From the NCBI GenBank assembly GCA_001695595.3, contig MBPM02000089.1, forward strand, positions 62,001 to 126,000: a DNA stretch of 64,000 nt. The letters are read 5' to 3'. Below are positions 1-64,000 of the stretch, one piece after another. Position 1 is the stretch's first letter. Every line of letters starts with the position of its first letter. The position numbers were made by a program, and so were the translations under genes. Below the pieces are notes generated by a model, which was not told the origin of the DNA, did no database searches, and saw only the letters and a list, made by a program, of their open reading frames with translations. This stretch comes from Plasmopara viticola (Eukaryota > Oomycota > Peronosporomycetes > Peronosporales > Peronosporaceae).

Positions 1-3000
1 CAAGAAGAAACGGTAAAAATAGTTTTTTTTCCGGTGAACAAGTGGCTGTGCCAGTACTCCGCTACCTTGCCCTGCAAGCAAAGGATGCAAAAGCCCAAAA
101 AGTGTGCTCATAAGCTAAGGGTGGTGACAGCCTCGATTGCTGAGCCGCCACCCCGTCAACTGGTAGAAATGACTATTATCTTAAATGAGGCCTGCCTTAC
201 TTTCAACTCATTTCAGGCAGCGACGATAGACATAGCGAAACGAATCACTATTCAGGAAAAGTACAAAACCATTAATTGGTGAAGTGAATCAGGGAACGGT
301 GGTCGTGGGCCCGACAATTTAAATTAGCTCAAATAGAGCGAAGCAAACAAACTCTGCTGCTTTTACCGCAGTAAACAAAAACACATGATCCGTGCCTGTC
401 CCGAAATTCGACGACAAAGCAAACCTTCATCACGCCCGAGGAGATCAGAGGGTACCTAACAGAATTTGCGTCTTCAGATTAGATGAGCGCTGGTCGCCTA
501 ATTAGCTGGAGTGTTCTACTAAACTAAGTCTTCATGGTTGGTGTGTGGCTAATATACGTCATACGAGCTCTACGAGTTCGATACCTTTCGTGGTAAAAGC
601 CAGCAGCGTTAAAGCGCTTGCTGTACGTGAAAGTATCTAAAGTTGGAAGAAAACTATTTAGAGTCTCTAAAGCCCTCGGCGAGTCGGGAGACATCAAGTA
701 CCAGCAAACGATTGTAGCTGATGAACCTGAATTGGTGGATACTTAAGAAAAGTGCAATGAAATGAAGTCGATATCGGGTTGCCTGATTAATGGAGCGAAA
801 CTAGCTTTGAAGATTGACGTGAGTTTGAAATTTAATCTTTTAACAACTCGACTTTTATTTATATCCTTGACGTAAGCAAATTTCGCTTAATCCAAGGCAT
901 ACTCCAACAGGGAGCTTACAAGTACTGGATAGAAAATTGATGCACGGTTGGCCACTTAAAGTCACCAACTGCGAATACGATAGTTCCGCATCTAGCTCGC
1001 AAGAATGTAGTGGAATAGGGTATGAAACCGATATCTGCATACCTTGTGGCGAACGACGAAATCATATCCATCAAGATGTTTAGCAAAATAAACGAAATCG
1101 TACCACGGTGCTTTTTCTCATTTAAGAACGCTGACAGCGTAGTCAGAATTACTTAGCATCAAACTAATCGAACTTTCTAAAATTTATTTCAATTTGCGGA
1201 CGTCGAGTATGGGAGGTGATGGTTTCGTTTTACAGGACAAAAACCCTCTTGAGGGTCTAGAGACATTCTTCGGTATAAGCAAGAATATCTGAGATCTCAA
1301 ATGGTATATTCTCGAAGAATGGAACGCTTACTATTATATACACGCAAGTAGGCACGAGATTGACCTCGTGACAGTCATTCCACGAAAGTTGCGTGCGCTC
1401 ATCAATGCCTTTTTGCCAGAAAGGTGAAGATTTTTTCGGAATTTAAATTAAAAATTTCCGCTTTTGCTTCTGACTGTTACCTTTTGGGAATTGAACCGAT
1501 AGTGATGACCAGGGAATTCTTACACAGGACAGCGGATCTGCGAGAAAGGGCGTGTTGCTCAACGCAATGTCTATGTGCAGTTTGTATAGTGCATTGTATA
1601 TAGTGAATGTTTACTACCTAAGATACATAAACGGGAGTGATAAGATAAGTCTGTATTTTTTTTAGCGATACTGATGTCTCAGGGATGTCAGACTTCCTTA
1701 TGAGACCTAACTCCGAGTCAAGCTTGCGGCTCGCACGTCAGCTCTTACTAGGAGCCTGTCAGTTTCGATCGATGCTTTTTTTTGTGCTAAAGGTTAGCAG
1801 CAGTACGATCATAGTGGTGTTCGTGTGTCTTCTGAGAAGTATGAGAAATTAGGCCAGTATTTTAGCCAGTACCTGCTTTGAGGAGATACTTAGCCGAAGA
1901 ATGTCAATTATGTACTCGAAGTATACTGCGTACTACGCGCTTGAAGATGCCACTTTTGTGGGCTGACAATATGTCAATGATTAATATCACACTTACAATG
2001 CGGTCTAATCTTCGACGGTCCTTGAACCCTTATATATAAATACTATACACTTGACAGTTCTGCTTATAAGTAAAGGCACACGTGATTCCGGGGATTGTGG
2101 AATTGAGGCTTAAAAATCTTTCTGCTTTCAAATCTCAGATCTAAGCCCGAGTTTATTGGAAAAATGAAGTTGACAAAGCGAAAAGTCGACCCAAGTAATC
2201 AGTATGGCAATGAATGCGATTGCATTCACCCGAGACTAATCGGTTGTGAGATTTCAGAAAATCATTTACGAGAAAATTTAAAGATAGTAATACGAAACTT
2301 AAGGTATTGTTAGATTGAGAAATCATGCGAGTCAAAAAGATTATCTCGATAGTAACAATTAGATTGAGAAATCATGCGATTCAAAAAGATTATCTCGATA
2401 GTAACAAAATGAAGCATCACTGTATCAGACACTGCAAAATTATAGGTCGGCGTACTTGATCAAGCATCCCGCGACGATACCGACGCACTCACAACTTAGG
2501 TTGGGCTTTACAAGGGAAGATTTTACTTCTAGGCCTTTGGACTTCACATGATTCTCAAGAGACTCCACATTTTATATTGCTATTCTAGTTTGACCTTGCT
2601 GGTTGTGCGAGCACGAGTGATTGCACGCAGCTGAATCAATCAAAATTGTCGATATACTATGGAGGTGGAATTCCAAAGCGGCTGTGCGGCCAAACCTACT
2701 CAGCAACTGGGTTTTTTTAACTCTCGCGCTATGAAAAGTGGTGGTCAATTCGGCGTAAGTTCACCAAATTTCTCCTCCAAGGACTCAGGACGCGGTCTTA
2801 GCACTAGGCACGACTCCGAGAGCAACATCAAGCGCATTCATCAGGCTGCGCAGGTGCTGGTCCGTCTCCATTAGGTTGCAATTTCCGAATCCTGTTGATC
2901 GCTAAGATCAACACCACTTCAATGTAAAATGCCTTGCGAAGAAGAAGTACGTTCACCGGCGCCATGATTTCTTTTGCAAAGTCTCATTCGACGTTTAGTA

Positions 3001-4855
3001 AAGGCGTTTGACCGAGCTTTTGCGATCTAAAATCTGAAGCGACGGACGCTACCGAAGCGCATTGCGACATTTTAATCGCAGGTTAAGGGATAGTGGAACT
3101 GATTACATCCACGCACTCCGAGCTTAAGATTTTTAGCGTCTAAGTTGGTTTCAAGCAGGATACGAGGCTCCTCCGATTTGAAGGGCCATGGCTCCTTTTC
3201 ATGTAAAGTCAGCGCTTAATATCAAAGCTCGGCTTTGTATAGGGATTTAATTTATTTTCACCTCTAGAACGTTAAATACCAAATAAGAGAAAATTAATTC
3301 CTTCTTATCACTCTCATGACTATTTTATATAAGAATTTGTATAGCTCTAGTGACGACCAGACAAGCGCGGTCATCAAGCAAGATAAAGTTTACTAAAAAG
3401 AAAATTTCTTATGCAGCAACCCCCCACTCTTCCCGTCCCAAATATTCCATCTGAAATAAAAGCTGCGCCGTCGCCTTGTTTGGCGAGTACGCAGTGGCTC
3501 GTCCACCGAAGAGCCACTCAGACTAGAAAAGCTCTGGAATGAGCTAAAATTCTGCCTTGACGGCAAACGCGCATATGTGCGTATGACTGGTGTCCCACGA
3601 AAGCCCTGTCTTTAGAAATAGAAAGCACGATGAGAGCCCCGACGATCACTCGCTTGGCCCCTTACCACCTAAATTGACTAAGCAATCTATAACCAATGAT
3701 TGCTGCTAAAACAGCTTCATTAGCAGAAATGTAAGACTCATCTTCACATTTGTCGGACATGCGAAAGGTTTTACCTGTCAAGACAGAGAATTAGTGGTGA
3801 TATCGGGGCCTGGAATGCCCTCAATAACATTTATCGATTTTGCGATCAGAAAAAGGGTAAAATCAAAGACGACAACCCACAAATTATACATAGGCTTCTT
3901 GAGATCCAAACTGTCCATCCTTACAAGCGAAGGTCTCTAAAGTCAGCATACCGCCTAATACGGACGCAAGTCGCTGTCTCCTAAGAGTTCCACTTAATCT
4001 CCGACGAGGAAGAGAAAAGCCTCCTGAATGAGTATTACTCGGATGATGCCGTCTAAATTGAAGATCAGCACGCCTGTAAGCTTTGTGCACTGTGAGGGCT
4101 TTCCAGGTGTCACTCACCACGCGGTGCATACAAAGCAATTTGCTAAAAATTAATAGTGCCAACGCGACCAATCTTTTTCGCTGCAAAGTATACTTTTTAT
4201 GGATACTTAAGGCAACGAGCTTTGCTTATAATCAGCGAGGTGAGCTCCCATGTCCATTTCAGCTCGTTTGAGAGGCAGATTAGGCTTGATCAACCATTTA
4301 GAGCACTACATAACGTTTGCGACGGTAAGAACAAGGCATTGTTTGATCTACAAAATTAAATTGCACTGATAATTGAAGCAGCGCTATTTCGTACATTGAC
4401 GGTCGTCTTTAGAAAGAGGTATATATATATCGTATCATTTGATGGCTTAAAAAAAAATTCCGTTCGAGTTTGTCCACGGCCGCTGCAAAAACATAGAAAT
4501 TCATGCAGTCTCACAATGCTTCTCTAGTTGTTGGGAAGGTGTAGGTAGAATGTGAAGTGAACATATTTTCTCCTTAATTTGCTATGCGCTACCTCTAAGC
4601 CTAAATTGTAAGAAATTTTCATAGGCTTATTTGTGACGTTATCTAATGACATCATTCTAGTGACGCCAGCTCGCGACGTCATGACTTTTCCAGTGTTGGC
4701 CGTACTCCTGTCCGTAATTTTGTGTCGTCATCCGCCTATTCGCATGCATTTGAAGGTGTAGTACCAACGCTCCTGCTTATCACTATCGCTCACTGTACCT
4801 AGGATTGATGCCACTTGCTTGAGGTAAGTATCTGTGTGGCTGAGTCCCTAATGCC
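1..4855. other. No recognisable gene
   Basis: Short open frames of 60-100 codons occur on both strands, but none has a domain, signal peptide or repeat that I recognise, and all are in the range expected by chance for this base composition. The stretch is moderately AT-rich. It contains one short tandem duplication (2,311-2,408), an (AT)n run near 4,420-4,430 and a cluster of TGACG-like words at 4,634-4,685, next to the decayed copia element. Very old transposon remnants are possible but not visible by eye. Confidence 0.5.
2311..2408. repeat. 49-bp direct tandem duplication
   Basis: Two adjacent 49-bp units start at 2,311 and 2,360 (TAGATTGAGAAATCATGCGA) and differ by one internal substitution (G to T after ATGCGA) and the last bases. 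The near identity means the duplication is recent compared with the decayed surroundings. Confidence 0.85.
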
Positions 4856-5456
4856 TTGGTAGACATGATTCTCGTTCGATACGTACTTCACCACGATGAT
4901 ATCTCGGGCCACATTCTCTCGGACAAAGTGGTGACTAACGTCAAGTTGCTTAATTCTGACATTGTAGCTTGCATTGTTGGTAAGCCCAAACGCACCTTAG
5001 TTGTTGTCCCAGGTAAACATAGCTCCCACTTGCTCGTGATCGAGATCCTTGATCATTAAAAAGTGCTTCGTGGGTACTCAGGCTCAAAGCCAAATACTTC
5101 GCCTCTGCAGAGCTTAGTGTCACCGTACGCTGATACCTGGACTTGAAAACCACCGGTGCTCCGCCAATCATCGCCATCATCCTTGAAAATGAGCGTCGAT
5201 CGTCGATAATACTATCTTTGTCCGCGTACGTGTACGCTGTGCTATCTACTTTACTGGCGCATCCATTGTAGGTGACTTCATAGACACGAGTAAACTTGAG
5301 ATAACAAAGCACGCGAATGGCAGCCTTCAAATGTTGCTGACCTGGAATCTCCAAAAATCGGGACAGCTGTGTGACCAAATATGCTACATCAGGGCGTGTA
5401 CAAAGCTTGATGTATAACGAACAACCAATCAACGACTTGTACGGCTTTGACTTCAT
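4856..5456 (-). pseudogene. copia RNase H / RT thumb remnant
   Basis: The minus-strand frame from 5,456 begins KSKPYKSLIG and contains CTRPDVAYLVTQLSRFLE, then APVVFKSRYQRTV and LSSAEAKYLALS, the typical copia connection and RNase H motifs. A frameshift follows near 5,060. The downstream HHF-type terminal motif is recoverable only in another frame (about 4,860-4,920). The RNase H acidic region reads YADKDS instead of the expected SDADW, so activity would be lost even without the frameshifts. Confidence 0.8.
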
Positions 5457-5462
5457 CTCGGA

Positions 5463-6278
5463 TTACTCGACATCTGTTGCCGAAAATTGCATCTTCGAAA
5501 TCTGGTACGCTACAAATACCACTGCCTTGGCATCTTTTTGGTGAAACCTGATCACTGCATCATCGGTGTATTGCGCTTGTTGGATCATTAGCGTGGTAGC
5601 GCTGCGGCGAGAATAAACTTTGCCTTGCCCATTTTTTTTCAATGAGTTTTTGAACACCGTTTTTGCCTTTCAAATCTCATCACTCGTCTCAGCAACGATG
5701 ATGATGTCATCGACGCAACGGCATACATAGATGTTGTTGCCCTTCTTACCCTTGACGTACAAGCGTGGTCTTCCTCACTGCTTCGTAATCTAATCTGCAT
5801 GTACACCACACAAAAGGTATTGCTTATGCGCTAGCAGCCTGCTTAAAACTGTACATCGTCTTGTCCAGTCTACACATCATTTTGTGGCGTTGTTATCACC
5901 ACATGGAATACTCGCTCCTGAAAATTGCTATTCAAAAGTGTCGTATCCACATCCAGCTGTTTCATCAAGTATTACCACTGCTAGCAAAATCTAGATAGAA
6001 TTCGTACTCGCCACAGTCGAGTACGTCTTAATACAGTCAACACCAAACATTTTCTTGAAGTCTTTTGCGATGAGTCGGGACTTGTTGTGCACCACTAGCA
6101 CAGCCAAGTAATACGCACCGGAGCCTCTTACGGACAAGCTTTGTCTTTTTGGTGGCGTCAACGCAAGACACACGTTAGCGACCCAACTCCATTTCTTCTT
6201 AAAACTCAACTCGTATGGTGTCACGTTCGAGTTTGCCGTGTTTGTAGAATGGTTGATTTGGTACACCGTTGTCATCAC
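5463..6278 (-). pseudogene. copia reverse transcriptase remnant
   Basis: The first catalytic block (QLDVDT) lies at about 5,900-5,960. The YVDD box reads CVDDIII at about 5,695-5,720, so both aspartates survive. An upstream block corresponding to the linker between integrase and RT lies at 5,991-6,278 and includes RLIAKDFKKMFGVD, the copia KARLVAKGF motif in altered form. Several stops and frameshifts separate the blocks. Confidence 0.75.
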
Positions 6279-6835
6279 TACTTCTGTCTTACATTCGGAG
6301 ACCGATGCCCTTGTTGTCGATCATGCTTCTTACATTCTCTATGATAACGCGATGTTTTCTCTTAGATGTTTTATTATGCTGGGGTTTGTACGGCACTGTG
6401 CGCTAACGCATTGCACCGCTTTCAAAGCAAATTTCCACAACCTCTTTGTTCACGAACTCGTCTCTATTGTCGGATCGCAGACCCTTCAGGCGATGCCCCC
6501 ACTAATTTCAGTAGAGCGTCAAATGGTCTAGCCTATATGCCGTCTCGCCTTTTTGCTTGATAACATAAGCCACCGCATAAAGTGACGAAAATTAGCGCAT
6601 ACCGGGCACCGCTCTTTGAAACCGTCTTCATCGGTCCTATTAGATTTATGTGCATAACTTCACGCACACGTAATGTCCTTTTCTGCGAGCTCGTCGCGAA
6701 TGGCTCGACCGTCTTCTTGTCTTGTATGCAGCTGCTGCATAGCTTCTTAACGCCCTATTTAATTTCAGGCATGCCACTCATTGATGGCCACGTCTTTGTA
6801 AATTTGTTCTTGCCGGGGTGATCTAAGAGAGCGTG
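6279..6835 (-). pseudogene. copia integrase remnant
   Basis: The minus-strand translation gives RTVPYKPQHN and then ENVRSMIDNKG, the PYSPQQNG...MEKARSML region that follows the DD35E core in elements A and B. The rest of the core is recognisable only in pieces across all three frames. It is not functional. Confidence 0.65.
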
Positions 6836-7250
6836 CTAAAGCTCGCACTTACTAACAGCATTCATGTATTCATTGCCACTACTAGCTGTGTCTTTCTTGC
6901 TCACAGTCCAGAACGAACGCTTTACCGACCTTCTTACCGATGGCGACCACTCGGTTCGTATCAAAATGACACAGGAGAAGGTTCGGAGCTCAATATTCAT
7001 GCCTCGTGTTGCTAATTTGCCAGCTGATAGCAACCGGCGGTCGATTCCTGGAATGTGCAGGACCTCAAACATCTTGACTCGCAAGCCGTGCAACCCTGTA
7101 AGCTTGACTGTGCCCTTGTCAGACACTTGCAATTTCTTGCCATTTGTGATGGTGATCTCGGGACCAGCTTCCAAAATCTATATCACTTCGAGGAGATGTC
7201 ATGTACGATAGAGATCCACTGTCGATTAGCCATCCGGCACATCGCTCTTC
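6836..7250 (-). pseudogene. copia protease / pre-integrase remnant
   Basis: The minus-strand frame from 7,174 contains ITITNGKKLQVSDKGTVKLTG and VLHIPGIDRRLLSAGKLA, which align with the protease-to-GAG-pre-integrase region of elements A and B (VEVLHIPGLDRRLLSVGKLA). Just upstream, near 7,230, WLIDSGS keeps the aspartic protease DSG triad. The zinc-binding HHCC part is not preserved. Confidence 0.75.
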
Positions 7251-7690
7251 TACTACGCCAAACACAGCATTGTCTTCATCGGCGCTGTTCCGCTTCGGAG
7301 AGCCCCGCTTGAGATATCCTACTTGGTCTCACTTGATGCGCTTGTCCTTGAAGTTACCGCTGCTCCTGCGCGACCTGTTCCCTTTGCGACCATAAAGTTG
7401 GCCTGCCTTCATCCTCCTGCACTAACCTTGGTCGTGTGCTCCGTAATTCCTTTTTCTCGAACTGCTTATACTTCTTGACCATCTTGTTTTCTTTGCATCG
7501 ATCAGCGTCAAATTTTTAGCGCTATTCAAAATGAATATGTTGAGCTTGTACTTCGCGGGGAAACTGCTCAATAGAATCACCGGTAGATGCGTCTCACCCA
7601 TGGTGTCTCCAAGTTCTGGATATCAACAGTCAGACCGTCAAACGAATTGAGGTTCATTAGACCACTCTATCCATCCAACAAAATGCGTAG
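7251..7690 (-). pseudogene. copia Gag remnant
   Basis: Minus-strand translation near 7,500-7,580 gives LLSSFPAKYKLNIFIL and then NLTLIDAKK, matching LLSSLPSEYDLISSI and DISLIEVKEK in the Gag (UBN2-like) part of elements A and B. The zinc-knuckle cysteines expected near 7,300-7,350 are not intact. The left part of Gag and the 5' LTR are missing or unrecognisable, probably cut by the neighbouring gypsy element. Confidence 0.65.
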
Positions 7691-7783
7691 ACTGGCAAAA
7701 AAAATAATCGGTTTCGTTTTTATTCTTGGGGTTTTATTAGGGTCTGGTAGATTATACAAAAAGCACTGAGAAGTCCAGCAAGT

Positions 7784-8800
7784 ATGGCCCAACAAAGCGG
7801 TTGTATGGCTGAGAGCCCGTCACCAAACCCAAGACCTCGTCAACAGAGCCATATAAGTGCTCTGACGACAATGAAAATTACGGTAGACGTCGAGCTCAAG
7901 ATCATGAGCGCCGACTTTGCAAGACGCGGTAAGTGCCAACGGTGAAGCGTGTGCAACCGTGTAGCTCCCTCTGCAGCGACAGGACAAGACACACTGTCCA
8001 TGCAGCAACCACTGTTGTATCTCACTCAGCAGCAACAGCAAAATCAAGCCCAGGTTGAAGCTCAAATGCAAGCCCAAATGCAATAGGCTAATGAGCCTTT
8101 CGAGTTCCTCGTTGCATCAAGAGGCGAGCAGAGGAAGAATGACCCTCCTGTTCGTGGAAACAGGTTTGGCGAAGGTATTGAAGTATGGATCTTCGCAACG
8201 GAATAGTACTAAACCAACAAGCGTCACTTGATCACAAAAGAGTGGTCCGACTTTGTGACGCTTAGCATCAGTAATTCTGGACATCTCGTACTAATTATAT
8301 TGAGTCTCGATCGCCGACTGCGAGAGCATGAACGTGCACAAGAACTCAATTGTGCACACAATAGGCGTAAGGGTTTTAAGTTTGATCTTCGAGAGCGAAT
8401 GTTCCACCTGAAACAAAGGGAAAATATCTATGGATATGTCTTTAAATTCCGACACTTGATATATAGAATAACATTTTTTTCAGAACGAATAACGAACAAA
8501 AAAGCGCAAAGTTGATTGGGGAAAAGAGATCGTGTACTCTTCAGGAGGTCATTGAAGTCGCGTTCGATTTGAGTTTGCTATTAATTATTACTTGAGCAGG
8601 CCAAGTCGCATATCAACCAAGTCGTTTTTCGACGGTACCTATAGAATCAAGCTAACTTGCAAACAAGTCACGACCTCAAAAACAAAAGCGTTTTGAAAAA
8701 AGGTAGGACAAGAAAGATAACTGGACTATGTTGGTGACATGTAACAATTGTGGCGCTGTCGTTCACATATCGCCGCAATGTACCGTTTTAAACGTAAGAA
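7784..8800 (+). pseudogene. gypsy Gag remnant with CCHC zinc knuckle
   Basis: An ATG at 7,784 opens a frame (MAQQSGCMAESPSP) that stops after about 54 codons. Gln-rich and basic stretches (around 8,000-8,090) and RGNRFGEG follow in other frames. A perfect CX2CX4HX4C zinc knuckle (CNNCGAVVHISPQC) is encoded at 8,740-8,781, the nucleic-acid-binding signature of retroelement nucleocapsid. Its survival amid so many lesions is probably chance. Confidence 0.7.
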
Positions 8801-8829
8801 AGCGAATTATTATATTCAAGATGCACTAT

Positions 8830-9330
8830 ATGCTAATCTTGAAGCTGAAGCTGATGCTTTAAAGACGTTGGTCAAGAGAAACCCGTCACCGTCTACAACG
8901 ACAATGGATGTAGTTTTAATGGCGTATCCGGAGACTTGGTGAAGCGACTTGAGCTTGATGTAACCAAGGGTGAGATGCTGCAAGTCGACCTTGATTACGA
9001 GATAGGTTGTTCACTACCCCCGACGAATGGCTAATATGGACTTGTAGGTACATCGGGAACGTTCTAAGTCATGCCCGTTTCTGAAAATAAGGATATTATC
9101 ATTGGCAAGACGTGGCTTCGTGAGCAAAATCTAGATATCAACTGGACCACAGAAAGCATATCTCCTCGCACCAACACAAAGCACCACGCGGCAATTCGAC
9201 AATATTCGCATAATAAACGTCCGTCCAGATGGACTACTGAACAACAAACAGCTCGAATCAATAAGAGCCGCGGGGGATCGATTACTATCGGCAATAAGGC
9301 CACCATGGTCGGCAAGGAACGACGCAGCTA
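8830..9330 (+). pseudogene. gypsy aspartic protease remnant
   Basis: A frame near 8,890-8,960 reads NDNGCSFNGVSGDLVKRLEL, the equivalent of the DSGASHNFVS...L motif with DSG changed to DNG. At 9,071-9,160 KDIIIGKTWLREQNLDINW matches the conserved DVILGMTWL...NPxIDW block that ends retropepsin-like domains in oomycete gypsy elements. Stops separate the two blocks. Confidence 0.7.
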
Positions 9331-9485
9331 ATTTCTTATCACCATTTTGAGAATGTTGCGTCACGACAACGACATTGAAGCTGTATTGGTCGTCAACCCC
9401 CATGATCCTGATAAAGCTGAGCGCTTTAAGAATCAAGGATGAGAATCACCGAAGAACAATTCGGCTTATATAACGCTACGCAAGT

Positions 9486-10440
9486 ATGCGAACACAGTAT
9501 GTCGCACGGAGCTTCCAAGCGAGACACCTTCAGTACATGAAAAAATTTAAGAACAAAATTTTGCTCAAGCCTGGTACCAAAGCGATATTCGTCAAACAAT
9601 GGCGCCAGAATCCTGAACAGCACAGGAAAATCTTAATATGGACCAAAGAGATGGTTCAAGCAGGCATTATTTGGCTAAGTACATCCGTCTTTTCGGCGCC
9701 AACGTTTTGTGTCAAGAAGCCTGTTGGTTGGGGCACTGTGCACGATTATCGTCGGCTTAATCTAGTGACGATCTTGCTGGCGATACCAATGCCGCGTAAG
9801 AAAGACATCTTTGACGCCATGTCCGGAAGTCGTTTGTTTTCGTGCATGGACCTTCTTTAGGATTATTATAATGTCAAATTGCGTGATTCGGATATCCCAT
9901 TTACCGCTTTTTTGACCCCACATGGTCTATTCGAAAATCTAGCATTACCATGGGACTCAGCGAAAGCCCGGGTACGCTTAAGTGGCTTGCCAAAAATTCT
10001 TTCGAGATTTTTAGGGATTTGATGAGAATCTACTTTAAATACATTTACGTTTTCACAGAAAGCGATGTTATCGCACATTGCATTTCGGCTTTACACCTTG
10101 GCTCAAATGATTGGAAAAACAGCAACTTTGCATCAAGTTGTCAAAACACCAGTTCTGCGTGGATGAGAACCCATGCCTAGAAGACTTTGTCGGACGAAAA
10201 GGCGTATGAATGGACCCCAGCAAAATTACGATCATCGCAGAATGGCTTGTGCTCAAGCCAAAAAAGCAAATGGAGTGCTTCTTAGGCACTACAGTCTATG
10301 TCTTAACGTTTTGCGAGGTCTTTGCACAATTTGCAGAACCACTCCACGACTCGAGAAGCGATCGAGCTCTGGGACGATTAGCTACGCTGATTTACCGAAC
10401 TTAAGCGTCGCTTGACCCTTCCACCCGTTTTAAGCCTTCT
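9486..10440 (+). pseudogene. gypsy reverse transcriptase remnant
   Basis: The frame from 9,486 to 9,860 contains APTFCVKKPVGWGTVHDYRRLN and then FSCMDLL, classic gypsy RT motifs ([29 protein letters not shown]). Further on, PFTAFLTPHGLFE and VFTESD flank the place where YLDDI should be. Here it reads FKYIY (about 10,030-10,050), so both catalytic aspartates are gone. Stops occur at 9,858 and repeatedly after 10,000. Confidence 0.8.
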
Positions 10441-10479
10441 AGACGTTTTGATACTATTTGGTCTACAATGGACGCAGGA

Positions 10480-10749
10480 ATTTTGCGATAGAAAGAGTTT
10501 TGTTTCAAAGGAAGAAGAGCAAGGCCTTCAATTGCTTTTAATGGTCGGAAGATGAAGCCAGCCAAATTAGACTACCTTGTTCGTGAGCAAGAATTACTTG
10601 CAATTATGCATGCTCTAAAAGTATGGCATGTGTATCTTCTTGATCGACCATTCACGGTCAAAATGGATCACAAAAGTAGTGAGATAATCCTGACGAAGAA
10701 AGCTGACAACAAATCGCAAAGTAGATCAATGATTCAACGAGCTAGCTGA
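10480..10749 (+). pseudogene. gypsy RNase H remnant
   Basis: The frame at 10,552-10,749 reads LDYLVREQELLAIMHALKVW and then HVYLLDRPFTVKMDHKS, the RNase H motif YxxxEKELLAIVxALKxWRHYL...FxVxTDHKS. The glutamate of REQELLA is preserved; TDH became MDH. It terminates early relative to the family. Confidence 0.8.
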
Positions 10750-11099
10750 AATTCAGCCTATGCCCATGAAGATTCCCAATGAAACTAACACCGTTGCTGA
10801 TCCACTGTCACGCAATCCGGAATCCGAACATAAAGCTGCCCAGGTTAGCTTGCAAGAGCTTCTGAAAGCGGCTAAAAACCGCGAGATCGAGGCGACAATC
10901 AGAACGAACAAGGACACACTTGCTTAATCTGCAAAAACGATGTATGCGTGAAAAAGAGACCTACAAAGCATCATCAAGGAGCTGAAAAAAGGAAATAATG
11001 CGCCAAAGTACTCATTGTAGGATGTGATTTTGTAATACTAAACTGGCGAAGATGAGACGCCACGACTGTACATTCCAGACGACGCAAATCTAAAACTTT

Positions 11100-12345
11100 G
11101 CATCATTTATAAGATCCATGATTCTGTATCGGCCGGCCACACAGGATTCTACAAAAGGTATCTGGCTGTGCGTGGGAAGCACTTCTGGCCAAAAATGACG
11201 AAGTTCATCCAGTGCTATGTCAACACATGCGAAAGGTGTCAGCACAACAAGGCTAGGCAGATCAAACCGCCAGGAGTACTTCAGTCCTTGTATATTCCAA
11301 GAGTAGATGGTTTGAAGTATACATGGAATTCATCGTGTCATCACCGGAAACCAAAAGTGGATTCAATGGCGTCACGGTGATTGTTGACATGTTGACGAAG
11401 ACAACGGACGATCTTGCAGAAATCGCAAGGGTCTTTATGTAGAATTATATGAAGGACCATGGAAAACCAAAGACCATTGTGTCCGAACAAGACATTAAGT
11501 TCACATCCAGCTTATGGCAAGCAATAGTGTCTGCTGTGGGAACGCAACACACTGTGGCTTCGGCTTTTAGGTCGCAAACGGATGCATAAACAGAAAAAAA
11601 ATTCGTTTTATTGGAGGTTACCTCCGAGGTGTCGTCAACCCAACACAAAATGATTGAAATGATTTTCTTGCATCTGGCTGAGATAGCCTATAATCGACGC
11701 GTACACTCAACCATTGGAATATCACCGTTCGAAGCAAATCTAGGATATATTCCATTTATGCCGGGTGATGTGGCATCATATCTAGAATTTTACAAGTTGA
11801 AGACATCAGCACAAGAGTTCTACAAAATGCATTACTTAAGGTCACATAGGATCGGGTGAGCAAAGCACAAGAGCGCATGAAGTACTATTAAGACAAGAAT
11901 AGACTTGTCCAAAACTTCCAGGTCGGCGATATGTTGCTTTTGGACGGCAAAAATTTGAAGGTCCGTCACAAGGATTGGAACGAGACTTGCGCCAAATATA
12001 TTGGATCGTGAAGACAGTTTTGCGAGATCCATGTATTAACTGGAATTCTCGAAGGGGTTAAAGCTGCGCCGTTGAAGCCGTATCGCAAGGACCCCAAGGG
12101 TCGGCAAATGATGAATAAAGTCATGTTGGCCGATGACTCCGAGCAACAACTCGTTGAAGCCGTAACTGGGCGTCGTAAGTGCATGGGAAACTTACACTAC
12201 AAAAGTTGAAGGCTTAATGAAACCAAGAATGAAGCCACTTAAATGCCCGTGGAGAATCTAAAGCAGATCTCGAACTCGTCGATCTCTCCTGGGATTCCAA
12301 AATAGAGATGAGCCCTATCTTTTGAAGTGGGAATCTCCTTGTAGA
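11100..12345 (+). pseudogene. gypsy integrase remnant with HHCC finger
   Basis: A zinc-binding H2C2 domain is complete: His codons at 11,117 and 11,138, Cys codons at 11,228 and 11,237 (HDSVSAGHTG ... CERCQHNKAR). The catalytic core follows in several frames. The first Asp block reads MEFIVSSP and the second VSEQDIKFTS, so both expected aspartates are Glu. IAYNRRVHSTIGISPFEANLG (11,680-11,750) is the conserved end of the core. FQVGDMLLLD (about 11,920-11,945) is the usual C-terminal linker, and a weak chromo-like tail may end near 12,345. Confidence 0.8.
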
Positions 12346-12366
12346 GAATTCATGTAACGTAATCGT

Positions 12367-12391
12367 CGTTACCGGCAATTTGCCGGTAACG
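12367..12391. repeat. Perfect 12-bp inverted repeat (hairpin)
   Basis: Arms CGTTACCGGCAA and TTGCCGGTAACG are perfectly complementary around a single T. It lies 14 bp after TGTAACG at 12,353, close to the end of the gypsy remnant, and could belong to its 3' LTR. It could also be a short DNA-level palindrome of unknown role. Confidence 0.8.
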
Positions 12392-12591
12392 GCCTTTACG
12401 CAAAAAAAAATTAAAATATTCCCAAAAGATAAATGCATTAGTTCTACCGACACTTTCAGATGTCCCAGAATCATTGGGAATCAAAAGACCTTATTGTGTA
12501 AAAAATCTGGGATGTGTCAAAAGCTAGATGAAATAAATAAGAAGGATAGCTTTATGGAACAATTAGGCTGTAGCAAGAAAAAGAAATAAGT

Positions 12592-15500
12592 CGTAAGGGC
12601 TCTCATTTAATATCACTTTTCTATTCAAGCAACAAACACTCCTCCTTTGCCTCGCCCGCGCCTCAGCCTCGTCCGATGGCCGACTTTACACAGCTTCCTC
12701 AGCGACTAAGTTAGCGTTGGCTGAGGTTCTCGCTATCGCACCCAATACCATGGAATTGATATGGGCAATTTCATGCGTCGCATATCGGGGCTCAAATCTG
12801 ATTCCTCACCAAAGGAATGACAGCTTGCACTGCGATTTACGATAATTGCGGCATGATCATGAAAATGAAGCATTTCTTCATGACATCTTCCTTGTCTCGT
12901 CGACGTAGCCTCTATTATTCACTGCCGATCGAGGGAAATAAGCAGCGTCATTGGTAATTACCAGATTACAGCTTTATCCTCACCTCTTTAAATTTGTAGA
13001 GCTTACCGTGAGATCACGAATTACCAGAAAGTGGGAAAACGCGCTTCATTGTGGTTGAGTAATACTTGCAAAACTTGTAAAGCCCTGATCCGACAATGTA
13101 TTCAAACGCAGAGGATGTCACGGCGGTTGCTGAGTGTTGTACCTCGTTTCCAGCCGACAAACCGCGGGTGGCCACCTATTAGTAGCGCTTGGTGGGTTAG
13201 TTCAAGAGAGAGTATAACGAATGATGTACGCTGTATCGAAACCTTAAAGTGATGCGCCGGGTACAAACCTAAACGGCGACTGTGTGCTTATAACTGTGTC
13301 GAGGATAGGTACTGTTTTTTTTTGCTTGGCCGCTTGAAAAGCTAGAGTAGTCAAGCAGAAGAAAATTACGCCGTTCTTTTGACATAGATCTTGGCCGAAT
13401 TTTGCTTTAACAACGGATTAACGTTGTCTGTGGGAAGCAACCCGACTACTTGTGTGATCCAAATAAGACATATCATCATTCCAATGCTTAAGCCTGTTCT
13501 CATTCCTAATTATTTGCGAATTTGATAATGATCGAGAAATGACAGAAGCTTTTTCTGAAGTAGAATCAAATCGGATCTCTACAAATAGACTTGTGATGTG
13601 TAACACCCATTCGTTGCGCTAGAGAAAATAACTGGTACCGCTGGTCTACTGGTTGGTCATAGAGAATTTTTTAGTCAAAAGAATTGAGGAGTAAGTTGGT
13701 TATTAATGATCTAATACAAGGACCATAGCTGCTTCCTTCGTATGCGGTTGCATCGTGTACTGTGATCGTGCTCTAAAGACGTTGGGTTGACGATCATGAT
13801 TGATTTAAAGAATTTTTTAACAATATCAATATTATCCAATCGCGTGTTTGCTTTTACGCAATGAATGTTTCCAGGTGATCAAGTAGTTATCTCCCGCATA
13901 CTGATCTCGCCAGCAATTAATTGTTGAAAGTACATCGCATTCGTCATATCATATTTAAACGACGTCAAGCGCTTCAACACGATTGATTTTACTTTTGTCG
14001 ATGGTGCATGAGATATAATTATATGATGAAGTGTTTGTGATATAGTGTGCTGTTTTAGGCTAAAAGGTAGCTTTATTCGCTAGATTGAGTCGAGCTGCAA
14101 TCCTGATCTAACAACACATAAGTAAGTAACTCTTTTACATAAAGACCAGTTGCAGAATATTTTCTAGCCAAGACTGCAGGTTAGAAGTATGACTGACCAC
14201 CGCAAGTTTCTAGACCTTGAGCCTACGAGGCAATTCAAGTAGCTCTTTATTGTGATCACCGGTAAATTTGACTGGGACTATGTGTATTACACAGTCGTAG
14301 ATGAATCTTTTTGTTGGGGGTCGATTGTTGAATAAGACATGAGCGTCGAGCGAAGTGAAGTCGGCGAAGGAGGAGTTTTAGCTGCTTAGAGCAAATAGTG
14401 AAGTGACACTAAGTGGGCAGCTCTAATGGTTTCTCATCTCGCTAGAGCCCGACTGGTTGATCCGAACAATATTCTTAAAGGCCAAAATTCTCATATACTC
14501 CGTCTGGCTTCTCGGAAAAGGTTGGGGTGACGCCCTGCTTCCAAGCGCGGGGGCTAAATGCTCGCGCGCTTCGGGCAGGTGCTCTCGGGCATCTGCAGGT
14601 CTCTAACGAGTCTCACCCTCGACGCGACGGTCTCCAGCACCAAGCCACCTGAGCTCTTTCCAAGTCAGAGCTAAAAAAATGGAAGACCCTCACGACCTCG
14701 GTGCTGGATACACTGCCCGCCGAACGAGACCCGACGTATGCGGACACCACTCTATGCCGTGGACTAGCCAGACTGAGCCTAGCACGTGCATAACTTGGCA
14801 ACGCGATAACGTAATACATTACATCACACATCCGTCTGGCTGTATACACATTTGCAACCAAGAAGGCTTTGACTCCTAATGGTGATGACATGTATCGACC
14901 AAATTATGTAGTCACTGACTCTAAGATCAAAATCAATCCATGCGTATTTTTAAAATGATCCAATTATATGGCGCATTAGCAAACCTGCCTGTGACGACGA
15001 TTACACCACTCTGTCATTATTGACAGTCTCAAATATTACAGGTGTTGCTGTGACTCACGGCCAATTAAAAACAATATAACGGTCTGATGGCATTGTCGTT
15101 AGTTCTTCTATTTATTTTCAACACGGACCGTGCCCTATTTTTCTAAGAATTATTAAATGCGACAAATAAAGCTTTTTGTTGGTGCTATGCAGTCATATAT
15201 ACAAAAAGTAGCATATCTGTCCGTCTTAAATACACACGCTATCTTTCTAAGCTTTATAACGCCAAGGCTCAACGAAAGTGGCGTGCTTATAGTGAAATCA
15301 AGTATGTCAAAACGAAAGTATGTAAACACTGATGAAACACGCATACAAAGGACAACTGTAAGGAGATCAAATACAATACCAGAGATTGCTTGTATGGGCG
15401 ACGATGGGAGTGTGACTTTTAGCTTGTCGCTGATTCAGCGACCAAGAGACAAGCATAGTCAGAATTCGTGTATTAACAAGTAACATGTAGACGTATCACT

Positions 15501-16245
15501 CAAATCAAACCCTTAAAGCTTTCCAAATCAATCGATTTTTTTCACGCGTCTTGTGTATGTCGTTCTCCGCCAAGACGCTAGAAATTTTTAGGCCTTCCAT
15601 TTCTCTTAATCTTCTCAACCGCGTTATCTCTCGAAAACCCACGAGTTATATAGTAGCTTCAAAACTATCACAAGTAGAAGTAAAGTCGCTAATACGTATA
15701 AGTGGCGCGCTGATTAAGTTTATTTACGACAAATTTCGATTGTTTGACACGCTAAGAGAATAGCGTCTGGAACTCAGTGCGAGGTGTTTGTTTCAGACAA
15801 CAGACACTTTCGAAGATTAGCATTTAAGGTGCTAATAGCCAACAATAGAAAATCCTAAGGCTGGACCATAAATATCCCTCAATGACACCTACTAAGAAAT
15901 TCTGATCTGACACCCATCTGATAGATTTCGTAATCGAGCCATGACGCTATCGTCATAAAGAAACACAATCGTGAAGGAAAGCTGTTTACAAGCCGGTTGT
16001 CAGTCAAGGTCTAAGCGGCAAGCGGGGCGAAGGCGGTGACGAAGAAACACTGTAAGCTTCTTTGGACATGTTAAAAAGTGTATTTCATGGAAAATTTCTG
16101 ATGAGTCTTCAGTTTAACAGGTGGCTGTCAGCCATCTGCTGCTTCCATCCTAATGGCTATCTTTTTTCTTTACTCCCTCCGGCTTTGAACACATCTTTCT
16201 GCATAGCTTGAGCGGACAATGAGCAGATGAGCGGACCATGAAAAC
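12592..16245. other. No recognisable gene
   Basis: Open frames of up to 108 codons (15,157-15,483, plus) and 92 codons (14,613-14,891, minus) exist, but neither resembles a family I know. A patch at about 14,510-14,780 is clearly more GC-rich than its surroundings and may be a fragment of another transposon or a decayed exon. T- and A-runs are frequent elsewhere. No LTR, tRNA or rRNA is visible. Confidence 0.5.
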
Positions 16246-16265
16246 CGGTTTTTCTCTCCCCCTCC

Positions 16266-16540
16266 CAACACCGAACATCCTATTGTGGGTGGTGACTCGC
16301 CCCGTCACCGTGTGATAATCCGCCCCAAAAGGTCAGTTGCCGCCTGGTCCGACCAGCGATCAACCTTTCATGGGTGGTTCCTCGCCCCGTGAAGGTTAGA
16401 TGCCCCGTCGAAATTCACCCCGTGAAGGTTAGATGCTGTCTGGCAATGGTCCAACCAACCATCAACCTTCCGCGGGTGGAAACCCGCTTCGTCAAGGTCA
16501 AATGCCGCCCGGCAATGGTCTGACCACCGATCAACCGTAC
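16266..16540 (+). pseudogene. Relic of array gene, direct orientation
   Basis: This stretch matches the repeat region of the array gene in plus orientation (GATCAACCTTTCATGGGTGG, GAAGGTCAGATGCC-type words) but is strongly diverged, with in-frame stops such as AGGTTAGATG. It lacks signal peptide and promoter. It ends abruptly near 16,540, where an inverted relic of the same gene begins. It is much older than the array copies. Confidence 0.8.
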
Positions 16541-17497
16541 GACATCGGACCTTAAATGGGCGAATCACCACCCACCGAGTGTTGTTTGGTGATCGGACTC
16601 TCGACAGGCTGCCTCGGACCATCAAGAGGCACATTACCGCTCACAAAAGGCTGATCGTTGGTCGGACTATTGACAAGCGGTATCACACCTTTATGCGGTG
16701 GGTTACCGCGCGTCATCTGACCTTCACGGGGGAGGTTACCATTTAAAAATATTGTCCAGTGTTCGGACTTTGTGAGGTGGCTTACCACGCAATATCTGAC
16801 CTTCACGAAGCAAATTACCACCCACGATTGGTTATTCGGGTGGTTCGAACCACCAAGAGACATATTACCGCCCACTAATGGTTGATCGCTGGTAGGGATA
16901 TTGACAGGCGACATCGGACCTTTTATGCGGTGGGTAACAGCGCGGCATCTGACCTTCACGGGGCAAATTACCATCCACAAAAGGTTGTTCGGTTTTTGGA
17001 CTGTTGGCAGGCGACATTGCAGATCCAAGGGGTGGGTTACGCTTCTGCAACAAATTTACGAGAATCAGATCGTTGGCAGCCGACTTATGAGTTACAAAAG
17101 GCGGGATGCCACTTTGCGTGTTAGGTCCTGACCTTGGAGGTCCAGCAACCGAACTGCCGTCGGTCGGACTGTTACCATCGTCCTCTTTTCGCTGATGTTC
17201 GGCCTCATTTTGATCATTCTCACCCCCGACAGTGCTTCCGAAATCATCACCAGCTTAAAGGTAATTTCATTCTGCGTAGGTTGTTCAACCGGAGGCTAAT
17301 GGCACCCAAATTAGGTTTGGCAACTTTTGCTTCGTTGGTGCTCTATTCTTAAACGACGAAAACAGACATTCAGAAGCGCTTCTTCCATCAACTTCGATAC
17401 ACTAAAAGTCGATTGTCAGCCGCCAAGTGTAGTGTGGGTAGCAAGACACCGAGTAATAACGGACCTGTTGAGATGAAAGTCGCTGAACAAGCTCCAA
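16541..17497 (-). pseudogene. Relic of array gene, inverted, with promoter flank
   Basis: The minus-strand reading shows the acidic and Pro-Gly repeat parts of the array protein (for example QPFVDGNLPREGQMPR) in two overlapping frames, so it is frameshifted. Going 5', the EQPT region is recognisable near 17,290, but the signal-peptide codons and the CTCATTC core promoter are absent. The far-upstream flank (GATTGTCAGCCGCCAAGT, GCTGAACAAGCTCC) is preserved to about 17,497. There it abuts spacer sequence of the array in the opposite orientation. Confidence 0.85.
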
Positions 17498-17499
17498 AG

Positions 17500-19021
17500 A
17501 AGTGTAAAGTGGAAACATCTTATTACGAAAAAAACTTGCAGAACGAGTAATAATATATTCAAGAAGCAATTGAAAAGTTATTTTGAGCAAGAAACGAAAG
17601 ATCGGATAAGCTGATTGTGCACATAAAGAGTTTAATTGGGACTCGAAATTATCTTATACACAACTTGTAAATGCAAATAGAGGAAAAGTAAGGGCGATTT
17701 GGCTTTGCAGAGATAAAGACGATATCAAAATGATTGGCTTCTGCGTTACTAAGGTAGTAAGCACTTATTAGAAATGTCTTGTGTAAATATCCAATGTGGA
17801 GCTTCCAATAGTTGGAAGTCATTGTTGTGGCGGCAAAACCCGAGTAAAAACACCAGCCGATGTGTTTGGTAGTCACTATTTGGGGTGTAGGGGATCGCGG
17901 TCGCTCTGACGGTATCAATGGCAAACGTGTTATAGAATGAGCTTGATGTACTAAGCCTTTTTCACCTTCAAATGTCCTCATTGTTTCTACGAGTGTAGCG
18001 GGTCTGTTCGAATTCGACGCTGAAAAACTTTCCACAAGAATTGATTCAATGATAAAGGACTTTGCTATTTGCATGAAAAGGAAACCTTTGTCACGTCATT
18101 GATGGGCAGGGAAAAACCGTCATATAAATGTAAATTCAACGAAATTGAAATTATTGTTAACGTATTGAGTACCACAAGGATCGCATAGTGTTGATTTGGT
18201 GCATCAGTCCAGTTTTTCATTTCGCTCGTGGGGCTATTGATATTCGCTTGGTCTAGTTATCGCAACAGATCGTAATGGTTCACCATATATGAGATGGGTA
18301 AGAGGGGGAGCGGGATTGGCATCTTAAAGTGCGACGGAGTCGATTATTCCATATGTGCGCATTGCGGATATATGACGGCATTTTGTTCTAAACTGATCCT
18401 CGCGTCTTAATACTGTGTCACACGAGGCAGCGTCGTTCCTCGCGCCGAGTCAGCAACAAGAACATCGTAGTAATAGGGTTGTAGGAAATCATGAAACGAA
18501 AACTCAGATGCGCAACGAGGTTTTACGTGCTTAATTTTCAAGAGAGACATTTGTTGCACGGCTTTGAAGATACGCATTAATACTGTCTTCTCATTATCTT
18601 CGTCGTATTTCGCGTGTTGGACATTTCTGGTAAAGCAAAAGCGTCTTTGGATGCGTCTTTACCCAGAAGATGCTGCTTGCTACCTTGTTGCACACAAGAT
18701 CTGCACTTCCCTACCGAGGATTTACGCTATATGCCGAGCATGCTGAAAGTAAATGCGCCCCGCCGGAGCTTGTTCAGCAACTTTCGTCTTAACCGGCCCG
18801 TCCGATACGCGAAAGGTTAAGCTTTTCTCACTTAACGTCTCGCTGCCCAAATTTTTACCTGGCAGCTGACAATTAACTTTAAGTATCTTAGACCTTAAAA
18901 TGAAGAAGCGCCTCCAAATGGCTGTTCCGTACACCTCCTGGTGACGAGCTCCCGTGAGATGATCTCAAGATTTGGTCGACACGATGAGATATAGTGTGCC
19001 CCAAGACCTTGTACTCATTCA
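17500..19021. other. Left-edge partial spacer
   Basis: Array spacer lacking its first ~280 bp. A minus-strand frame with an ATG runs from 18,074 to 17,649 (141 codons) and is full length here. It has no domain I recognise. The plus strand upstream of gene copy 1 carries no other convincing coding frame. Confidence 0.6.
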
Positions 19022-19038
19022 CTCATTCAGCAATTTGC
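19022..19038 (+). promoter_or_regulatory. Oomycete Inr-FPR core promoter, copy 1
   Basis: CTCATTCAGCAATTTGC fits the oomycete initiator (CTCATTC) followed by the flanking promoter element (CAWTTT-like). A second CTCATTCA lies directly upstream at 19,014. In oomycetes transcription starts within this motif, which would give a 5' leader of about 75-80 nt before the ATG at 19,104. Confidence 0.75.
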
Positions 19039-19103
19039 TAAGCCAAGCAAACAACTTTGCCCGGGACCCTGCTTTCAAAACTACCTTCCAGTCTCCTACA
19101 ATT

Positions 19104-20117
19104 ATGCACATTTCCCGCATCGTCGCGCACGCTGCAATTGCTACAGCGATTGTCGCTTCGACGTTATCGCCCACAGACGCCGCTAGCGGCCTACGTGGTC
19201 CGATTGAGCAACCTACGCTGAATGAAGATTACCAGCAAACCGCCCACGAACTTGGCAGCTCTGTTGGAGGTGAGAATGAACAAAACGAAGACGAGCACCA
19301 GCAAAACGAGAACGATGGTAACAGTCCGATCGACGGTAGTTCGGCCGCTGGACCCCCGAGGTCAGGACCGAACACACAGAGTGGTATCCCGCCTTTTGGA
19401 GCTCAGAAGCCGCCTGCCAACGATCCAATTCCCGAATACTCTTTGCAGAAGGGTAACCCACCCATTGGATCTCCAATGCCGCCTGTCAACCGTCCGAACA
19501 CCGAACAACCTTTTGGAGATGGGAACCCACCCCATGAAAGTCAAATGCCGCCTGGCAATGGTCCGACCAACGATCAACAATTTATGGGCGGTAACCCGCC
19601 TCTTGGTGGTCCGAAGCCGCTTGCCGAGGGTCCTATCGCCGAACAACCTTTCATGGGTGGTAACTTGCCCCTTACAGGTCCGATGCCAGTGGCTGGTAAC
19701 CCATCCCTTGGAAGTTCGATGCCGCCTGCGAACGGTCCGCTCTCCGGATTTCCTTTCATGGGTGGCAATATGCCTTTTGGAGCTCCGATGCCGCCTGCCA
19801 TCGGTTTGATCACTGGATACGTATTGCTCAATGGCAATCCGCCTTTTGGACCTCCAATGCTGCCTTCAAATGGTCCAATTTCTCAAAACCCTTTCCAGGG
19901 TGGTAGTTCGCCCTTTGGATCTTCGATGCCGCCTGCTAACGGTCCAATCCCCCAGCAACCTTTCCCGAGTGGTAAACCGCCCCTTGAAGGTCCAAAGCCG
20001 CCTACCAATGGTCCGATCCCCGACCAACCTTTGCAAAAGGGTACTCCACCCCTCGGAGCTCCGATGCCACCTGTTAACGGTCCGAACTCCGACCAACTTT
20101 TGCAAAAGGGTAATTAA
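19104..20117 (+). CDS. Secreted Pro/Gly-rich repeat protein, copy 1 (short form)
   Basis: 337 residues, intact. Residues 1-26 form a signal peptide: short basic start (MHISRIVAH), Ala/Ile-rich core, likely cleavage near TDA-A. SGLRG at 28-32 vaguely recalls a degenerate RXLR motif. Residues 33-92 are acidic and Gln/Asn-rich. The rest is imperfect 23-residue units of the type QPFxGGNPPLGxPMPPANGPI. The start is preferred over an in-frame ATG 40 codons upstream (18,984) because the core promoter lies between them and the signal peptide starts here. The short form lacks the 78-residue block. An extra Gly (QSGIPPFG) and EYSLQKG mark this copy. Likely secreted; molecular role unknown (surface, extracellular matrix or host-interface protein). 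Confidence 0.85.
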   Translation: MHISRIVAHAAIATAIVASTLSPTDAASGLRGPIEQPTLNEDYQQTAHELGSSVGGENEQNEDEHQQNENDGNSPIDGSSAAGPPRSGPNTQSGIPPFGAQKPPANDPIPEYSLQKGNPPIGSPMPPVNRPNTEQPFGDGNPPHESQMPPGNGPTNDQQFMGGNPPLGGPKPLAEGPIAEQPFMGGNLPLTGPMPVAGNPSLGSSMPPANGPLSGFPFMGGNMPFGAPMPPAIGLITGYVLLNGNPPFGPPMLPSNGPISQNPFQGGSSPFGSSMPPANGPIPQQPFPSGKPPLEGPKPPTNGPIPDQPLQKGTPPLGAPMPPVNGPNSDQLLQKGN

Positions 20118-21921
20118 CCCCTCGGAGCTCCGATGCCAATTGCCAACGGTCCAATCTCTGGACACCCATAAAAGACGAACACGGCCTCAAGAGATTTATT
20201 TGTAACACTCATGCGCTCTTCTGTGTATTCCATGTAAGCGGGTGACCAAAGTGGCTTCTATACGATTTGTACGTCTTCGCATTTAAACTTGCTGAATACA
20301 TGTAATACTGTGACTAAGGTTGTTGGGACAATATTTGACATTGCCGTCGTATTCTCTCTGGTCACATAAAATTTGTCTGCGTATAATGTATTAGCTGCTA
20401 ATGCAAAGTGGAAACATCTTATTACGAAAAAAACTTGCAGAACGAGTTATAACATATTCAAGAAGCAATTGAAAAGTTATTTTGAGCAAGAAACGAAAGA
20501 TCGAATAAAGCTGATTGTGCACATAAAGAGTTTAATTGGGACTCGAAATTATCTTATACACAACTTGTAAATGCAAATAGAGGAAAATTAAGGGCGATTT
20601 GGCTTTGCAGAGATAAAGACGATATCAAAATGATTGGCTTCTGCGTTACTAAGGTAGTAAGCACTTATTAAAAAATGTCTTGTGTAAATATCCAATGTGG
20701 AGCTTCCAATAGTTGGAAGTCATTGTTGTGGCGGCAAATCCCGAGTAAAAACACCAGCCGATGTGTTTGGTAGTCACTATTTGGGGTGTAGGGGATCGCG
20801 GTCGCTCTGACGGTATCAATGGCAAACGTGTTATAGAATGAGCTTGATGTACTAAGCCTTTTTCACCTTCAAATGTCCTCATTGTTTCTACGAGTGTAGC
20901 GGGTCTGTTCGAATTCGACGCTGAGTAACTTTCCACAAGAATTGATTCAATGATAAAGGACTTTGCTATTTGCATGAAAAGGAAACATTTGTCACGTCAT
21001 TGATGGGCAGGGAAAAACCGTCATATAAATGTAAATTCAACGAACTTGAAATTATTGTTAACGTATTGAGTACCACAAGGATCGCATAGTGTTGATTTGG
21101 TGCATCAGTCCAGTTTTTCATTTCGCTCATGGGGCTATTGATATTCGCTTGGTCTAGTTATCGCTACAGATCGAAATGGTTCACCATATATGAGATGGGT
21201 AAGAGGGGGAGCGGGATTGGCATCTTAAAGTGCGACGGAGTCGATTATTCCATATGTGCGCATCGCGGATATATGACGGCAATTTGTTTAAAACTGATCC
21301 TCGCGTCTTAATACTGTGTCACACGAGGCAGCGTCGTTCCTCGCGCCGAGTCAGCAACAAGAACATCGTAGTAATAGGGTTGTAGGAAATCATGAAAGGA
21401 AAACTCGGATGCGCAACGAGGTTTTACGTGCTTACTTTTCAAGAGAGACATTTGTCGCACGGCTTTAAAGATACGCATTAATACTGTCTTCTCATTATCT
21501 TCGTCGTATTTCGCGTGTTGGACACTTCTGGTAAAGAAAAAGCGCCTTTGGATGCGTCTTTACCCAGAAGATGCTGCTTGCTACCTTGTTGCACACAAGA
21601 TTTGCACTTCCCTACCGAGACTTTACGCTATATCCCGAGCTTGTTAAAAGTAAATGCGCCCCGCCGGAGCTTGTTCAGCAACTTTCGTCTTAACCGGCCC
21701 GTCCGATACGCGAATAGTTGAGCTTTTCTCACTTAACGTCTCGCTGCCCATATTAAACTTGGCGGCTGACAATCAACTTCAAGTATCTTAGACGTTAAAA
21801 TGAAGAAGCGCCTCCAAATGGCTGTTCCGTACACATCCTGGTGACGAGCTCCCGTGAGATGATCTCAAGATTTGGTCGACACGATGAGAAATAGTGTGCC
21901 CCAAGACCTTGTACTCATTCA
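20118..21921. other. Array spacer 1
   Basis: Directly after the TAA the 23-residue repeat continues in frame for 17 codons (PLGAPMP...GHP) to a second TAA at 20,169-20,171, as in all copies. The following AT-rich stretch has the minus-strand frame (20,975 to 20,649), here shortened to 108 codons by an expanded A-run near 20,670. No LTR, tRNA or second gene is recognised. Confidence 0.6.
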
Positions 21922-21938
21922 CTCATTCAGCAATTTGC
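21922..21938 (+). promoter_or_regulatory. Core promoter, copy 2
   Basis: Same 17-bp initiator/flanking-element match, ending 66 bp before the start codon. Confidence 0.75.
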
Positions 21939-22003
21939 TAAGCCAAGCAAACAACTTTGCCCGGGACCCTGCTTTCAAAACTACCTTCCAGTCTCCTACA
22001 ATT

Positions 22004-23251
22004 ATGCACATTTCCCGCATCGTCGCGCACGCTGCAATTGCTACAGCGATTGTCGCTTCGACGTTATCGCCCACAGACGCCGCTAGCGGCCTACGTGGTC
22101 CGATTGAGCAACCTACGCTGAATGAAGATTACCAGCAAACCGCCCACGAACTTGGAAGCTCTGTTGGAGGTGAGAATGAACAAAACGAAGACGAGCACCA
22201 GCAAAACGAGAACGATGGTAACAGTCCGATCGACGGTAGTTCGGCCGCTGGACCCCCGAGGTCAGGACCGAACACACAGAGTATCCCGCCTTTTGGAGCT
22301 CAGAAGCCGCCTGCCAACGATCCAATTCCCGAAAACTCTTTGCAGAAGGGTAATCCACCCATTGGATCTCCAATGCCGCCTGCCAACCGTCCGAACACCG
22401 AACAACCTTTTGGAGATGGGAACCCACCCCATGAAAGTCAAATGCCGCCTGGCAATGGTCCGACCAACGATCAACCTTTCGTGGGTCGTAAACCACCCCA
22501 TGGAGGTCAGATGCCGAATGGTGGCCCACCTAATGAAAGTCAAATGCCGCCTGACAATGGTCCGACCAACGATCAACCTTTCGTGGGTGGTGATTCGCCC
22601 AATAAAGGGCAGATGTCGCGTGGTAATCCACCTCAAGAAGGCCAGACGCCGCATGGTGACCGACCCCATGAAGGTCAGATGCCGCCTGTCAATGGTCCGA
22701 CCAAAGATCAACAATTTATGGGCGGTAACCCGCCTCTTGGTGGTCCGAAGCCGCTTGCCGAGGGTCCGATCGCCGAACAACCTTTCATGGGTGGTAACTC
22801 GCCCCTTACAGGTCCGATGCCAGTGGCTGGTAACCCATCCCTTGGAAGTTCGATGCCGCCTGCGAACGGTCCGCTCTCCGGATTTCCTTTCATGGGTGGC
22901 AATATGCCTTTTGGAGCTCCGATGCCGCCTGCCATCGGTTTGATCACTGGATACGTATTGCTCAATGGCAATCCGCCTTTTGGACCTCCAATGCTGCCTC
23001 CAAATGGTCCAATTTCTCAAAACCCTTTCCAGGGTGGTAGTTCGCCCTTTGGATCTTCGATGCCGCCTGCTAACGGTCCAATCCCCCAGCAGCCTTTCCC
23101 GAGTGGTAAACCGCCCCTTGAAGGTCCAAAGCCGCCTACCAATGGTCCGATCCCCGACCAACCTTTGCAAAAGGGTACTCCACCCCTCGGAGCTCCGATG
23201 CCACCTGCCAACGGTCCGAACTCCGACCAACTTTTGCAAAAGGGTAATTAA
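22004..23251 (+). CDS. Secreted Pro/Gly-rich repeat protein, copy 2 (long form)
   Basis: 415 residues, intact; the reference long form. Order: signal peptide (1-26), SGLRG, acidic Q/N/E-rich segment, then repeats. The extra 78 residues after GPTNDQ contain more polar units (FVGRKPPHGGQMPNGG, SPNKGQMSRGNPPQEG, TPHGDRPHEG) than the flanking hydrophobic PFMGGN-type units. No cysteine is apparent in the repeats and no membrane segment follows the signal peptide. A G-to-R change in FVGRK distinguishes it from other long copies. The C-terminus ends LLQKGN just before the in-frame continuation noted for spacer 1. Confidence 0.85.
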   Translation: MHISRIVAHAAIATAIVASTLSPTDAASGLRGPIEQPTLNEDYQQTAHELGSSVGGENEQNEDEHQQNENDGNSPIDGSSAAGPPRSGPNTQSIPPFGAQKPPANDPIPENSLQKGNPPIGSPMPPANRPNTEQPFGDGNPPHESQMPPGNGPTNDQPFVGRKPPHGGQMPNGGPPNESQMPPDNGPTNDQPFVGGDSPNKGQMSRGNPPQEGQTPHGDRPHEGQMPPVNGPTKDQQFMGGNPPLGGPKPLAEGPIAEQPFMGGNSPLTGPMPVAGNPSLGSSMPPANGPLSGFPFMGGNMPFGAPMPPAIGLITGYVLLNGNPPFGPPMLPPNGPISQNPFQGGSSPFGSSMPPANGPIPQQPFPSGKPPLEGPKPPTNGPIPDQPLQKGTPPLGAPMPPANGPNSDQLLQKGN

Positions 23252-25048
23252 CCCCTCGGAGCTCCGATGCCAATTGCCAACGGTCCAATCTCTGGACACC
23301 CATAAAAGACGAACACGGCCTCAAGAGATTTATTTGTAACACTCATGCGCTCTTCTGTGTATTCCATGTAAGCGGGTGACCAAAGTGACTTCTATACGAT
23401 TTGTACGTCTTCGCATTTAAACTTGCTGAATACATGTAGTACTGTGACTAAGGTTGTTGGGACGTTATTTGACATTGCCGTCGTATTCTCTCTGGTCACA
23501 TAAAATTTGTCTGCGTATAATGTATTAGCTGCTAATGCAAAGTGGAAACATCTTATTACGAAAAAAACTTGCAGAACGAGTAATATATTCAAGAAGCAAT
23601 TGAAAAGTTATCTTGAGCAAGAAACGAAAGATCGGATAAAGCTGATTGTGCGCATAAAGAATTTATTTGAGACTCGAAATATCTTATTCACAACTTGTAA
23701 ATGCAAATAGAGGAAAAGTAAGGGCGATTTGGCTTTGCAGAGAAAAAGACGATATCAAAATGATTGGCTTCTGCGTTACTAAGGTAGTAAGCACTTATTA
23801 AAAATGTCTTGTGTGAATATCCAATGTGGAGCTTCCAATAGTTGGAAGTCATTGTTGTGGCGGCAAATCCCGAGTAAAAACACCAGCCGATGTGTTTGGT
23901 AGTCACTATTTGGGGTGTAGGGGATCGCGGTCGCTCTGACGGTATCAATGGCAAACGTGTTATAGAATGAGCTTGATGTACTAAGCCTTTTTCACCTTCA
24001 AATGTCCTCATTGTTTCTACGAGTGTAGCGGGTCTGTTCGGAATTCGACGCTGAGTAACTTTCCACAAGAATTGATTCAATGATAAAGGACTTTGCTATT
24101 TGCATGAAAAGGAAACCTTTGTCACGTCATTGATGGGCAGGGAAAAACCGTCATATAAATGTAAATTCAACGAAATTGAATTATTGTTAACGTATTGAGT
24201 ACCACAAGGATCGCATAGTGTTGATTTGGTGCATCAGTCCAGTTTTTCATTTCGCTCATGGGGCTATTGATATTCGCTTGGTCTAGTTATCGCTACAGAT
24301 CGTAATGGTTCACCATATATGAGATGGGTAAGAGGAGGAGCGGGATTGGCATCTTAAAGTGCGACGGAGTCGAAAATTCCATATGTGCGCATCGCGGATA
24401 TATGACGGCAATTTGTTTAAAACTGATCCTCGCGTCTAATACTGTGTCACACGAGGTAGCGTCGTTCCTCGCGCCGAGTCAGCAACAAGAACATCGTAGT
24501 AATAGGGTTGTAGGAAATAATGAAAGGAAAACTCGGATGCGCAACGAGGTTTTACGTGCTTACTTTTCAAGAGAAACATTTGTTGCACGGCTTTAAAGAT
24601 ACGCATTAATACTGTCTTCTCATTATCTTCGTCGTATTTCGCGTGTTGGACACTTCTGGTAAAGAAAAAGCGCCTTTGGATGCGTCTTTACCCAGAAGAT
24701 GCTGCTTGCTACCTTGTTGCACACAAGATTGCACTTCCCTACCAAGACTTTACGCTATATCCCGAGCTTGTTAAAAGTAAATGCGCCCCGCCGGAGCTTG
24801 TTCAGCAACTTTCGTCTTAACCGGCCCGTCCGATACGCGAATAGTTGAGCTTTTCTCACTTAACGTCTCGCTGCCCGTATTAAACTTGGCGGCTGACAAT
24901 CAACTTCAAGTATCTTAGACGTTAAAATGAAGAAGCGCCTCTAAATGGCTGTTCCGTACACATCCTGGTGACGAGCTCCCGTGAGATGATCTCAAGATTT
25001 GGTCGACACGATGAGAAATAGTGTGCCCCAAGACCTTGTACTCATTCA
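23252..25048. other. Array spacer 2
   Basis: The minus-strand frame is disrupted near its 5' end by one extra G (near 24,041), leaving a 130-codon frame (24,080 to 23,688) with a different start. A base missing near 24,730 also alters the frame upstream of gene copy 3. Confidence 0.6.
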
Positions 25049-25065
25049 CTCATTCAGCAATTTGC
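25049..25065 (+). promoter_or_regulatory. Core promoter, copy 3
   Basis: Identical 17-bp motif, 66 bp upstream of the ATG. Confidence 0.75.
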
Positions 25066-25130
25066 TAAGCCAAGCAAACAACTTTGCCCGGGACCCTGCT
25101 TTCAAAACTACCTTCCAGTCCCCTACAATC

Positions 25131-26141
25131 ATGCACATTTCCCGCATCGTCGCGCACGCTGCAATTGCTACAGCGATTGTCGCTTCGACGTTATCGCCCA
25201 CAGACGCCGCTAGCGGCCTACGTGGTCCGATTGAGCAACCTACGCTGAATGAAGATTACCAGCAAACCGCCCACGAACTTGGAAGCTCTGTTGGAGGTGA
25301 GAATGAACAAAACGAAGACGAGCACCAGCAAAACGAGAACGATGGTAACAGTCCGATCGACGGTAGTTCGGCCGCTGGACCCCCGAGGTCAGGACCGAAC
25401 ACACAGAGTATCCCGCCTTTTGGAGCTCAGAAGCCGCCTGCCAACGATCCAATTCCCAAAAACTCTTTGCAGAAGGGTAACCCACCCATTGGATCTCCAA
25501 TGCCGCCTGCCAACCGTCCGAACACCGAACAACCTTTTAGAGATGGGAACCCACCCCATGAAAGTCAAATGCCGCCTGGCAATGGTCCGACCAACGATCA
25601 ACAATTTATGGGCGGTAACCCGCCTCTTGGTGGTCCGAAGCCGCTTGCCGAGGGTCCGATCGCCGAACAACCTTTCATGGGTGGTAACTCGCCCCTTACA
25701 GGTCCGATGCCAGTGGCTGGTAACCCATCCCTTGGAAGTTCGATGCCGCCTGCGAACGGTCCGCTCTCCGGATTTCCTTTCATGGGTGGCAATATGCCTT
25801 TTGGAGCTCCGATGCCGCCTGCCATCGGTTTGATCACTGGATACGTATTGCTCAATGGCAATCCGCCTTTTGGACCTCCAATGCTGCCTCCAAATGGTCC
25901 AATTTCTCAAAACCCTTTCCAGGGTGGTAGTTCGCCCTTTGGATCTTCGATGCCGCTTGCTAACGGTCCAATCCCCCAGCAGCCTTTCCCGAGTGGTAAA
26001 CCGCCCCTTGAAGGTCCAAAGCCGCCTACCAATGGTCCGATCCCCGACCAACCTTTGCAAAAGGGTACTCCACCCCTCGGAGCTCCGATGCCACCTGCCA
26101 ACGGTCCGAACTCCGACCAACTTTTGCAAAAGGGTAATTAA
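25131..26141 (+). CDS. Secreted Pro/Gly-rich repeat protein, copy 3 (short form)
   Basis: 336 residues, intact. It differs from copy 1 by lacking the extra Gly after QS, by IPKNS instead of IPEYS, by FRDGN instead of FGDGN and by MPLANG instead of MPPANG in a late repeat. The first two changes are shared with copy 4, which points to a recent duplication of this unit. Signal peptide and acidic segment are unchanged. Secretion is predicted from sequence only. Confidence 0.85.
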   Translation: MHISRIVAHAAIATAIVASTLSPTDAASGLRGPIEQPTLNEDYQQTAHELGSSVGGENEQNEDEHQQNENDGNSPIDGSSAAGPPRSGPNTQSIPPFGAQKPPANDPIPKNSLQKGNPPIGSPMPPANRPNTEQPFRDGNPPHESQMPPGNGPTNDQQFMGGNPPLGGPKPLAEGPIAEQPFMGGNSPLTGPMPVAGNPSLGSSMPPANGPLSGFPFMGGNMPFGAPMPPAIGLITGYVLLNGNPPFGPPMLPPNGPISQNPFQGGSSPFGSSMPLANGPIPQQPFPSGKPPLEGPKPPTNGPIPDQPLQKGTPPLGAPMPPANGPNSDQLLQKGN

Positions 26142-27943
26142 CCCCTCGGAGCTCCGATGCCAATTGCCAACGGTCCAATCTCTGGACACCCATAAAAGAC
26201 GAACACGGCCTCAAGAGATTTATTTGTAACACTCATGCGCTCTTCTGTGTATTCCATGTAAGCGGGTGACCAAAGTGACTTCTATACGATTTGTACGTCT
26301 TCGCATTTAAACTTGCTGAATACATGTAGTACTGTGACTAAGGTTGTTGGGACGTTATTTGACATTGCCGTCGTATTCTCTCTGGTCACATAAAATTTGT
26401 CTGCGTATAATGTATTAGCTGCTAATGCAAAGTGGAAACATCTTATTACGAAAAAAACTTGCATAACGAGTAATAATATATTCAAGAAGCAATTGAAAAG
26501 TTATCTTGAGCAAGAAACGAAAGATCGGATAAAGCTGATTGTGCGCATAAAGAATTTATTTGAGACTCGAAATTATCTTATTCACAACTTGTAAATGCAA
26601 ATAGAGGAAAAGTAAGGGCGATTTGGCTTTGCAGAGAAAAAGACGATATCAAAATGATTGGCTTCTGCGTTACTAAGGTAGTAAGCACTTATTAAAAATG
26701 TCTTGTGTAAATATCCAATGTGGAGCTTCCAATAGTTGGAAGTCATTGTTGTGGCGGCAAATCCCGAGTAAAAACACCAGCCGATGTGTTTGGTAGTCAC
26801 TATTTGGGGTGTAGGGGATCGCGGTCGCTCTGACGGTATCAATGGCAAACGTGTTATAGAATGAGCTTGATGTACTAAGCCTTTTTCACCTTCAAATGTC
26901 CTCATTGTTTCTACGAGTGTAGCGGGTCTGTTCGGATTCGACGCTGAGTAAATTTCCACAAGAATTGATTCAATGATAAAGGACTTTGCTATTTGCATGA
27001 AAAGGAAACCTTTGTCACGTCATTGATGGGCAGGGAAAAACCGTCATATAAATGTAAATTCAACGAAATTGAAATTATTGTTAACGTATTGAGTACCACA
27101 AGGATCGCATAGTGTTGATTTGGTGCATCAGTCCAGTTTTTCATTTCGCTCATGGGGCTATTGATATTCGCTTGGTCTAGTTATCGCTACAGATCGAAAT
27201 GGTTCACCATATATGAGATGGGTAAGAGGGGGAGCGGGATTGGCATCTTAAAGTGCGACGGAGTCGATTATTCCATATGTGCGCATCGCGGATATATGAC
27301 GGCAATTTGTTTAAAACTGATCCTCGCGTCTTAATACTGTGTCACACGAGGCAGCGTCGTTCCTCGCGCCGAGTCAGCAACAAGAACATCGTAGTAATAG
27401 GGTTGTAGGAAATAATGAAAGGAAAACTCGGATGCGCAACGAGGTTTTACGTGCTTACTTTTCAAGAGAAACATTTGTCGCACGGCTTTAAAGATACGCA
27501 TTAATACTGTCTTCTCATTATCTTCGTCGTATTTCGCGTGTTGGACACTTCTGGTAAAGAAAAAGCGCCTTTGGATGCGTCTTTACCCAGAAGATGCTGC
27601 TTGCTACCTTGTTGCACACAAGATTTGCACTTCCTACCGAGACTTTACGCTATATCCCGAGCTTGTTAAAAGTAAATGCGCCCCGCCGGAGCTTGTTCAG
27701 CAACTTTCGTCTTAACCGGCCCGTCCGATACGCGAATAGTTGAGCTTTTCTCACTTAACGTCTCGCTGCCCATATTAAACTTGGCGGCTGACAATCAACT
27801 TCAAGTATCTTAGACGTTAAAATGAAGAAGCGCCTCTAAATGGCTGTTCCGTACACATCCTGGTGACGAGCTCCCGTGAGATGATCTCAAGATTTGGTCG
27901 ACACGATGAGAAATAGTGTGCCCCAAGACCTTGTACTCATTCA
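26142..27943. other. Array spacer 3
   Basis: The minus-strand frame (26,998 to 26,582) is open for 138 codons with its ATG. One base is missing upstream of the ATG of gene copy 4, in the 5' leader (CCAGTCCCTAC near 28,017), which does not touch the signal peptide. Confidence 0.6.
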
Positions 27944-27960
27944 CTCATTCAGCAATTTGC
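27944..27960 (+). promoter_or_regulatory. Core promoter, copy 4
   Basis: Motif intact; the leader is one base shorter than in other copies (65 bp to the ATG). Confidence 0.75.
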
Positions 27961-28024
27961 TAAGCCAAGCAAACAACTTTGCCCGGGACCCTGCTTTCAA
28001 AACTACCTTCCAGTCCCTACAATC

Positions 28025-29122
28025 ATGCACATTTCCCGCATCGTCGCGCACGCTGCAATTGCTACAGCGATTGTCGCTTCGACGTTATCGCCCACAGACG
28101 CCGCTAGCGGCCTACGTGGTCCGATTGAGCAACCTACGCTGAATGAAGATTACCAGCAAACCGCCCACGAACTTGGAAGCTCTGTTGGAGGTGAGAATGA
28201 ACAAAACGAAGACGAGCACCAGCAAAACGAGAACGATGGTAACAGTCCGATCGACGGTAGTTCGGCCGCTGGACCCCCGAGGTCAGGACCGAACACACAG
28301 AGTATCCCGCCTTTTGGAGCTCAGAAGCCGCCTGCCAACGATCCAATTCCCAAAAACTCTTTGCAGAAGGGTAACCCACCCATTGGATCTCCAATGCCGC
28401 CTGCCAACCGTCCGAACACCGAACAACCTTTTAGAGATGGGAACCCACCCCATGAAAGTCAAATGCCGCCTGGCAATGGTCCGACCAACGATCAACAATT
28501 TATGGGCGGTAACCCGCCTCTTGGTGGTCCGAAGCCGCTTGCCGAGGGTCCGATCGCCGAACAACCTTTCATGGGTGGTAACTCGCCCCTTACAGGTCCG
28601 ATGCCAGTGGCTGGTAACCCATCCCTTGGAAGTTCGATGCCGCCTGCGAACGGTCCGCTCTCCGGATTTCCTTTCATGGGTGGCAATATGCCTTTTGGAG
28701 CTCCGATGCCGCCTGCCATCGGTTTGATCACTGGATACGTATTGCTCAATGGCAATCCGCCTTTTGGACCTCCAATGCTGCCTCCAAATGGTCCAATTTC
28801 TCAAAACCCTTTCCAGGGTGGTAGTTCGCCCTTTGGATCTTCGATGCCGCTTGCTAACGGTCCAATCCCCAGCAGCCTTTCCCGAGTGGTAAACCGCCCC
28901 TTGAAGGTCCAAAGCCGCCTACCAATGGTCCGATCCCCGACCAACCTTTGCAAAAGGGTACTCCACCCCTCGGAGCTCCGATGCCACCTGCCAACGGTCC
29001 GAACTCCGACCAACTTTTGCAAAAGGGTAATTAACCCCTCGGAGCTCCGATGCCAATTGCCAACGGTCCAATCTCTGGACACCCATAAAAGACGAACACG
29101 GCCTCAAGAGATTTATTTGTAA
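28025..29122 (+). CDS. Repeat protein copy 4, short form with shifted C-terminus
   Basis: The first ~277 residues are those of copy 3 (IPKNS, FRDGN, MPLANG). Loss of one C in a five-C run near 28,867-28,870 then shifts the frame after GPIP. Translation continues in an alternative frame (SSLSRVVNRPLKVQ...) past the usual stop at 29,034 to 29,122, giving 365 residues with an Arg/Leu-rich tail. Because the 69-bp repeats have few stops in any frame, the shift extends rather than truncates the product. It may be a diverged product, a pseudogene or a base-calling error in the C-run. The one-base loss upstream of this ATG breaks any longer N-terminal frame and supports starting here. Confidence 0.6.
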   Translation: MHISRIVAHAAIATAIVASTLSPTDAASGLRGPIEQPTLNEDYQQTAHELGSSVGGENEQNEDEHQQNENDGNSPIDGSSAAGPPRSGPNTQSIPPFGAQKPPANDPIPKNSLQKGNPPIGSPMPPANRPNTEQPFRDGNPPHESQMPPGNGPTNDQQFMGGNPPLGGPKPLAEGPIAEQPFMGGNSPLTGPMPVAGNPSLGSSMPPANGPLSGFPFMGGNMPFGAPMPPAIGLITGYVLLNGNPPFGPPMLPPNGPISQNPFQGGSSPFGSSMPLANGPIPSSLSRVVNRPLKVQSRLPMVRSPTNLCKRVLHPSELRCHLPTVRTPTNFCKRVINPSELRCQLPTVQSLDTHKRRTRPQEIYL

Positions 29123-30836
29123 CACTCATGCGCTCTTCTGTGTATTCCATGTAAGCGGGTGACCAAAGTGACTTCTATACGATTTGTACGTCTTCGCATT
29201 TAAACTTGCTGAATACATGTAGTACTGTGACTAAGGTTGTTGGGACGTTATTTGACATTGCCGTCGTATTCTCTCTGGTCACATAAAATTTGTCTGCGTA
29301 TAATGTATTAGCTGCTAATGCAAAGTGGAAACATCTTATTACGAAAAAAACTTGCATAACGAGTAATAATATATTCAAGAAGCAATTGAAAAGTTATCTT
29401 GAGCAAGAAACGAAAGATCGGATAAAGCTGATTGTGCGCATAAAGAATTTATTTGAGACTCGAAATTATCTTATTCACAACTTGTAAATGCAAATAGAGG
29501 AAAAGTAAGGGCGATTTGGCTTTGCAGAGAAAAAGACGATATCAAAATGATTGGCTTCTGCGTTACTAAGGTAGTAAGCACTTATTAAAAATGTCTTGTG
29601 TAAATATCCAATGTGGAGCTTCCAATAGTTGGAAGTCATTGTTGTGGCGGCAAATCCCGAGTAAAAACACCAGCCGATGTGTTTGGTAGTCACTATTTGG
29701 GGTGTAGGGGATCGCGGTCGCTCTGACGGTATCAATGGCAAACGTGTTATAGAATGAGCTTGATGTACTAAGCCTTTTTCACCTTCAAATGTCCTCATTG
29801 TTTCTACGAGTGTAGCGGGTCTGTTCGATTCGACGCTGAGTAAATTTCCACAAGAATTGATTCAATGATAAAGGACTTTGCTATTTGCATGAAAAGGAAA
29901 CCTTTGTCACGTCATTGATGGGCAGGGAAAAACCGTCATATAAATGTAAATTCAACGAAATTGAAATTATTGTTAACGTATTGAGTACCACAAGGATCGC
30001 ATAGTGTTGATTTGGTGCATCAGTCCAGTTTTTCATTTCGCTCATGGGGCTATTGATATTCGCTTGGTCTAGTTATCGCTACAGATCGAAATGGTTCACC
30101 ATATATGAGATGGGTAAGAGGGGGAGCGGGATTGGCATCTTAAAGTGCGACGGAGTCGATTATTCCATATGTGCGCATCGCGGATATATGACGGCAATTT
30201 GTTTAAAACTGATCCTCGCGTCTTAATACTGTGTCACACGAGGCAGCGTCGTTCCTCGCGCCGAGTCAGCAACAAGAACATCGTAGTAATAGGGTTGTAG
30301 GAAATAATGAAAGGAAAACTCGGATGCGCAACGAGGTTTTACGTGCTTACTTTTCAAGAGAAACATTTGTCGCACGGCTTTAAAGATACGCATTAATACT
30401 ATCTTCTCATTATCTTCGTCGTATTTCGCGTGTTGGACACTTCTGGTAAAGAAAAAGCGCCTTTGGATGCGTCTTTACCCAGAAGATGCTGCTTGCTACC
30501 TTGTTGCACACAAGATTTGCACTTCCCTACCGAGACTTTACGCTATATCCCGAGCTTGTTAAAAGTAAATGCGCCCCGCCGGAGCTTGTTCAGCAACTTT
30601 CGTCTTAACCGGCCCGTCCGATACGCGAATAGTTGAGCTTTTCTCACTTAACGTCTCGCTGCCCATATTAAACTTGGCGGCTGACAATCAACTTCAAGTA
30701 TCTTAGACGTTAAAATGAAGAAGCGCCTCCAAATGGCTGTTCCGTACACATCCTGGTGACGAGCTCCCGTGAGATGATCTCAAGATTTGGTCGACACGAT
30801 GAGAAATAGTGTGCCCCAAGACCTTGTACTCATTCA
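29123..30836. other. Array spacer 4
   Basis: A base lost near 29,826 (GTTCGATTCGAC) disconnects the ATG from the minus-strand frame, leaving 107 codons (29,798 to 29,475). Otherwise like spacer 3. Confidence 0.6.
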
Positions 30837-30853
30837 CTCATTCAGCAATTTGC
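30837..30853 (+). promoter_or_regulatory. Core promoter, copy 5
   Basis: Identical 17-bp motif, 66 bp upstream of the ATG. Confidence 0.75.
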
Positions 30854-30918
30854 TAAGCCAAGCAAACAACTTTGCCCGGGACCCTGCTTTCAAAACTACC
30901 TTCCAGTCTCCTACAATT

Positions 30919-32166
30919 ATGCACATTTCCCGCATCGTCGCGCACGCTGCAATTGCTACAGCGATTGTCGCTTCGACGTTATCGCCCACAGACGCCGCTA
31001 GCGGCCTACGTGGTCCGATTGAGCAACCTACGCTGAATGAAGATTACCAGCAAACCGCCCACGAACTTGGAAGCTCTGTTGGAGGTGAGAATGAACAAAA
31101 CGAAGACGAGCACCAGCAAAACGAGAACGATGGTAACAGTCCGATCGACGGTAGTTCGGCCGCTGGACCCCCGAGGTCAGGACCGAACACACAGAGTATC
31201 CCGCCTTTTGGAGCTCAGAAGCCGCCTGCCAACGATCCAATTCCCGAAAACTCTTTGCAGAAGGGTAACCCACCCATTGGATCTCCAATGCCGCCTGCCA
31301 ACCGTCCGAACACCGAACAACCTTTTGGAGATGGGAACCCACCCCATGAAAGTCAAATGCCGCCTGGCAATGGTCCGACCAACGATCAACCTTTCGTGGG
31401 TGGTAAACCACCCCATGGAGGTCAGATGCCGAATGGTGGCCCACCTAATGAAAGTCAAATGCCGCCTGACAATGGTCCGACCAACGATCAACCTTTCGTG
31501 GGTGGTGATTCGCCCAATAAAGGGCAGATGTCGCGTGATAATCCACCTCAAGAAGGCCAGACGCCGCATGGTGACCGACCCCATGAAGGTCAGATGCCGC
31601 CTGTCAATGGTCCGACCAAAGATCAACAATTTATGGGCGGTAACCCGCCTCTTGGTGGTCCGAAGCCGCTTGCCGAGGGTCCAATCGCCGAACAACCTTT
31701 CATGGGTGGTAACTCGCCCCTTACAGGTCCGATGCCAGTGGCTGGTAACCCATCCCTTGGAAGTTCGATGCCGCCTGCGAACGGTCCGCTCTCCGGATTT
31801 CCTTTCATGGGTGGCAATATGCCTTTTGGAGCTCCGATGCCGCCTGCCATCGGTTTGATCACTGGATACGTATTGCTCAATGGCAATCCGCCTTTTGGAC
31901 CTCCAATGCTGCCTCCAAATGGTCCAATTTCTCAAAACCCTTTCCAGGGTGGTAGTTCGCCCTTTGGATCTTCGATGCCGCCTGCTAACGGTCCAATCCC
32001 CCAGCAGCCTTTCCCGAGTGGTAAACCGCCCCTTGAAGGTCCAAAGCCGCCTACCAATGGTCCGATCCCCGACCAACCTTTGCAAAAGGGTACTCCACCC
32101 CTCGGAGCTCCGATGCCACCTGCCAACGGTCCGAACTCCGACCAACTTTTGCAAAAGGGTAATTAA
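30919..32166 (+). CDS. Secreted Pro/Gly-rich repeat protein, copy 5 (long form)
   Basis: 415 residues, intact, same architecture as copy 2 with FVGGK restored and SRDNPPQEG in place of SRGNPPQEG. The Asp variant is shared with copies 7 and 8, a sign of exchange or duplication among these units. Signal peptide, SGLRG and acidic segment are identical to the other copies. Secreted protein of unknown role. Confidence 0.85.
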   Translation: MHISRIVAHAAIATAIVASTLSPTDAASGLRGPIEQPTLNEDYQQTAHELGSSVGGENEQNEDEHQQNENDGNSPIDGSSAAGPPRSGPNTQSIPPFGAQKPPANDPIPENSLQKGNPPIGSPMPPANRPNTEQPFGDGNPPHESQMPPGNGPTNDQPFVGGKPPHGGQMPNGGPPNESQMPPDNGPTNDQPFVGGDSPNKGQMSRDNPPQEGQTPHGDRPHEGQMPPVNGPTKDQQFMGGNPPLGGPKPLAEGPIAEQPFMGGNSPLTGPMPVAGNPSLGSSMPPANGPLSGFPFMGGNMPFGAPMPPAIGLITGYVLLNGNPPFGPPMLPPNGPISQNPFQGGSSPFGSSMPPANGPIPQQPFPSGKPPLEGPKPPTNGPIPDQPLQKGTPPLGAPMPPANGPNSDQLLQKGN

Positions 32167-33967
32167 CCCCTCGGAGCTCCGATGCCAATTGCCAACGGTC
32201 CAATCTCTGGACACCCATAAAAGACGAACACGGCCTCAAGAGATTTATTTGTAACACTCATGCGCTCTTCTGTGTATTCCATGTAAGCGGGTGACCAAAG
32301 TGACTTCTATACGATTTGTACGTCTTCGCATTTAAACTTGCTGAATACATGTAGTACTGTGACTAAGGTTGTTGGGACGTTATTTGACATTGCCGTCGTA
32401 TTCTCTCTGGTCACATAAAATTTGTCTGCGTATAATGTATTAGCTGCTAATGCAAAGTGGAAACATCTTATTACGAAAAAAACTTGCAGAACGAGTAATA
32501 ATATATTCAAGAAGCAATTGAAAAGTTATCTTGAGCAAGAAACGAAAGATCGGATAAAGCTGATTGTGCGCATAAAGAATTTATTTGAGACTCGAAATTA
32601 TCTTATTCACAACTTGTAAATGCAAATATAGGAAAAGTAAGGGCGATTTGGCTTTGCAGAGAAAAGACGATATCAAAATGATTGGCTTCTGCGTTACTAA
32701 GGTAGTAAGCACTTATTAAAAATGTCTTGTGTAAATATCCAATGTGGAGCTTCCAATAGTTGGAAGTCATTGTTGTGGCGGCAAATCCCGAGTAAAAACA
32801 CCAGCCGATGTGTTTGGTAGTCACTATTTGGGGTGTAGGGGATCGCGGTCGCTCTGACGGTATCAATGGCAAACGTGTTATAGAATGAGCTTGATGTACT
32901 AAGCCTTTTTCACCTTCAAATGTCCTCATTGTTTCTACGAGTGTAGCGGGTCTGTTCGAATTCGACGCTGAGTAACTTTCCACAAGAATTGATTCAATGA
33001 TAAAGGACTTTGCTATTTGCACGAAAAGGAAACATTTGTCACGTCATTGATGGGCAGGGAAAAACCGTCATATAAATGTAAATTCAACGAACTTGAAATT
33101 ATTGTTAACGTATTAGTACCACAAGGATCGCATAGTGTTGATTTGGTGCATCAGTCCAGTTTTTCATTTCGCTCATGGGGCTATTGATATTCGCTTGGTC
33201 TAGTTATCGCTACAGATCGTAATGGTTCACCATATATGAGATGGGTAAGAGGGGGAGCGGGATTGGCATCTTGAAGTGCGACGGAGTCGATTATTCCATA
33301 TGTGCGCATTGCGGATATATGACGGCAATTTGTTTAAAACTGATCCTCGCGTCTTAATACTGTGTCACACGAGGCAGCGTCATTCCTCGCGCCGAGTCAG
33401 CAACAAGAAGATCGTAGTAATAGGGTGGTAGGAAATCATGAAAGGAAAACTCAGATGCGCAACGAGGTTTTACGTGCTTACTTTTCAAGAGAGACATTTG
33501 TTGCACGGCTTTAAAGATACGCATTAATACTGTCTTCTCATTATCTTCGTCGTATTTCGCGTGTTGGACACTTCTGGTAAAGCAAAAGTGTCTTTGGATG
33601 CGTCTTTACCCAGAAGATGCTGCTTGCTACCTTGTTGCACACAAGATCTGCACTTCCCTACCGAGACTTTACGCTATATCCCGAGCTTGTTGAAAGTAAA
33701 TGCGCCCCGCCGGAGCTTGTTCAGCAACTTTCGTCTTAACCGGCCCGTCCGATACGCGAATAGTTGAGCTTTTCTCACTTAACGTCTCGCTGCCCGTATT
33801 AAACTTGGCGGCTGACAATTAACTTCAAGTATCTTAGACCTTAAAATGAAGAAGCGCCTCTAAATGGCTGTTCCGTACACATCCTGGTGACGAGCTCCCG
33901 TGAGATGATCTCATAATTTGATCGACACGATGAGAAATAGTGTGCCCCAAGACCTCGTACTCATTCA
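32167..33967. other. Array spacer 5
   Basis: The ATG of the minus-strand frame is changed (CAT to CAC on the plus strand near 33,020), and an A-run change near 32,662 alters its C-terminal codons. So this spacer frame has no standard start. Confidence 0.6.
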
Positions 33968-33984
33968 CTCATTCAGCAATTTGC
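33968..33984 (+). promoter_or_regulatory. Core promoter, copy 6
   Basis: Identical motif although the sequence just upstream (TCATAATTTGATCGAC) differs from other copies. Confidence 0.75.
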
Positions 33985-34049
33985 TAAGCCAAGCAAACAA
34001 CTTTGCCCGGGACCCTGCTTTCAAAACTACCTTCCAGTCTCCTACAATT

Positions 34050-35150
34050 ATGCACATTTCCCGCATCGTCGCGCACGCTGCAATTGCTACAGCGATTGTC
34101 GCTTCGACGTTATCGCCCACAGACGCCGCTAGCGGCCTACGTGGTCCGATTGAGCAACCTACGCTGAATGAAGATTACCAGCAAACCGCCCACGAACTTG
34201 GAAGCTCTGTTGGAGGTGAGAATGAACAAAACGAAGACGAGCACCAGCAAAACGAGAACGATGGTAACAGTCCGATCGACGGTAGTTCGGCCGCTGGACC
34301 CCCGAGGTCAGGACCGAACACACAGAGTGGTATCCCGCCTTTTGGAGCTCAGAAGCCGCCTGCCAACGATCCAATTCCCGAAAACTCTTTGCAGAAGGGT
34401 AACCCACCCATTGGATCTCCAATGCCGCCTGCCAACCGTCCGAACACCGAACAACCTTTTGGAGATGGGAACCCACCCCATGAAAGTCAAATGCCGCCTG
34501 GCAATGGTCCGACCAACGATCAACAATTTATGGGCGGTAACCCGCCTCTTGGTGGTCCGAAGCCGCTTGCCGAGGGTCCGATCGCCGAACAACCTTTCAT
34601 GGGTGGTAACTCGCCCCTTACAGGTCCGATGCCAGTGGCTGGTAACCCATCCCTTGGAAGTTCGATGCCGCCTGCGAACGGTCCGCTCTCCGGATTTCCT
34701 TTCATGGGTGGCAATATGCCTTTTGGAGCTCCGATGCCGCCTGCCATCGGTTTGATCACTGGATACGTATTGCTCAATGGCAATCCGCCTTTTGGACCTC
34801 CAATGCTGCCTCCAAATGGTCCAATTTCTCAAAACCCTTTCCAGGGTGGTAGTTCGCCCTTTGGATCTTCGATGCCGCCTGCTAACGGTCCAATCCCCAG
34901 CAGCCTTTCCCGAGTGGTAAACCGCCCCTTGAAGGTCCAAAGCCGCCTACCAATGGTCCGATCCCCGACCAACCTTTGCAAAAGGGTACTCCACCCCTCG
35001 GAGCTCCGATGCCACCTGCCAACGGTCCGAACTCCGACCAACTTTTGCAAAAGGGTAATTAACCCCTCGGAGCTCCGATGCCAATTGCCAACGGTCCAAT
35101 CTCTGGACACCCATAAAAGACGAACACGGCCTCAAGAGATTTATTTGTAA
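34050..35150 (+). CDS. Repeat protein copy 6, short form with shifted C-terminus
   Basis: 366 residues. The N-terminal part is a short form with the extra Gly (QSGIPPFG) and IPENS. It carries the same one-C loss after GPIP as copy 4 (near 34,898), so the tail runs in the alternative Arg/Leu-rich frame past the normal stop (35,062). The preceding repeat reads MPPANG, not MPLANG as in copy 4, so the shared lesion is either recurrent slippage in the C-run or gene conversion over a short tract. A sequencing artefact in the homopolymer remains possible. Confidence 0.6.
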   Translation: MHISRIVAHAAIATAIVASTLSPTDAASGLRGPIEQPTLNEDYQQTAHELGSSVGGENEQNEDEHQQNENDGNSPIDGSSAAGPPRSGPNTQSGIPPFGAQKPPANDPIPENSLQKGNPPIGSPMPPANRPNTEQPFGDGNPPHESQMPPGNGPTNDQQFMGGNPPLGGPKPLAEGPIAEQPFMGGNSPLTGPMPVAGNPSLGSSMPPANGPLSGFPFMGGNMPFGAPMPPAIGLITGYVLLNGNPPFGPPMLPPNGPISQNPFQGGSSPFGSSMPPANGPIPSSLSRVVNRPLKVQSRLPMVRSPTNLCKRVLHPSELRCHLPTVRTPTNFCKRVINPSELRCQLPTVQSLDTHKRRTRPQEIYL

Positions 35151-36863
35151 CACTCATGCGCTCTTCTGTGTATTCCATGTAAGCGGGTGACCAAAGTGAC
35201 TTCTATACGATTTGTACGTCTTCGCATTTAAACTTGCTGAATACATGTAGTACTGTGACTAAGGTTGTTGGGACGTTATTTGACATTGCCGTCGTATTCT
35301 CTCTGGTCACATAAAATTTGTCTGCGTATAATGTATTAGCTGCTAATGCAAAGTGGAAACATCTTATTACGAAAAAAACTTGCAGAACGAGTAATAATAT
35401 ATTCAAGAAGCAATTGAAAAGTTATCTTGAGCAAGAAACGAAAGATCGGATAAAGCTGATTGTGCGCATAAAGAATTTAATTGAGACTCGAAATTATCTT
35501 ATTCACAACTTGTAAATGCAAATAGAGGAAAAGTAAGGGCGATTTGGCTTTGCAGAGAAAAGACGATATCAAAATGATTGGCTTCTGCGTTACTAAGGTA
35601 GTAAGCACTTATTAAAAATGTCTTGTGTAAATATCCAATGTGGAGCTTCCAATAGTTGGAAGTCATTGTTGTGGCGGCAAATCCCGAGTAAAAACACCAG
35701 CCGATGTGTTTGGTAGTCACTATTTGGGGTGTAGGGGATCGCGGTCGCTCTGACGGTATCAATGGCAAACGTGTTATAGAATGAGCTTGATGTACTAAGC
35801 CTTTTCACCTTCAAATGTCCTCATTGTTTCTACGAGTGTAGCGGGTCTGTTCGAATTCAACGCTGAGTAACTTTCCACAAGAATTGATTCAATGATAAAG
35901 GACTTTGCTATTTGCATGAAAAGGAAACCTTTGTCACGTCATTGATGGGCAGGGAAAAACCGTCATATAAATGTAAATTCAACGAAATTGAAATTATTGT
36001 TAACGTATTGAGTACCACAAGGATCGCATAGTGTTGATTTGGTGCATCAGTCCAGTTTTTCATTTCGCTCATGGGGCTATTGATATTCGCTTGGTCTAGT
36101 TATCGCTACAGATCGTAATGGTTCACCATATATGAGATGGGTAAGAGGGGGAGCGGGATTGGCATCTTAAAGTGCGACGGAGTCGATTATTCCATATGTG
36201 CGCATCGCGGATATATGACGGCAATTTGTTTAAAACTGATCCTCGCGTCTTAATACTGTGTCACACGAGGCAGCGTCGTTCCTCGCGCCGAGTCAGCAAC
36301 AAGAACATCGTAGTAATAGGGTTGTAGGAAATAATGAAAGGAAAACTCGGATGCGCAACGAGGTTTTACGTGCTTACTTTTCAAGAGAGACATTTGTCGC
36401 ACGGCTTTAAAGATACGCATTAATACTGTCTTCTCATTATCTTCGTCGTATTTCGCGTGTTGGACACTTCTGGTAAAGAAAAAGCGCCTTTGGATGCGTC
36501 TTTACCCAGAAGATGCTGCTTGCTACCTTGTTGCACACAAGATTTGCACTTCCCTACCGAGACTTTACGCTATATCCCGAGCTTGTTAAAAGTAAATGCG
36601 CCCCGCCGGAGCTTGTTCAGCAACTTTCGTCTTAACCGGCCCGTCCGATACGCGAATAGTTGAGCTTTTCTCACTTAACGTCTCGCTGCCCATATTAAAC
36701 TTGGCGGCTGACAATCAACTTCAAGTATCTTAGACGTTAAAATGAAGAAGCGCCTCTAAATGGCTGTTCCGTACACATCCTGGTGACGAGCTCCCGTGAG
36801 ATGATCTCAAGATTTGGTCGACACGATGAGAAATAGTGTGCCCCAAGACCTTGTACTCATTCA
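35151..36863. other. Array spacer 6
   Basis: A T-run one base shorter near 35,800 and a shorter A-run near 35,556 break the minus-strand frame into 89-codon and 73-codon pieces. Confidence 0.6.
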
Positions 36864-36880
36864 CTCATTCAGCAATTTGC
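36864..36880 (+). promoter_or_regulatory. Core promoter, copy 7
   Basis: Identical 17-bp motif, 66 bp upstream of the ATG. Confidence 0.75.
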
Positions 36881-36945
36881 TAAGCCAAGCAAACAACTTT
36901 GCCCGGGACCCTGCTTTCAAAACTACCTTCCAGTCTCCTACAATT

Positions 36946-38192
36946 ATGCACATTTCCCGCATCGTCGCGCACGCTGCAATTGCTACAGCGATTGTCGCTT
37001 CGACGTTATCGCCCACAGACGCCGCTAGCGGCCTACGTGGTCCGATTGAGCAACCTACGCTGAATGAAGATTACCAGCAAACCGCCCACGAACTTGGAAG
37101 CTCTGTTGGAGGTGAGAATGAACAAAACGAAGACGAGCACCAGCAAAACGAGAACGATGGTAACAGTCCGATCGACGGTAGTTCGGCCGCTGGACCCCGA
37201 GGTCAGGACCGAACACACAGAGTATCCCGCCTTTTGGAGCTCAGAAGCCGCCTGCCAACGATCCAATTCCCGAAAACTCTTTGCAGAAGGGTAACCCACC
37301 CATTGGATCTCCAATGCCGCCTGCCAACCGTCCGAACACCGAACAACCTTTTGGAGATGGGAACCCACCCCATGAAAGTCAAATGCCGCCTGGCAATGGT
37401 CCGACCAACGATCAACCTTTCGTGGGTGGTAAACCACCCCATGGAGGTCAGATGCCGAATGGTGGCCCACCTAATGAAAGTCAAATGCCGCCTGACAATG
37501 GTCCGACCAACGATCAACCTTTCGTGGGTGGTGATTCGCCCAATAAAGGGCAGATGTCGCGTGATAATCCACCTCAAGAAGGCCAGACGCCGCATGGTGA
37601 CCGACCCCATGAAGGTCAGATGCCGCCTGTCAATGGTCCGACCAAAGATCAACAATTTATGGGCGGTAACCCGCCTCTTGGTGGTCCGAAGCCGCTTGCC
37701 GAGGGTCCAATCGCCGAACAACCTTTCATGGGTGGTAACTCGCCCCTTACAGGTCCGATGCCAGTGGCTGGTAACCCATCCCTTGGAAGTTCGATGCCGC
37801 CTGCGAACGGTCCGCTCTCCGGATTTCCTTTCATGGGTGGCAATATGCCTTTTGGAGCTCCGATGCCGCCTGCCATCGGTTTGATCACTGGATACGTATT
37901 GCTCAATGGCAATCCGCCTTTTGGACCTCCAATGCTGCCTCCAAATGGTCCAATTTCTCAAAACCCTTTCCAGGGTGGTAGTTCGCCCTTTGGATCTTCG
38001 ATGCCGCTTGCTAACGGTCCAATCCCCCAGCAGCCTTTCCCGAGTGGTAAACCGCCCCTTGAAGGTCCAAAGCCGCCTACCAATGGTCCGATCCCCGACC
38101 AACCTTTGCAAAAGGGTACTCCACCCCTCGGAGCTCCGATGCCACCTGCCAACGGTCCGAACTCCGACCAACTTTTGCAAAAGGGTAATTAA
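36946..38192 (+). pseudogene. Repeat protein copy 7 (long form), frameshifted
   Basis: One C is missing from the five-C run at about 37,194 (GGACCCCGAGG), after residue 84 of the protein. From the ATG the frame then runs through Arg/Leu-rich alternative codons to 37,884 (312 residues) without any Pro-Gly repeat. The original frame is intact from about 37,200 to the normal stop at 38,192. It carries SRDN (as copies 5 and 8) and MPLANG (as copies 3 and 4), a mosaic pattern. Signal peptide and promoter are unaffected, so a secreted Arg-rich product is formally possible. Confidence 0.65.
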
Positions 38193-39995
38193 CCCCTCGG
38201 AGCTCCGATGCCAATTGCCAACGGTCCAATCTCTGGACACCCATAAAAGACGAACACGGCCTCAAGAGATTTATTTGTAACACTCATGCGCTCTTCTGTG
38301 TATTCCATGTAAGCGGGTGACCAAAGTGACTTCTATACGATTTGTACGTCTTCGCATTTAAACTTGCTGAATACATGTAGTACTGTGACTAAGGTTGTTG
38401 GGACGTTATTTGACATTGCCGTCGTATTCTCTCTGGTCACATAAAATTTGTCTGCGTATAATGTATTAGCTGCTAATGCAAAGTGGAAACATCTTATTAC
38501 GAAAAAAACTTGCAGAACGAGTAATAATATATTCAAGAAGCAATTGAAAAGTTATCTTGAGCAAGAAACGAAAGATCGGATAAAGCTGATTGTGCGCATA
38601 AAGAATTTATTTGAGACTCGAAATTATCTTATTCACAACTTGTAAATGCAAATAGAGGAAAAGTAAGGGCGATTTGGCTTTGCAGAGAAAAAGACGATAT
38701 CAAAATGATTGGCTTCTGCGTTACTAAGGTAGTAAGCACTTATTAAAAATGTCTTGTGTAAATATCCAATGTGGAGCTTCCAATAGTTGGAAGTCATTGT
38801 TGTGGCGGCAAATCCCGAGTAAAAACACCAGCCGATGTGTTTGGTAGTCACTATTTGGGGTGTAGGGGATCGCGGTCGCTCTGACGGTATCAATGGCAAA
38901 CGTGTTATAGAATGAGCTTGATGTACTAAGCCTTTTTCACCTTCAAATGTCCTCATTGTTTCTACGAGTGTAGCGGGTCTGTTCGAATTCGACGCTGAGT
39001 AAATTTCCACAAGAATTGATTCAATGATAAAGGACTTTGCTATTTGCATGAAAAGGAAACCTTTGTCACGTCATTGATGGGCAGGGAAAAACCGTCATAT
39101 AAATGTAAATTCAACGAACTTGAAATTATTGTTAACGTATTAAGTACCACAAGGATCGCATAGTGTTGATTTGGTGCATCAGTCCAGTTTTTCATTTCGC
39201 TCATGGGGCTATTGATATTCGCTTGGTCTAGTTATCGCTACAGATCGTAATGGTTCACCATATATGAGATGGGTAAGAGGGGGAGCGGGATTGGCATCTT
39301 GAAGTGCGACGGAGTCGATTATTCCATATGTGCGCATTGCGGATATATGACGGCAATTTGTTTAAAACTGATCCTCGCGTCTTAATACTGTGTCACACGA
39401 GGCAGCGTCATTCCTCGCGCCGAGTCAGCAACAAGAAGATCGTAGTAATAGGGTGGTAGGAAATCATGAAAGGAAAACTCAGATGCGCAACGAGGTTTTA
39501 CGTGCTTACTTTTCAAGAGAGACATTTGTTGCACGGCTTTAAAGATACGCATTAATACTGTCTTCTCATTATCTTCGTCGTATTTCGCGTGTTGGACACT
39601 TCTGGTAAAGCAAAAGCGTCCTTTGGATGCGTCTTTACCCAGAAGATGCTGCTTGCTACCTTGTTGCACACAAGATCTGCACTTCCCTACCGAGACTTTA
39701 CGCTATATCCCGAGCTTGTTGAAAGTAAATGCGCCCGCCGGAGCTTGTTCAGCAACTTTCGTCTTAACCGGCCCGTCCGATACGCGAATAGTTGAGCTTT
39801 TCTCACTTAACGTCTCGCTGCCCATATTAAACTTGGCGGCTGACAATCAACTTCAAGTATCTTAGACGTTAAAATGAAGAAGCGCCTCTAAATGGCTGTT
39901 CCGTACACATCCTGGTGACGAGCTCCCGTGAGATGATCTCAAGATTTGGTCGACACGATGAGATATAGTGTGCCCCAAGACCTTGTACTCATTCA
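38193..39995. other. Array spacer 7
   Basis: The minus-strand frame is open for 138 codons (39,049 to 38,633). Upstream of gene copy 8 one base is gained near 39,620 (GCGTCCTTTGG) and one lost near 39,735 relative to other units. Confidence 0.6.
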
Positions 39996-40012
39996 CTCAT
40001 TCAGCAATTTGC
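39996..40012 (+). promoter_or_regulatory. Core promoter, copy 8
   Basis: Identical 17-bp motif, 66 bp upstream of the ATG. Confidence 0.75.
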
Positions 40013-40077
40013 TAAGCCAAGCAAACAACTTTGCCCGGGACCCTGCTTTCAAAACTACCTTCCAGTCTCCTACAATT

Positions 40078-41323
40078 ATGCACATTTCCCGCATCGTCGC
40101 GCACGCTGCAATTGCTACAGCGATTGTCGCTTCGACGTTATCGCCCACAGACGCCGCTAGCGGCCTACGTGGTCCGATTGAGCAACCTACGCTGAATGAA
40201 GATTACCAGCAAACCGCCCACGAACTTGGAAGCTCTGTTGGAGGTGAGAATGAACAAAACGAAGACGGCACCAGCAAAACGAGAACGATGGTAACAGTCC
40301 GATCGACGGTAGTTCGGCCGCTGGACCCCCGAGGTCAGGACCGAACACACAGAGTATCCCGCCTTTTGGAGCTCAGAAGCCGCCTGCCAACGATCCAATT
40401 CCCGAAAACTCTTTGCAGAAGGGTAACCCACCCATTGGATCTCCAATGCCGCCTGCCAACCGTCCGAACACCGAACAACCTTTTGGAGATGGGAACCCAC
40501 CCCATGAAAGTCAAATGCCGCCTGGCAATGGTCCGACCAACGATCAACCTTTCGTGGGTGGTAAACCACCCCATGGAGGTCAGATGCCGAATGGTGGCCC
40601 ACCTAATGAAAGTCAAATGCCGCCTGACAATGGTCCGACCAACGATCAACCTTTCGTGGGTGGTGATTCGCCCAATAAAGGGCAGATGTCGCGTGATAAT
40701 CCACCTCAAGAAGGCCAGACGCCGCATGGTGACCGACCCCATGAAGGTCAGATGCCGCCTGTCAATGGTCCGACCAAAGATCAACAATTTATGGGCGGTA
40801 ACCCGCCTCTTGGTGGTCCGAAGCCGCTTGCCGAGGGTCCATCGCCGAACAACCTTTCATGGGTGGTAACTCGCCCCTTACAGGTCCGATGCCAGTGGCT
40901 GGTAACCCATCCCTTGGAAGTTCGATGCCGCCTGCGAACGGTCCGCTCTCCGGATTTCCTTTCATGGGTGGCAATATGCCTTTTGGAGCTCCGATGCCGC
41001 CTGCCATCGGTTTGATCACTGGATACGTATTGCTCAATGGCAATCCGCCTTTTGGACCTCCAATGCTGCCTCCAAATGGTCCAATTTCTCAAAACCCTTT
41101 CCAGGGTGGTAGTTCGCCCTTTGGATCTTCGATGCCGCCTGCTAACGGTCCAATCCCCCAGCAGCCTTTCCCGAGTGGTAAACCGCCCCTTGAAGGTCCA
41201 AAGCCGCCTACCAATGGTCCGATCCCCGACCAACCTTTGCAAAAGGGTACTCCACCCCTCGGAGCTCCGATGCCACCTGCCAACGGTCCGAACTCCGACC
41301 AACTTTTGCAAAAGGGTAATTAA
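40078..41323 (+). pseudogene. Repeat protein copy 8 (long form), two frameshifts
   Basis: A one-base loss near 40,266 (GAAGACGGCACC for GAAGACGAGCACC) shifts the frame after residue 63, inside the acidic segment. A second loss near 40,841 (GGTCCATCGCC) shifts it again, and the reading from the ATG stops at 40,869 (263 residues). The original frame is recoverable in pieces up to the normal stop at 41,323. It has the Asp variant SRDN. It is the most damaged complete copy in the array. Confidence 0.75.
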
Positions 41324-43120
41324 CCCCTCGGAGCTCCGATGCCAATTGCCAACGGTCCAATCTCTGGACACCCATAAAAGACGAACACGGCCTCAAGAGA
41401 TTTATTTGTAACACTCATGCGCTCTTCTGTGTATTCCATGTAAGCGGGTGACCAAAGTGACTTCTATACGATTTGTACGTCTTCGCATTTAAACTTGCTG
41501 AATACATGTAGTACTGTGACTAAGGTTGTTGGGACGTTATTTGACATTGCCGTCGTATTCTCTCTGGTCACATAAAATTTGTCTGCGTATAATGTATTAG
41601 CTGCTAATGCAAAGTGGAAACATCTTATTACGAAAAAAACTTGCAGAACGAGTAATAATATATTCAAGAAGCAATTGAAAAGTTATTTGAGCAAGAAACG
41701 AAAGATCGGATAAAGCTGATTGTGCGCATAAAGAATTTATTGAGACTCGAAATTATCTTATTCACAACTTGTAAATGCAAATAGAGGAAAAGTAAGGGCG
41801 ATTTGGCTTTGCAGAGAAAAGACGATATCAAAATGATTGGCTTCTGCGTTACTAAGGTAGTAAGCACTTATTAAAAATGTCTTGTGTAAATATCCAATGT
41901 GGAGCTTCCAATAGTTGGAAGTCATTGTTGTGGCGGCAAATCCCGAGTAAAAACACCAGCCGATGTGTTTGGTAGTCACTATTTGGGGTGTAGGGGATCG
42001 CGGTCGCTCTGACGGTATCAATGGCAAACGTGTTATAGAATGAGCTTGATGTACTAAGCCTTTTTCACCTTCAAATGTCCTCATTGTTTCTACGAGTGTA
42101 GCGGGTCTGTTCGAATTCGACGCTGAGTAACTTTCCACAAGAATTGATTCAATGATAAAGGACTTTGCTATTTGCATGAAAAGGAAACCTTTGTCACGTC
42201 ATTGATGGGCAGGGAAAAACCGTCATATAAATGTAAATTCAACGAACTTGAAATTATTGTTAACGTATTGAGTACCACAAGGATCGCATAGTGTTGATTT
42301 GGTGCATCAGTCCAGTTTTTCATTTCGCTCATGGGGCTATTGATATTCGCTTGGTCTAGTTATCGCTACAGATCGTAATGGTTCACCATATATGAGATGG
42401 GTAAGAGGGGGAGCGGGATTGGCATCTTGAAGTGCGACGGAGTCGATTATTCCATATGTGCGCATGCGGATATATGACGGCAATTTGTTTAAAACTGATC
42501 CTCGCGTCTTAATACTGTGTCACACGAGGCAGCGTCATTCCTCGCGCCGAGTCAGCAACAAGAAGATCGTAGTAATAGGGTGGTAGGAAATCATGAAAGG
42601 AAAACTCAGATGCGCAACGAGGTTTTACGTGCTTACTTTTCAAGAGAGACATTTGTTGCACGGCTTTAAAGATACGCATTAATACTGTCTTCTCATTATC
42701 TTCGTCGTATTTCGCGTGTTGGACACTTCTGGTAAAGCAAAAGTGTCTTTGGATGCGTCTTTACCCAGAAGATGCTGCTTGCTACCTTGTTGCACACAAG
42801 ATCTGCACTTCCCTACCGAGACTTTACGCTATATCCCGAGCTTGTTGAAAGTAAATGCGCCCGCCGGAGCTTGTTCAGCAACTTTCGTCTTAACCGGCCC
42901 GTCCGATACGCGAATAGTTGAGCTTTTCTCACTTAACGTCTCGCTGCCCGTATTAAACTTGGCGGCTGACAATTAACTTTAAGTATCTTAGACCTTAAAA
43001 TGAAGAAGCGCCTCTAAATGGCTGTTCCGTACACATCCTGGTGACGAGCTCCCGTGAGATGATCTCAAATTTGGTCGACACGATGAGAAATAGTGTGCCC
43101 CAAGACCTTGTACTCATTCA
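41324..43120. other. Array spacer 8
   Basis: The minus-strand frame is open for 139 codons (42,177 to 41,758) with an altered C-terminus (FSLQSQ...). A base is missing near 42,466 and another near 43,068, the latter in the region upstream of the promoter of copy 9. Confidence 0.6.
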
Positions 43121-43137
43121 CTCATTCAGCAATTTGC
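43121..43137 (+). promoter_or_regulatory. Core promoter, copy 9
   Basis: Identical 17-bp motif, 66 bp upstream of the ATG. Confidence 0.75.
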
Positions 43138-43202
43138 TAAGCCAAGCAAACAACTTTGCCCGGGACCCTGCTTTCAAAACTACCTTCCAGTCTCCTACAA
43201 TT

Positions 43203-44453
43203 ATGCACATTTCCCGCATCGTCGCGCACGCTGCGCTTGCTACAGCGATTGTCGCTTCGACGTTATCGCCTACAGACGCCGCTAGCGGCCTACGTGGTCC
43301 GATTGAGCAACCTACGCTGAATGAAGATTACCAGCAAACCGCCCACGAACTTGGCAGCTCTGTTGGAGGTGAGAATGAACAAAACGAAGACGAGCACCAG
43401 CAAAACGAGAACGATGGTAACAGTCCGATCGACGGTAGTTCGGCCGCTGGACCCCCGAGGTCAGGACCGAACACACAGAGTGGTATCCCGCCTTTTGGAG
43501 CTCAGAAGCCGCCTGCCAACGATCCAATTCCCGAAAACTCTTTGCAGAAGGGTAACCCACCCATTGGATCTCCAATGCCGCCTGCCAACCGTCCGAACAC
43601 CGAACAACCTTTTGGAGATGGGAACCCACCCCATGAAAGTCAAATGCCGCCTGGCAATGGTCCGACCAACGATCAACCTTTCGTGGGTGGTAAACCACCC
43701 CATGGAGGTCAGATGCCGAATGGTGGCCCACCTAATGAAAGTCAAATGCCGCCTGACAATGGTCCGACCAACGATCAACCTTTCGTGGGTGGTGATTCGC
43801 CCAATAAAGGGCAGATGTCGCGTGGTAATCCACCTCAAGAAGGCCAGACGCCGCATGGTGACCGACCCCATGAAGGTCAGATGCCGCCTGTCAATGGTCC
43901 GACCAAAGATCAACAATTTATGGGCGGTAACCCGCCTCTTGGTGGTCCGAAGCCGCTTGCCGAGGGTCCGATCGCCGAACAACCTTTCATGGGTGGTAAC
44001 TCGCCCCTTACAGGTCCGATGCCAGTGGCTGGTAACCCATCCCTTGGAAGTTCGATGCCGCCTGCGAACGGTCCGCTCTCCGGATTTCCTTTCATGGGTG
44101 GCAATATGCCTTTTGGAGCTCCGATGCCGCCTGCCATCGGTTTGATCACTGGATACGTATTGCTCAATGGCAATCCGCCTTTTGGACCTCCAATGCTGCC
44201 TCCAAATGGTCCAATTTCTCAAGACCCTTTCCAGGGTGGTAGTTCGCCCTTTGGATCTTCGATGCCGCCTGCTAACGGTCCAATTTCGCAGCAGCCTTTC
44301 CCGAGTGGTAAACCGCCCCTTGAAGGTCCAAAGCCGCCTACCAATGGTCCGATCCCCGACCAACCTTTGCAAAAGGGTACTCCACCCCTCGGAGCTCCGA
44401 TGCCACCTGCCAACGGTCCGAACTCCGACCAACTTTTGCAAAAGGGTAATTAA
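43203..44453 (+). CDS. Secreted Pro/Gly-rich repeat protein, copy 9 (long form)
   Basis: 416 residues, intact, the longest product in the window. It combines the extra Gly (QSGIPPFG, shared with copies 1, 6 and 13) with the long-form block and SRGN. Unique changes include AHAALATAI in the signal peptide core (Ile to Leu, still hydrophobic) and ISQDP in a late repeat. GPISQQ replaces GPIPQQ, a change shared with copy 10. The signal peptide remains strong, and secretion with no membrane anchor is predicted. Confidence 0.85.
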   Translation: MHISRIVAHAALATAIVASTLSPTDAASGLRGPIEQPTLNEDYQQTAHELGSSVGGENEQNEDEHQQNENDGNSPIDGSSAAGPPRSGPNTQSGIPPFGAQKPPANDPIPENSLQKGNPPIGSPMPPANRPNTEQPFGDGNPPHESQMPPGNGPTNDQPFVGGKPPHGGQMPNGGPPNESQMPPDNGPTNDQPFVGGDSPNKGQMSRGNPPQEGQTPHGDRPHEGQMPPVNGPTKDQQFMGGNPPLGGPKPLAEGPIAEQPFMGGNSPLTGPMPVAGNPSLGSSMPPANGPLSGFPFMGGNMPFGAPMPPAIGLITGYVLLNGNPPFGPPMLPPNGPISQDPFQGGSSPFGSSMPPANGPISQQPFPSGKPPLEGPKPPTNGPIPDQPLQKGTPPLGAPMPPANGPNSDQLLQKGN

Positions 44454-46269
44454 CCCCTCGGAGCTCCGATGCCATTTGCCAACGGTCCAATCTCTGGACA
44501 CCCATAAAAGACGAACACGGCCTCAAGAGATTTATTTGTAACACTCATGCGCTCTTCTGTGTATTCCATGTAAGCGGGTGACCAAAGTGACTTCTATACG
44601 ATTTGTACGTCTTCGCATTTAAACTTGCTGAATACATGTAATACTGTGACTAAGGTTGTTGGGACGTTATTTGACATTGCCGTCGTATTCTCTCTGGTCA
44701 CATAAAATTTGTCTGCGTATAATGTATTAGCTACTAATGCAAAGTGGAAACATCTTATTACGAAAAAAACTTGCAGAACGAGTAATAATATATTCAAGAA
44801 GCAATTGAAAAGTTATTTTGAGCAAGAAACGAAAGATCGGATAGAGCTGATTGTGCACATAAAGAGTTTAATTGGGACTCGAAATTATCTTATACACAAC
44901 TTGTAAATAAATGCAAATAGAGGAAAAGTAAGGGCGGTTTGGCTTTGCAGAGATAAAGACGATATCAAAATGATTGGCTTCTGCGTTACTAAGGTAGTAA
45001 GCACTTATTAAAAATGTCTTGTGTAAATATCCAATGTGGAGCTTCCAATAGTTGGAAGTCATTGTTGTGGCGGCAAAACCCGAGTAAAAACACCAGCCGA
45101 TGTACTTTGAATTTTTGGTAGTCACTATTTGGGGTGTAGGGGATCGCGATCGCTCTGACGGTATTAATGGCAAACGTGTTATAAAATGAGCTTGATGTAC
45201 TAAGCCCTTTTCACCTACAAATGTCCTCATTGTTTCTACGAGTGTAGCGGGTCTGTTCGAATTCAACGCTGAGTAACTTTCCACAAGAATTGATTCAATG
45301 ATAAAGGACTTTGCTATTTGCATGAAAAGGAAACCTTTGTCACGTCATTGATGGGCAGGGAAAAACCGTCATATAAATGTAAATTCAACGAACTTGAAAT
45401 TATTGTTAACGTATTGAGTACCACAAGGATCGCATAGTGTTGATTTGGTGCATCAGTCCAGTTTTTCATTTCGCTCATGGGGCTATTGATATTCGCTTGG
45501 TCTAGTTATCGCTACAGATCGTAATGGTTCACCATATATGAGATGGGTAAGAGGGGGAGCGGGATTGGCATCTTGAAGTGCGACGGAGTCGATTATTCCA
45601 TATGTGCGCATCGCGGATATATGACGGCAATTTGTTTAAAACTGATCCTCGCGTCTAAATACTGTGTCACACGAGGTAGCGTCGTTCCTCGCGCCGAGTC
45701 AGCAACAAGAACATCGTAGTAATAGGGTTGTAGGAAATAATGAAAGGAAAACTCGGATGCGCAACGAGGTTTTACGTGCTTACTTTTCAAGAGAGACATT
45801 TGTCGCACGGCTTTAAAGATACGCATTAATACTGTCTTCTCATTATCTTCGTCGTATTTCGCGTGTTGGACACTTCTGGTAAAGAAAAAGCGCCTTTGGA
45901 TGCGTCTTTACCCAGGAGATGCTGCTTGCTACCTTGTTGCACACAAGATTTGCACTTCCCTACCGAGACTTTACGCTATATCCCGAGCTTGTTAAAAGTA
46001 AATGCGCCCCGCCGGAGCTTGTTCAGCAACTTTCGTCTTAACCGGCCCGTCCGATACGCGAATAGTTGAGCTTTTCTCACTTAACGTCTCGCTGCCCATA
46101 TTAAACTTGGCGGCTGACAATCAACTTCAAGTATCTTAGACCTTAAAATGAAGAAGCGCCTCTAAATGGCTGTCCCGTACACATCCTGGTGACGAGCTCC
46201 CGTGAGATGATCTCAAGATTTGGTCGACACGATGAGAAATAGTGTGCCCCAAGACCTTGTACTCATTCA
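44454..46269. other. Array spacer 9
   Basis: The minus-strand frame reaches 151 codons (45,323 to 44,868). It has a three-codon insertion (TTKNSKYIGW instead of TTKHIGW) and a different C-terminus caused by a four-base duplication near 44,907 (AAATAAATGC). These features recur in the inverted unit at 56,620-57,075. Confidence 0.6.
44868..45323 (-). CDS. Conserved spacer ORF, function unknown (representative)
   Basis: 151 codons with an ATG (MQIAKSFIIESILVES). The same frame is open over its expected length at 17,649-18,074, 26,582-26,998, 38,633-39,049, 41,758-42,177, 48,021-48,455 and, inverted, 56,620-57,075. It is damaged in the other spacers. There is no signal peptide, zinc finger or domain that I recognise. 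Conservation of the frame mostly reflects how young the duplications are. The only hint of selection is an in-frame three-codon indel. It is divergent from the flanking gene and could be a remnant of an older element carried along in the unit. Confidence 0.2.
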   Translation of the reverse strand: MQIAKSFIIESILVESYSALNSNRPATLVETMRTFVGEKGLVHQAHFITRLPLIPSERSRSPTPQIVTTKNSKYIGWCFYSGFAATTMTSNYWKLHIGYLHKTFLISAYYLSNAEANHFDIVFISAKPNRPYFSSICIYLQVVYKIISSPN

Positions 46270-46286
46270 CTCATTCAGCAATTTGC
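46270..46286 (+). promoter_or_regulatory. Core promoter, copy 10
   Basis: Identical 17-bp motif, 66 bp upstream of the ATG. Confidence 0.75.
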
Positions 46287-46351
46287 TAAGCCAAGCAAAC
46301 AACTTTGCCCGGGACCCTGCTTTCAAAACTACCTTCCAGTCTCCTACAATT

Positions 46352-47598
46352 ATGCACATTTCCCGCATCGTCGCGCACGCTGCAATTGCTACAGCGATTG
46401 TCTCTTCGACGTTATCGCCCACAGACGCCGCTAGCGGCCTACGTGGTCCGATTGAGCAACCTACGCTGAATGAAGATTACCAGCAAACCGCCCACGAACT
46501 TGGAAGCTCTGTTGGAGGTGAGAATGAACAAAACGAAGACGAGCACCAGCAAAACGAGAACGATGGTAACAGTCCGATCGACGGTAGTTCGGCCGCTGGA
46601 CCCCCGAGGTCAGGACCGAACACACAGAGTATCCCGCCTTTTGGAGCTCAGAAGCCGCCTGCCAACGATCCAATTCCCGGAACTCTTTGCAGAAGGGTAA
46701 CCCACCCATTGGATCTCCAATGCCGCCTGCCAACCGTCCGAACACCGAACAACCTTTTGGAGATGGGAACCCACCCCATGAAAGTCAAATGCCGCCTGGC
46801 AATGGTCCGACCAACGATCAACCTTTCGTGGGTGGTAAACCACCCCATGGAGGTCAGATGCCGAATGGTGGCCCACCTAATGAAAGTCAAATGCCGCCTG
46901 ACAATGGTCCGACCAACGATCAACCTTTCGTGGGTGGTGATTCGCCCAATAAAGGGCAGATGTCGCGTGGTAATCCACCTCAAGAAGGCCAGACGCCGCA
47001 TGGTGACCGACCCCATGAAGGTCAGATGCCGCCTGTCAATGGTCCGACCAAAGATCAACAATTTATGGGCGGTAACCCGCCTCTTGGTGGTCCGAAGCCG
47101 CTTGCCGAGGGTCCGATCGCCGAACAACCTTTCATGGGTGGTAACTCGCCCCTTACAGGTCCGATGCCAGTGGCTGGTAACCCATCCCTTGGAAGTTCGA
47201 TGCCGCCTGCGAACGGTCCGCTCTCCGGATTTCCTTTCATGGGTGGCAATATGCCTTTCGGAGCTCCGATGCCGCCTGCCATCGGTTTGATCACTGGATA
47301 CGTATTGCTCAATGGCAATCCGCCTTTTGGACCTCCAATGCTGCCTCCAAATGGTCCAATTTCTCAAAACCCTTTCCAGGGTGGTAGTTCGCCCTTTGGA
47401 TCTTCGATGCCGCCTGCTAACGGTCCAATTTCGCAGCAGCCTTTCCTAAGTGGTAAACCGCCCCTTGAAGGTCCAAAGCCGCCTACCAATGGTCCGATCC
47501 CCGACCAACCTTTGCAAAAGGGTACTCCACCCCTCGGAGCTCCGATGCCACCTGCCAACGGTCCGAACTCCGACCAACTTTTGCAAAAGGGTAATTAA
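46352..47598 (+). pseudogene. Repeat protein copy 10 (long form), frameshifted
   Basis: One G is missing near 46,679 (ATTCCCGGAACTC; copy 11 has CCCGGGAAC), after residue 109. The frame from the ATG continues in the alternative Arg/Leu-rich frame to 47,290 (312 residues). The original frame continues intact to 47,598. It carries GPISQQ as copy 9 and a unique FLSGK. In the signal peptide one Ala is Ser (TAIVSST). Its 3' flank has CCAGCGG instead of CCAACGG, as at the copia A insertion site in copy 11. Confidence 0.65.
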
Positions 47599-49401
47599 CC
47601 CCTCGGAGCTCCGATGCCAATTGCCAGCGGTCCAATCTCTGGACACCCATAAAAGACGAACACGGCCTCAAGAGATTTATTTGTAACACTCATGCGCTCT
47701 TCTGTGTATTCCATGTAAGCGGGTGACCAAAGTGGCTTCTATACGATTTGTACGTCTTCGCATTTAAACTTGCTACATACATTTAATACTGTGATTAAGA
47801 TTGTTGGGTCAATATTTGACATTGTCTCTCTAGTCACATTAAATTTGTCTGCGTATAATGTATTAGCTGCTAATGCAAAGTGGAAACATCTTATTACGAA
47901 AAAAACTTGCAGAACGAGTAATAACATATTCAAGAAGCAATTGAAAAGTTATTTTGAACAAGAAACGAAAGATCAAATAAAGCCGATTGTGCACATAAAG
48001 AGTTTAATTGGGACTCGAAATTATCTTATACACAACTTGTAAATGCAAATAGAGGAAAAGTAAGGGCGATTTGGCTTTGCAGAGATAAAGACGATATCAA
48101 AATGATTGGCTTCTGCGTTACTAAGGTAGTAAGCACTTATTAAAAATGTCTTGTGTAAATATCCAATGTGGAGCTTCCAATAGTTGGAAGTCATTGTTGT
48201 GGCGGCAAAACCCGAGTAAAAACACCAGCCGATGTACTCTGAATATTTGGTAGTCACTATTTGGGGTGTAGGGGATCGCGATCGCTCTGACGGTATCAAT
48301 GGCAAACGTGTTATAGAATGAGCTTGATGTACTAAGCCTTTTTCACCTTCAAATGTCCTCATTGTTTCTACGAGTGTAGCGGGTCTGTTCGAATTCGACG
48401 CTGAGTAACTTTCCACAAGAATTGATTCAATGATAAAGGACTTTGCTATTTGCATGAAAAGGAAACCTTTGTCACGTCATTGATGGGCAGGGAAAAACCG
48501 TCATATAAATGTAAATTCAACGAAATTGAAATTATTGTTAACGTATTGAGTACCACAAGGATCGCATAGTGTTGATTTGGTGCATCAGTCCAGTTTTTCA
48601 TTTCGCTCATGGGGCTATTGATATTCGCTTGGTCTAGTTATCGCTACAGATCGTAATGGTTCACCATATATGAGATGGGTAAGAGGGGGAGCGGGATTGG
48701 CATCTTAAAGTGCGACGGATTCGAAAATTTTATATGTGCGCATCGCGGATATATGACAGCAATTTGTTTAAAACTGATCCTCGCGTCTTAATACTGTGTC
48801 ACACGAGGCAGCGTCGTTCCTCGCGCCGAGTCAGCAACAAGAACATCGTAGTAATAGGGTTGTAGGAAATCATGAAAGGAAAACTCAGATGCGCAACGAG
48901 GTTTTACGTGCTTACTTTTCAAGAGAGACATTTGTTGCACGGCTTTAAAGATACGCATTAATACTGTCTTCTCAATATCTTCGTCGTATTTCGCGTGTTG
49001 GACACTTCTGGTAAAGAAAAAGCGCCTTTGGATGCGTCTTTACCCAGAAGATGCTGCTTGCTACCTTGTTGCACACAAGATCTGCACTTCCCTACCGAGA
49101 CTTTACGCTATATGCCGAGCTTGTTGAAAGTAAATGCGCCCAGCCGGAGCTTGTTCGGCAACTTTCGTCTTAACCGGCCCGTCCGATACGCGAATAGTTG
49201 AGCTTTTCTCACTTAACGTCTCGCTGCCCATATTAAACTTGGCGGCTGACAATTAACTTCAAGTATCTTAGACGTTAAAATGAAGAAGCGCCTCTAAATG
49301 GCTGTTCCGTACACATCCTGGTGACGAGCTCCCGTGAGATGATCTCAAGATTTGGTCGACACGATGAGAAATAGTGTGCCCCAAGACCTTGTACTCATTC
49401 A
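47599..49401. other. Array spacer 10
   Basis: The minus-strand frame is open for 144 codons (48,455 to 48,021). Near 47,820 it lacks the GCCGTCGTATTC stretch of the other spacers. The same deletion marks the inverted spacer at 57,260, which groups these two units. Confidence 0.6.
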
Positions 49402-49418
49402 CTCATTCAGCAATTTGC
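49402..49418 (+). promoter_or_regulatory. Core promoter, copy 11
   Basis: Identical 17-bp motif, 66 bp upstream of the ATG. Confidence 0.75.
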
Positions 49419-49483
49419 TAAGCCAAGCAAACAACTTTGCCCGGGACCCTGCTTTCAGAACTACCTTCCAGTCTCCTACAATT

Positions 49484-50569
49484 ATGCACATTTCCCGCAT
49501 CGTCGCGCACGCTGCAATTGCTACAGCGATTGTCGCTTCGACGTTATCGCCCACAGACGCCGCTAGCGGCCTACGTGGTCCGATTGAGCAACCTACGCTG
49601 AATGAAGATTACCAGCAAACCGCCCACGAACTTGGAAGCTCTGTTGGAGGTGAGAATGAACAAAAAGAAGACGAGCACCAGCAAAACGAGAACGATGGTA
49701 ACAGTCCGATCGACGGTAGTTCGGCCGCTGGACCCCCGAGGTCAGGACCGAACACACAGAGTATCCCGCCTTTTGGAGCTCAGAAACCGCCTACCAACGA
49801 TCCAATTCCCGGGAACTCTTTGCAGAAGGGTAATCCACCCATTGGATCTCCAATGCCGCCTGCCAACCGTCCGAACACCGAACAACCTTTTGGAGATGGG
49901 AACCCACCCCATGAAAGTCAAATGCCGCCTGGCAATGGTCCGACCAACGATCAACCTTTCGTGGGTGGTAAACCACCCCATGGAGGTCAGATGCCGAATG
50001 GTGGCCCACCTAATGAAAGTCAAATGCCGCCTGACAATGGTCCGACCAACGATCAACCTTTCGTGGGTGGTGATTCGCCCAATAAAGGGCAGATGTCGCG
50101 TGGTAATCCACCTCAAGAAGGCCAGACGCCGCATGGTGACCGACCCCATGAAGGTCAGATGCCGCCTGTCAATGGTCCGACCAAAGATCAACAATTTATG
50201 GGCGGTAACCCGCCTCTTGGTGGTCCGAAGCCGCTTGCTGAGGGTCCGATCGCCGAACAACCTTTCATGGGTGGTAACTCGCCCCTCACAGGTCCGATGC
50301 CAGTGGCTGGTAACCCATCCCTTGGAAGTTCGATGCCGCCTGCGAACGGTCCGCTCTCCGGATTTCCTTTCATGGGTGGCAATATGCCTTTCGGAGCTCC
50401 GATGCCGCCTGCCATCGGTTTGATCACTGGATACGTATTGCTCAATGGCAATCCGCCTTTTGGACCTCCAATGCTGCCTCCAAATGGTCCAATTTCTCAA
50501 AACCCTTTCCAGGGTGGTAGTTCGCCCTTTGGATCTTCGATGCCGCCTGCTAACGGTCCAATTTCCTAG
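49484..50569 (+). CDS. Repeat protein copy 11, C-terminally truncated
   Basis: 361 residues. Long form up to MPPANGPIS, where TAG at 50,567-50,569 replaces the Gln codon of other copies. About 54 residues (two and a third repeats) are lost. The former stop is still in frame at 50,729-50,731, so the only lesion is substitution. N-terminal marks: QKEDEHQ instead of QNEDEHQ, KPPTNDPIPGNS. The signal peptide is intact and a repeat protein of normal type, only shorter, could still be made. Copia element A sits 192 bp downstream. Confidence 0.75.
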   Translation: MHISRIVAHAAIATAIVASTLSPTDAASGLRGPIEQPTLNEDYQQTAHELGSSVGGENEQKEDEHQQNENDGNSPIDGSSAAGPPRSGPNTQSIPPFGAQKPPTNDPIPGNSLQKGNPPIGSPMPPANRPNTEQPFGDGNPPHESQMPPGNGPTNDQPFVGGKPPHGGQMPNGGPPNESQMPPDNGPTNDQPFVGGDSPNKGQMSRGNPPQEGQTPHGDRPHEGQMPPVNGPTKDQQFMGGNPPLGGPKPLAEGPIAEQPFMGGNSPLTGPMPVAGNPSLGSSMPPANGPLSGFPFMGGNMPFGAPMPPAIGLITGYVLLNGNPPFGPPMLPPNGPISQNPFQGGSSPFGSSMPPANGPIS

Positions 50570-50761
50570 CAGTCTTTCCCGAGTGGTAAACCGCCCCTTG
50601 AAGGTCCAAAGCCGCCTACCAATGGTCCGATCCCCGACCAACCTTTGCAAAAGGGTACTCCACCCCTCGGAGCTCCGATGCCACCTGCCAACGGTCCGAA
50701 CTCCGACATACTTTTGCAAAATGGTAATTAACCCCTCGGAGCTCCGATGCCAATTGCCAGC
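50570..50761 (+). other. Unread 3' part of copy 11 up to the copia insertion
   Basis: Holds the remaining repeats after the early stop, the ancestral stop (50,729-50,731) and the first part of the in-frame continuation. It ends in CCAGC, which is the left target-site repeat of copia element A. Confidence 0.8.
50757..50761. repeat. Target-site duplication half (CCAGC), 5' of element A
   Basis: CCAGC directly precedes the 5' LTR of A. Its partner is not at the 3' end of A (GTTTA) but at the 3' end of element B (57,451-57,455, as reverse complement), where the uninterrupted gene sequence resumes (CCAGCGGTCCAATC). Confidence 0.85.
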
Positions 50762-50907
50762 TGTTAACATTACACCGCTGAATGCATGTTGAACAGGTGG
50801 ATGGCTTCACAGTAATTACAAGTACGTCACAATTAGCAATTACATATGGTAGCCGTTCATTGGTCAGGATAAATATATTCACTTCGGTTTTTACTTTCTT
50901 CTCAACA
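50762..50907 (+). repeat. Element A 5' LTR
   Basis: 146 bp, TG...CA ends with TGTT/AACA inverted termini. It contains an AT-rich TATA-like stretch (ATAAATATATT) about 30 bp before the end. Diagnostic base C at 50,837, shared with the 3' LTR of element B. Confidence 0.95.
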
Positions 50908-50949
50908 GGTTAACAGCCGCAACAAGCTCAAGCAACGTTCTCGCCCAAT

Positions 50950-53900
50950 ATGAACAAGCGCACCGAAGTCCTCCTAGGAAGTGGTAACTATTACCACTGG
51001 GAGTTTAACATGAGGATGACCCTGGCGCGGAAGGGTCTTCTGGGACACATCATGGCTGTCAAGGAAGAGAAGGACGTCACGGAGGCGTGGCTGGTTAATG
51101 ATGCCAAGGCGTTAGGCATCATTGCTCAAGGCGTTGAGATCCAGCACCAGACCAAGATTCGGTCGGCTACGCGTGCTATGGAGGCGTGGGGAACCCTCCG
51201 CGATTTCTACAATCGCTCGACTCTTCACAATCGTGTTGTGATGACTCGTCGTCTACATGAGTTCAAGATGGAAAGTGGAACAAGCATGGCAGAGCATCTG
51301 GACTCTTTTGACGAGCTAGTAGTGGGACTACAGACTACGGGAGAGCAAATTGATGAGTCACGCCAGCTGGTGGTACTTCTCAGCAGTCTACCTTCGGAGT
51401 ACGACTTGATTTCGTCGATTGTGGAAAATGCAAGGGACATTTCGTTGATAGAAGTCAAGGAGAAGCTGCTCAAAGAGTCGGAGAAGCTGGAGAGGAAAGA
51501 AGCTACAGAGAAAGCGTTTCGCGTAAATGGAAATGGAAATGCTAGAAGATTTAAAGGTGGACGGGACAATGGACGAAAGGGTGGCCCTCCACGCAATAAC
51601 GGCGGATTCAAGGGCAAGTGCTTCAACTGTGACCAGTTTGGACACATGAAGCGGAACTGCCCGGCCGGTAAAAGATTCAACAGCGACGACACGGTGTTTG
51701 CTGCTGGTGAAGGGAAGTCATCAGGATGGCTGATTGACAGTGGAGCAACTTCCCACATGACCCCACACAGGAAGGACTTGTTTGATTACAAGGGCCTAGA
51801 AGCTAGCATCGAAGTTACGATTGCAGACGGGAAGAAGTTGCTTGTTAAAGGAGTCGGCACGGTAAAATGGACTGGATTGAACGGAATGAGGATTTGCATG
51901 GTTGAAGTTCTGCACATTCCCGGACTCGACAGAAGGTTGCTGTCAGTTGGCAAGTTGGCAGAACGTGGCATGAGTGTGGAATTCTCGCGTTCGTCATGTG
52001 TCATTTGGAACAAGAAGCAAGCAATTGCGTCGGGCACAAAAGTTGGAAAGTCGTATTTTCTTGACTATGAGCAAGAAGAAGCATGTCTCGTTGAATATAC
52101 TGGGGCTGACAATCAGTGGGAGCTTTGGCATGCACGCATGGGGCACCCCAGCAAGGATGCGCTGATCAGGACACAGCGATTGACTAATGGTATCCCAATT
52201 ATCAAGCAAAGTGTGGAAAAATTGTGTGCCGGGTGTTTGAAGGGCAAGCAGACGATCACGGTGTTTCCGTCTTGTTCAATGACAAAGACGACACGTGTGT
52301 TGGAGCGTGTTCACACAGATGTCATGGGGCCAATGCGAACTATCTCGAAGGGTGGTGCCAAATACATTCTCACGTTTGTGGATGACTTTTCACGATATGT
52401 TGCAATTTTTCTGATCAAGAGCAAGAGTGAAGTTGCTGGCAAGTTCAAGGAGTTTCTGACATTATACGAAAACCAGTGGGGTGCACGACTAAGATGTTTG
52501 CGATCCGACAACGGAACCGAGTTCGTAAACAAGAAAATGGCAGGAATATGTCAAGAGAACGGCATTGTACACCAGCGCTCCGTCCCATACAGCCCGCAGC
52601 AGAACGGAGTAGCGGAGCGTATGAACAGGACAATTATGGAGAAAGCCCGCAGCATGTTACACTACAAGAGCGTATCGACGGAATGGTGGGCGGAAGCGGT
52701 AAATACAGCGGTTTATTTAATTAATCGCTCCAGCAATGCGGTCCATCCTGACACCACGCCGTATGAGCTAGTTTTCAAAATGAAGCCTCGAATGGATCAC
52801 CTGCGCGTATTTGGTTCGCAAGGCTACGCTCATATTGACGATGTGAAACGGACCAAACTGGAACCCAAGAGTTTCAAGTGTATGTTTCTTGGCTATGCAG
52901 AGAATGTCAAGGGCTATCGCGTGTTTGACTTGGAGAATGCCAAGATTAAAGTGACCCGCTCTGTAAAGTTGGATGAGCGTGAGGTGGGCGGCATCTACGA
53001 CACGCAAGAGCTTAAGCCGGAAACAATTGTTCAAATAGTTAAGGATGGTGATGAAGTCAATGTTCAGCATCAAGTGGATCGACAGTCAGTTCCGGACGAT
53101 CCCATGGGAGCTGTCGAAGAGACAGTCGAGGATGTCAATATGGAGGATGTAAATCGTACGCCAAGCGCAGTTGTACAGCGGCTAATGCCTTCTGAGAGCC
53201 CTGTACGAAACGGGCTTGAGCTAACGGAGTATCATCAACCTTCCCAAGTGCAACAAGAAGATCGTTTGGTGTTTCGGCCTAAATTGGAGCGAACACGAGT
53301 AAGACGTGAGCCAGTGTTTATGCTAAGAAACGGTTCCGATGGTGGAGAGTCAACAGAAGGAAGTGAGGGCCCACCGACTCCAAAGCGTGCTAGGATTGAC
53401 GAAGATGGACTAATTGCGGAAGCTTTTCTTGCCTACGCTGTGAATATTGACGATGATATGGACTCACCGACTACTTATACTCAAGCAATGGATGCTGAGC
53501 TTCGCTCTCACGAAGAGAATAAAACCTGGACATTGCAGCCACGAGGGGAGATTGGACGCACAATTGGATCACGATGGGTATTTGCCAAAAAGCGTGATCA
53601 GAATGGCGCTATCGTGCGATACAAGGTACGACTAGTCGCGAAAGGTTTCAAGCAGAAGTATGGCGTTGACTTTTTCGAGACATATTCCCCGGTTGCCAAC
53701 ATGAATTCGATCCGAATAATTCTCGCGGTATGTGTTGAATGTGGCTATCAAATGGAACAGCTGGACGTCGACACGGCTTTTCTTAATAGCGTGTTGACGG
53801 ACAACGTTTTTATGGAAGTTCCGCTTGGTGTCGACAATGCTGAAGGAAACATATGTCAACTAAACAAGGCTATTTACGGACTTAAGCAAGCAGCGAGTGC

Positions 53901-55011
53901 CTGGAACAAGACAATACATCGTGTCTTCATCAGGAATGGCTTTAAGAGTTGCGGAGCAGATCAATGTGTTTATGTCAAGAGAACTAAAGAAGGTTTTGTG
54001 TACGTATGTCTTTATGTCGATGATATGATCATTGCAGCCAAGACGAGCGACGAGATTCTAGAGGTCAAGGGGATGCTTAAAAATGTTTTCAAGATGAAGG
54101 ATCTCGGTATTGCGAAGTTCATCTTGGGCATGGAGATCGACCACGACATGACAGCTTCCACACTAATGATCAAGCAAACACGCTACATTAGCGACGTGGC
54201 TGAGCGATTTGGGCAGAAAAACGCCAAGAACGTCGACAATCCGTGTACGTCCGGTCTCAAGCTGTCAACATCACAGTCACCAAGTACAGAAGCTGAGCGT
54301 TCAGAGATGCGGTCAAGACCATACCGCTCACTAATTGGATGTCTGCTATATGTTACAACTTGCACTCGGCCGGACGTCGCATACATCGTGACACAACTGT
54401 CTCGATTTCTCGAAAAACCGGGGTTACCACATTGGAACGCCGCAATTCGTGTATTGCGCTACTTAAATTCGACACGTCATCATGGGATCGTTTATCAAAG
54501 AGGGACGGGAAAGGTGATTGTTGAAGCTTTTTCGGATGCTGACTGGGGTAGCAACACCGATGACAGATGGTCTGTCTCAGGTGTGTTGATCAACATTGGT
54601 AAAGCTCCGGTTGTATTCAAGTCCAAGTATCAGAGAACAGTTGCACTAAGTTCCGCAGAAGCAGAGTATATGGCGCTCAGCTTGTGCACACAAGAAGTAC
54701 TTTGGGCGCGCGCAATGCCAAAGGACATGGGTCACGAGCAAGTTGAAGGCACACAGGTTTGGGAAGACAACCAAGGTGCTATTGCGTTAGCCAATAACGC
54801 CGGATACCATGCTAGGACGAAGCATGTGGACATCAAGCACCACTTTATTCGTGAGAACGTGCAAGAAGGACTGTTGAAGATCGAATATATCGACACGAAG
54901 AGTCAGCTTGCAGATATGCTGACGAAGGCAGTTGGGACCAAGATGCTTAAGTATCTGCGCGAAGCCACAGGAATCAAGACCAAGTCAGCAACAAAGGACA
55001 CACAGCATTAG
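50950..55011 (+). CDS. Copia Gag-Pol polyprotein, element A
   Basis: 1,353 residues in one frame, typical copia order. Gag: UBN2-like region, then zinc knuckle C224-C227-H232-C237 (CFNCDQFGHMKRNC). Protease: D263-S-G-A-T. Pre-integrase finger H394/H399/C426/C429. Integrase catalytic triad D457, D520, E556 (D-62-D-35-E). Reverse transcriptase: D941 in QLDVDTAF and YVDD with D1024-D1025. RNase H: D1196 (SDADW) and E1237 (SSAEAEY). Near residue 847 a 12-residue segment present in element B (ASDDAMKWREAM) is missing, removing the conserved W-x-x-AM motif before the RT domain. The polyprotein would drive cytoplasmic reverse transcription and nuclear integration; this copy may be inactive. Confidence 0.93.
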   Translation: MNKRTEVLLGSGNYYHWEFNMRMTLARKGLLGHIMAVKEEKDVTEAWLVNDAKALGIIAQGVEIQHQTKIRSATRAMEAWGTLRDFYNRSTLHNRVVMTRRLHEFKMESGTSMAEHLDSFDELVVGLQTTGEQIDESRQLVVLLSSLPSEYDLISSIVENARDISLIEVKEKLLKESEKLERKEATEKAFRVNGNGNARRFKGGRDNGRKGGPPRNNGGFKGKCFNCDQFGHMKRNCPAGKRFNSDDTVFAAGEGKSSGWLIDSGATSHMTPHRKDLFDYKGLEASIEVTIADGKKLLVKGVGTVKWTGLNGMRICMVEVLHIPGLDRRLLSVGKLAERGMSVEFSRSSCVIWNKKQAIASGTKVGKSYFLDYEQEEACLVEYTGADNQWELWHARMGHPSKDALIRTQRLTNGIPIIKQSVEKLCAGCLKGKQTITVFPSCSMTKTTRVLERVHTDVMGPMRTISKGGAKYILTFVDDFSRYVAIFLIKSKSEVAGKFKEFLTLYENQWGARLRCLRSDNGTEFVNKKMAGICQENGIVHQRSVPYSPQQNGVAERMNRTIMEKARSMLHYKSVSTEWWAEAVNTAVYLINRSSNAVHPDTTPYELVFKMKPRMDHLRVFGSQGYAHIDDVKRTKLEPKSFKCMFLGYAENVKGYRVFDLENAKIKVTRSVKLDEREVGGIYDTQELKPETIVQIVKDGDEVNVQHQVDRQSVPDDPMGAVEETVEDVNMEDVNRTPSAVVQRLMPSESPVRNGLELTEYHQPSQVQQEDRLVFRPKLERTRVRREPVFMLRNGSDGGESTEGSEGPPTPKRARIDEDGLIAEAFLAYAVNIDDDMDSPTTYTQAMDAELRSHEENKTWTLQPRGEIGRTIGSRWVFAKKRDQNGAIVRYKVRLVAKGFKQKYGVDFFETYSPVANMNSIRIILAVCVECGYQMEQLDVDTAFLNSVLTDNVFMEVPLGVDNAEGNICQLNKAIYGLKQAASAWNKTIHRVFIRNGFKSCGADQCVYVKRTKEGFVYVCLYVDDMIIAAKTSDEILEVKGMLKNVFKMKDLGIAKFILGMEIDHDMTASTLMIKQTRYISDVAERFGQKNAKNVDNPCTSGLKLSTSQSPSTEAERSEMRSRPYRSLIGCLLYVTTCTRPDVAYIVTQLSRFLEKPGLPHWNAAIRVLRYLNSTRHHGIVYQRGTGKVIVEAFSDADWGSNTDDRWSVSGVLINIGKAPVVFKSKYQRTVALSSAEAEYMALSLCTQEVLWARAMPKDMGHEQVEGTQVWEDNQGAIALANNAGYHARTKHVDIKHHFIRENVQEGLLKIEYIDTKSQLADMLTKAVGTKMLKYLREATGIKTKSATKDTQH

Positions 55012-55012
55012 C

Positions 55013-55024
55013 GGTGAGTGGGAG
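55013..55024 (+). other. Polypurine tract, element A
   Basis: GGTGAGTGGGAG directly precedes the 3' LTR, the usual position of the plus-strand primer. Identical in element B (57,602-57,613, reverse). Confidence 0.7.
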
Positions 55025-55170
55025 TGTTAACATTACACCGCTGAATGCATGTTGAACAGGTGGATGGCTTCACAGTAATTACAAGTACGTCAAAATTAGT
55101 AATTACATATGGTAGCCGTTCATTGGTCAGGATAAATATATTCACTTCGGTTTTTACTTTCTTCTCAACA
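55025..55170 (+). repeat. Element A 3' LTR
   Basis: 146 bp. Carries A at 55,093 and T at 55,100, the latter shared with the 5' LTR of element B rather than with its own partner LTR. Confidence 0.95.
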
Positions 55171-55591
55171 GTTTACCACCCACGAAAGGTTGATCGTTGG
55201 TCGGACCATTGCCAGGCGGCATTTGACTTTCATGGGGTGGGTTCCCATCTCCAAAAGCTTGTTCGGTGTTCGGACGGTTGGCAGGCGGCTTCTGAGCTCC
55301 AAAAGGCGGGATACTCTGTGTGTTCGGTCCTGACCTCAGGGGTCCAGCGGCCGAACTACCGTCGATCGGACTGTTACCATCGTTCTCGTTTTGCTGGCGC
55401 TCGTCTTCGTTTTGTTCATTCTCACCTCCAACAGAGCTTCCAAGTTCGTGGGCGGTTTGCTGGTAATCTTCATTCAGCGTAGGTTGCTCAATCGGACCAC
55501 GTAGGCCGCTAGCGGCGTCTGTGGGCGATAACGTCGAAGCGACAATCGCTGTAGCAATTGCAGCGTGCGCGACGATGCGGGAAATGTGCAT
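55171..55591 (-). pseudogene. Repeat protein copy 12, inverted 5' fragment
   Basis: Signal peptide, acidic segment and first repeats in minus orientation (ATG at 55,589-55,591), cut by the 3' LTR of A at GGTAAAC. Exactly one 23-residue repeat (69 bp) is missing after GAQKPPA relative to copy 2. Other marks: a changed base before the ATG (GATATG), DERQQ instead of DEHQQ, GPLRSG instead of GPPRSG, EQAFGDG. It contains the FVGGK start of the long-form block. The open frame would run a few codons into the LTR (to 55,154). Confidence 0.9.
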
Positions 55592-55656
55592 ATCTGTAGG
55601 AGACTGGAAGGTAGTTTTGAAAGCAGGGTCCCGGGCAAAGTTGTTTGCTTGGCTTA

Positions 55657-55673
55657 GCAAATTGCTGAATGAG
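55657..55673 (-). promoter_or_regulatory. Core promoter, copy 12 (inverted)
   Basis: Reverse complement of the 17-bp motif, at the standard distance from the fragment's ATG. A short truncated secreted peptide could still be transcribed from here. Confidence 0.7.
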
Positions 55674-57455
55674 TGAATGAGTACAAGGTCTTGGGGCACA
55701 CTATTTCTCATCGTGTCGACCAAATCTTGAGATCATCTCACGGGAGCTCGTCACCAGGATGTGTACGGAACAGCCATTTAGAGGCGCTTCTTCATTTTAA
55801 GGTCTAAGATACTTGAAGTTGATTGTCAGCCGCCAAGTTTAATATGGGTAGCGAGACGTTAAGTGAGAAAAGCTCAACTATTCGCGTATCGGACGGGCCG
55901 GTTAAGACGAAAGTTGCTGAACAAGCTCCGGCTGGGCGCATTTACTTTCAACAAGCTCGAGATATGGCGTAAAGTCTTGGTAGGGAAGTGCAAATCTTGT
56001 GTGCAACAAGGTAGCAAGCAGCATCTTCTGGGTAAAGACGCATCCAAAGGCGCTTTTTCTTTACCAGAAGTGTCCAACACGCGAAATACGACGAAGATAA
56101 TGAGAAGACAGTTTTAATGCGTATCTTTAAAGCCGTGCAACAAATGTTTCTCTTGAAAAGTAAGCACGTAAAACCTCGTTGCGCATCCGAGTTTTCCTTT
56201 CATGATTTCCTACCACCCTATTACTACATTGTTCTTGTTGCTAACTCGGCGCGAGGAACGACGCTACCTCGTGTGACACAGTATTTAGACGCGAGGATCA
56301 GTTTTAAACAAATTGCCGTCATATATCCGCGATGCGCACATATGGAATTTTCGACTCCGTCGCACTTTAAAATGCCAATCCCGCTCCTCCTCTTACCCAT
56401 CTCATATATGGTGAACCATTACGATCTGTAGCGATAACTAGACCAAGCGAATATCAATAGCCCCATGAGCGAAATGAAAAACTGGACTGATGCACCAAAT
56501 CAACACTATGCGATCCTTGTGGTACTCAATACGTTAACAATAATTTCAAGTTCGTTGAATTTACATTTATATGACGGTTTTTCCCTGCCCATCAATGACG
56601 TGACAAAGGTTTACTTTTCATGCAAATAGCAAAATCCTTTATCATTGAATCAATTCTTGTGGAAAGTTACTCAGCGTCGAATTCGAACAGACTCGCTACA
56701 CTCGTAGAAACAATGAGGACATTTGTAGGTGAAAAGGGCTTAGTACATCAAGCTCATTCTATAACACGTTTGCCATTGATACCGTCAGAGCGACCGCGAT
56801 CCCCTACACCCCAAATAGCGACTACCAAATATTCAAAGTACATCGGCTGGTGTTTTTACTCGGGTTTTGCCGCCACAACAATGACTTCCAACTATTGGAA
56901 GCTCCACATTGGATATTTACACAAGACATTTTTAATAAGTGCTTACTACCTTAGTAACGCAGAAGCCAATCATTTTGATATCGTCTTTATCTCTGCAAAG
57001 CCAAATCGCCCTTACTTTTCCTCTATTTGCATTTATTTACAAGTTGTGTATAAGATAGTTTCGAGTCCCAATTAAACTCTTTATGTGCACAATCAGCTTT
57101 ACTTGATCTTTCGTTTCTTGTTCAAAATAACTTTTCAATTGCTTCTTGAATATGTTATTACTCGTTCTGCAAGTTTTTTTCGTAATAAGATGTTTCCACT
57201 TTGCATTAGCAGCTAATACATTATACGCAGACAAATTTAATGTGACTAGAGAGACAATGTCAAATATTGACCCAACAATCTTAATCACAGTATTAAATGT
57301 ATTTAGCAAGTTTAAATGCAAAGACGTACAAATCGTATAGAAGCCACTTTGGTCACCCGCTTAAATGGAATACACAGAAGAGCGCATGAGTGTTACAAAT
57401 AAATCTCTTGAGGCCGTGTTCGTCTTTTATGGGTGTCCAGAGATTGGACCGCTGG
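55674..57455. other. Inverted array spacer between copia elements
   Basis: A complete spacer in reverse orientation. The spacer frame is on the plus strand here (56,620-57,075, 151 codons) with the same three-codon insertion as spacer 9. It also has the deletion near 57,260 seen in spacer 10. It ends at the 3' flank of a repeat gene (ACGAACACG..., CCAATCTCTGG) and then GCTGG, next to element B. Its variants fit a position directly downstream of copy 11. Confidence 0.8.
57451..57455. repeat. Target-site duplication half (GCTGG), 3' of element B
   Basis: Reverse complement of CCAGC. It adjoins the 3' LTR end of B and continues into the gene 3' flank that is interrupted at 50,761. It completes the duplication that starts at element A. 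Confidence 0.85.
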
Positions 57456-57601
57456 TGTTGAGAAGAAAGTAAAAACCGAAGTGAATATATTCATCCTGAC
57501 CAATGAACGGCTACCATATGTAATTGCTAATTGTGACGTACTTGTAATTACTGTGAAGCCATCCACCTGTTCAACATGCATTCAGCGGTGTAATGTTAAC
57601 A
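57456..57601 (-). repeat. Element B 3' LTR
   Basis: 146 bp. On the element's strand it has C at the diagnostic site (57,526, G on plus), like the 5' LTR of A, plus a private G in GGATGAATAT. Confidence 0.95.
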
Positions 57602-57613
57602 CTCCCACTCACC
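57602..57613 (-). other. Polypurine tract, element B
   Basis: Same 12-base purine-rich tract as in A, next to the 3' LTR. Confidence 0.7.
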
Positions 57614-57614
57614 G

Positions 57615-60600
57615 CTAATGCTGTGTGTCCTTTGTTGCTGACTTGGTCTTGATTCCGGTGGCTTCGCGCAGATACTTAAGCATCTTGGTCCCAACTGCCT
57701 TCGTCAGCATATCTGCAAGCTGACTCTTCGAATCGATATATTCGATCTTCAACAGTCCTTCTTGCACGTTCTCACGAATAAAGTGGTGCTTGATGTCCAC
57801 ATGCTTCGTCCTAGCATGGTATCCGGCGTTATTGGCTAACGCAATAGCACCTTGGTTGTCTTCCCAAACCTGTGTGCCTTCAACTTGCTCGTGACCCATG
57901 TCCTTTAGCATTGCCCGCGTCCAAAGAACTTCTTGTGTGCATAAGCTGAGAGCCATATACTCAGCTTCCGCTGAGCTCAGCGCAACTGTCCGCTGGTACT
58001 TCGACTTAAATACCACTGGTGCGCTTGCAATCATGACCATAATTCCCGAGACCGAGCGTCTGTCATCCGTGTTGCTGCCCCAATCTGCATCCGAGTATGC
58101 CTTGACCGTAACGCTTTCAGTTCCTCGGTAGATGATACCGATTTGACGCGTGGTCTTCAGATACCGTACTACTCGAATTGCTGCGCTCCAATGTTGTAGT
58201 CCTGGGTTCTCCAGAAAACGTGATAGCTGCGTCACCACGTAAGCAATATCAGGCCGATTGCATGTCGTTATGTACAGCAGGCATCCAATCAAAGAGAGAT
58301 AAGGCTTTGATCGCATTGTCGACCGTCCCTCTTCCGTTGTGGGTGACTGCTTTGACGACAGCTTCAATCCTGATACGCAAGGGTTTTCAACACTTTTGGC
58401 ATCTTGTTGACCGAATCGCTTGACCACGTCATCGATGTAGCGAGTCTGTTTGATCATCAATACTCCAGCTGATCTGTCGTGATCAATTTCCATACCCAAA
58501 ATAAATTCCGCCTGACCAAGCTCCTTCATCTTGAAAGCATTCTTGAGTACTTCCTTTACTTGATTCAATTCTTTGCTGCTTCTTGCTGCGATAATCATGT
58601 CATCCACATATAGTCCAACGTAAGCAAAACCTTCTTTAGTTCTCTTGACATAAACACATTGATCTGCTCCGCAACTCTTAAAGCCATTCCTGATGAAGAC
58701 ACGATGTATTGTCTTGTTCCAGGCACTCGCTGCTTGCTTAAGTCCGTAAATAGCCTTGTTTAGTTGACATATGTTTCCTTGAGCATTGTCGACACCAAGC
58801 GGAACTTCCATAAAAACGTTGTCCGTCAACACGCTATTAAGAAAAGCCGTGTCGACGTCCAGCTGTTCCATTTGATAGCCACATTCAACACATACCGCGA
58901 GAATTATTCGGATCGAATTCATGTTGGCAACCGGGGAATATGTCTCGAAAAAGTCAACGCCATACTTCTGCTTGAAACCTTTCGCGACTAGTCGTGCCTT
59001 GTATCGCACGATAGCGCCATTCTGATCACGCTTTTTGGCAAATACCCATCGTGATCCAATTGTGCGTCCAATCTCCCCTCGTGGCTACAATGTCCAGGTT
59101 TTATTCTCTTCGTGAGAGCGAAGCTCAGCATCCATTGCTTCACGCCATTTCATTGCATCGTCGCTTGCCATTGCTTGAGTATAAGTAGTCGGTGAGTCCA
59201 TATCATCGTCAATATTCACAGCGTAGGCAAGAAAGGCTTCCGCAATTAGTCCATCTTCGTCAATCCTAGCACGCTTTGGAGTCGGTGGGCCCTCACTTCC
59301 TTCTGTTGACTCTCCACCATCGGAACCGTTTCTTAGCATTAGCACTGGCTCACGTCTTACTCGTGTTCGCTCCAATTCAGGCCGAAACACCAAACGATCT
59401 TCTTGTTGCACTTGGGAAGGTTGATGATACTCCGTTAGCTCAAGCCCGTTTCGTACAGGGCTCTCAGAAGGCATTAGCCGCTGTACAACTGCGCTTGGCG
59501 TACGATTTACATCCTCCATATTGACATCCTCGACTGTCTCTTCGACAGCTCCCATGGGATCGTCCGGAACTGACTGTCGATCCACTTGATGCTGAACATT
59601 GACTTCATCACCATCCTTAACTATTTGAACAATTGTTTCCGGCTTAAGCTCTTGCGTGTCGTAGATGCCGCCCACCTCACGCTCATCCAACTTTACAGAG
59701 CGGGTCACTTTAATCTTGGCATTCTCCAAGTCAAACACGCGATAGCCCTTGACATTCTCTGCATAGCCAAGAAACATACACTTGAAACTCTTGGGTTCCA
59801 GTTTGGTCCGTTTCACATCGTCAATATGAGCGTAGCCTTGCGAACCAAATACGCGCAGGTGATCCATTCGAGGCTTCATTTTGAAAACTAGCTCATACGG
59901 CGTGGTGTCAGGATGGACCGCATTGCTGGAGCGATTAATTAAATAAACCGCTGTATTTACCGCTTCCGCCCACCATTCCGTCGATACGCTCTTGTAGTGT
60001 AACATGCTGCGGGCTTTCTCCATAATTGTCCTGTTCATACGCTCCGCTACTCCGTTCTGCTGCGGGCTGTATGGGACGGAGCGCTGGTGTACAATGCCGT
60101 TCTCTTGACATATTCCTGCCATTTTCTTGTTTACGAACTCGGTTCCGTTGTCGGATCGCAAACATCTTAGTCGTGCACCCCACTGGTTTTCGTATAATGT
60201 CAGAAACTCCTTGAACTTGCCAGCAACTTCACTCTTGCTCTTGATCAGAAAAATTGCAACATATCGTGAAAAGTCATCCACAAACGTGAGAATGTATTTG
60301 GCACCACCCTTCGAGATAGTTCGCATTGGCCCCATGACATCTGTGTGAACACGCTCCAACACACGTGTCGTCTTTGTCATTGAACGAGACGGAAACACCG
60401 TGATCGTCTGCTTGCCCTTCAAACACCCGGCACACAATTTTTCCACACTTTGCTTGATAATTGGGATACCATTAGTCAATCGCTGTGTCCTGATCAGTGC
60501 ATCCTTGCTGGGGTGCCCCATGTGTGCATGCCAAAGCTCCCACTGATTGTCAGCCCCAGTATATTCAACGAGACATGCTTCTTCTTGCTCATAGTCAAGA

Positions 60601-61709
60601 AAATACGACTTTCCAACTTTTGTGCCCGACGCAATTGCTTGCTTCTTGTTCCAAATGACACATGACGAACGCGAGAATTCCACACTCATGCCACGCTCTG
60701 CCAACTTGCCAACTGACAGCAACCTTCTGTCGAGTCCGGGAATGTGCAGAACTTCAACCATGCAAATCCTCATTCCGTTCAATCCAGTCAATTTTACCGT
60801 GCCGACTCCTTTAACAAGCAACTTCTTCCCGTCTGCAATCGTAACTTCGATGCTAGCTTCTAGGCCCTTGTAATCAAACAAGTCCTTCCTGTGTGGGGTC
60901 ATGTGGGAAGTTGCTCCACTGTCAATCAGCCATCCTGATGACTTCCCTTCACCAGCAGCAAACACCGTGTCGTCGCTGTTGAATCTTTTACCGGCCGGGC
61001 AGTTCCGCTTCATGTGTCCAAACTGGTCACAGTTGAAGCACTTGCCCTTGAATCCGCCGTTATTGCGTGGAGGACCACCCTTTCGCCCATTGTCCCGTCC
61101 ACCTTTGAATCTTCTAGCATTTCCATTTCCATTTACGCGAAACGCTTTCTCTGTAGCTTCTTTCCTCTGCAGCTTCTCCGACTCTTTGAGCAGCTTCTCC
61201 TTGACTTCTATCAACGAAATGTCCCTTGCATTTTCCACAATCGACGAAATCAAGTCGTACTCCGAAGGTAGACTGCTGAGAAGTACCACCAGCTGGCGTG
61301 ACTCATCAATTTGCTCTCCCGTAGTCTGTAGTCCCACTACTAGCTCGTCAAAAGAGTCCAGATGCTCTGCCATGCTTGTTCCACTTTCCATCTTGAACTC
61401 ATGTAGACGACGAGTCATCACAACACGATTGTGAAGAGTCGAGCGATTGTAGAAATCGCGGAGGGTTCCCCACGCCTCCATAGCACGCGTAGCCGACCGA
61501 ATCTTGGTCTGGTGCTGGATCTCAACGCCTTGAGCAATGATGCCTAACGCCTTGGCATCATTAACCAGCCACGCCTCCGTGACGTCCTTCTCTTCCTTGA
61601 CAGCCATGATGTGTCCCAGAAGACCCTTCCGCGCCAGGGTCATCCTCATGTTAAACTCCCAGTGGTAATAGTTACCACTTCCTAGGAGGACTTCGGTGCG
61701 CTTGTTCAT
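57615..61709 (-). pseudogene. Copia Gag-Pol polyprotein, element B, with one stop
   Basis: 1,364 codons from the ATG, all domains present as in A (zinc knuckle, DSG protease, DD35E integrase, YVDD RT, RNase H). A single TAG (complement of 59,085-59,087) replaces the CAG of A in TWTLQPRGE. It splits the frame into an 874-residue Gag-protease-integrase product and an RT/RNase H part. B keeps the W-x-x-AM segment that A lacks. Other changes include HAHMGHP for HARMGHP beside the zinc finger. Unless the stop is read through, B makes no RT. Confidence 0.92.
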
Positions 61710-61751
61710 ATTGGGCGAGAACGTTGCTTGAGCTTGTTGCGGCTGTTAACC

Positions 61752-61897
61752 TGTTGAGAAGAAAGTAAAAACCGAAGTGAATATATTTATCCTGACCAAT
61801 GAACGGCTACCATATGTAATTACTAATTGTGACGTACTTGTAATTACTGTGAAGCCATCCACCTGTTCAACATGCATTCAGCGGTGTAATGTTAACA
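61752..61897 (-). repeat. Element B 5' LTR
   Basis: 146 bp. On the element's strand it carries T at the diagnostic site (61,822, A on plus), like the 3' LTR of A. Only 42 bp separate it from the gag start codon. Confidence 0.95.
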
Positions 61898-63243
61898 AAA
61901 AGTAAGGGCGATTTGGCTTTGCAGAGATAAAGACGATATCAAAATGATTGGCTTCTGCGTTACTAAGGTAGTAAGCACTTATTAAAAATGTCCTGTGTAA
62001 ATATCCAATGTGGAGCTTCCAATAGTTGGAAGTCATTGTTGTGGCGGCAAAACCCGAGTAAAAACACCAGCCGATGTACTTTGAATATTTGTTAGTCGCT
62101 ATTTGGGGTGTAGGGGATCGCGGTCGCTCTGACGGTATCAATGGCAAACGTGTTATAGAATGAGCTTGATGTACTAAGCTCTTTTCACCTACAAATGTCC
62201 TCATTGTTTCTACGAGTGTAGCGGGTCTGTTCGAATTCGACGCTGAGTAACTTTCCACAAGAATTGATTTAATGATAAAGGACTTTGCTATTTGCATGAA
62301 AAGGATACCTTTGTCACGTCATTGATGGGCAGGGAAAAACCGTCATATAAATGTAAATTCAACGAAATTGAGATTATTGTTAACGTATTGAGTACCACAA
62401 GGATCGCATAGTGTTGATTTGGTGCATCAGTCCAGTTTTTCATTTCGCTCATGGGGCTATTGATATTCGCTTGGTCTAGTTATCGCTACAGATCGTAATG
62501 GTTCACCATATATGAGATGGGTAAGAGGAGGAGCGGGATTGGCATCTTAAAGTGCGACGGAGTCGAAAATTCCATATGTGCGCATCGCGGATATATGACG
62601 GCAATTTGTTTAAAACTGATCCTCGCGTCTAAATACTGTGTCACACGAGGTAGCGTCGTTCCTCGCGCCGAGTCAGCAACAAGAACATCGTAGTAATAGG
62701 GTTGTAGGAAATAATGAAAGGAAAACTCGGATGCGCAACGAGGTTTTACGTGCTTACTTTTCAAGAGAAACATTTGTTGCACGGCTTTAAAGATACGCAT
62801 TAATACTGTCTTCTCATTATCTTCGTCGTATTTCGCGTGTTGGACACTTCTGGTAAAGAAAAAGCGCCTTTGGATGCGTCTTTACCCAGAAGATGCTGCT
62901 TGCTACCTTGTTGCACACAAGATTTGCACTTCCCTACCAAGACTTTACGCCATATCCCGGGCTTGTTGAAAGTAAATGCGCCCAGCCGGAGCTTGTTCAG
63001 CAACTTTCGTCTTAAATGGCCCGTCCGATACGCGAATAGTTGAGCTTTTCTCACTTAACGTCTCGCTGCCCATATTAAACTTGGCGGCTGACAATCAACT
63101 TCAAGTATCTTAGACCTTAAAATGAAGAAGCGCCTATAAATGGCTGTTCCGTACACATCCTGGTGACGAGCTCCCGTGAGATGATCTCAAGATTTGGTCG
63201 ACACGATGAGAAATAGTGTGCCCCAAGACCTTGTACTCATTCA
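61898..63243. other. Array spacer 12, truncated by element B
   Basis: Direct orientation again. The spacer begins at AAAAGTAAGGGCG, so the first part of the usual spacer and the 3' end of a gene are missing (about 1.24 kb relative to unit 9). The minus-strand frame (62,297 down) runs into the LTR. Confidence 0.8.
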
Positions 63244-63260
63244 CTCATTCAGCAATTTGC
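63244..63260 (+). promoter_or_regulatory. Core promoter, copy 13
   Basis: Identical 17-bp motif, 66 bp upstream of the ATG. Confidence 0.75.
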
Positions 63261-63325
63261 TAAGCCAAGCAAACAACTTTGCCCGGGACCCTGCTTTCAA
63301 AACTACCTTCCAGTCTCCTACAATT

Positions 63326-64000
63326 ATGCACATTTCCCGCATCGTCGCGCACGCTGCAATTGCTACAGCGATTGTCGCTTCGACGTTATCGCCCACAGAC
63401 GCCGCTAGCGGCCTACGTGGTCCGATTGAGCAACCTACGCTGAATGAAGATTACCGGCAAACCGCCCACGAACTTGGAAGCTCTGTTGGAGGTGAGAATG
63501 AACAAAACGAAGACGAGCACCAGCAAAACGAGAACGATGGTAACAGTCCGATCGACGGTAGTTCGGCCGCTGGACCCTCGAGGTCAGGACCGAACACACA
63601 GAGTGGTATCCCGCCTTTTGGAGCTCAGAAGCCGCCTGCCAACGATCCAATTCCCGAATACTCTTTGCAGAAGGGTAACCCACCCATTGGATCTCCAATG
63701 CCGCCTACCAACCGTCCGAACACCGAACAACCTTTTGGAGATGGGAACCCACCCCATGAAAGTCAAATGCCGCCTGGCAATGGTCCGACCAACGATCAAC
63801 CTTTCGTGGGTGGTAAACCACCCCATGGAGGTCAGATGCCGAATGGTGGCCCACCTAATGAAAGTCAAATGCAGCCTGACAATGGTCCAACCAACAATCA
63901 ACTTTTCGTGGGTGGTGATTCGCCCAATAAAGGGCAGATGTCGCGTGGTAATCCACCTCAAGAAGGCCAGACGCCGCATGGTGACCGACCCCATGAAGGT
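63326..64000 (+). CDS. Secreted Pro/Gly-rich repeat protein, copy 13 (partial, long form)
   Basis: Open for 225 codons to the window edge; the 3' end is outside. The long-form block is present up to GDRPHEG. Variants: DYRQTAH for DYQQTAH, GPSRSG for GPPRSG, extra Gly (QSGIPP), EYSLQKG as in copy 1, and several changes in the block (QMQPDNGPTNNQLFVGG). It is among the more diverged members, yet no stop or frameshift is seen. Signal peptide unchanged. Confidence 0.8.
   Translation, partial: MHISRIVAHAAIATAIVASTLSPTDAASGLRGPIEQPTLNEDYRQTAHELGSSVGGENEQNEDEHQQNENDGNSPIDGSSAAGPSRSGPNTQSGIPPFGAQKPPANDPIPEYSLQKGNPPIGSPMPPTNRPNTEQPFGDGNPPHESQMPPGNGPTNDQPFVGGKPPHGGQMPNGGPPNESQMQPDNGPTNNQLFVGGDSPNKGQMSRGNPPQEGQTPHGDRPHEG

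What the first reader, a model, noticed from the sequence alone, without database searches (positions are those of the whole stretch)
50757..57455. Array inversion by recombination between two oppositely oriented copia elements
The 5' flank of A and the 3' flank of B together make one perfect insertion site (CCAGC duplicated; gene sequence continuous across it). The diagnostic LTR base agrees: A 5' and B 3' LTRs have C, A 3' and B 5' LTRs have T. The simplest history is two elements in opposite orientation that recombined, inverting the 2.3-kb unit segment between them and swapping element halves.
Basis: partly seen in the sequence, partly recalled or inferred. Interest (0 to 1): 0.85.

Follow-up and report, generated by a model that had tools for sequence, protein, structure and literature searches.

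The report
Inverted gene-array segment between two retrotransposons
Two near-identical jumping elements facing each other in a repeated gene cluster of what looks like the grapevine downy mildew genome appear to have recombined and flipped the DNA between them, a known kind of accident that here left only half of the textbook signature, while a complete signature of the same accident turned up elsewhere in the same genome.

Summary
Two Ty1/copia elements, A (50762-55170, +) and B (57456-61897, -), flank a 2285-bp array piece (55171-57455) that is reversed. A's 5' flank and B's 3' flank both carry CCAGC and map to one unit position, overlapping by exactly 5 bp, at 10 of 10 sister units in the window. 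LTR base 76 is C in just these two LTRs of A and B, in 0 of 70 LTRs of 35 related copies, and in 2 of 237 other exact-context matches genome-wide. So A's 5' end and B's 3' end were one insertion; inversion by recombination between opposed elements is the best reading.

The other flanks (A 3' GTTTA, B 5' CTTTT) form no site and lie 1.9 kb apart in the unit; their LTRs differ at base 69, which agrees within 35 of 35 other copies. A third element or another event is needed.

A fuller case of the same family, both duplications exchanged, lies on contig C18. The mechanism is well known and a large inversion in this species is already in print, so interest is moderate. No reads were available; assembly error remains possible.

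The parts
17503..50761 (+). tandem array of 2.9-3.1-kb units, all forward: one partial and ten further units, the last ending at A
   Evidence: unit matches on the contig
50757..50761 (+). CCAGC, 5' copy of the target-site duplication of the first element (E1)
50762..55170 (+). copia element A, 4409 bp, read as a hybrid: 5' end from E1, 3' end from another element (E2)
   Evidence: Pfam gag, integrase, reverse transcriptase
50762..50907 (+). A 5' LTR (69C, 76C)
53990..54725 (+). tract of a second copia family inside A (edges uncertain by 10-25 bp); each junction occurs once in the genome at up to 2 mismatches
55025..55170 (+). A 3' LTR (69A, 76T)
55171..57455 (-). S: reversed array piece, 2285 bp, from unit start to within the repeat part of one gene copy, cut at 55171
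57451..57455 (-). CCAGC (read on -), 3' copy of E1's target-site duplication
57456..61897 (-). copia element B, 4442 bp, read as a hybrid: 3' end from E1, 5' end from another element (E3)
57456..57601 (-). B 3' LTR (69C, 76C, 110G; 110G in 0 of 70 other LTRs)
61752..61897 (-). B 5' LTR (69C, 76T)
61898..64000 (+). R: forward unit sequence resuming at the unit position equivalent to 48056; continues beyond the window

Best explanation
Copia element E1 inserted forward at the start of the unit that holds S, duplicating CCAGC. At least one related element (E2) lay in reverse orientation at the far end of S, and most likely a third (E3), also reversed, lay at R. Homologous recombination between E1 and an opposed element inverted the DNA between them and left two hybrids. 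Recombination between the two same-orientation elements, before or after, deleted the DNA between them and left an end pair with no target duplication. Shown: the shared E1 site, the shared rare LTR base, the reversed S, the non-matching second pair. Inferred: the exchange itself, its order, and the third element.
For: Both E1 flanks map to one position with 5-bp overlap in 10 of 10 forward sister units in the window; nine of those read CCAAC and one CCAGC, so the variant is itself informative. 76C in A5' and B3', 0 of 70 LTRs in 35 other copies, 2 of 237 other exact-context matches. 29 of 35 copies typed have perfect 5-bp duplications, so lack of one is meaningful. Base 69 agrees within 35 of 35 other copies (3 A/A, 32 C/C) but is A in A3' and C in B5'. 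Undoing the flip returns S to the orientation of the array left of A. The same family shows both exchanged duplications on C18.
Against: The second site does not close, so more than one event is needed. No lost partner end was seen on C89, where 2730 of 286730 bases were not read. The LTR count is small: cross pairs differ by 1 base each, within-element pairs by 2 each. A 5' and B 5' are each other's nearest relatives among nine copies compared (9 mismatches in 1793 bp against 18-38), which suggests sister copies or later conversion and blurs the origin of each half. No second copy of S above 96% was found (37 of 78 candidates scored), so the uninverted state was not seen. 76C also exists at two other places.
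Confidence: 0.62

Rival explanations
1. Assembly error: the assembler crossed between two inverted 4.4-kb copies and flipped S; the real chromosome has S forward.
For: A and B differ at 17 of the first 3200 aligned columns, apart from one 36-column gap, and lie in an array whose units are about 94-98% alike, which is hard to assemble. The contig signature would be the same.
Against: The published assembly that matches by size used reads of mean 8072 bp at 185x (PMC6660063, passages), longer than one element plus flanks. A and B differ strongly over a tract of about 730 bp. The missing second site is not explained by a flip alone. A fuller case exists on C18, though in the same assembly.
Confidence: 0.15
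2. Simple two-element reciprocal inversion, followed by loss of the second element's duplication through a later deletion next to it.
For: One of two exchanged duplications is present.
Against: Both LTR ends at the second pair are intact to the last base, so a later deletion would have had to stop exactly at an LTR end; base 69 also differs between the two LTRs.
Confidence: 0.13
3. Break repair by template switching among copia copies (break-induced replication) made the reversed join in one complex event, also leaving the foreign tract in A.
For: A carries a tract of about 730 bp from a second copia family whose junctions each occur once in the genome at up to 2 mismatches. A second reversed block with a 5-bp overlap, a ~70-bp filler and a loss of about 300 bp lies beyond R.
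Against: No duplicate of S above 96% is seen; conversion or reverse-transcription mosaicism also explains the tract.
Confidence: 0.07
4. Two independent insertions at the same unit position in different units, with LTR bases made alike by gene conversion.
For: Inverted copies can convert each other; A 5' and B 5' are unusually alike.
Against: Neither element has its own duplication, whereas 29 of 35 copies do; the reversal of S would still need a cause.
Confidence: 0.03

Closest known systems
Galileo-generated inversion 2z3 of Drosophila buzzatii (PMC2775673; abstract and passages seen)
   Same: Two copies in opposite orientation at the ends of the inverted piece, exchanged target-site duplications, chimeric copies.
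   Different: Galileo is a DNA transposon and 2z3 has both duplications exchanged; C89 here has one of two, the C18 case both.
Large inversion between haplotypes at the S-AvrRpv10 locus of Plasmopara viticola (PMC13048484; abstract start and passages seen)
   Same: Same species as inferred here; an inversion in a region rich in secreted-protein genes, with repeats mostly Copia-like.
   Different: 213 and 122 kb in the two haplotypes; the passages seen do not give breakpoints at base level or name the mechanism.
Inter-element recombination between same-orientation LTR retrotransposons, leaving a hybrid without target duplication (recalled, general knowledge)
   Same: The A 3' / B 5' pair has two intact LTR ends and mismatched flanks.
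   Different: Here it would be combined with an inversion, so the two ends sit on different elements.
Ty1/copia LTR retrotransposons
   Same: gag, integrase before reverse transcriptase, LTR with TG...CA ends, 5-bp duplications.
   Different: Nothing notable except A's tract from a second copia family.

Membership tests
Inversion by ectopic recombination of opposed elements (criteria as in PMC2775673) | Two homologous copies in opposite orientation at the ends of the inverted piece | tested here: met
   A + and B -, with reversed S between
Inversion by ectopic recombination of opposed elements (criteria as in PMC2775673) | Exchanged duplication, first site | tested here: met
   CCAGC, 5-bp overlap in 10 of 10 window units
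Inversion by ectopic recombination of opposed elements (criteria as in PMC2775673) | Exchanged duplication, second site | tested here: not met
   GTTTA versus CTTTT, unit positions 1.9 kb apart; hence not filed as a simple two-element inversion
Inversion by ectopic recombination of opposed elements (criteria as in PMC2775673) | Both copies chimeric | tested here: inconclusive
   LTR base 76 supports it for E1; internal sites give no crossover point
Inversion by ectopic recombination of opposed elements (criteria as in PMC2775673) | Uninverted arrangement in a relative or other haplotype | not testable with these tools
   No second copy of S above 96% in this assembly (37 of 78 candidates scored); no other isolate held
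Same kind, C18:418734/460225 | Opposite orientation, both duplications exchanged, each site seen whole elsewhere | tested here: met
   CATAT and AATAT exchanged; occupied sister C18:402760; empty paralogues C18:444423 and C18:433652
Same kind, C18:418734/460225 | Both copies chimeric | tested here: inconclusive
   LTR marks 136C and 45A (each 2 of 70 LTRs) show one element's ends split over the two copies; the other element has no such mark, and insides were not read
Ty1/copia | gag, integrase, then RVT_2 reverse transcriptase | tested here: met
   A: Retrotran_gag_2, rve, RVT_2 in that order

The most novel reading that the evidence does not exclude
Opposed pairs of this copia family act as recurrent inversion switches inside tandem gene arrays of this oomycete, so that array segments exist in both orientations in the population or on the two haplotypes, with repeated inter-element exchange (three elements at C89, a fuller pair at C18) shaping arrays of putative secreted proteins.
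Probability: 0.15. Interest if true: 0.55.

Novelty: new member of a known kind. Interest (0 to 1): 0.36.

Why it matters
If real, it shows at single-base resolution how copia elements rearrange a tandem array of a putative secreted-protein gene in an oomycete, with a second, fuller case in the same genome. Inversions in oomycetes are in print: one of 122-213 kb in Plasmopara viticola beside secreted-protein genes and Copia-like repeats (PMC13048484, passages) and inverted blocks in Phytophthora infestans (PMC9584435, passages). Exchanged target duplications at copia pairs in an oomycete were not seen in the titles and abstract starts listed or in those passages; most listed papers were not read, so this is not proof of absence. 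The mechanism itself is established elsewhere.

Tried and rejected
Simple two-element swap: rejected as complete because the second flank pair fails. Other E1 copies in the array, from unit amplification: apart from the four LTRs of A and B, no LTR match above 92.2% on the part of C89 read. Uninverted or allelic copy of S: next best match is 96% and is an ordinary unit (37 of 78 candidates scored). A's foreign tract as a transposing mosaic: each junction occurs once in the genome at up to 2 mismatches, so not supported. A 3' LTR as a piece of the second copia family: the five family-2 LTRs read have 69C and other differences, so not supported. Crossover point from internal sites: not resolvable. 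Protein homologues of the array gene: none at E 0.001, no Pfam family. An earlier alignment put base-69 A in 4 of 35 3' LTRs; the fourth (C18:418734) is an alignment slip at an inserted base, and reads C.

Rows dropped: one search scored 40 of 799 candidates, ranked by likeness to A's 5' end (which favours finding 76C), and gave 42 rows: A, B, 38 other copies and two LTR-only fragments. The two fragments and one copy (C202:16399; 5' end fetched in L055 but not typed, 3' end not fetched) were left out; 37 were tried and two (C19:314328, C130:56686) had no 3' LTR in the piece fetched, leaving 35. The script took the first LTR match in each piece; three 3' LTRs were incomplete (C73:33184, C36:502725, C10:860872).

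Full report
Setting. The window is C89:62001-126000 of a 92.94-Mb assembly in 358 contigs. This matches the published Plasmopara viticola assembly of isolate INRA-PV221 (92.94 Mb, 359 scaffolds in the abstract; PMC6660063, search listing, abstract and passages). From 17503 to 50761 the window holds forward tandem units of 2.9-3.1 kb. One unit's open frame (49484-50566) gives 361 residues with a signal-peptide-like start (judged by eye) and 23-residue repeats, no Pfam family and no homologue at E 0.001.

Anatomy. A is 50762-55170 on +, B is 57456-61897 on -. Both have 146-bp LTRs with TGTT...AACA ends and copia domains: A has one frame of 1353 codons with gag, integrase and reverse transcriptase; B's coding region lies in two frames. 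Between them S (55171-57455) is array sequence in reverse, 96% like the nearest unit. After B, forward unit sequence R resumes.

First site. The last 60 bases before A and the first 60 of S (turned) were each mapped on the window. At 10 of 10 forward units the two positions overlap by exactly 5 bases (in nine the 5' flank alignment stops two bases short, at the differing base). The overlap reads CCAGC at A, at B and in one neighbouring unit, CCAAC in the other nine. LTR base 76 is C in A 5' and B 3' and T in A 3' and B 5'. In 35 other copies of the family it is T in 69 LTRs and A in one. Genome-wide, in exact 30-base context, it is C at 4 places and T at 235; the two C places outside this locus are C82:236352 and C202:43919. 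So A's 5' end and B's 3' end were most likely one element, E1.

Second site. A's 3' flank is GTTTA and B's 5' flank is CTTTT; they do not match. On the neighbouring unit they fall at 49973 and 48056: read along the array this is either 1.9 kb of repeated unit or about 1.2 kb of missing unit. The two LTRs differ at base 69 (A versus C), a base that agrees within 35 of 35 other copies, 3 A/A and 32 C/C. Both LTR ends are complete. This points to two different elements, E2 and E3, whose inner ends were lost by recombination in the same orientation. A single new mutation at base 69 would weaken the LTR part of this argument, not the flank part.

Same family elsewhere. 29 of 35 copies have perfect 5-bp duplications. 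Of the six without, C18:418734 (+) and C18:460225 (-) have exchanged ones: CATAT before the first and after the second, AATAT before the second and after the first. A nearby copy, C18:402760, has CATAT on both sides. It shares the 5' flank (40 of 40 bases) and LTR base 136C with C18:418734, and the 3' flank (219 of 223) and LTR base 45A with C18:460225; 136C and 45A each occur in just those 2 of 70 LTRs. Two empty paralogues of the other site, C18:444423 and C18:433652, run straight across it; each matches the C18:460225 5' flank at 49 of 55 bases and the C18:418734 3' flank at 95% and 92%. The piece between (423161-455762, 32.6 kb) thus appears inverted by the same mechanism, with both sites accounted for. 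The other element's LTRs there bear no such paired mark, and the insides of these copies were not read. It comes from the same assembly, so it does not by itself exclude assembly error. The other four copies without duplications were not pursued.

Other rearrangement traces. A holds a tract of about 730 bp (about 53990-54725) that is 98-100% like a second copia family over most of its length, while the rest of A is family 1 (three family-2 copies and one family-1 copy compared). Each junction occurs only here at up to 2 mismatches. A 5' and B 5' are closer to each other (9 mismatches in 1793 bp) than to seven other copies (18-38). Beyond the window, a second reversed unit block (C89:126698-130039) has no LTR of this family at its ends, a 5-bp overlap on one side and a ~70-bp filler on the other.

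Limits. No reads or other isolates were available. An assembler crossing between inverted near-identical elements would leave the same trace at the first site. Published read lengths (mean 8072 bp, 185x) make it less likely, not impossible. Order of events and crossover point are unresolved.

Comparison. Galileo inversion 2z3 in Drosophila buzzatii shows three marks of this mechanism: opposite orientation, exchanged duplications, chimeric copies (PMC2775673, abstract and passages). C18 meets orientation and both duplications, and has LTR marks of one element split over the two copies. C89 meets orientation and one of two duplications. A large inversion between haplotypes of Plasmopara viticola, in a region rich in secreted-protein genes and Copia-like repeats, is in print (PMC13048484, passages); no link to these elements was tested. 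I file the mechanism as known, and this locus as a further, more complex example.

Noticed in passing
G000:C18:418734-423160 (+) and about C18:455763-460225 (-): Fuller inversion signature of the same copia family: exchanged CATAT/AATAT duplications, rare LTR bases of one element split over the two copies, an intact sister copy and two empty paralogues; 32.6 kb between.
   Followed up: yes
G000:C89:126698-130039 (right of the window): Second reversed unit block in the same array, no LTR of this family at its ends, 5-bp overlap on the left, ~70-bp filler on the right that is 97% like C89:202470-202542.
   Followed up: partly
53990-54725: Tract of a second copia family inside A, each junction once in the genome at up to 2 mismatches; conversion tract or reverse-transcription mosaic.
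   Followed up: partly
G000:C73:393454: A copia 5' LTR preceded by the element's own 3' internal end (TGAGTGGGAG), suggesting a tandem element from unequal exchange.
   Followed up: no
49484-50566 and sister units: Array gene: 361 residues, signal-peptide-like start, 23-residue Pro/Gly-rich repeats, no Pfam family, no homologue at E 0.001.
   Followed up: partly
G000:C89:207000-286000 and contigs C201, C19: Further, mostly more diverged (about 75%) copies of the unit, on C89 mostly in reverse orientation up to about 268 kb and forward after.
   Followed up: no
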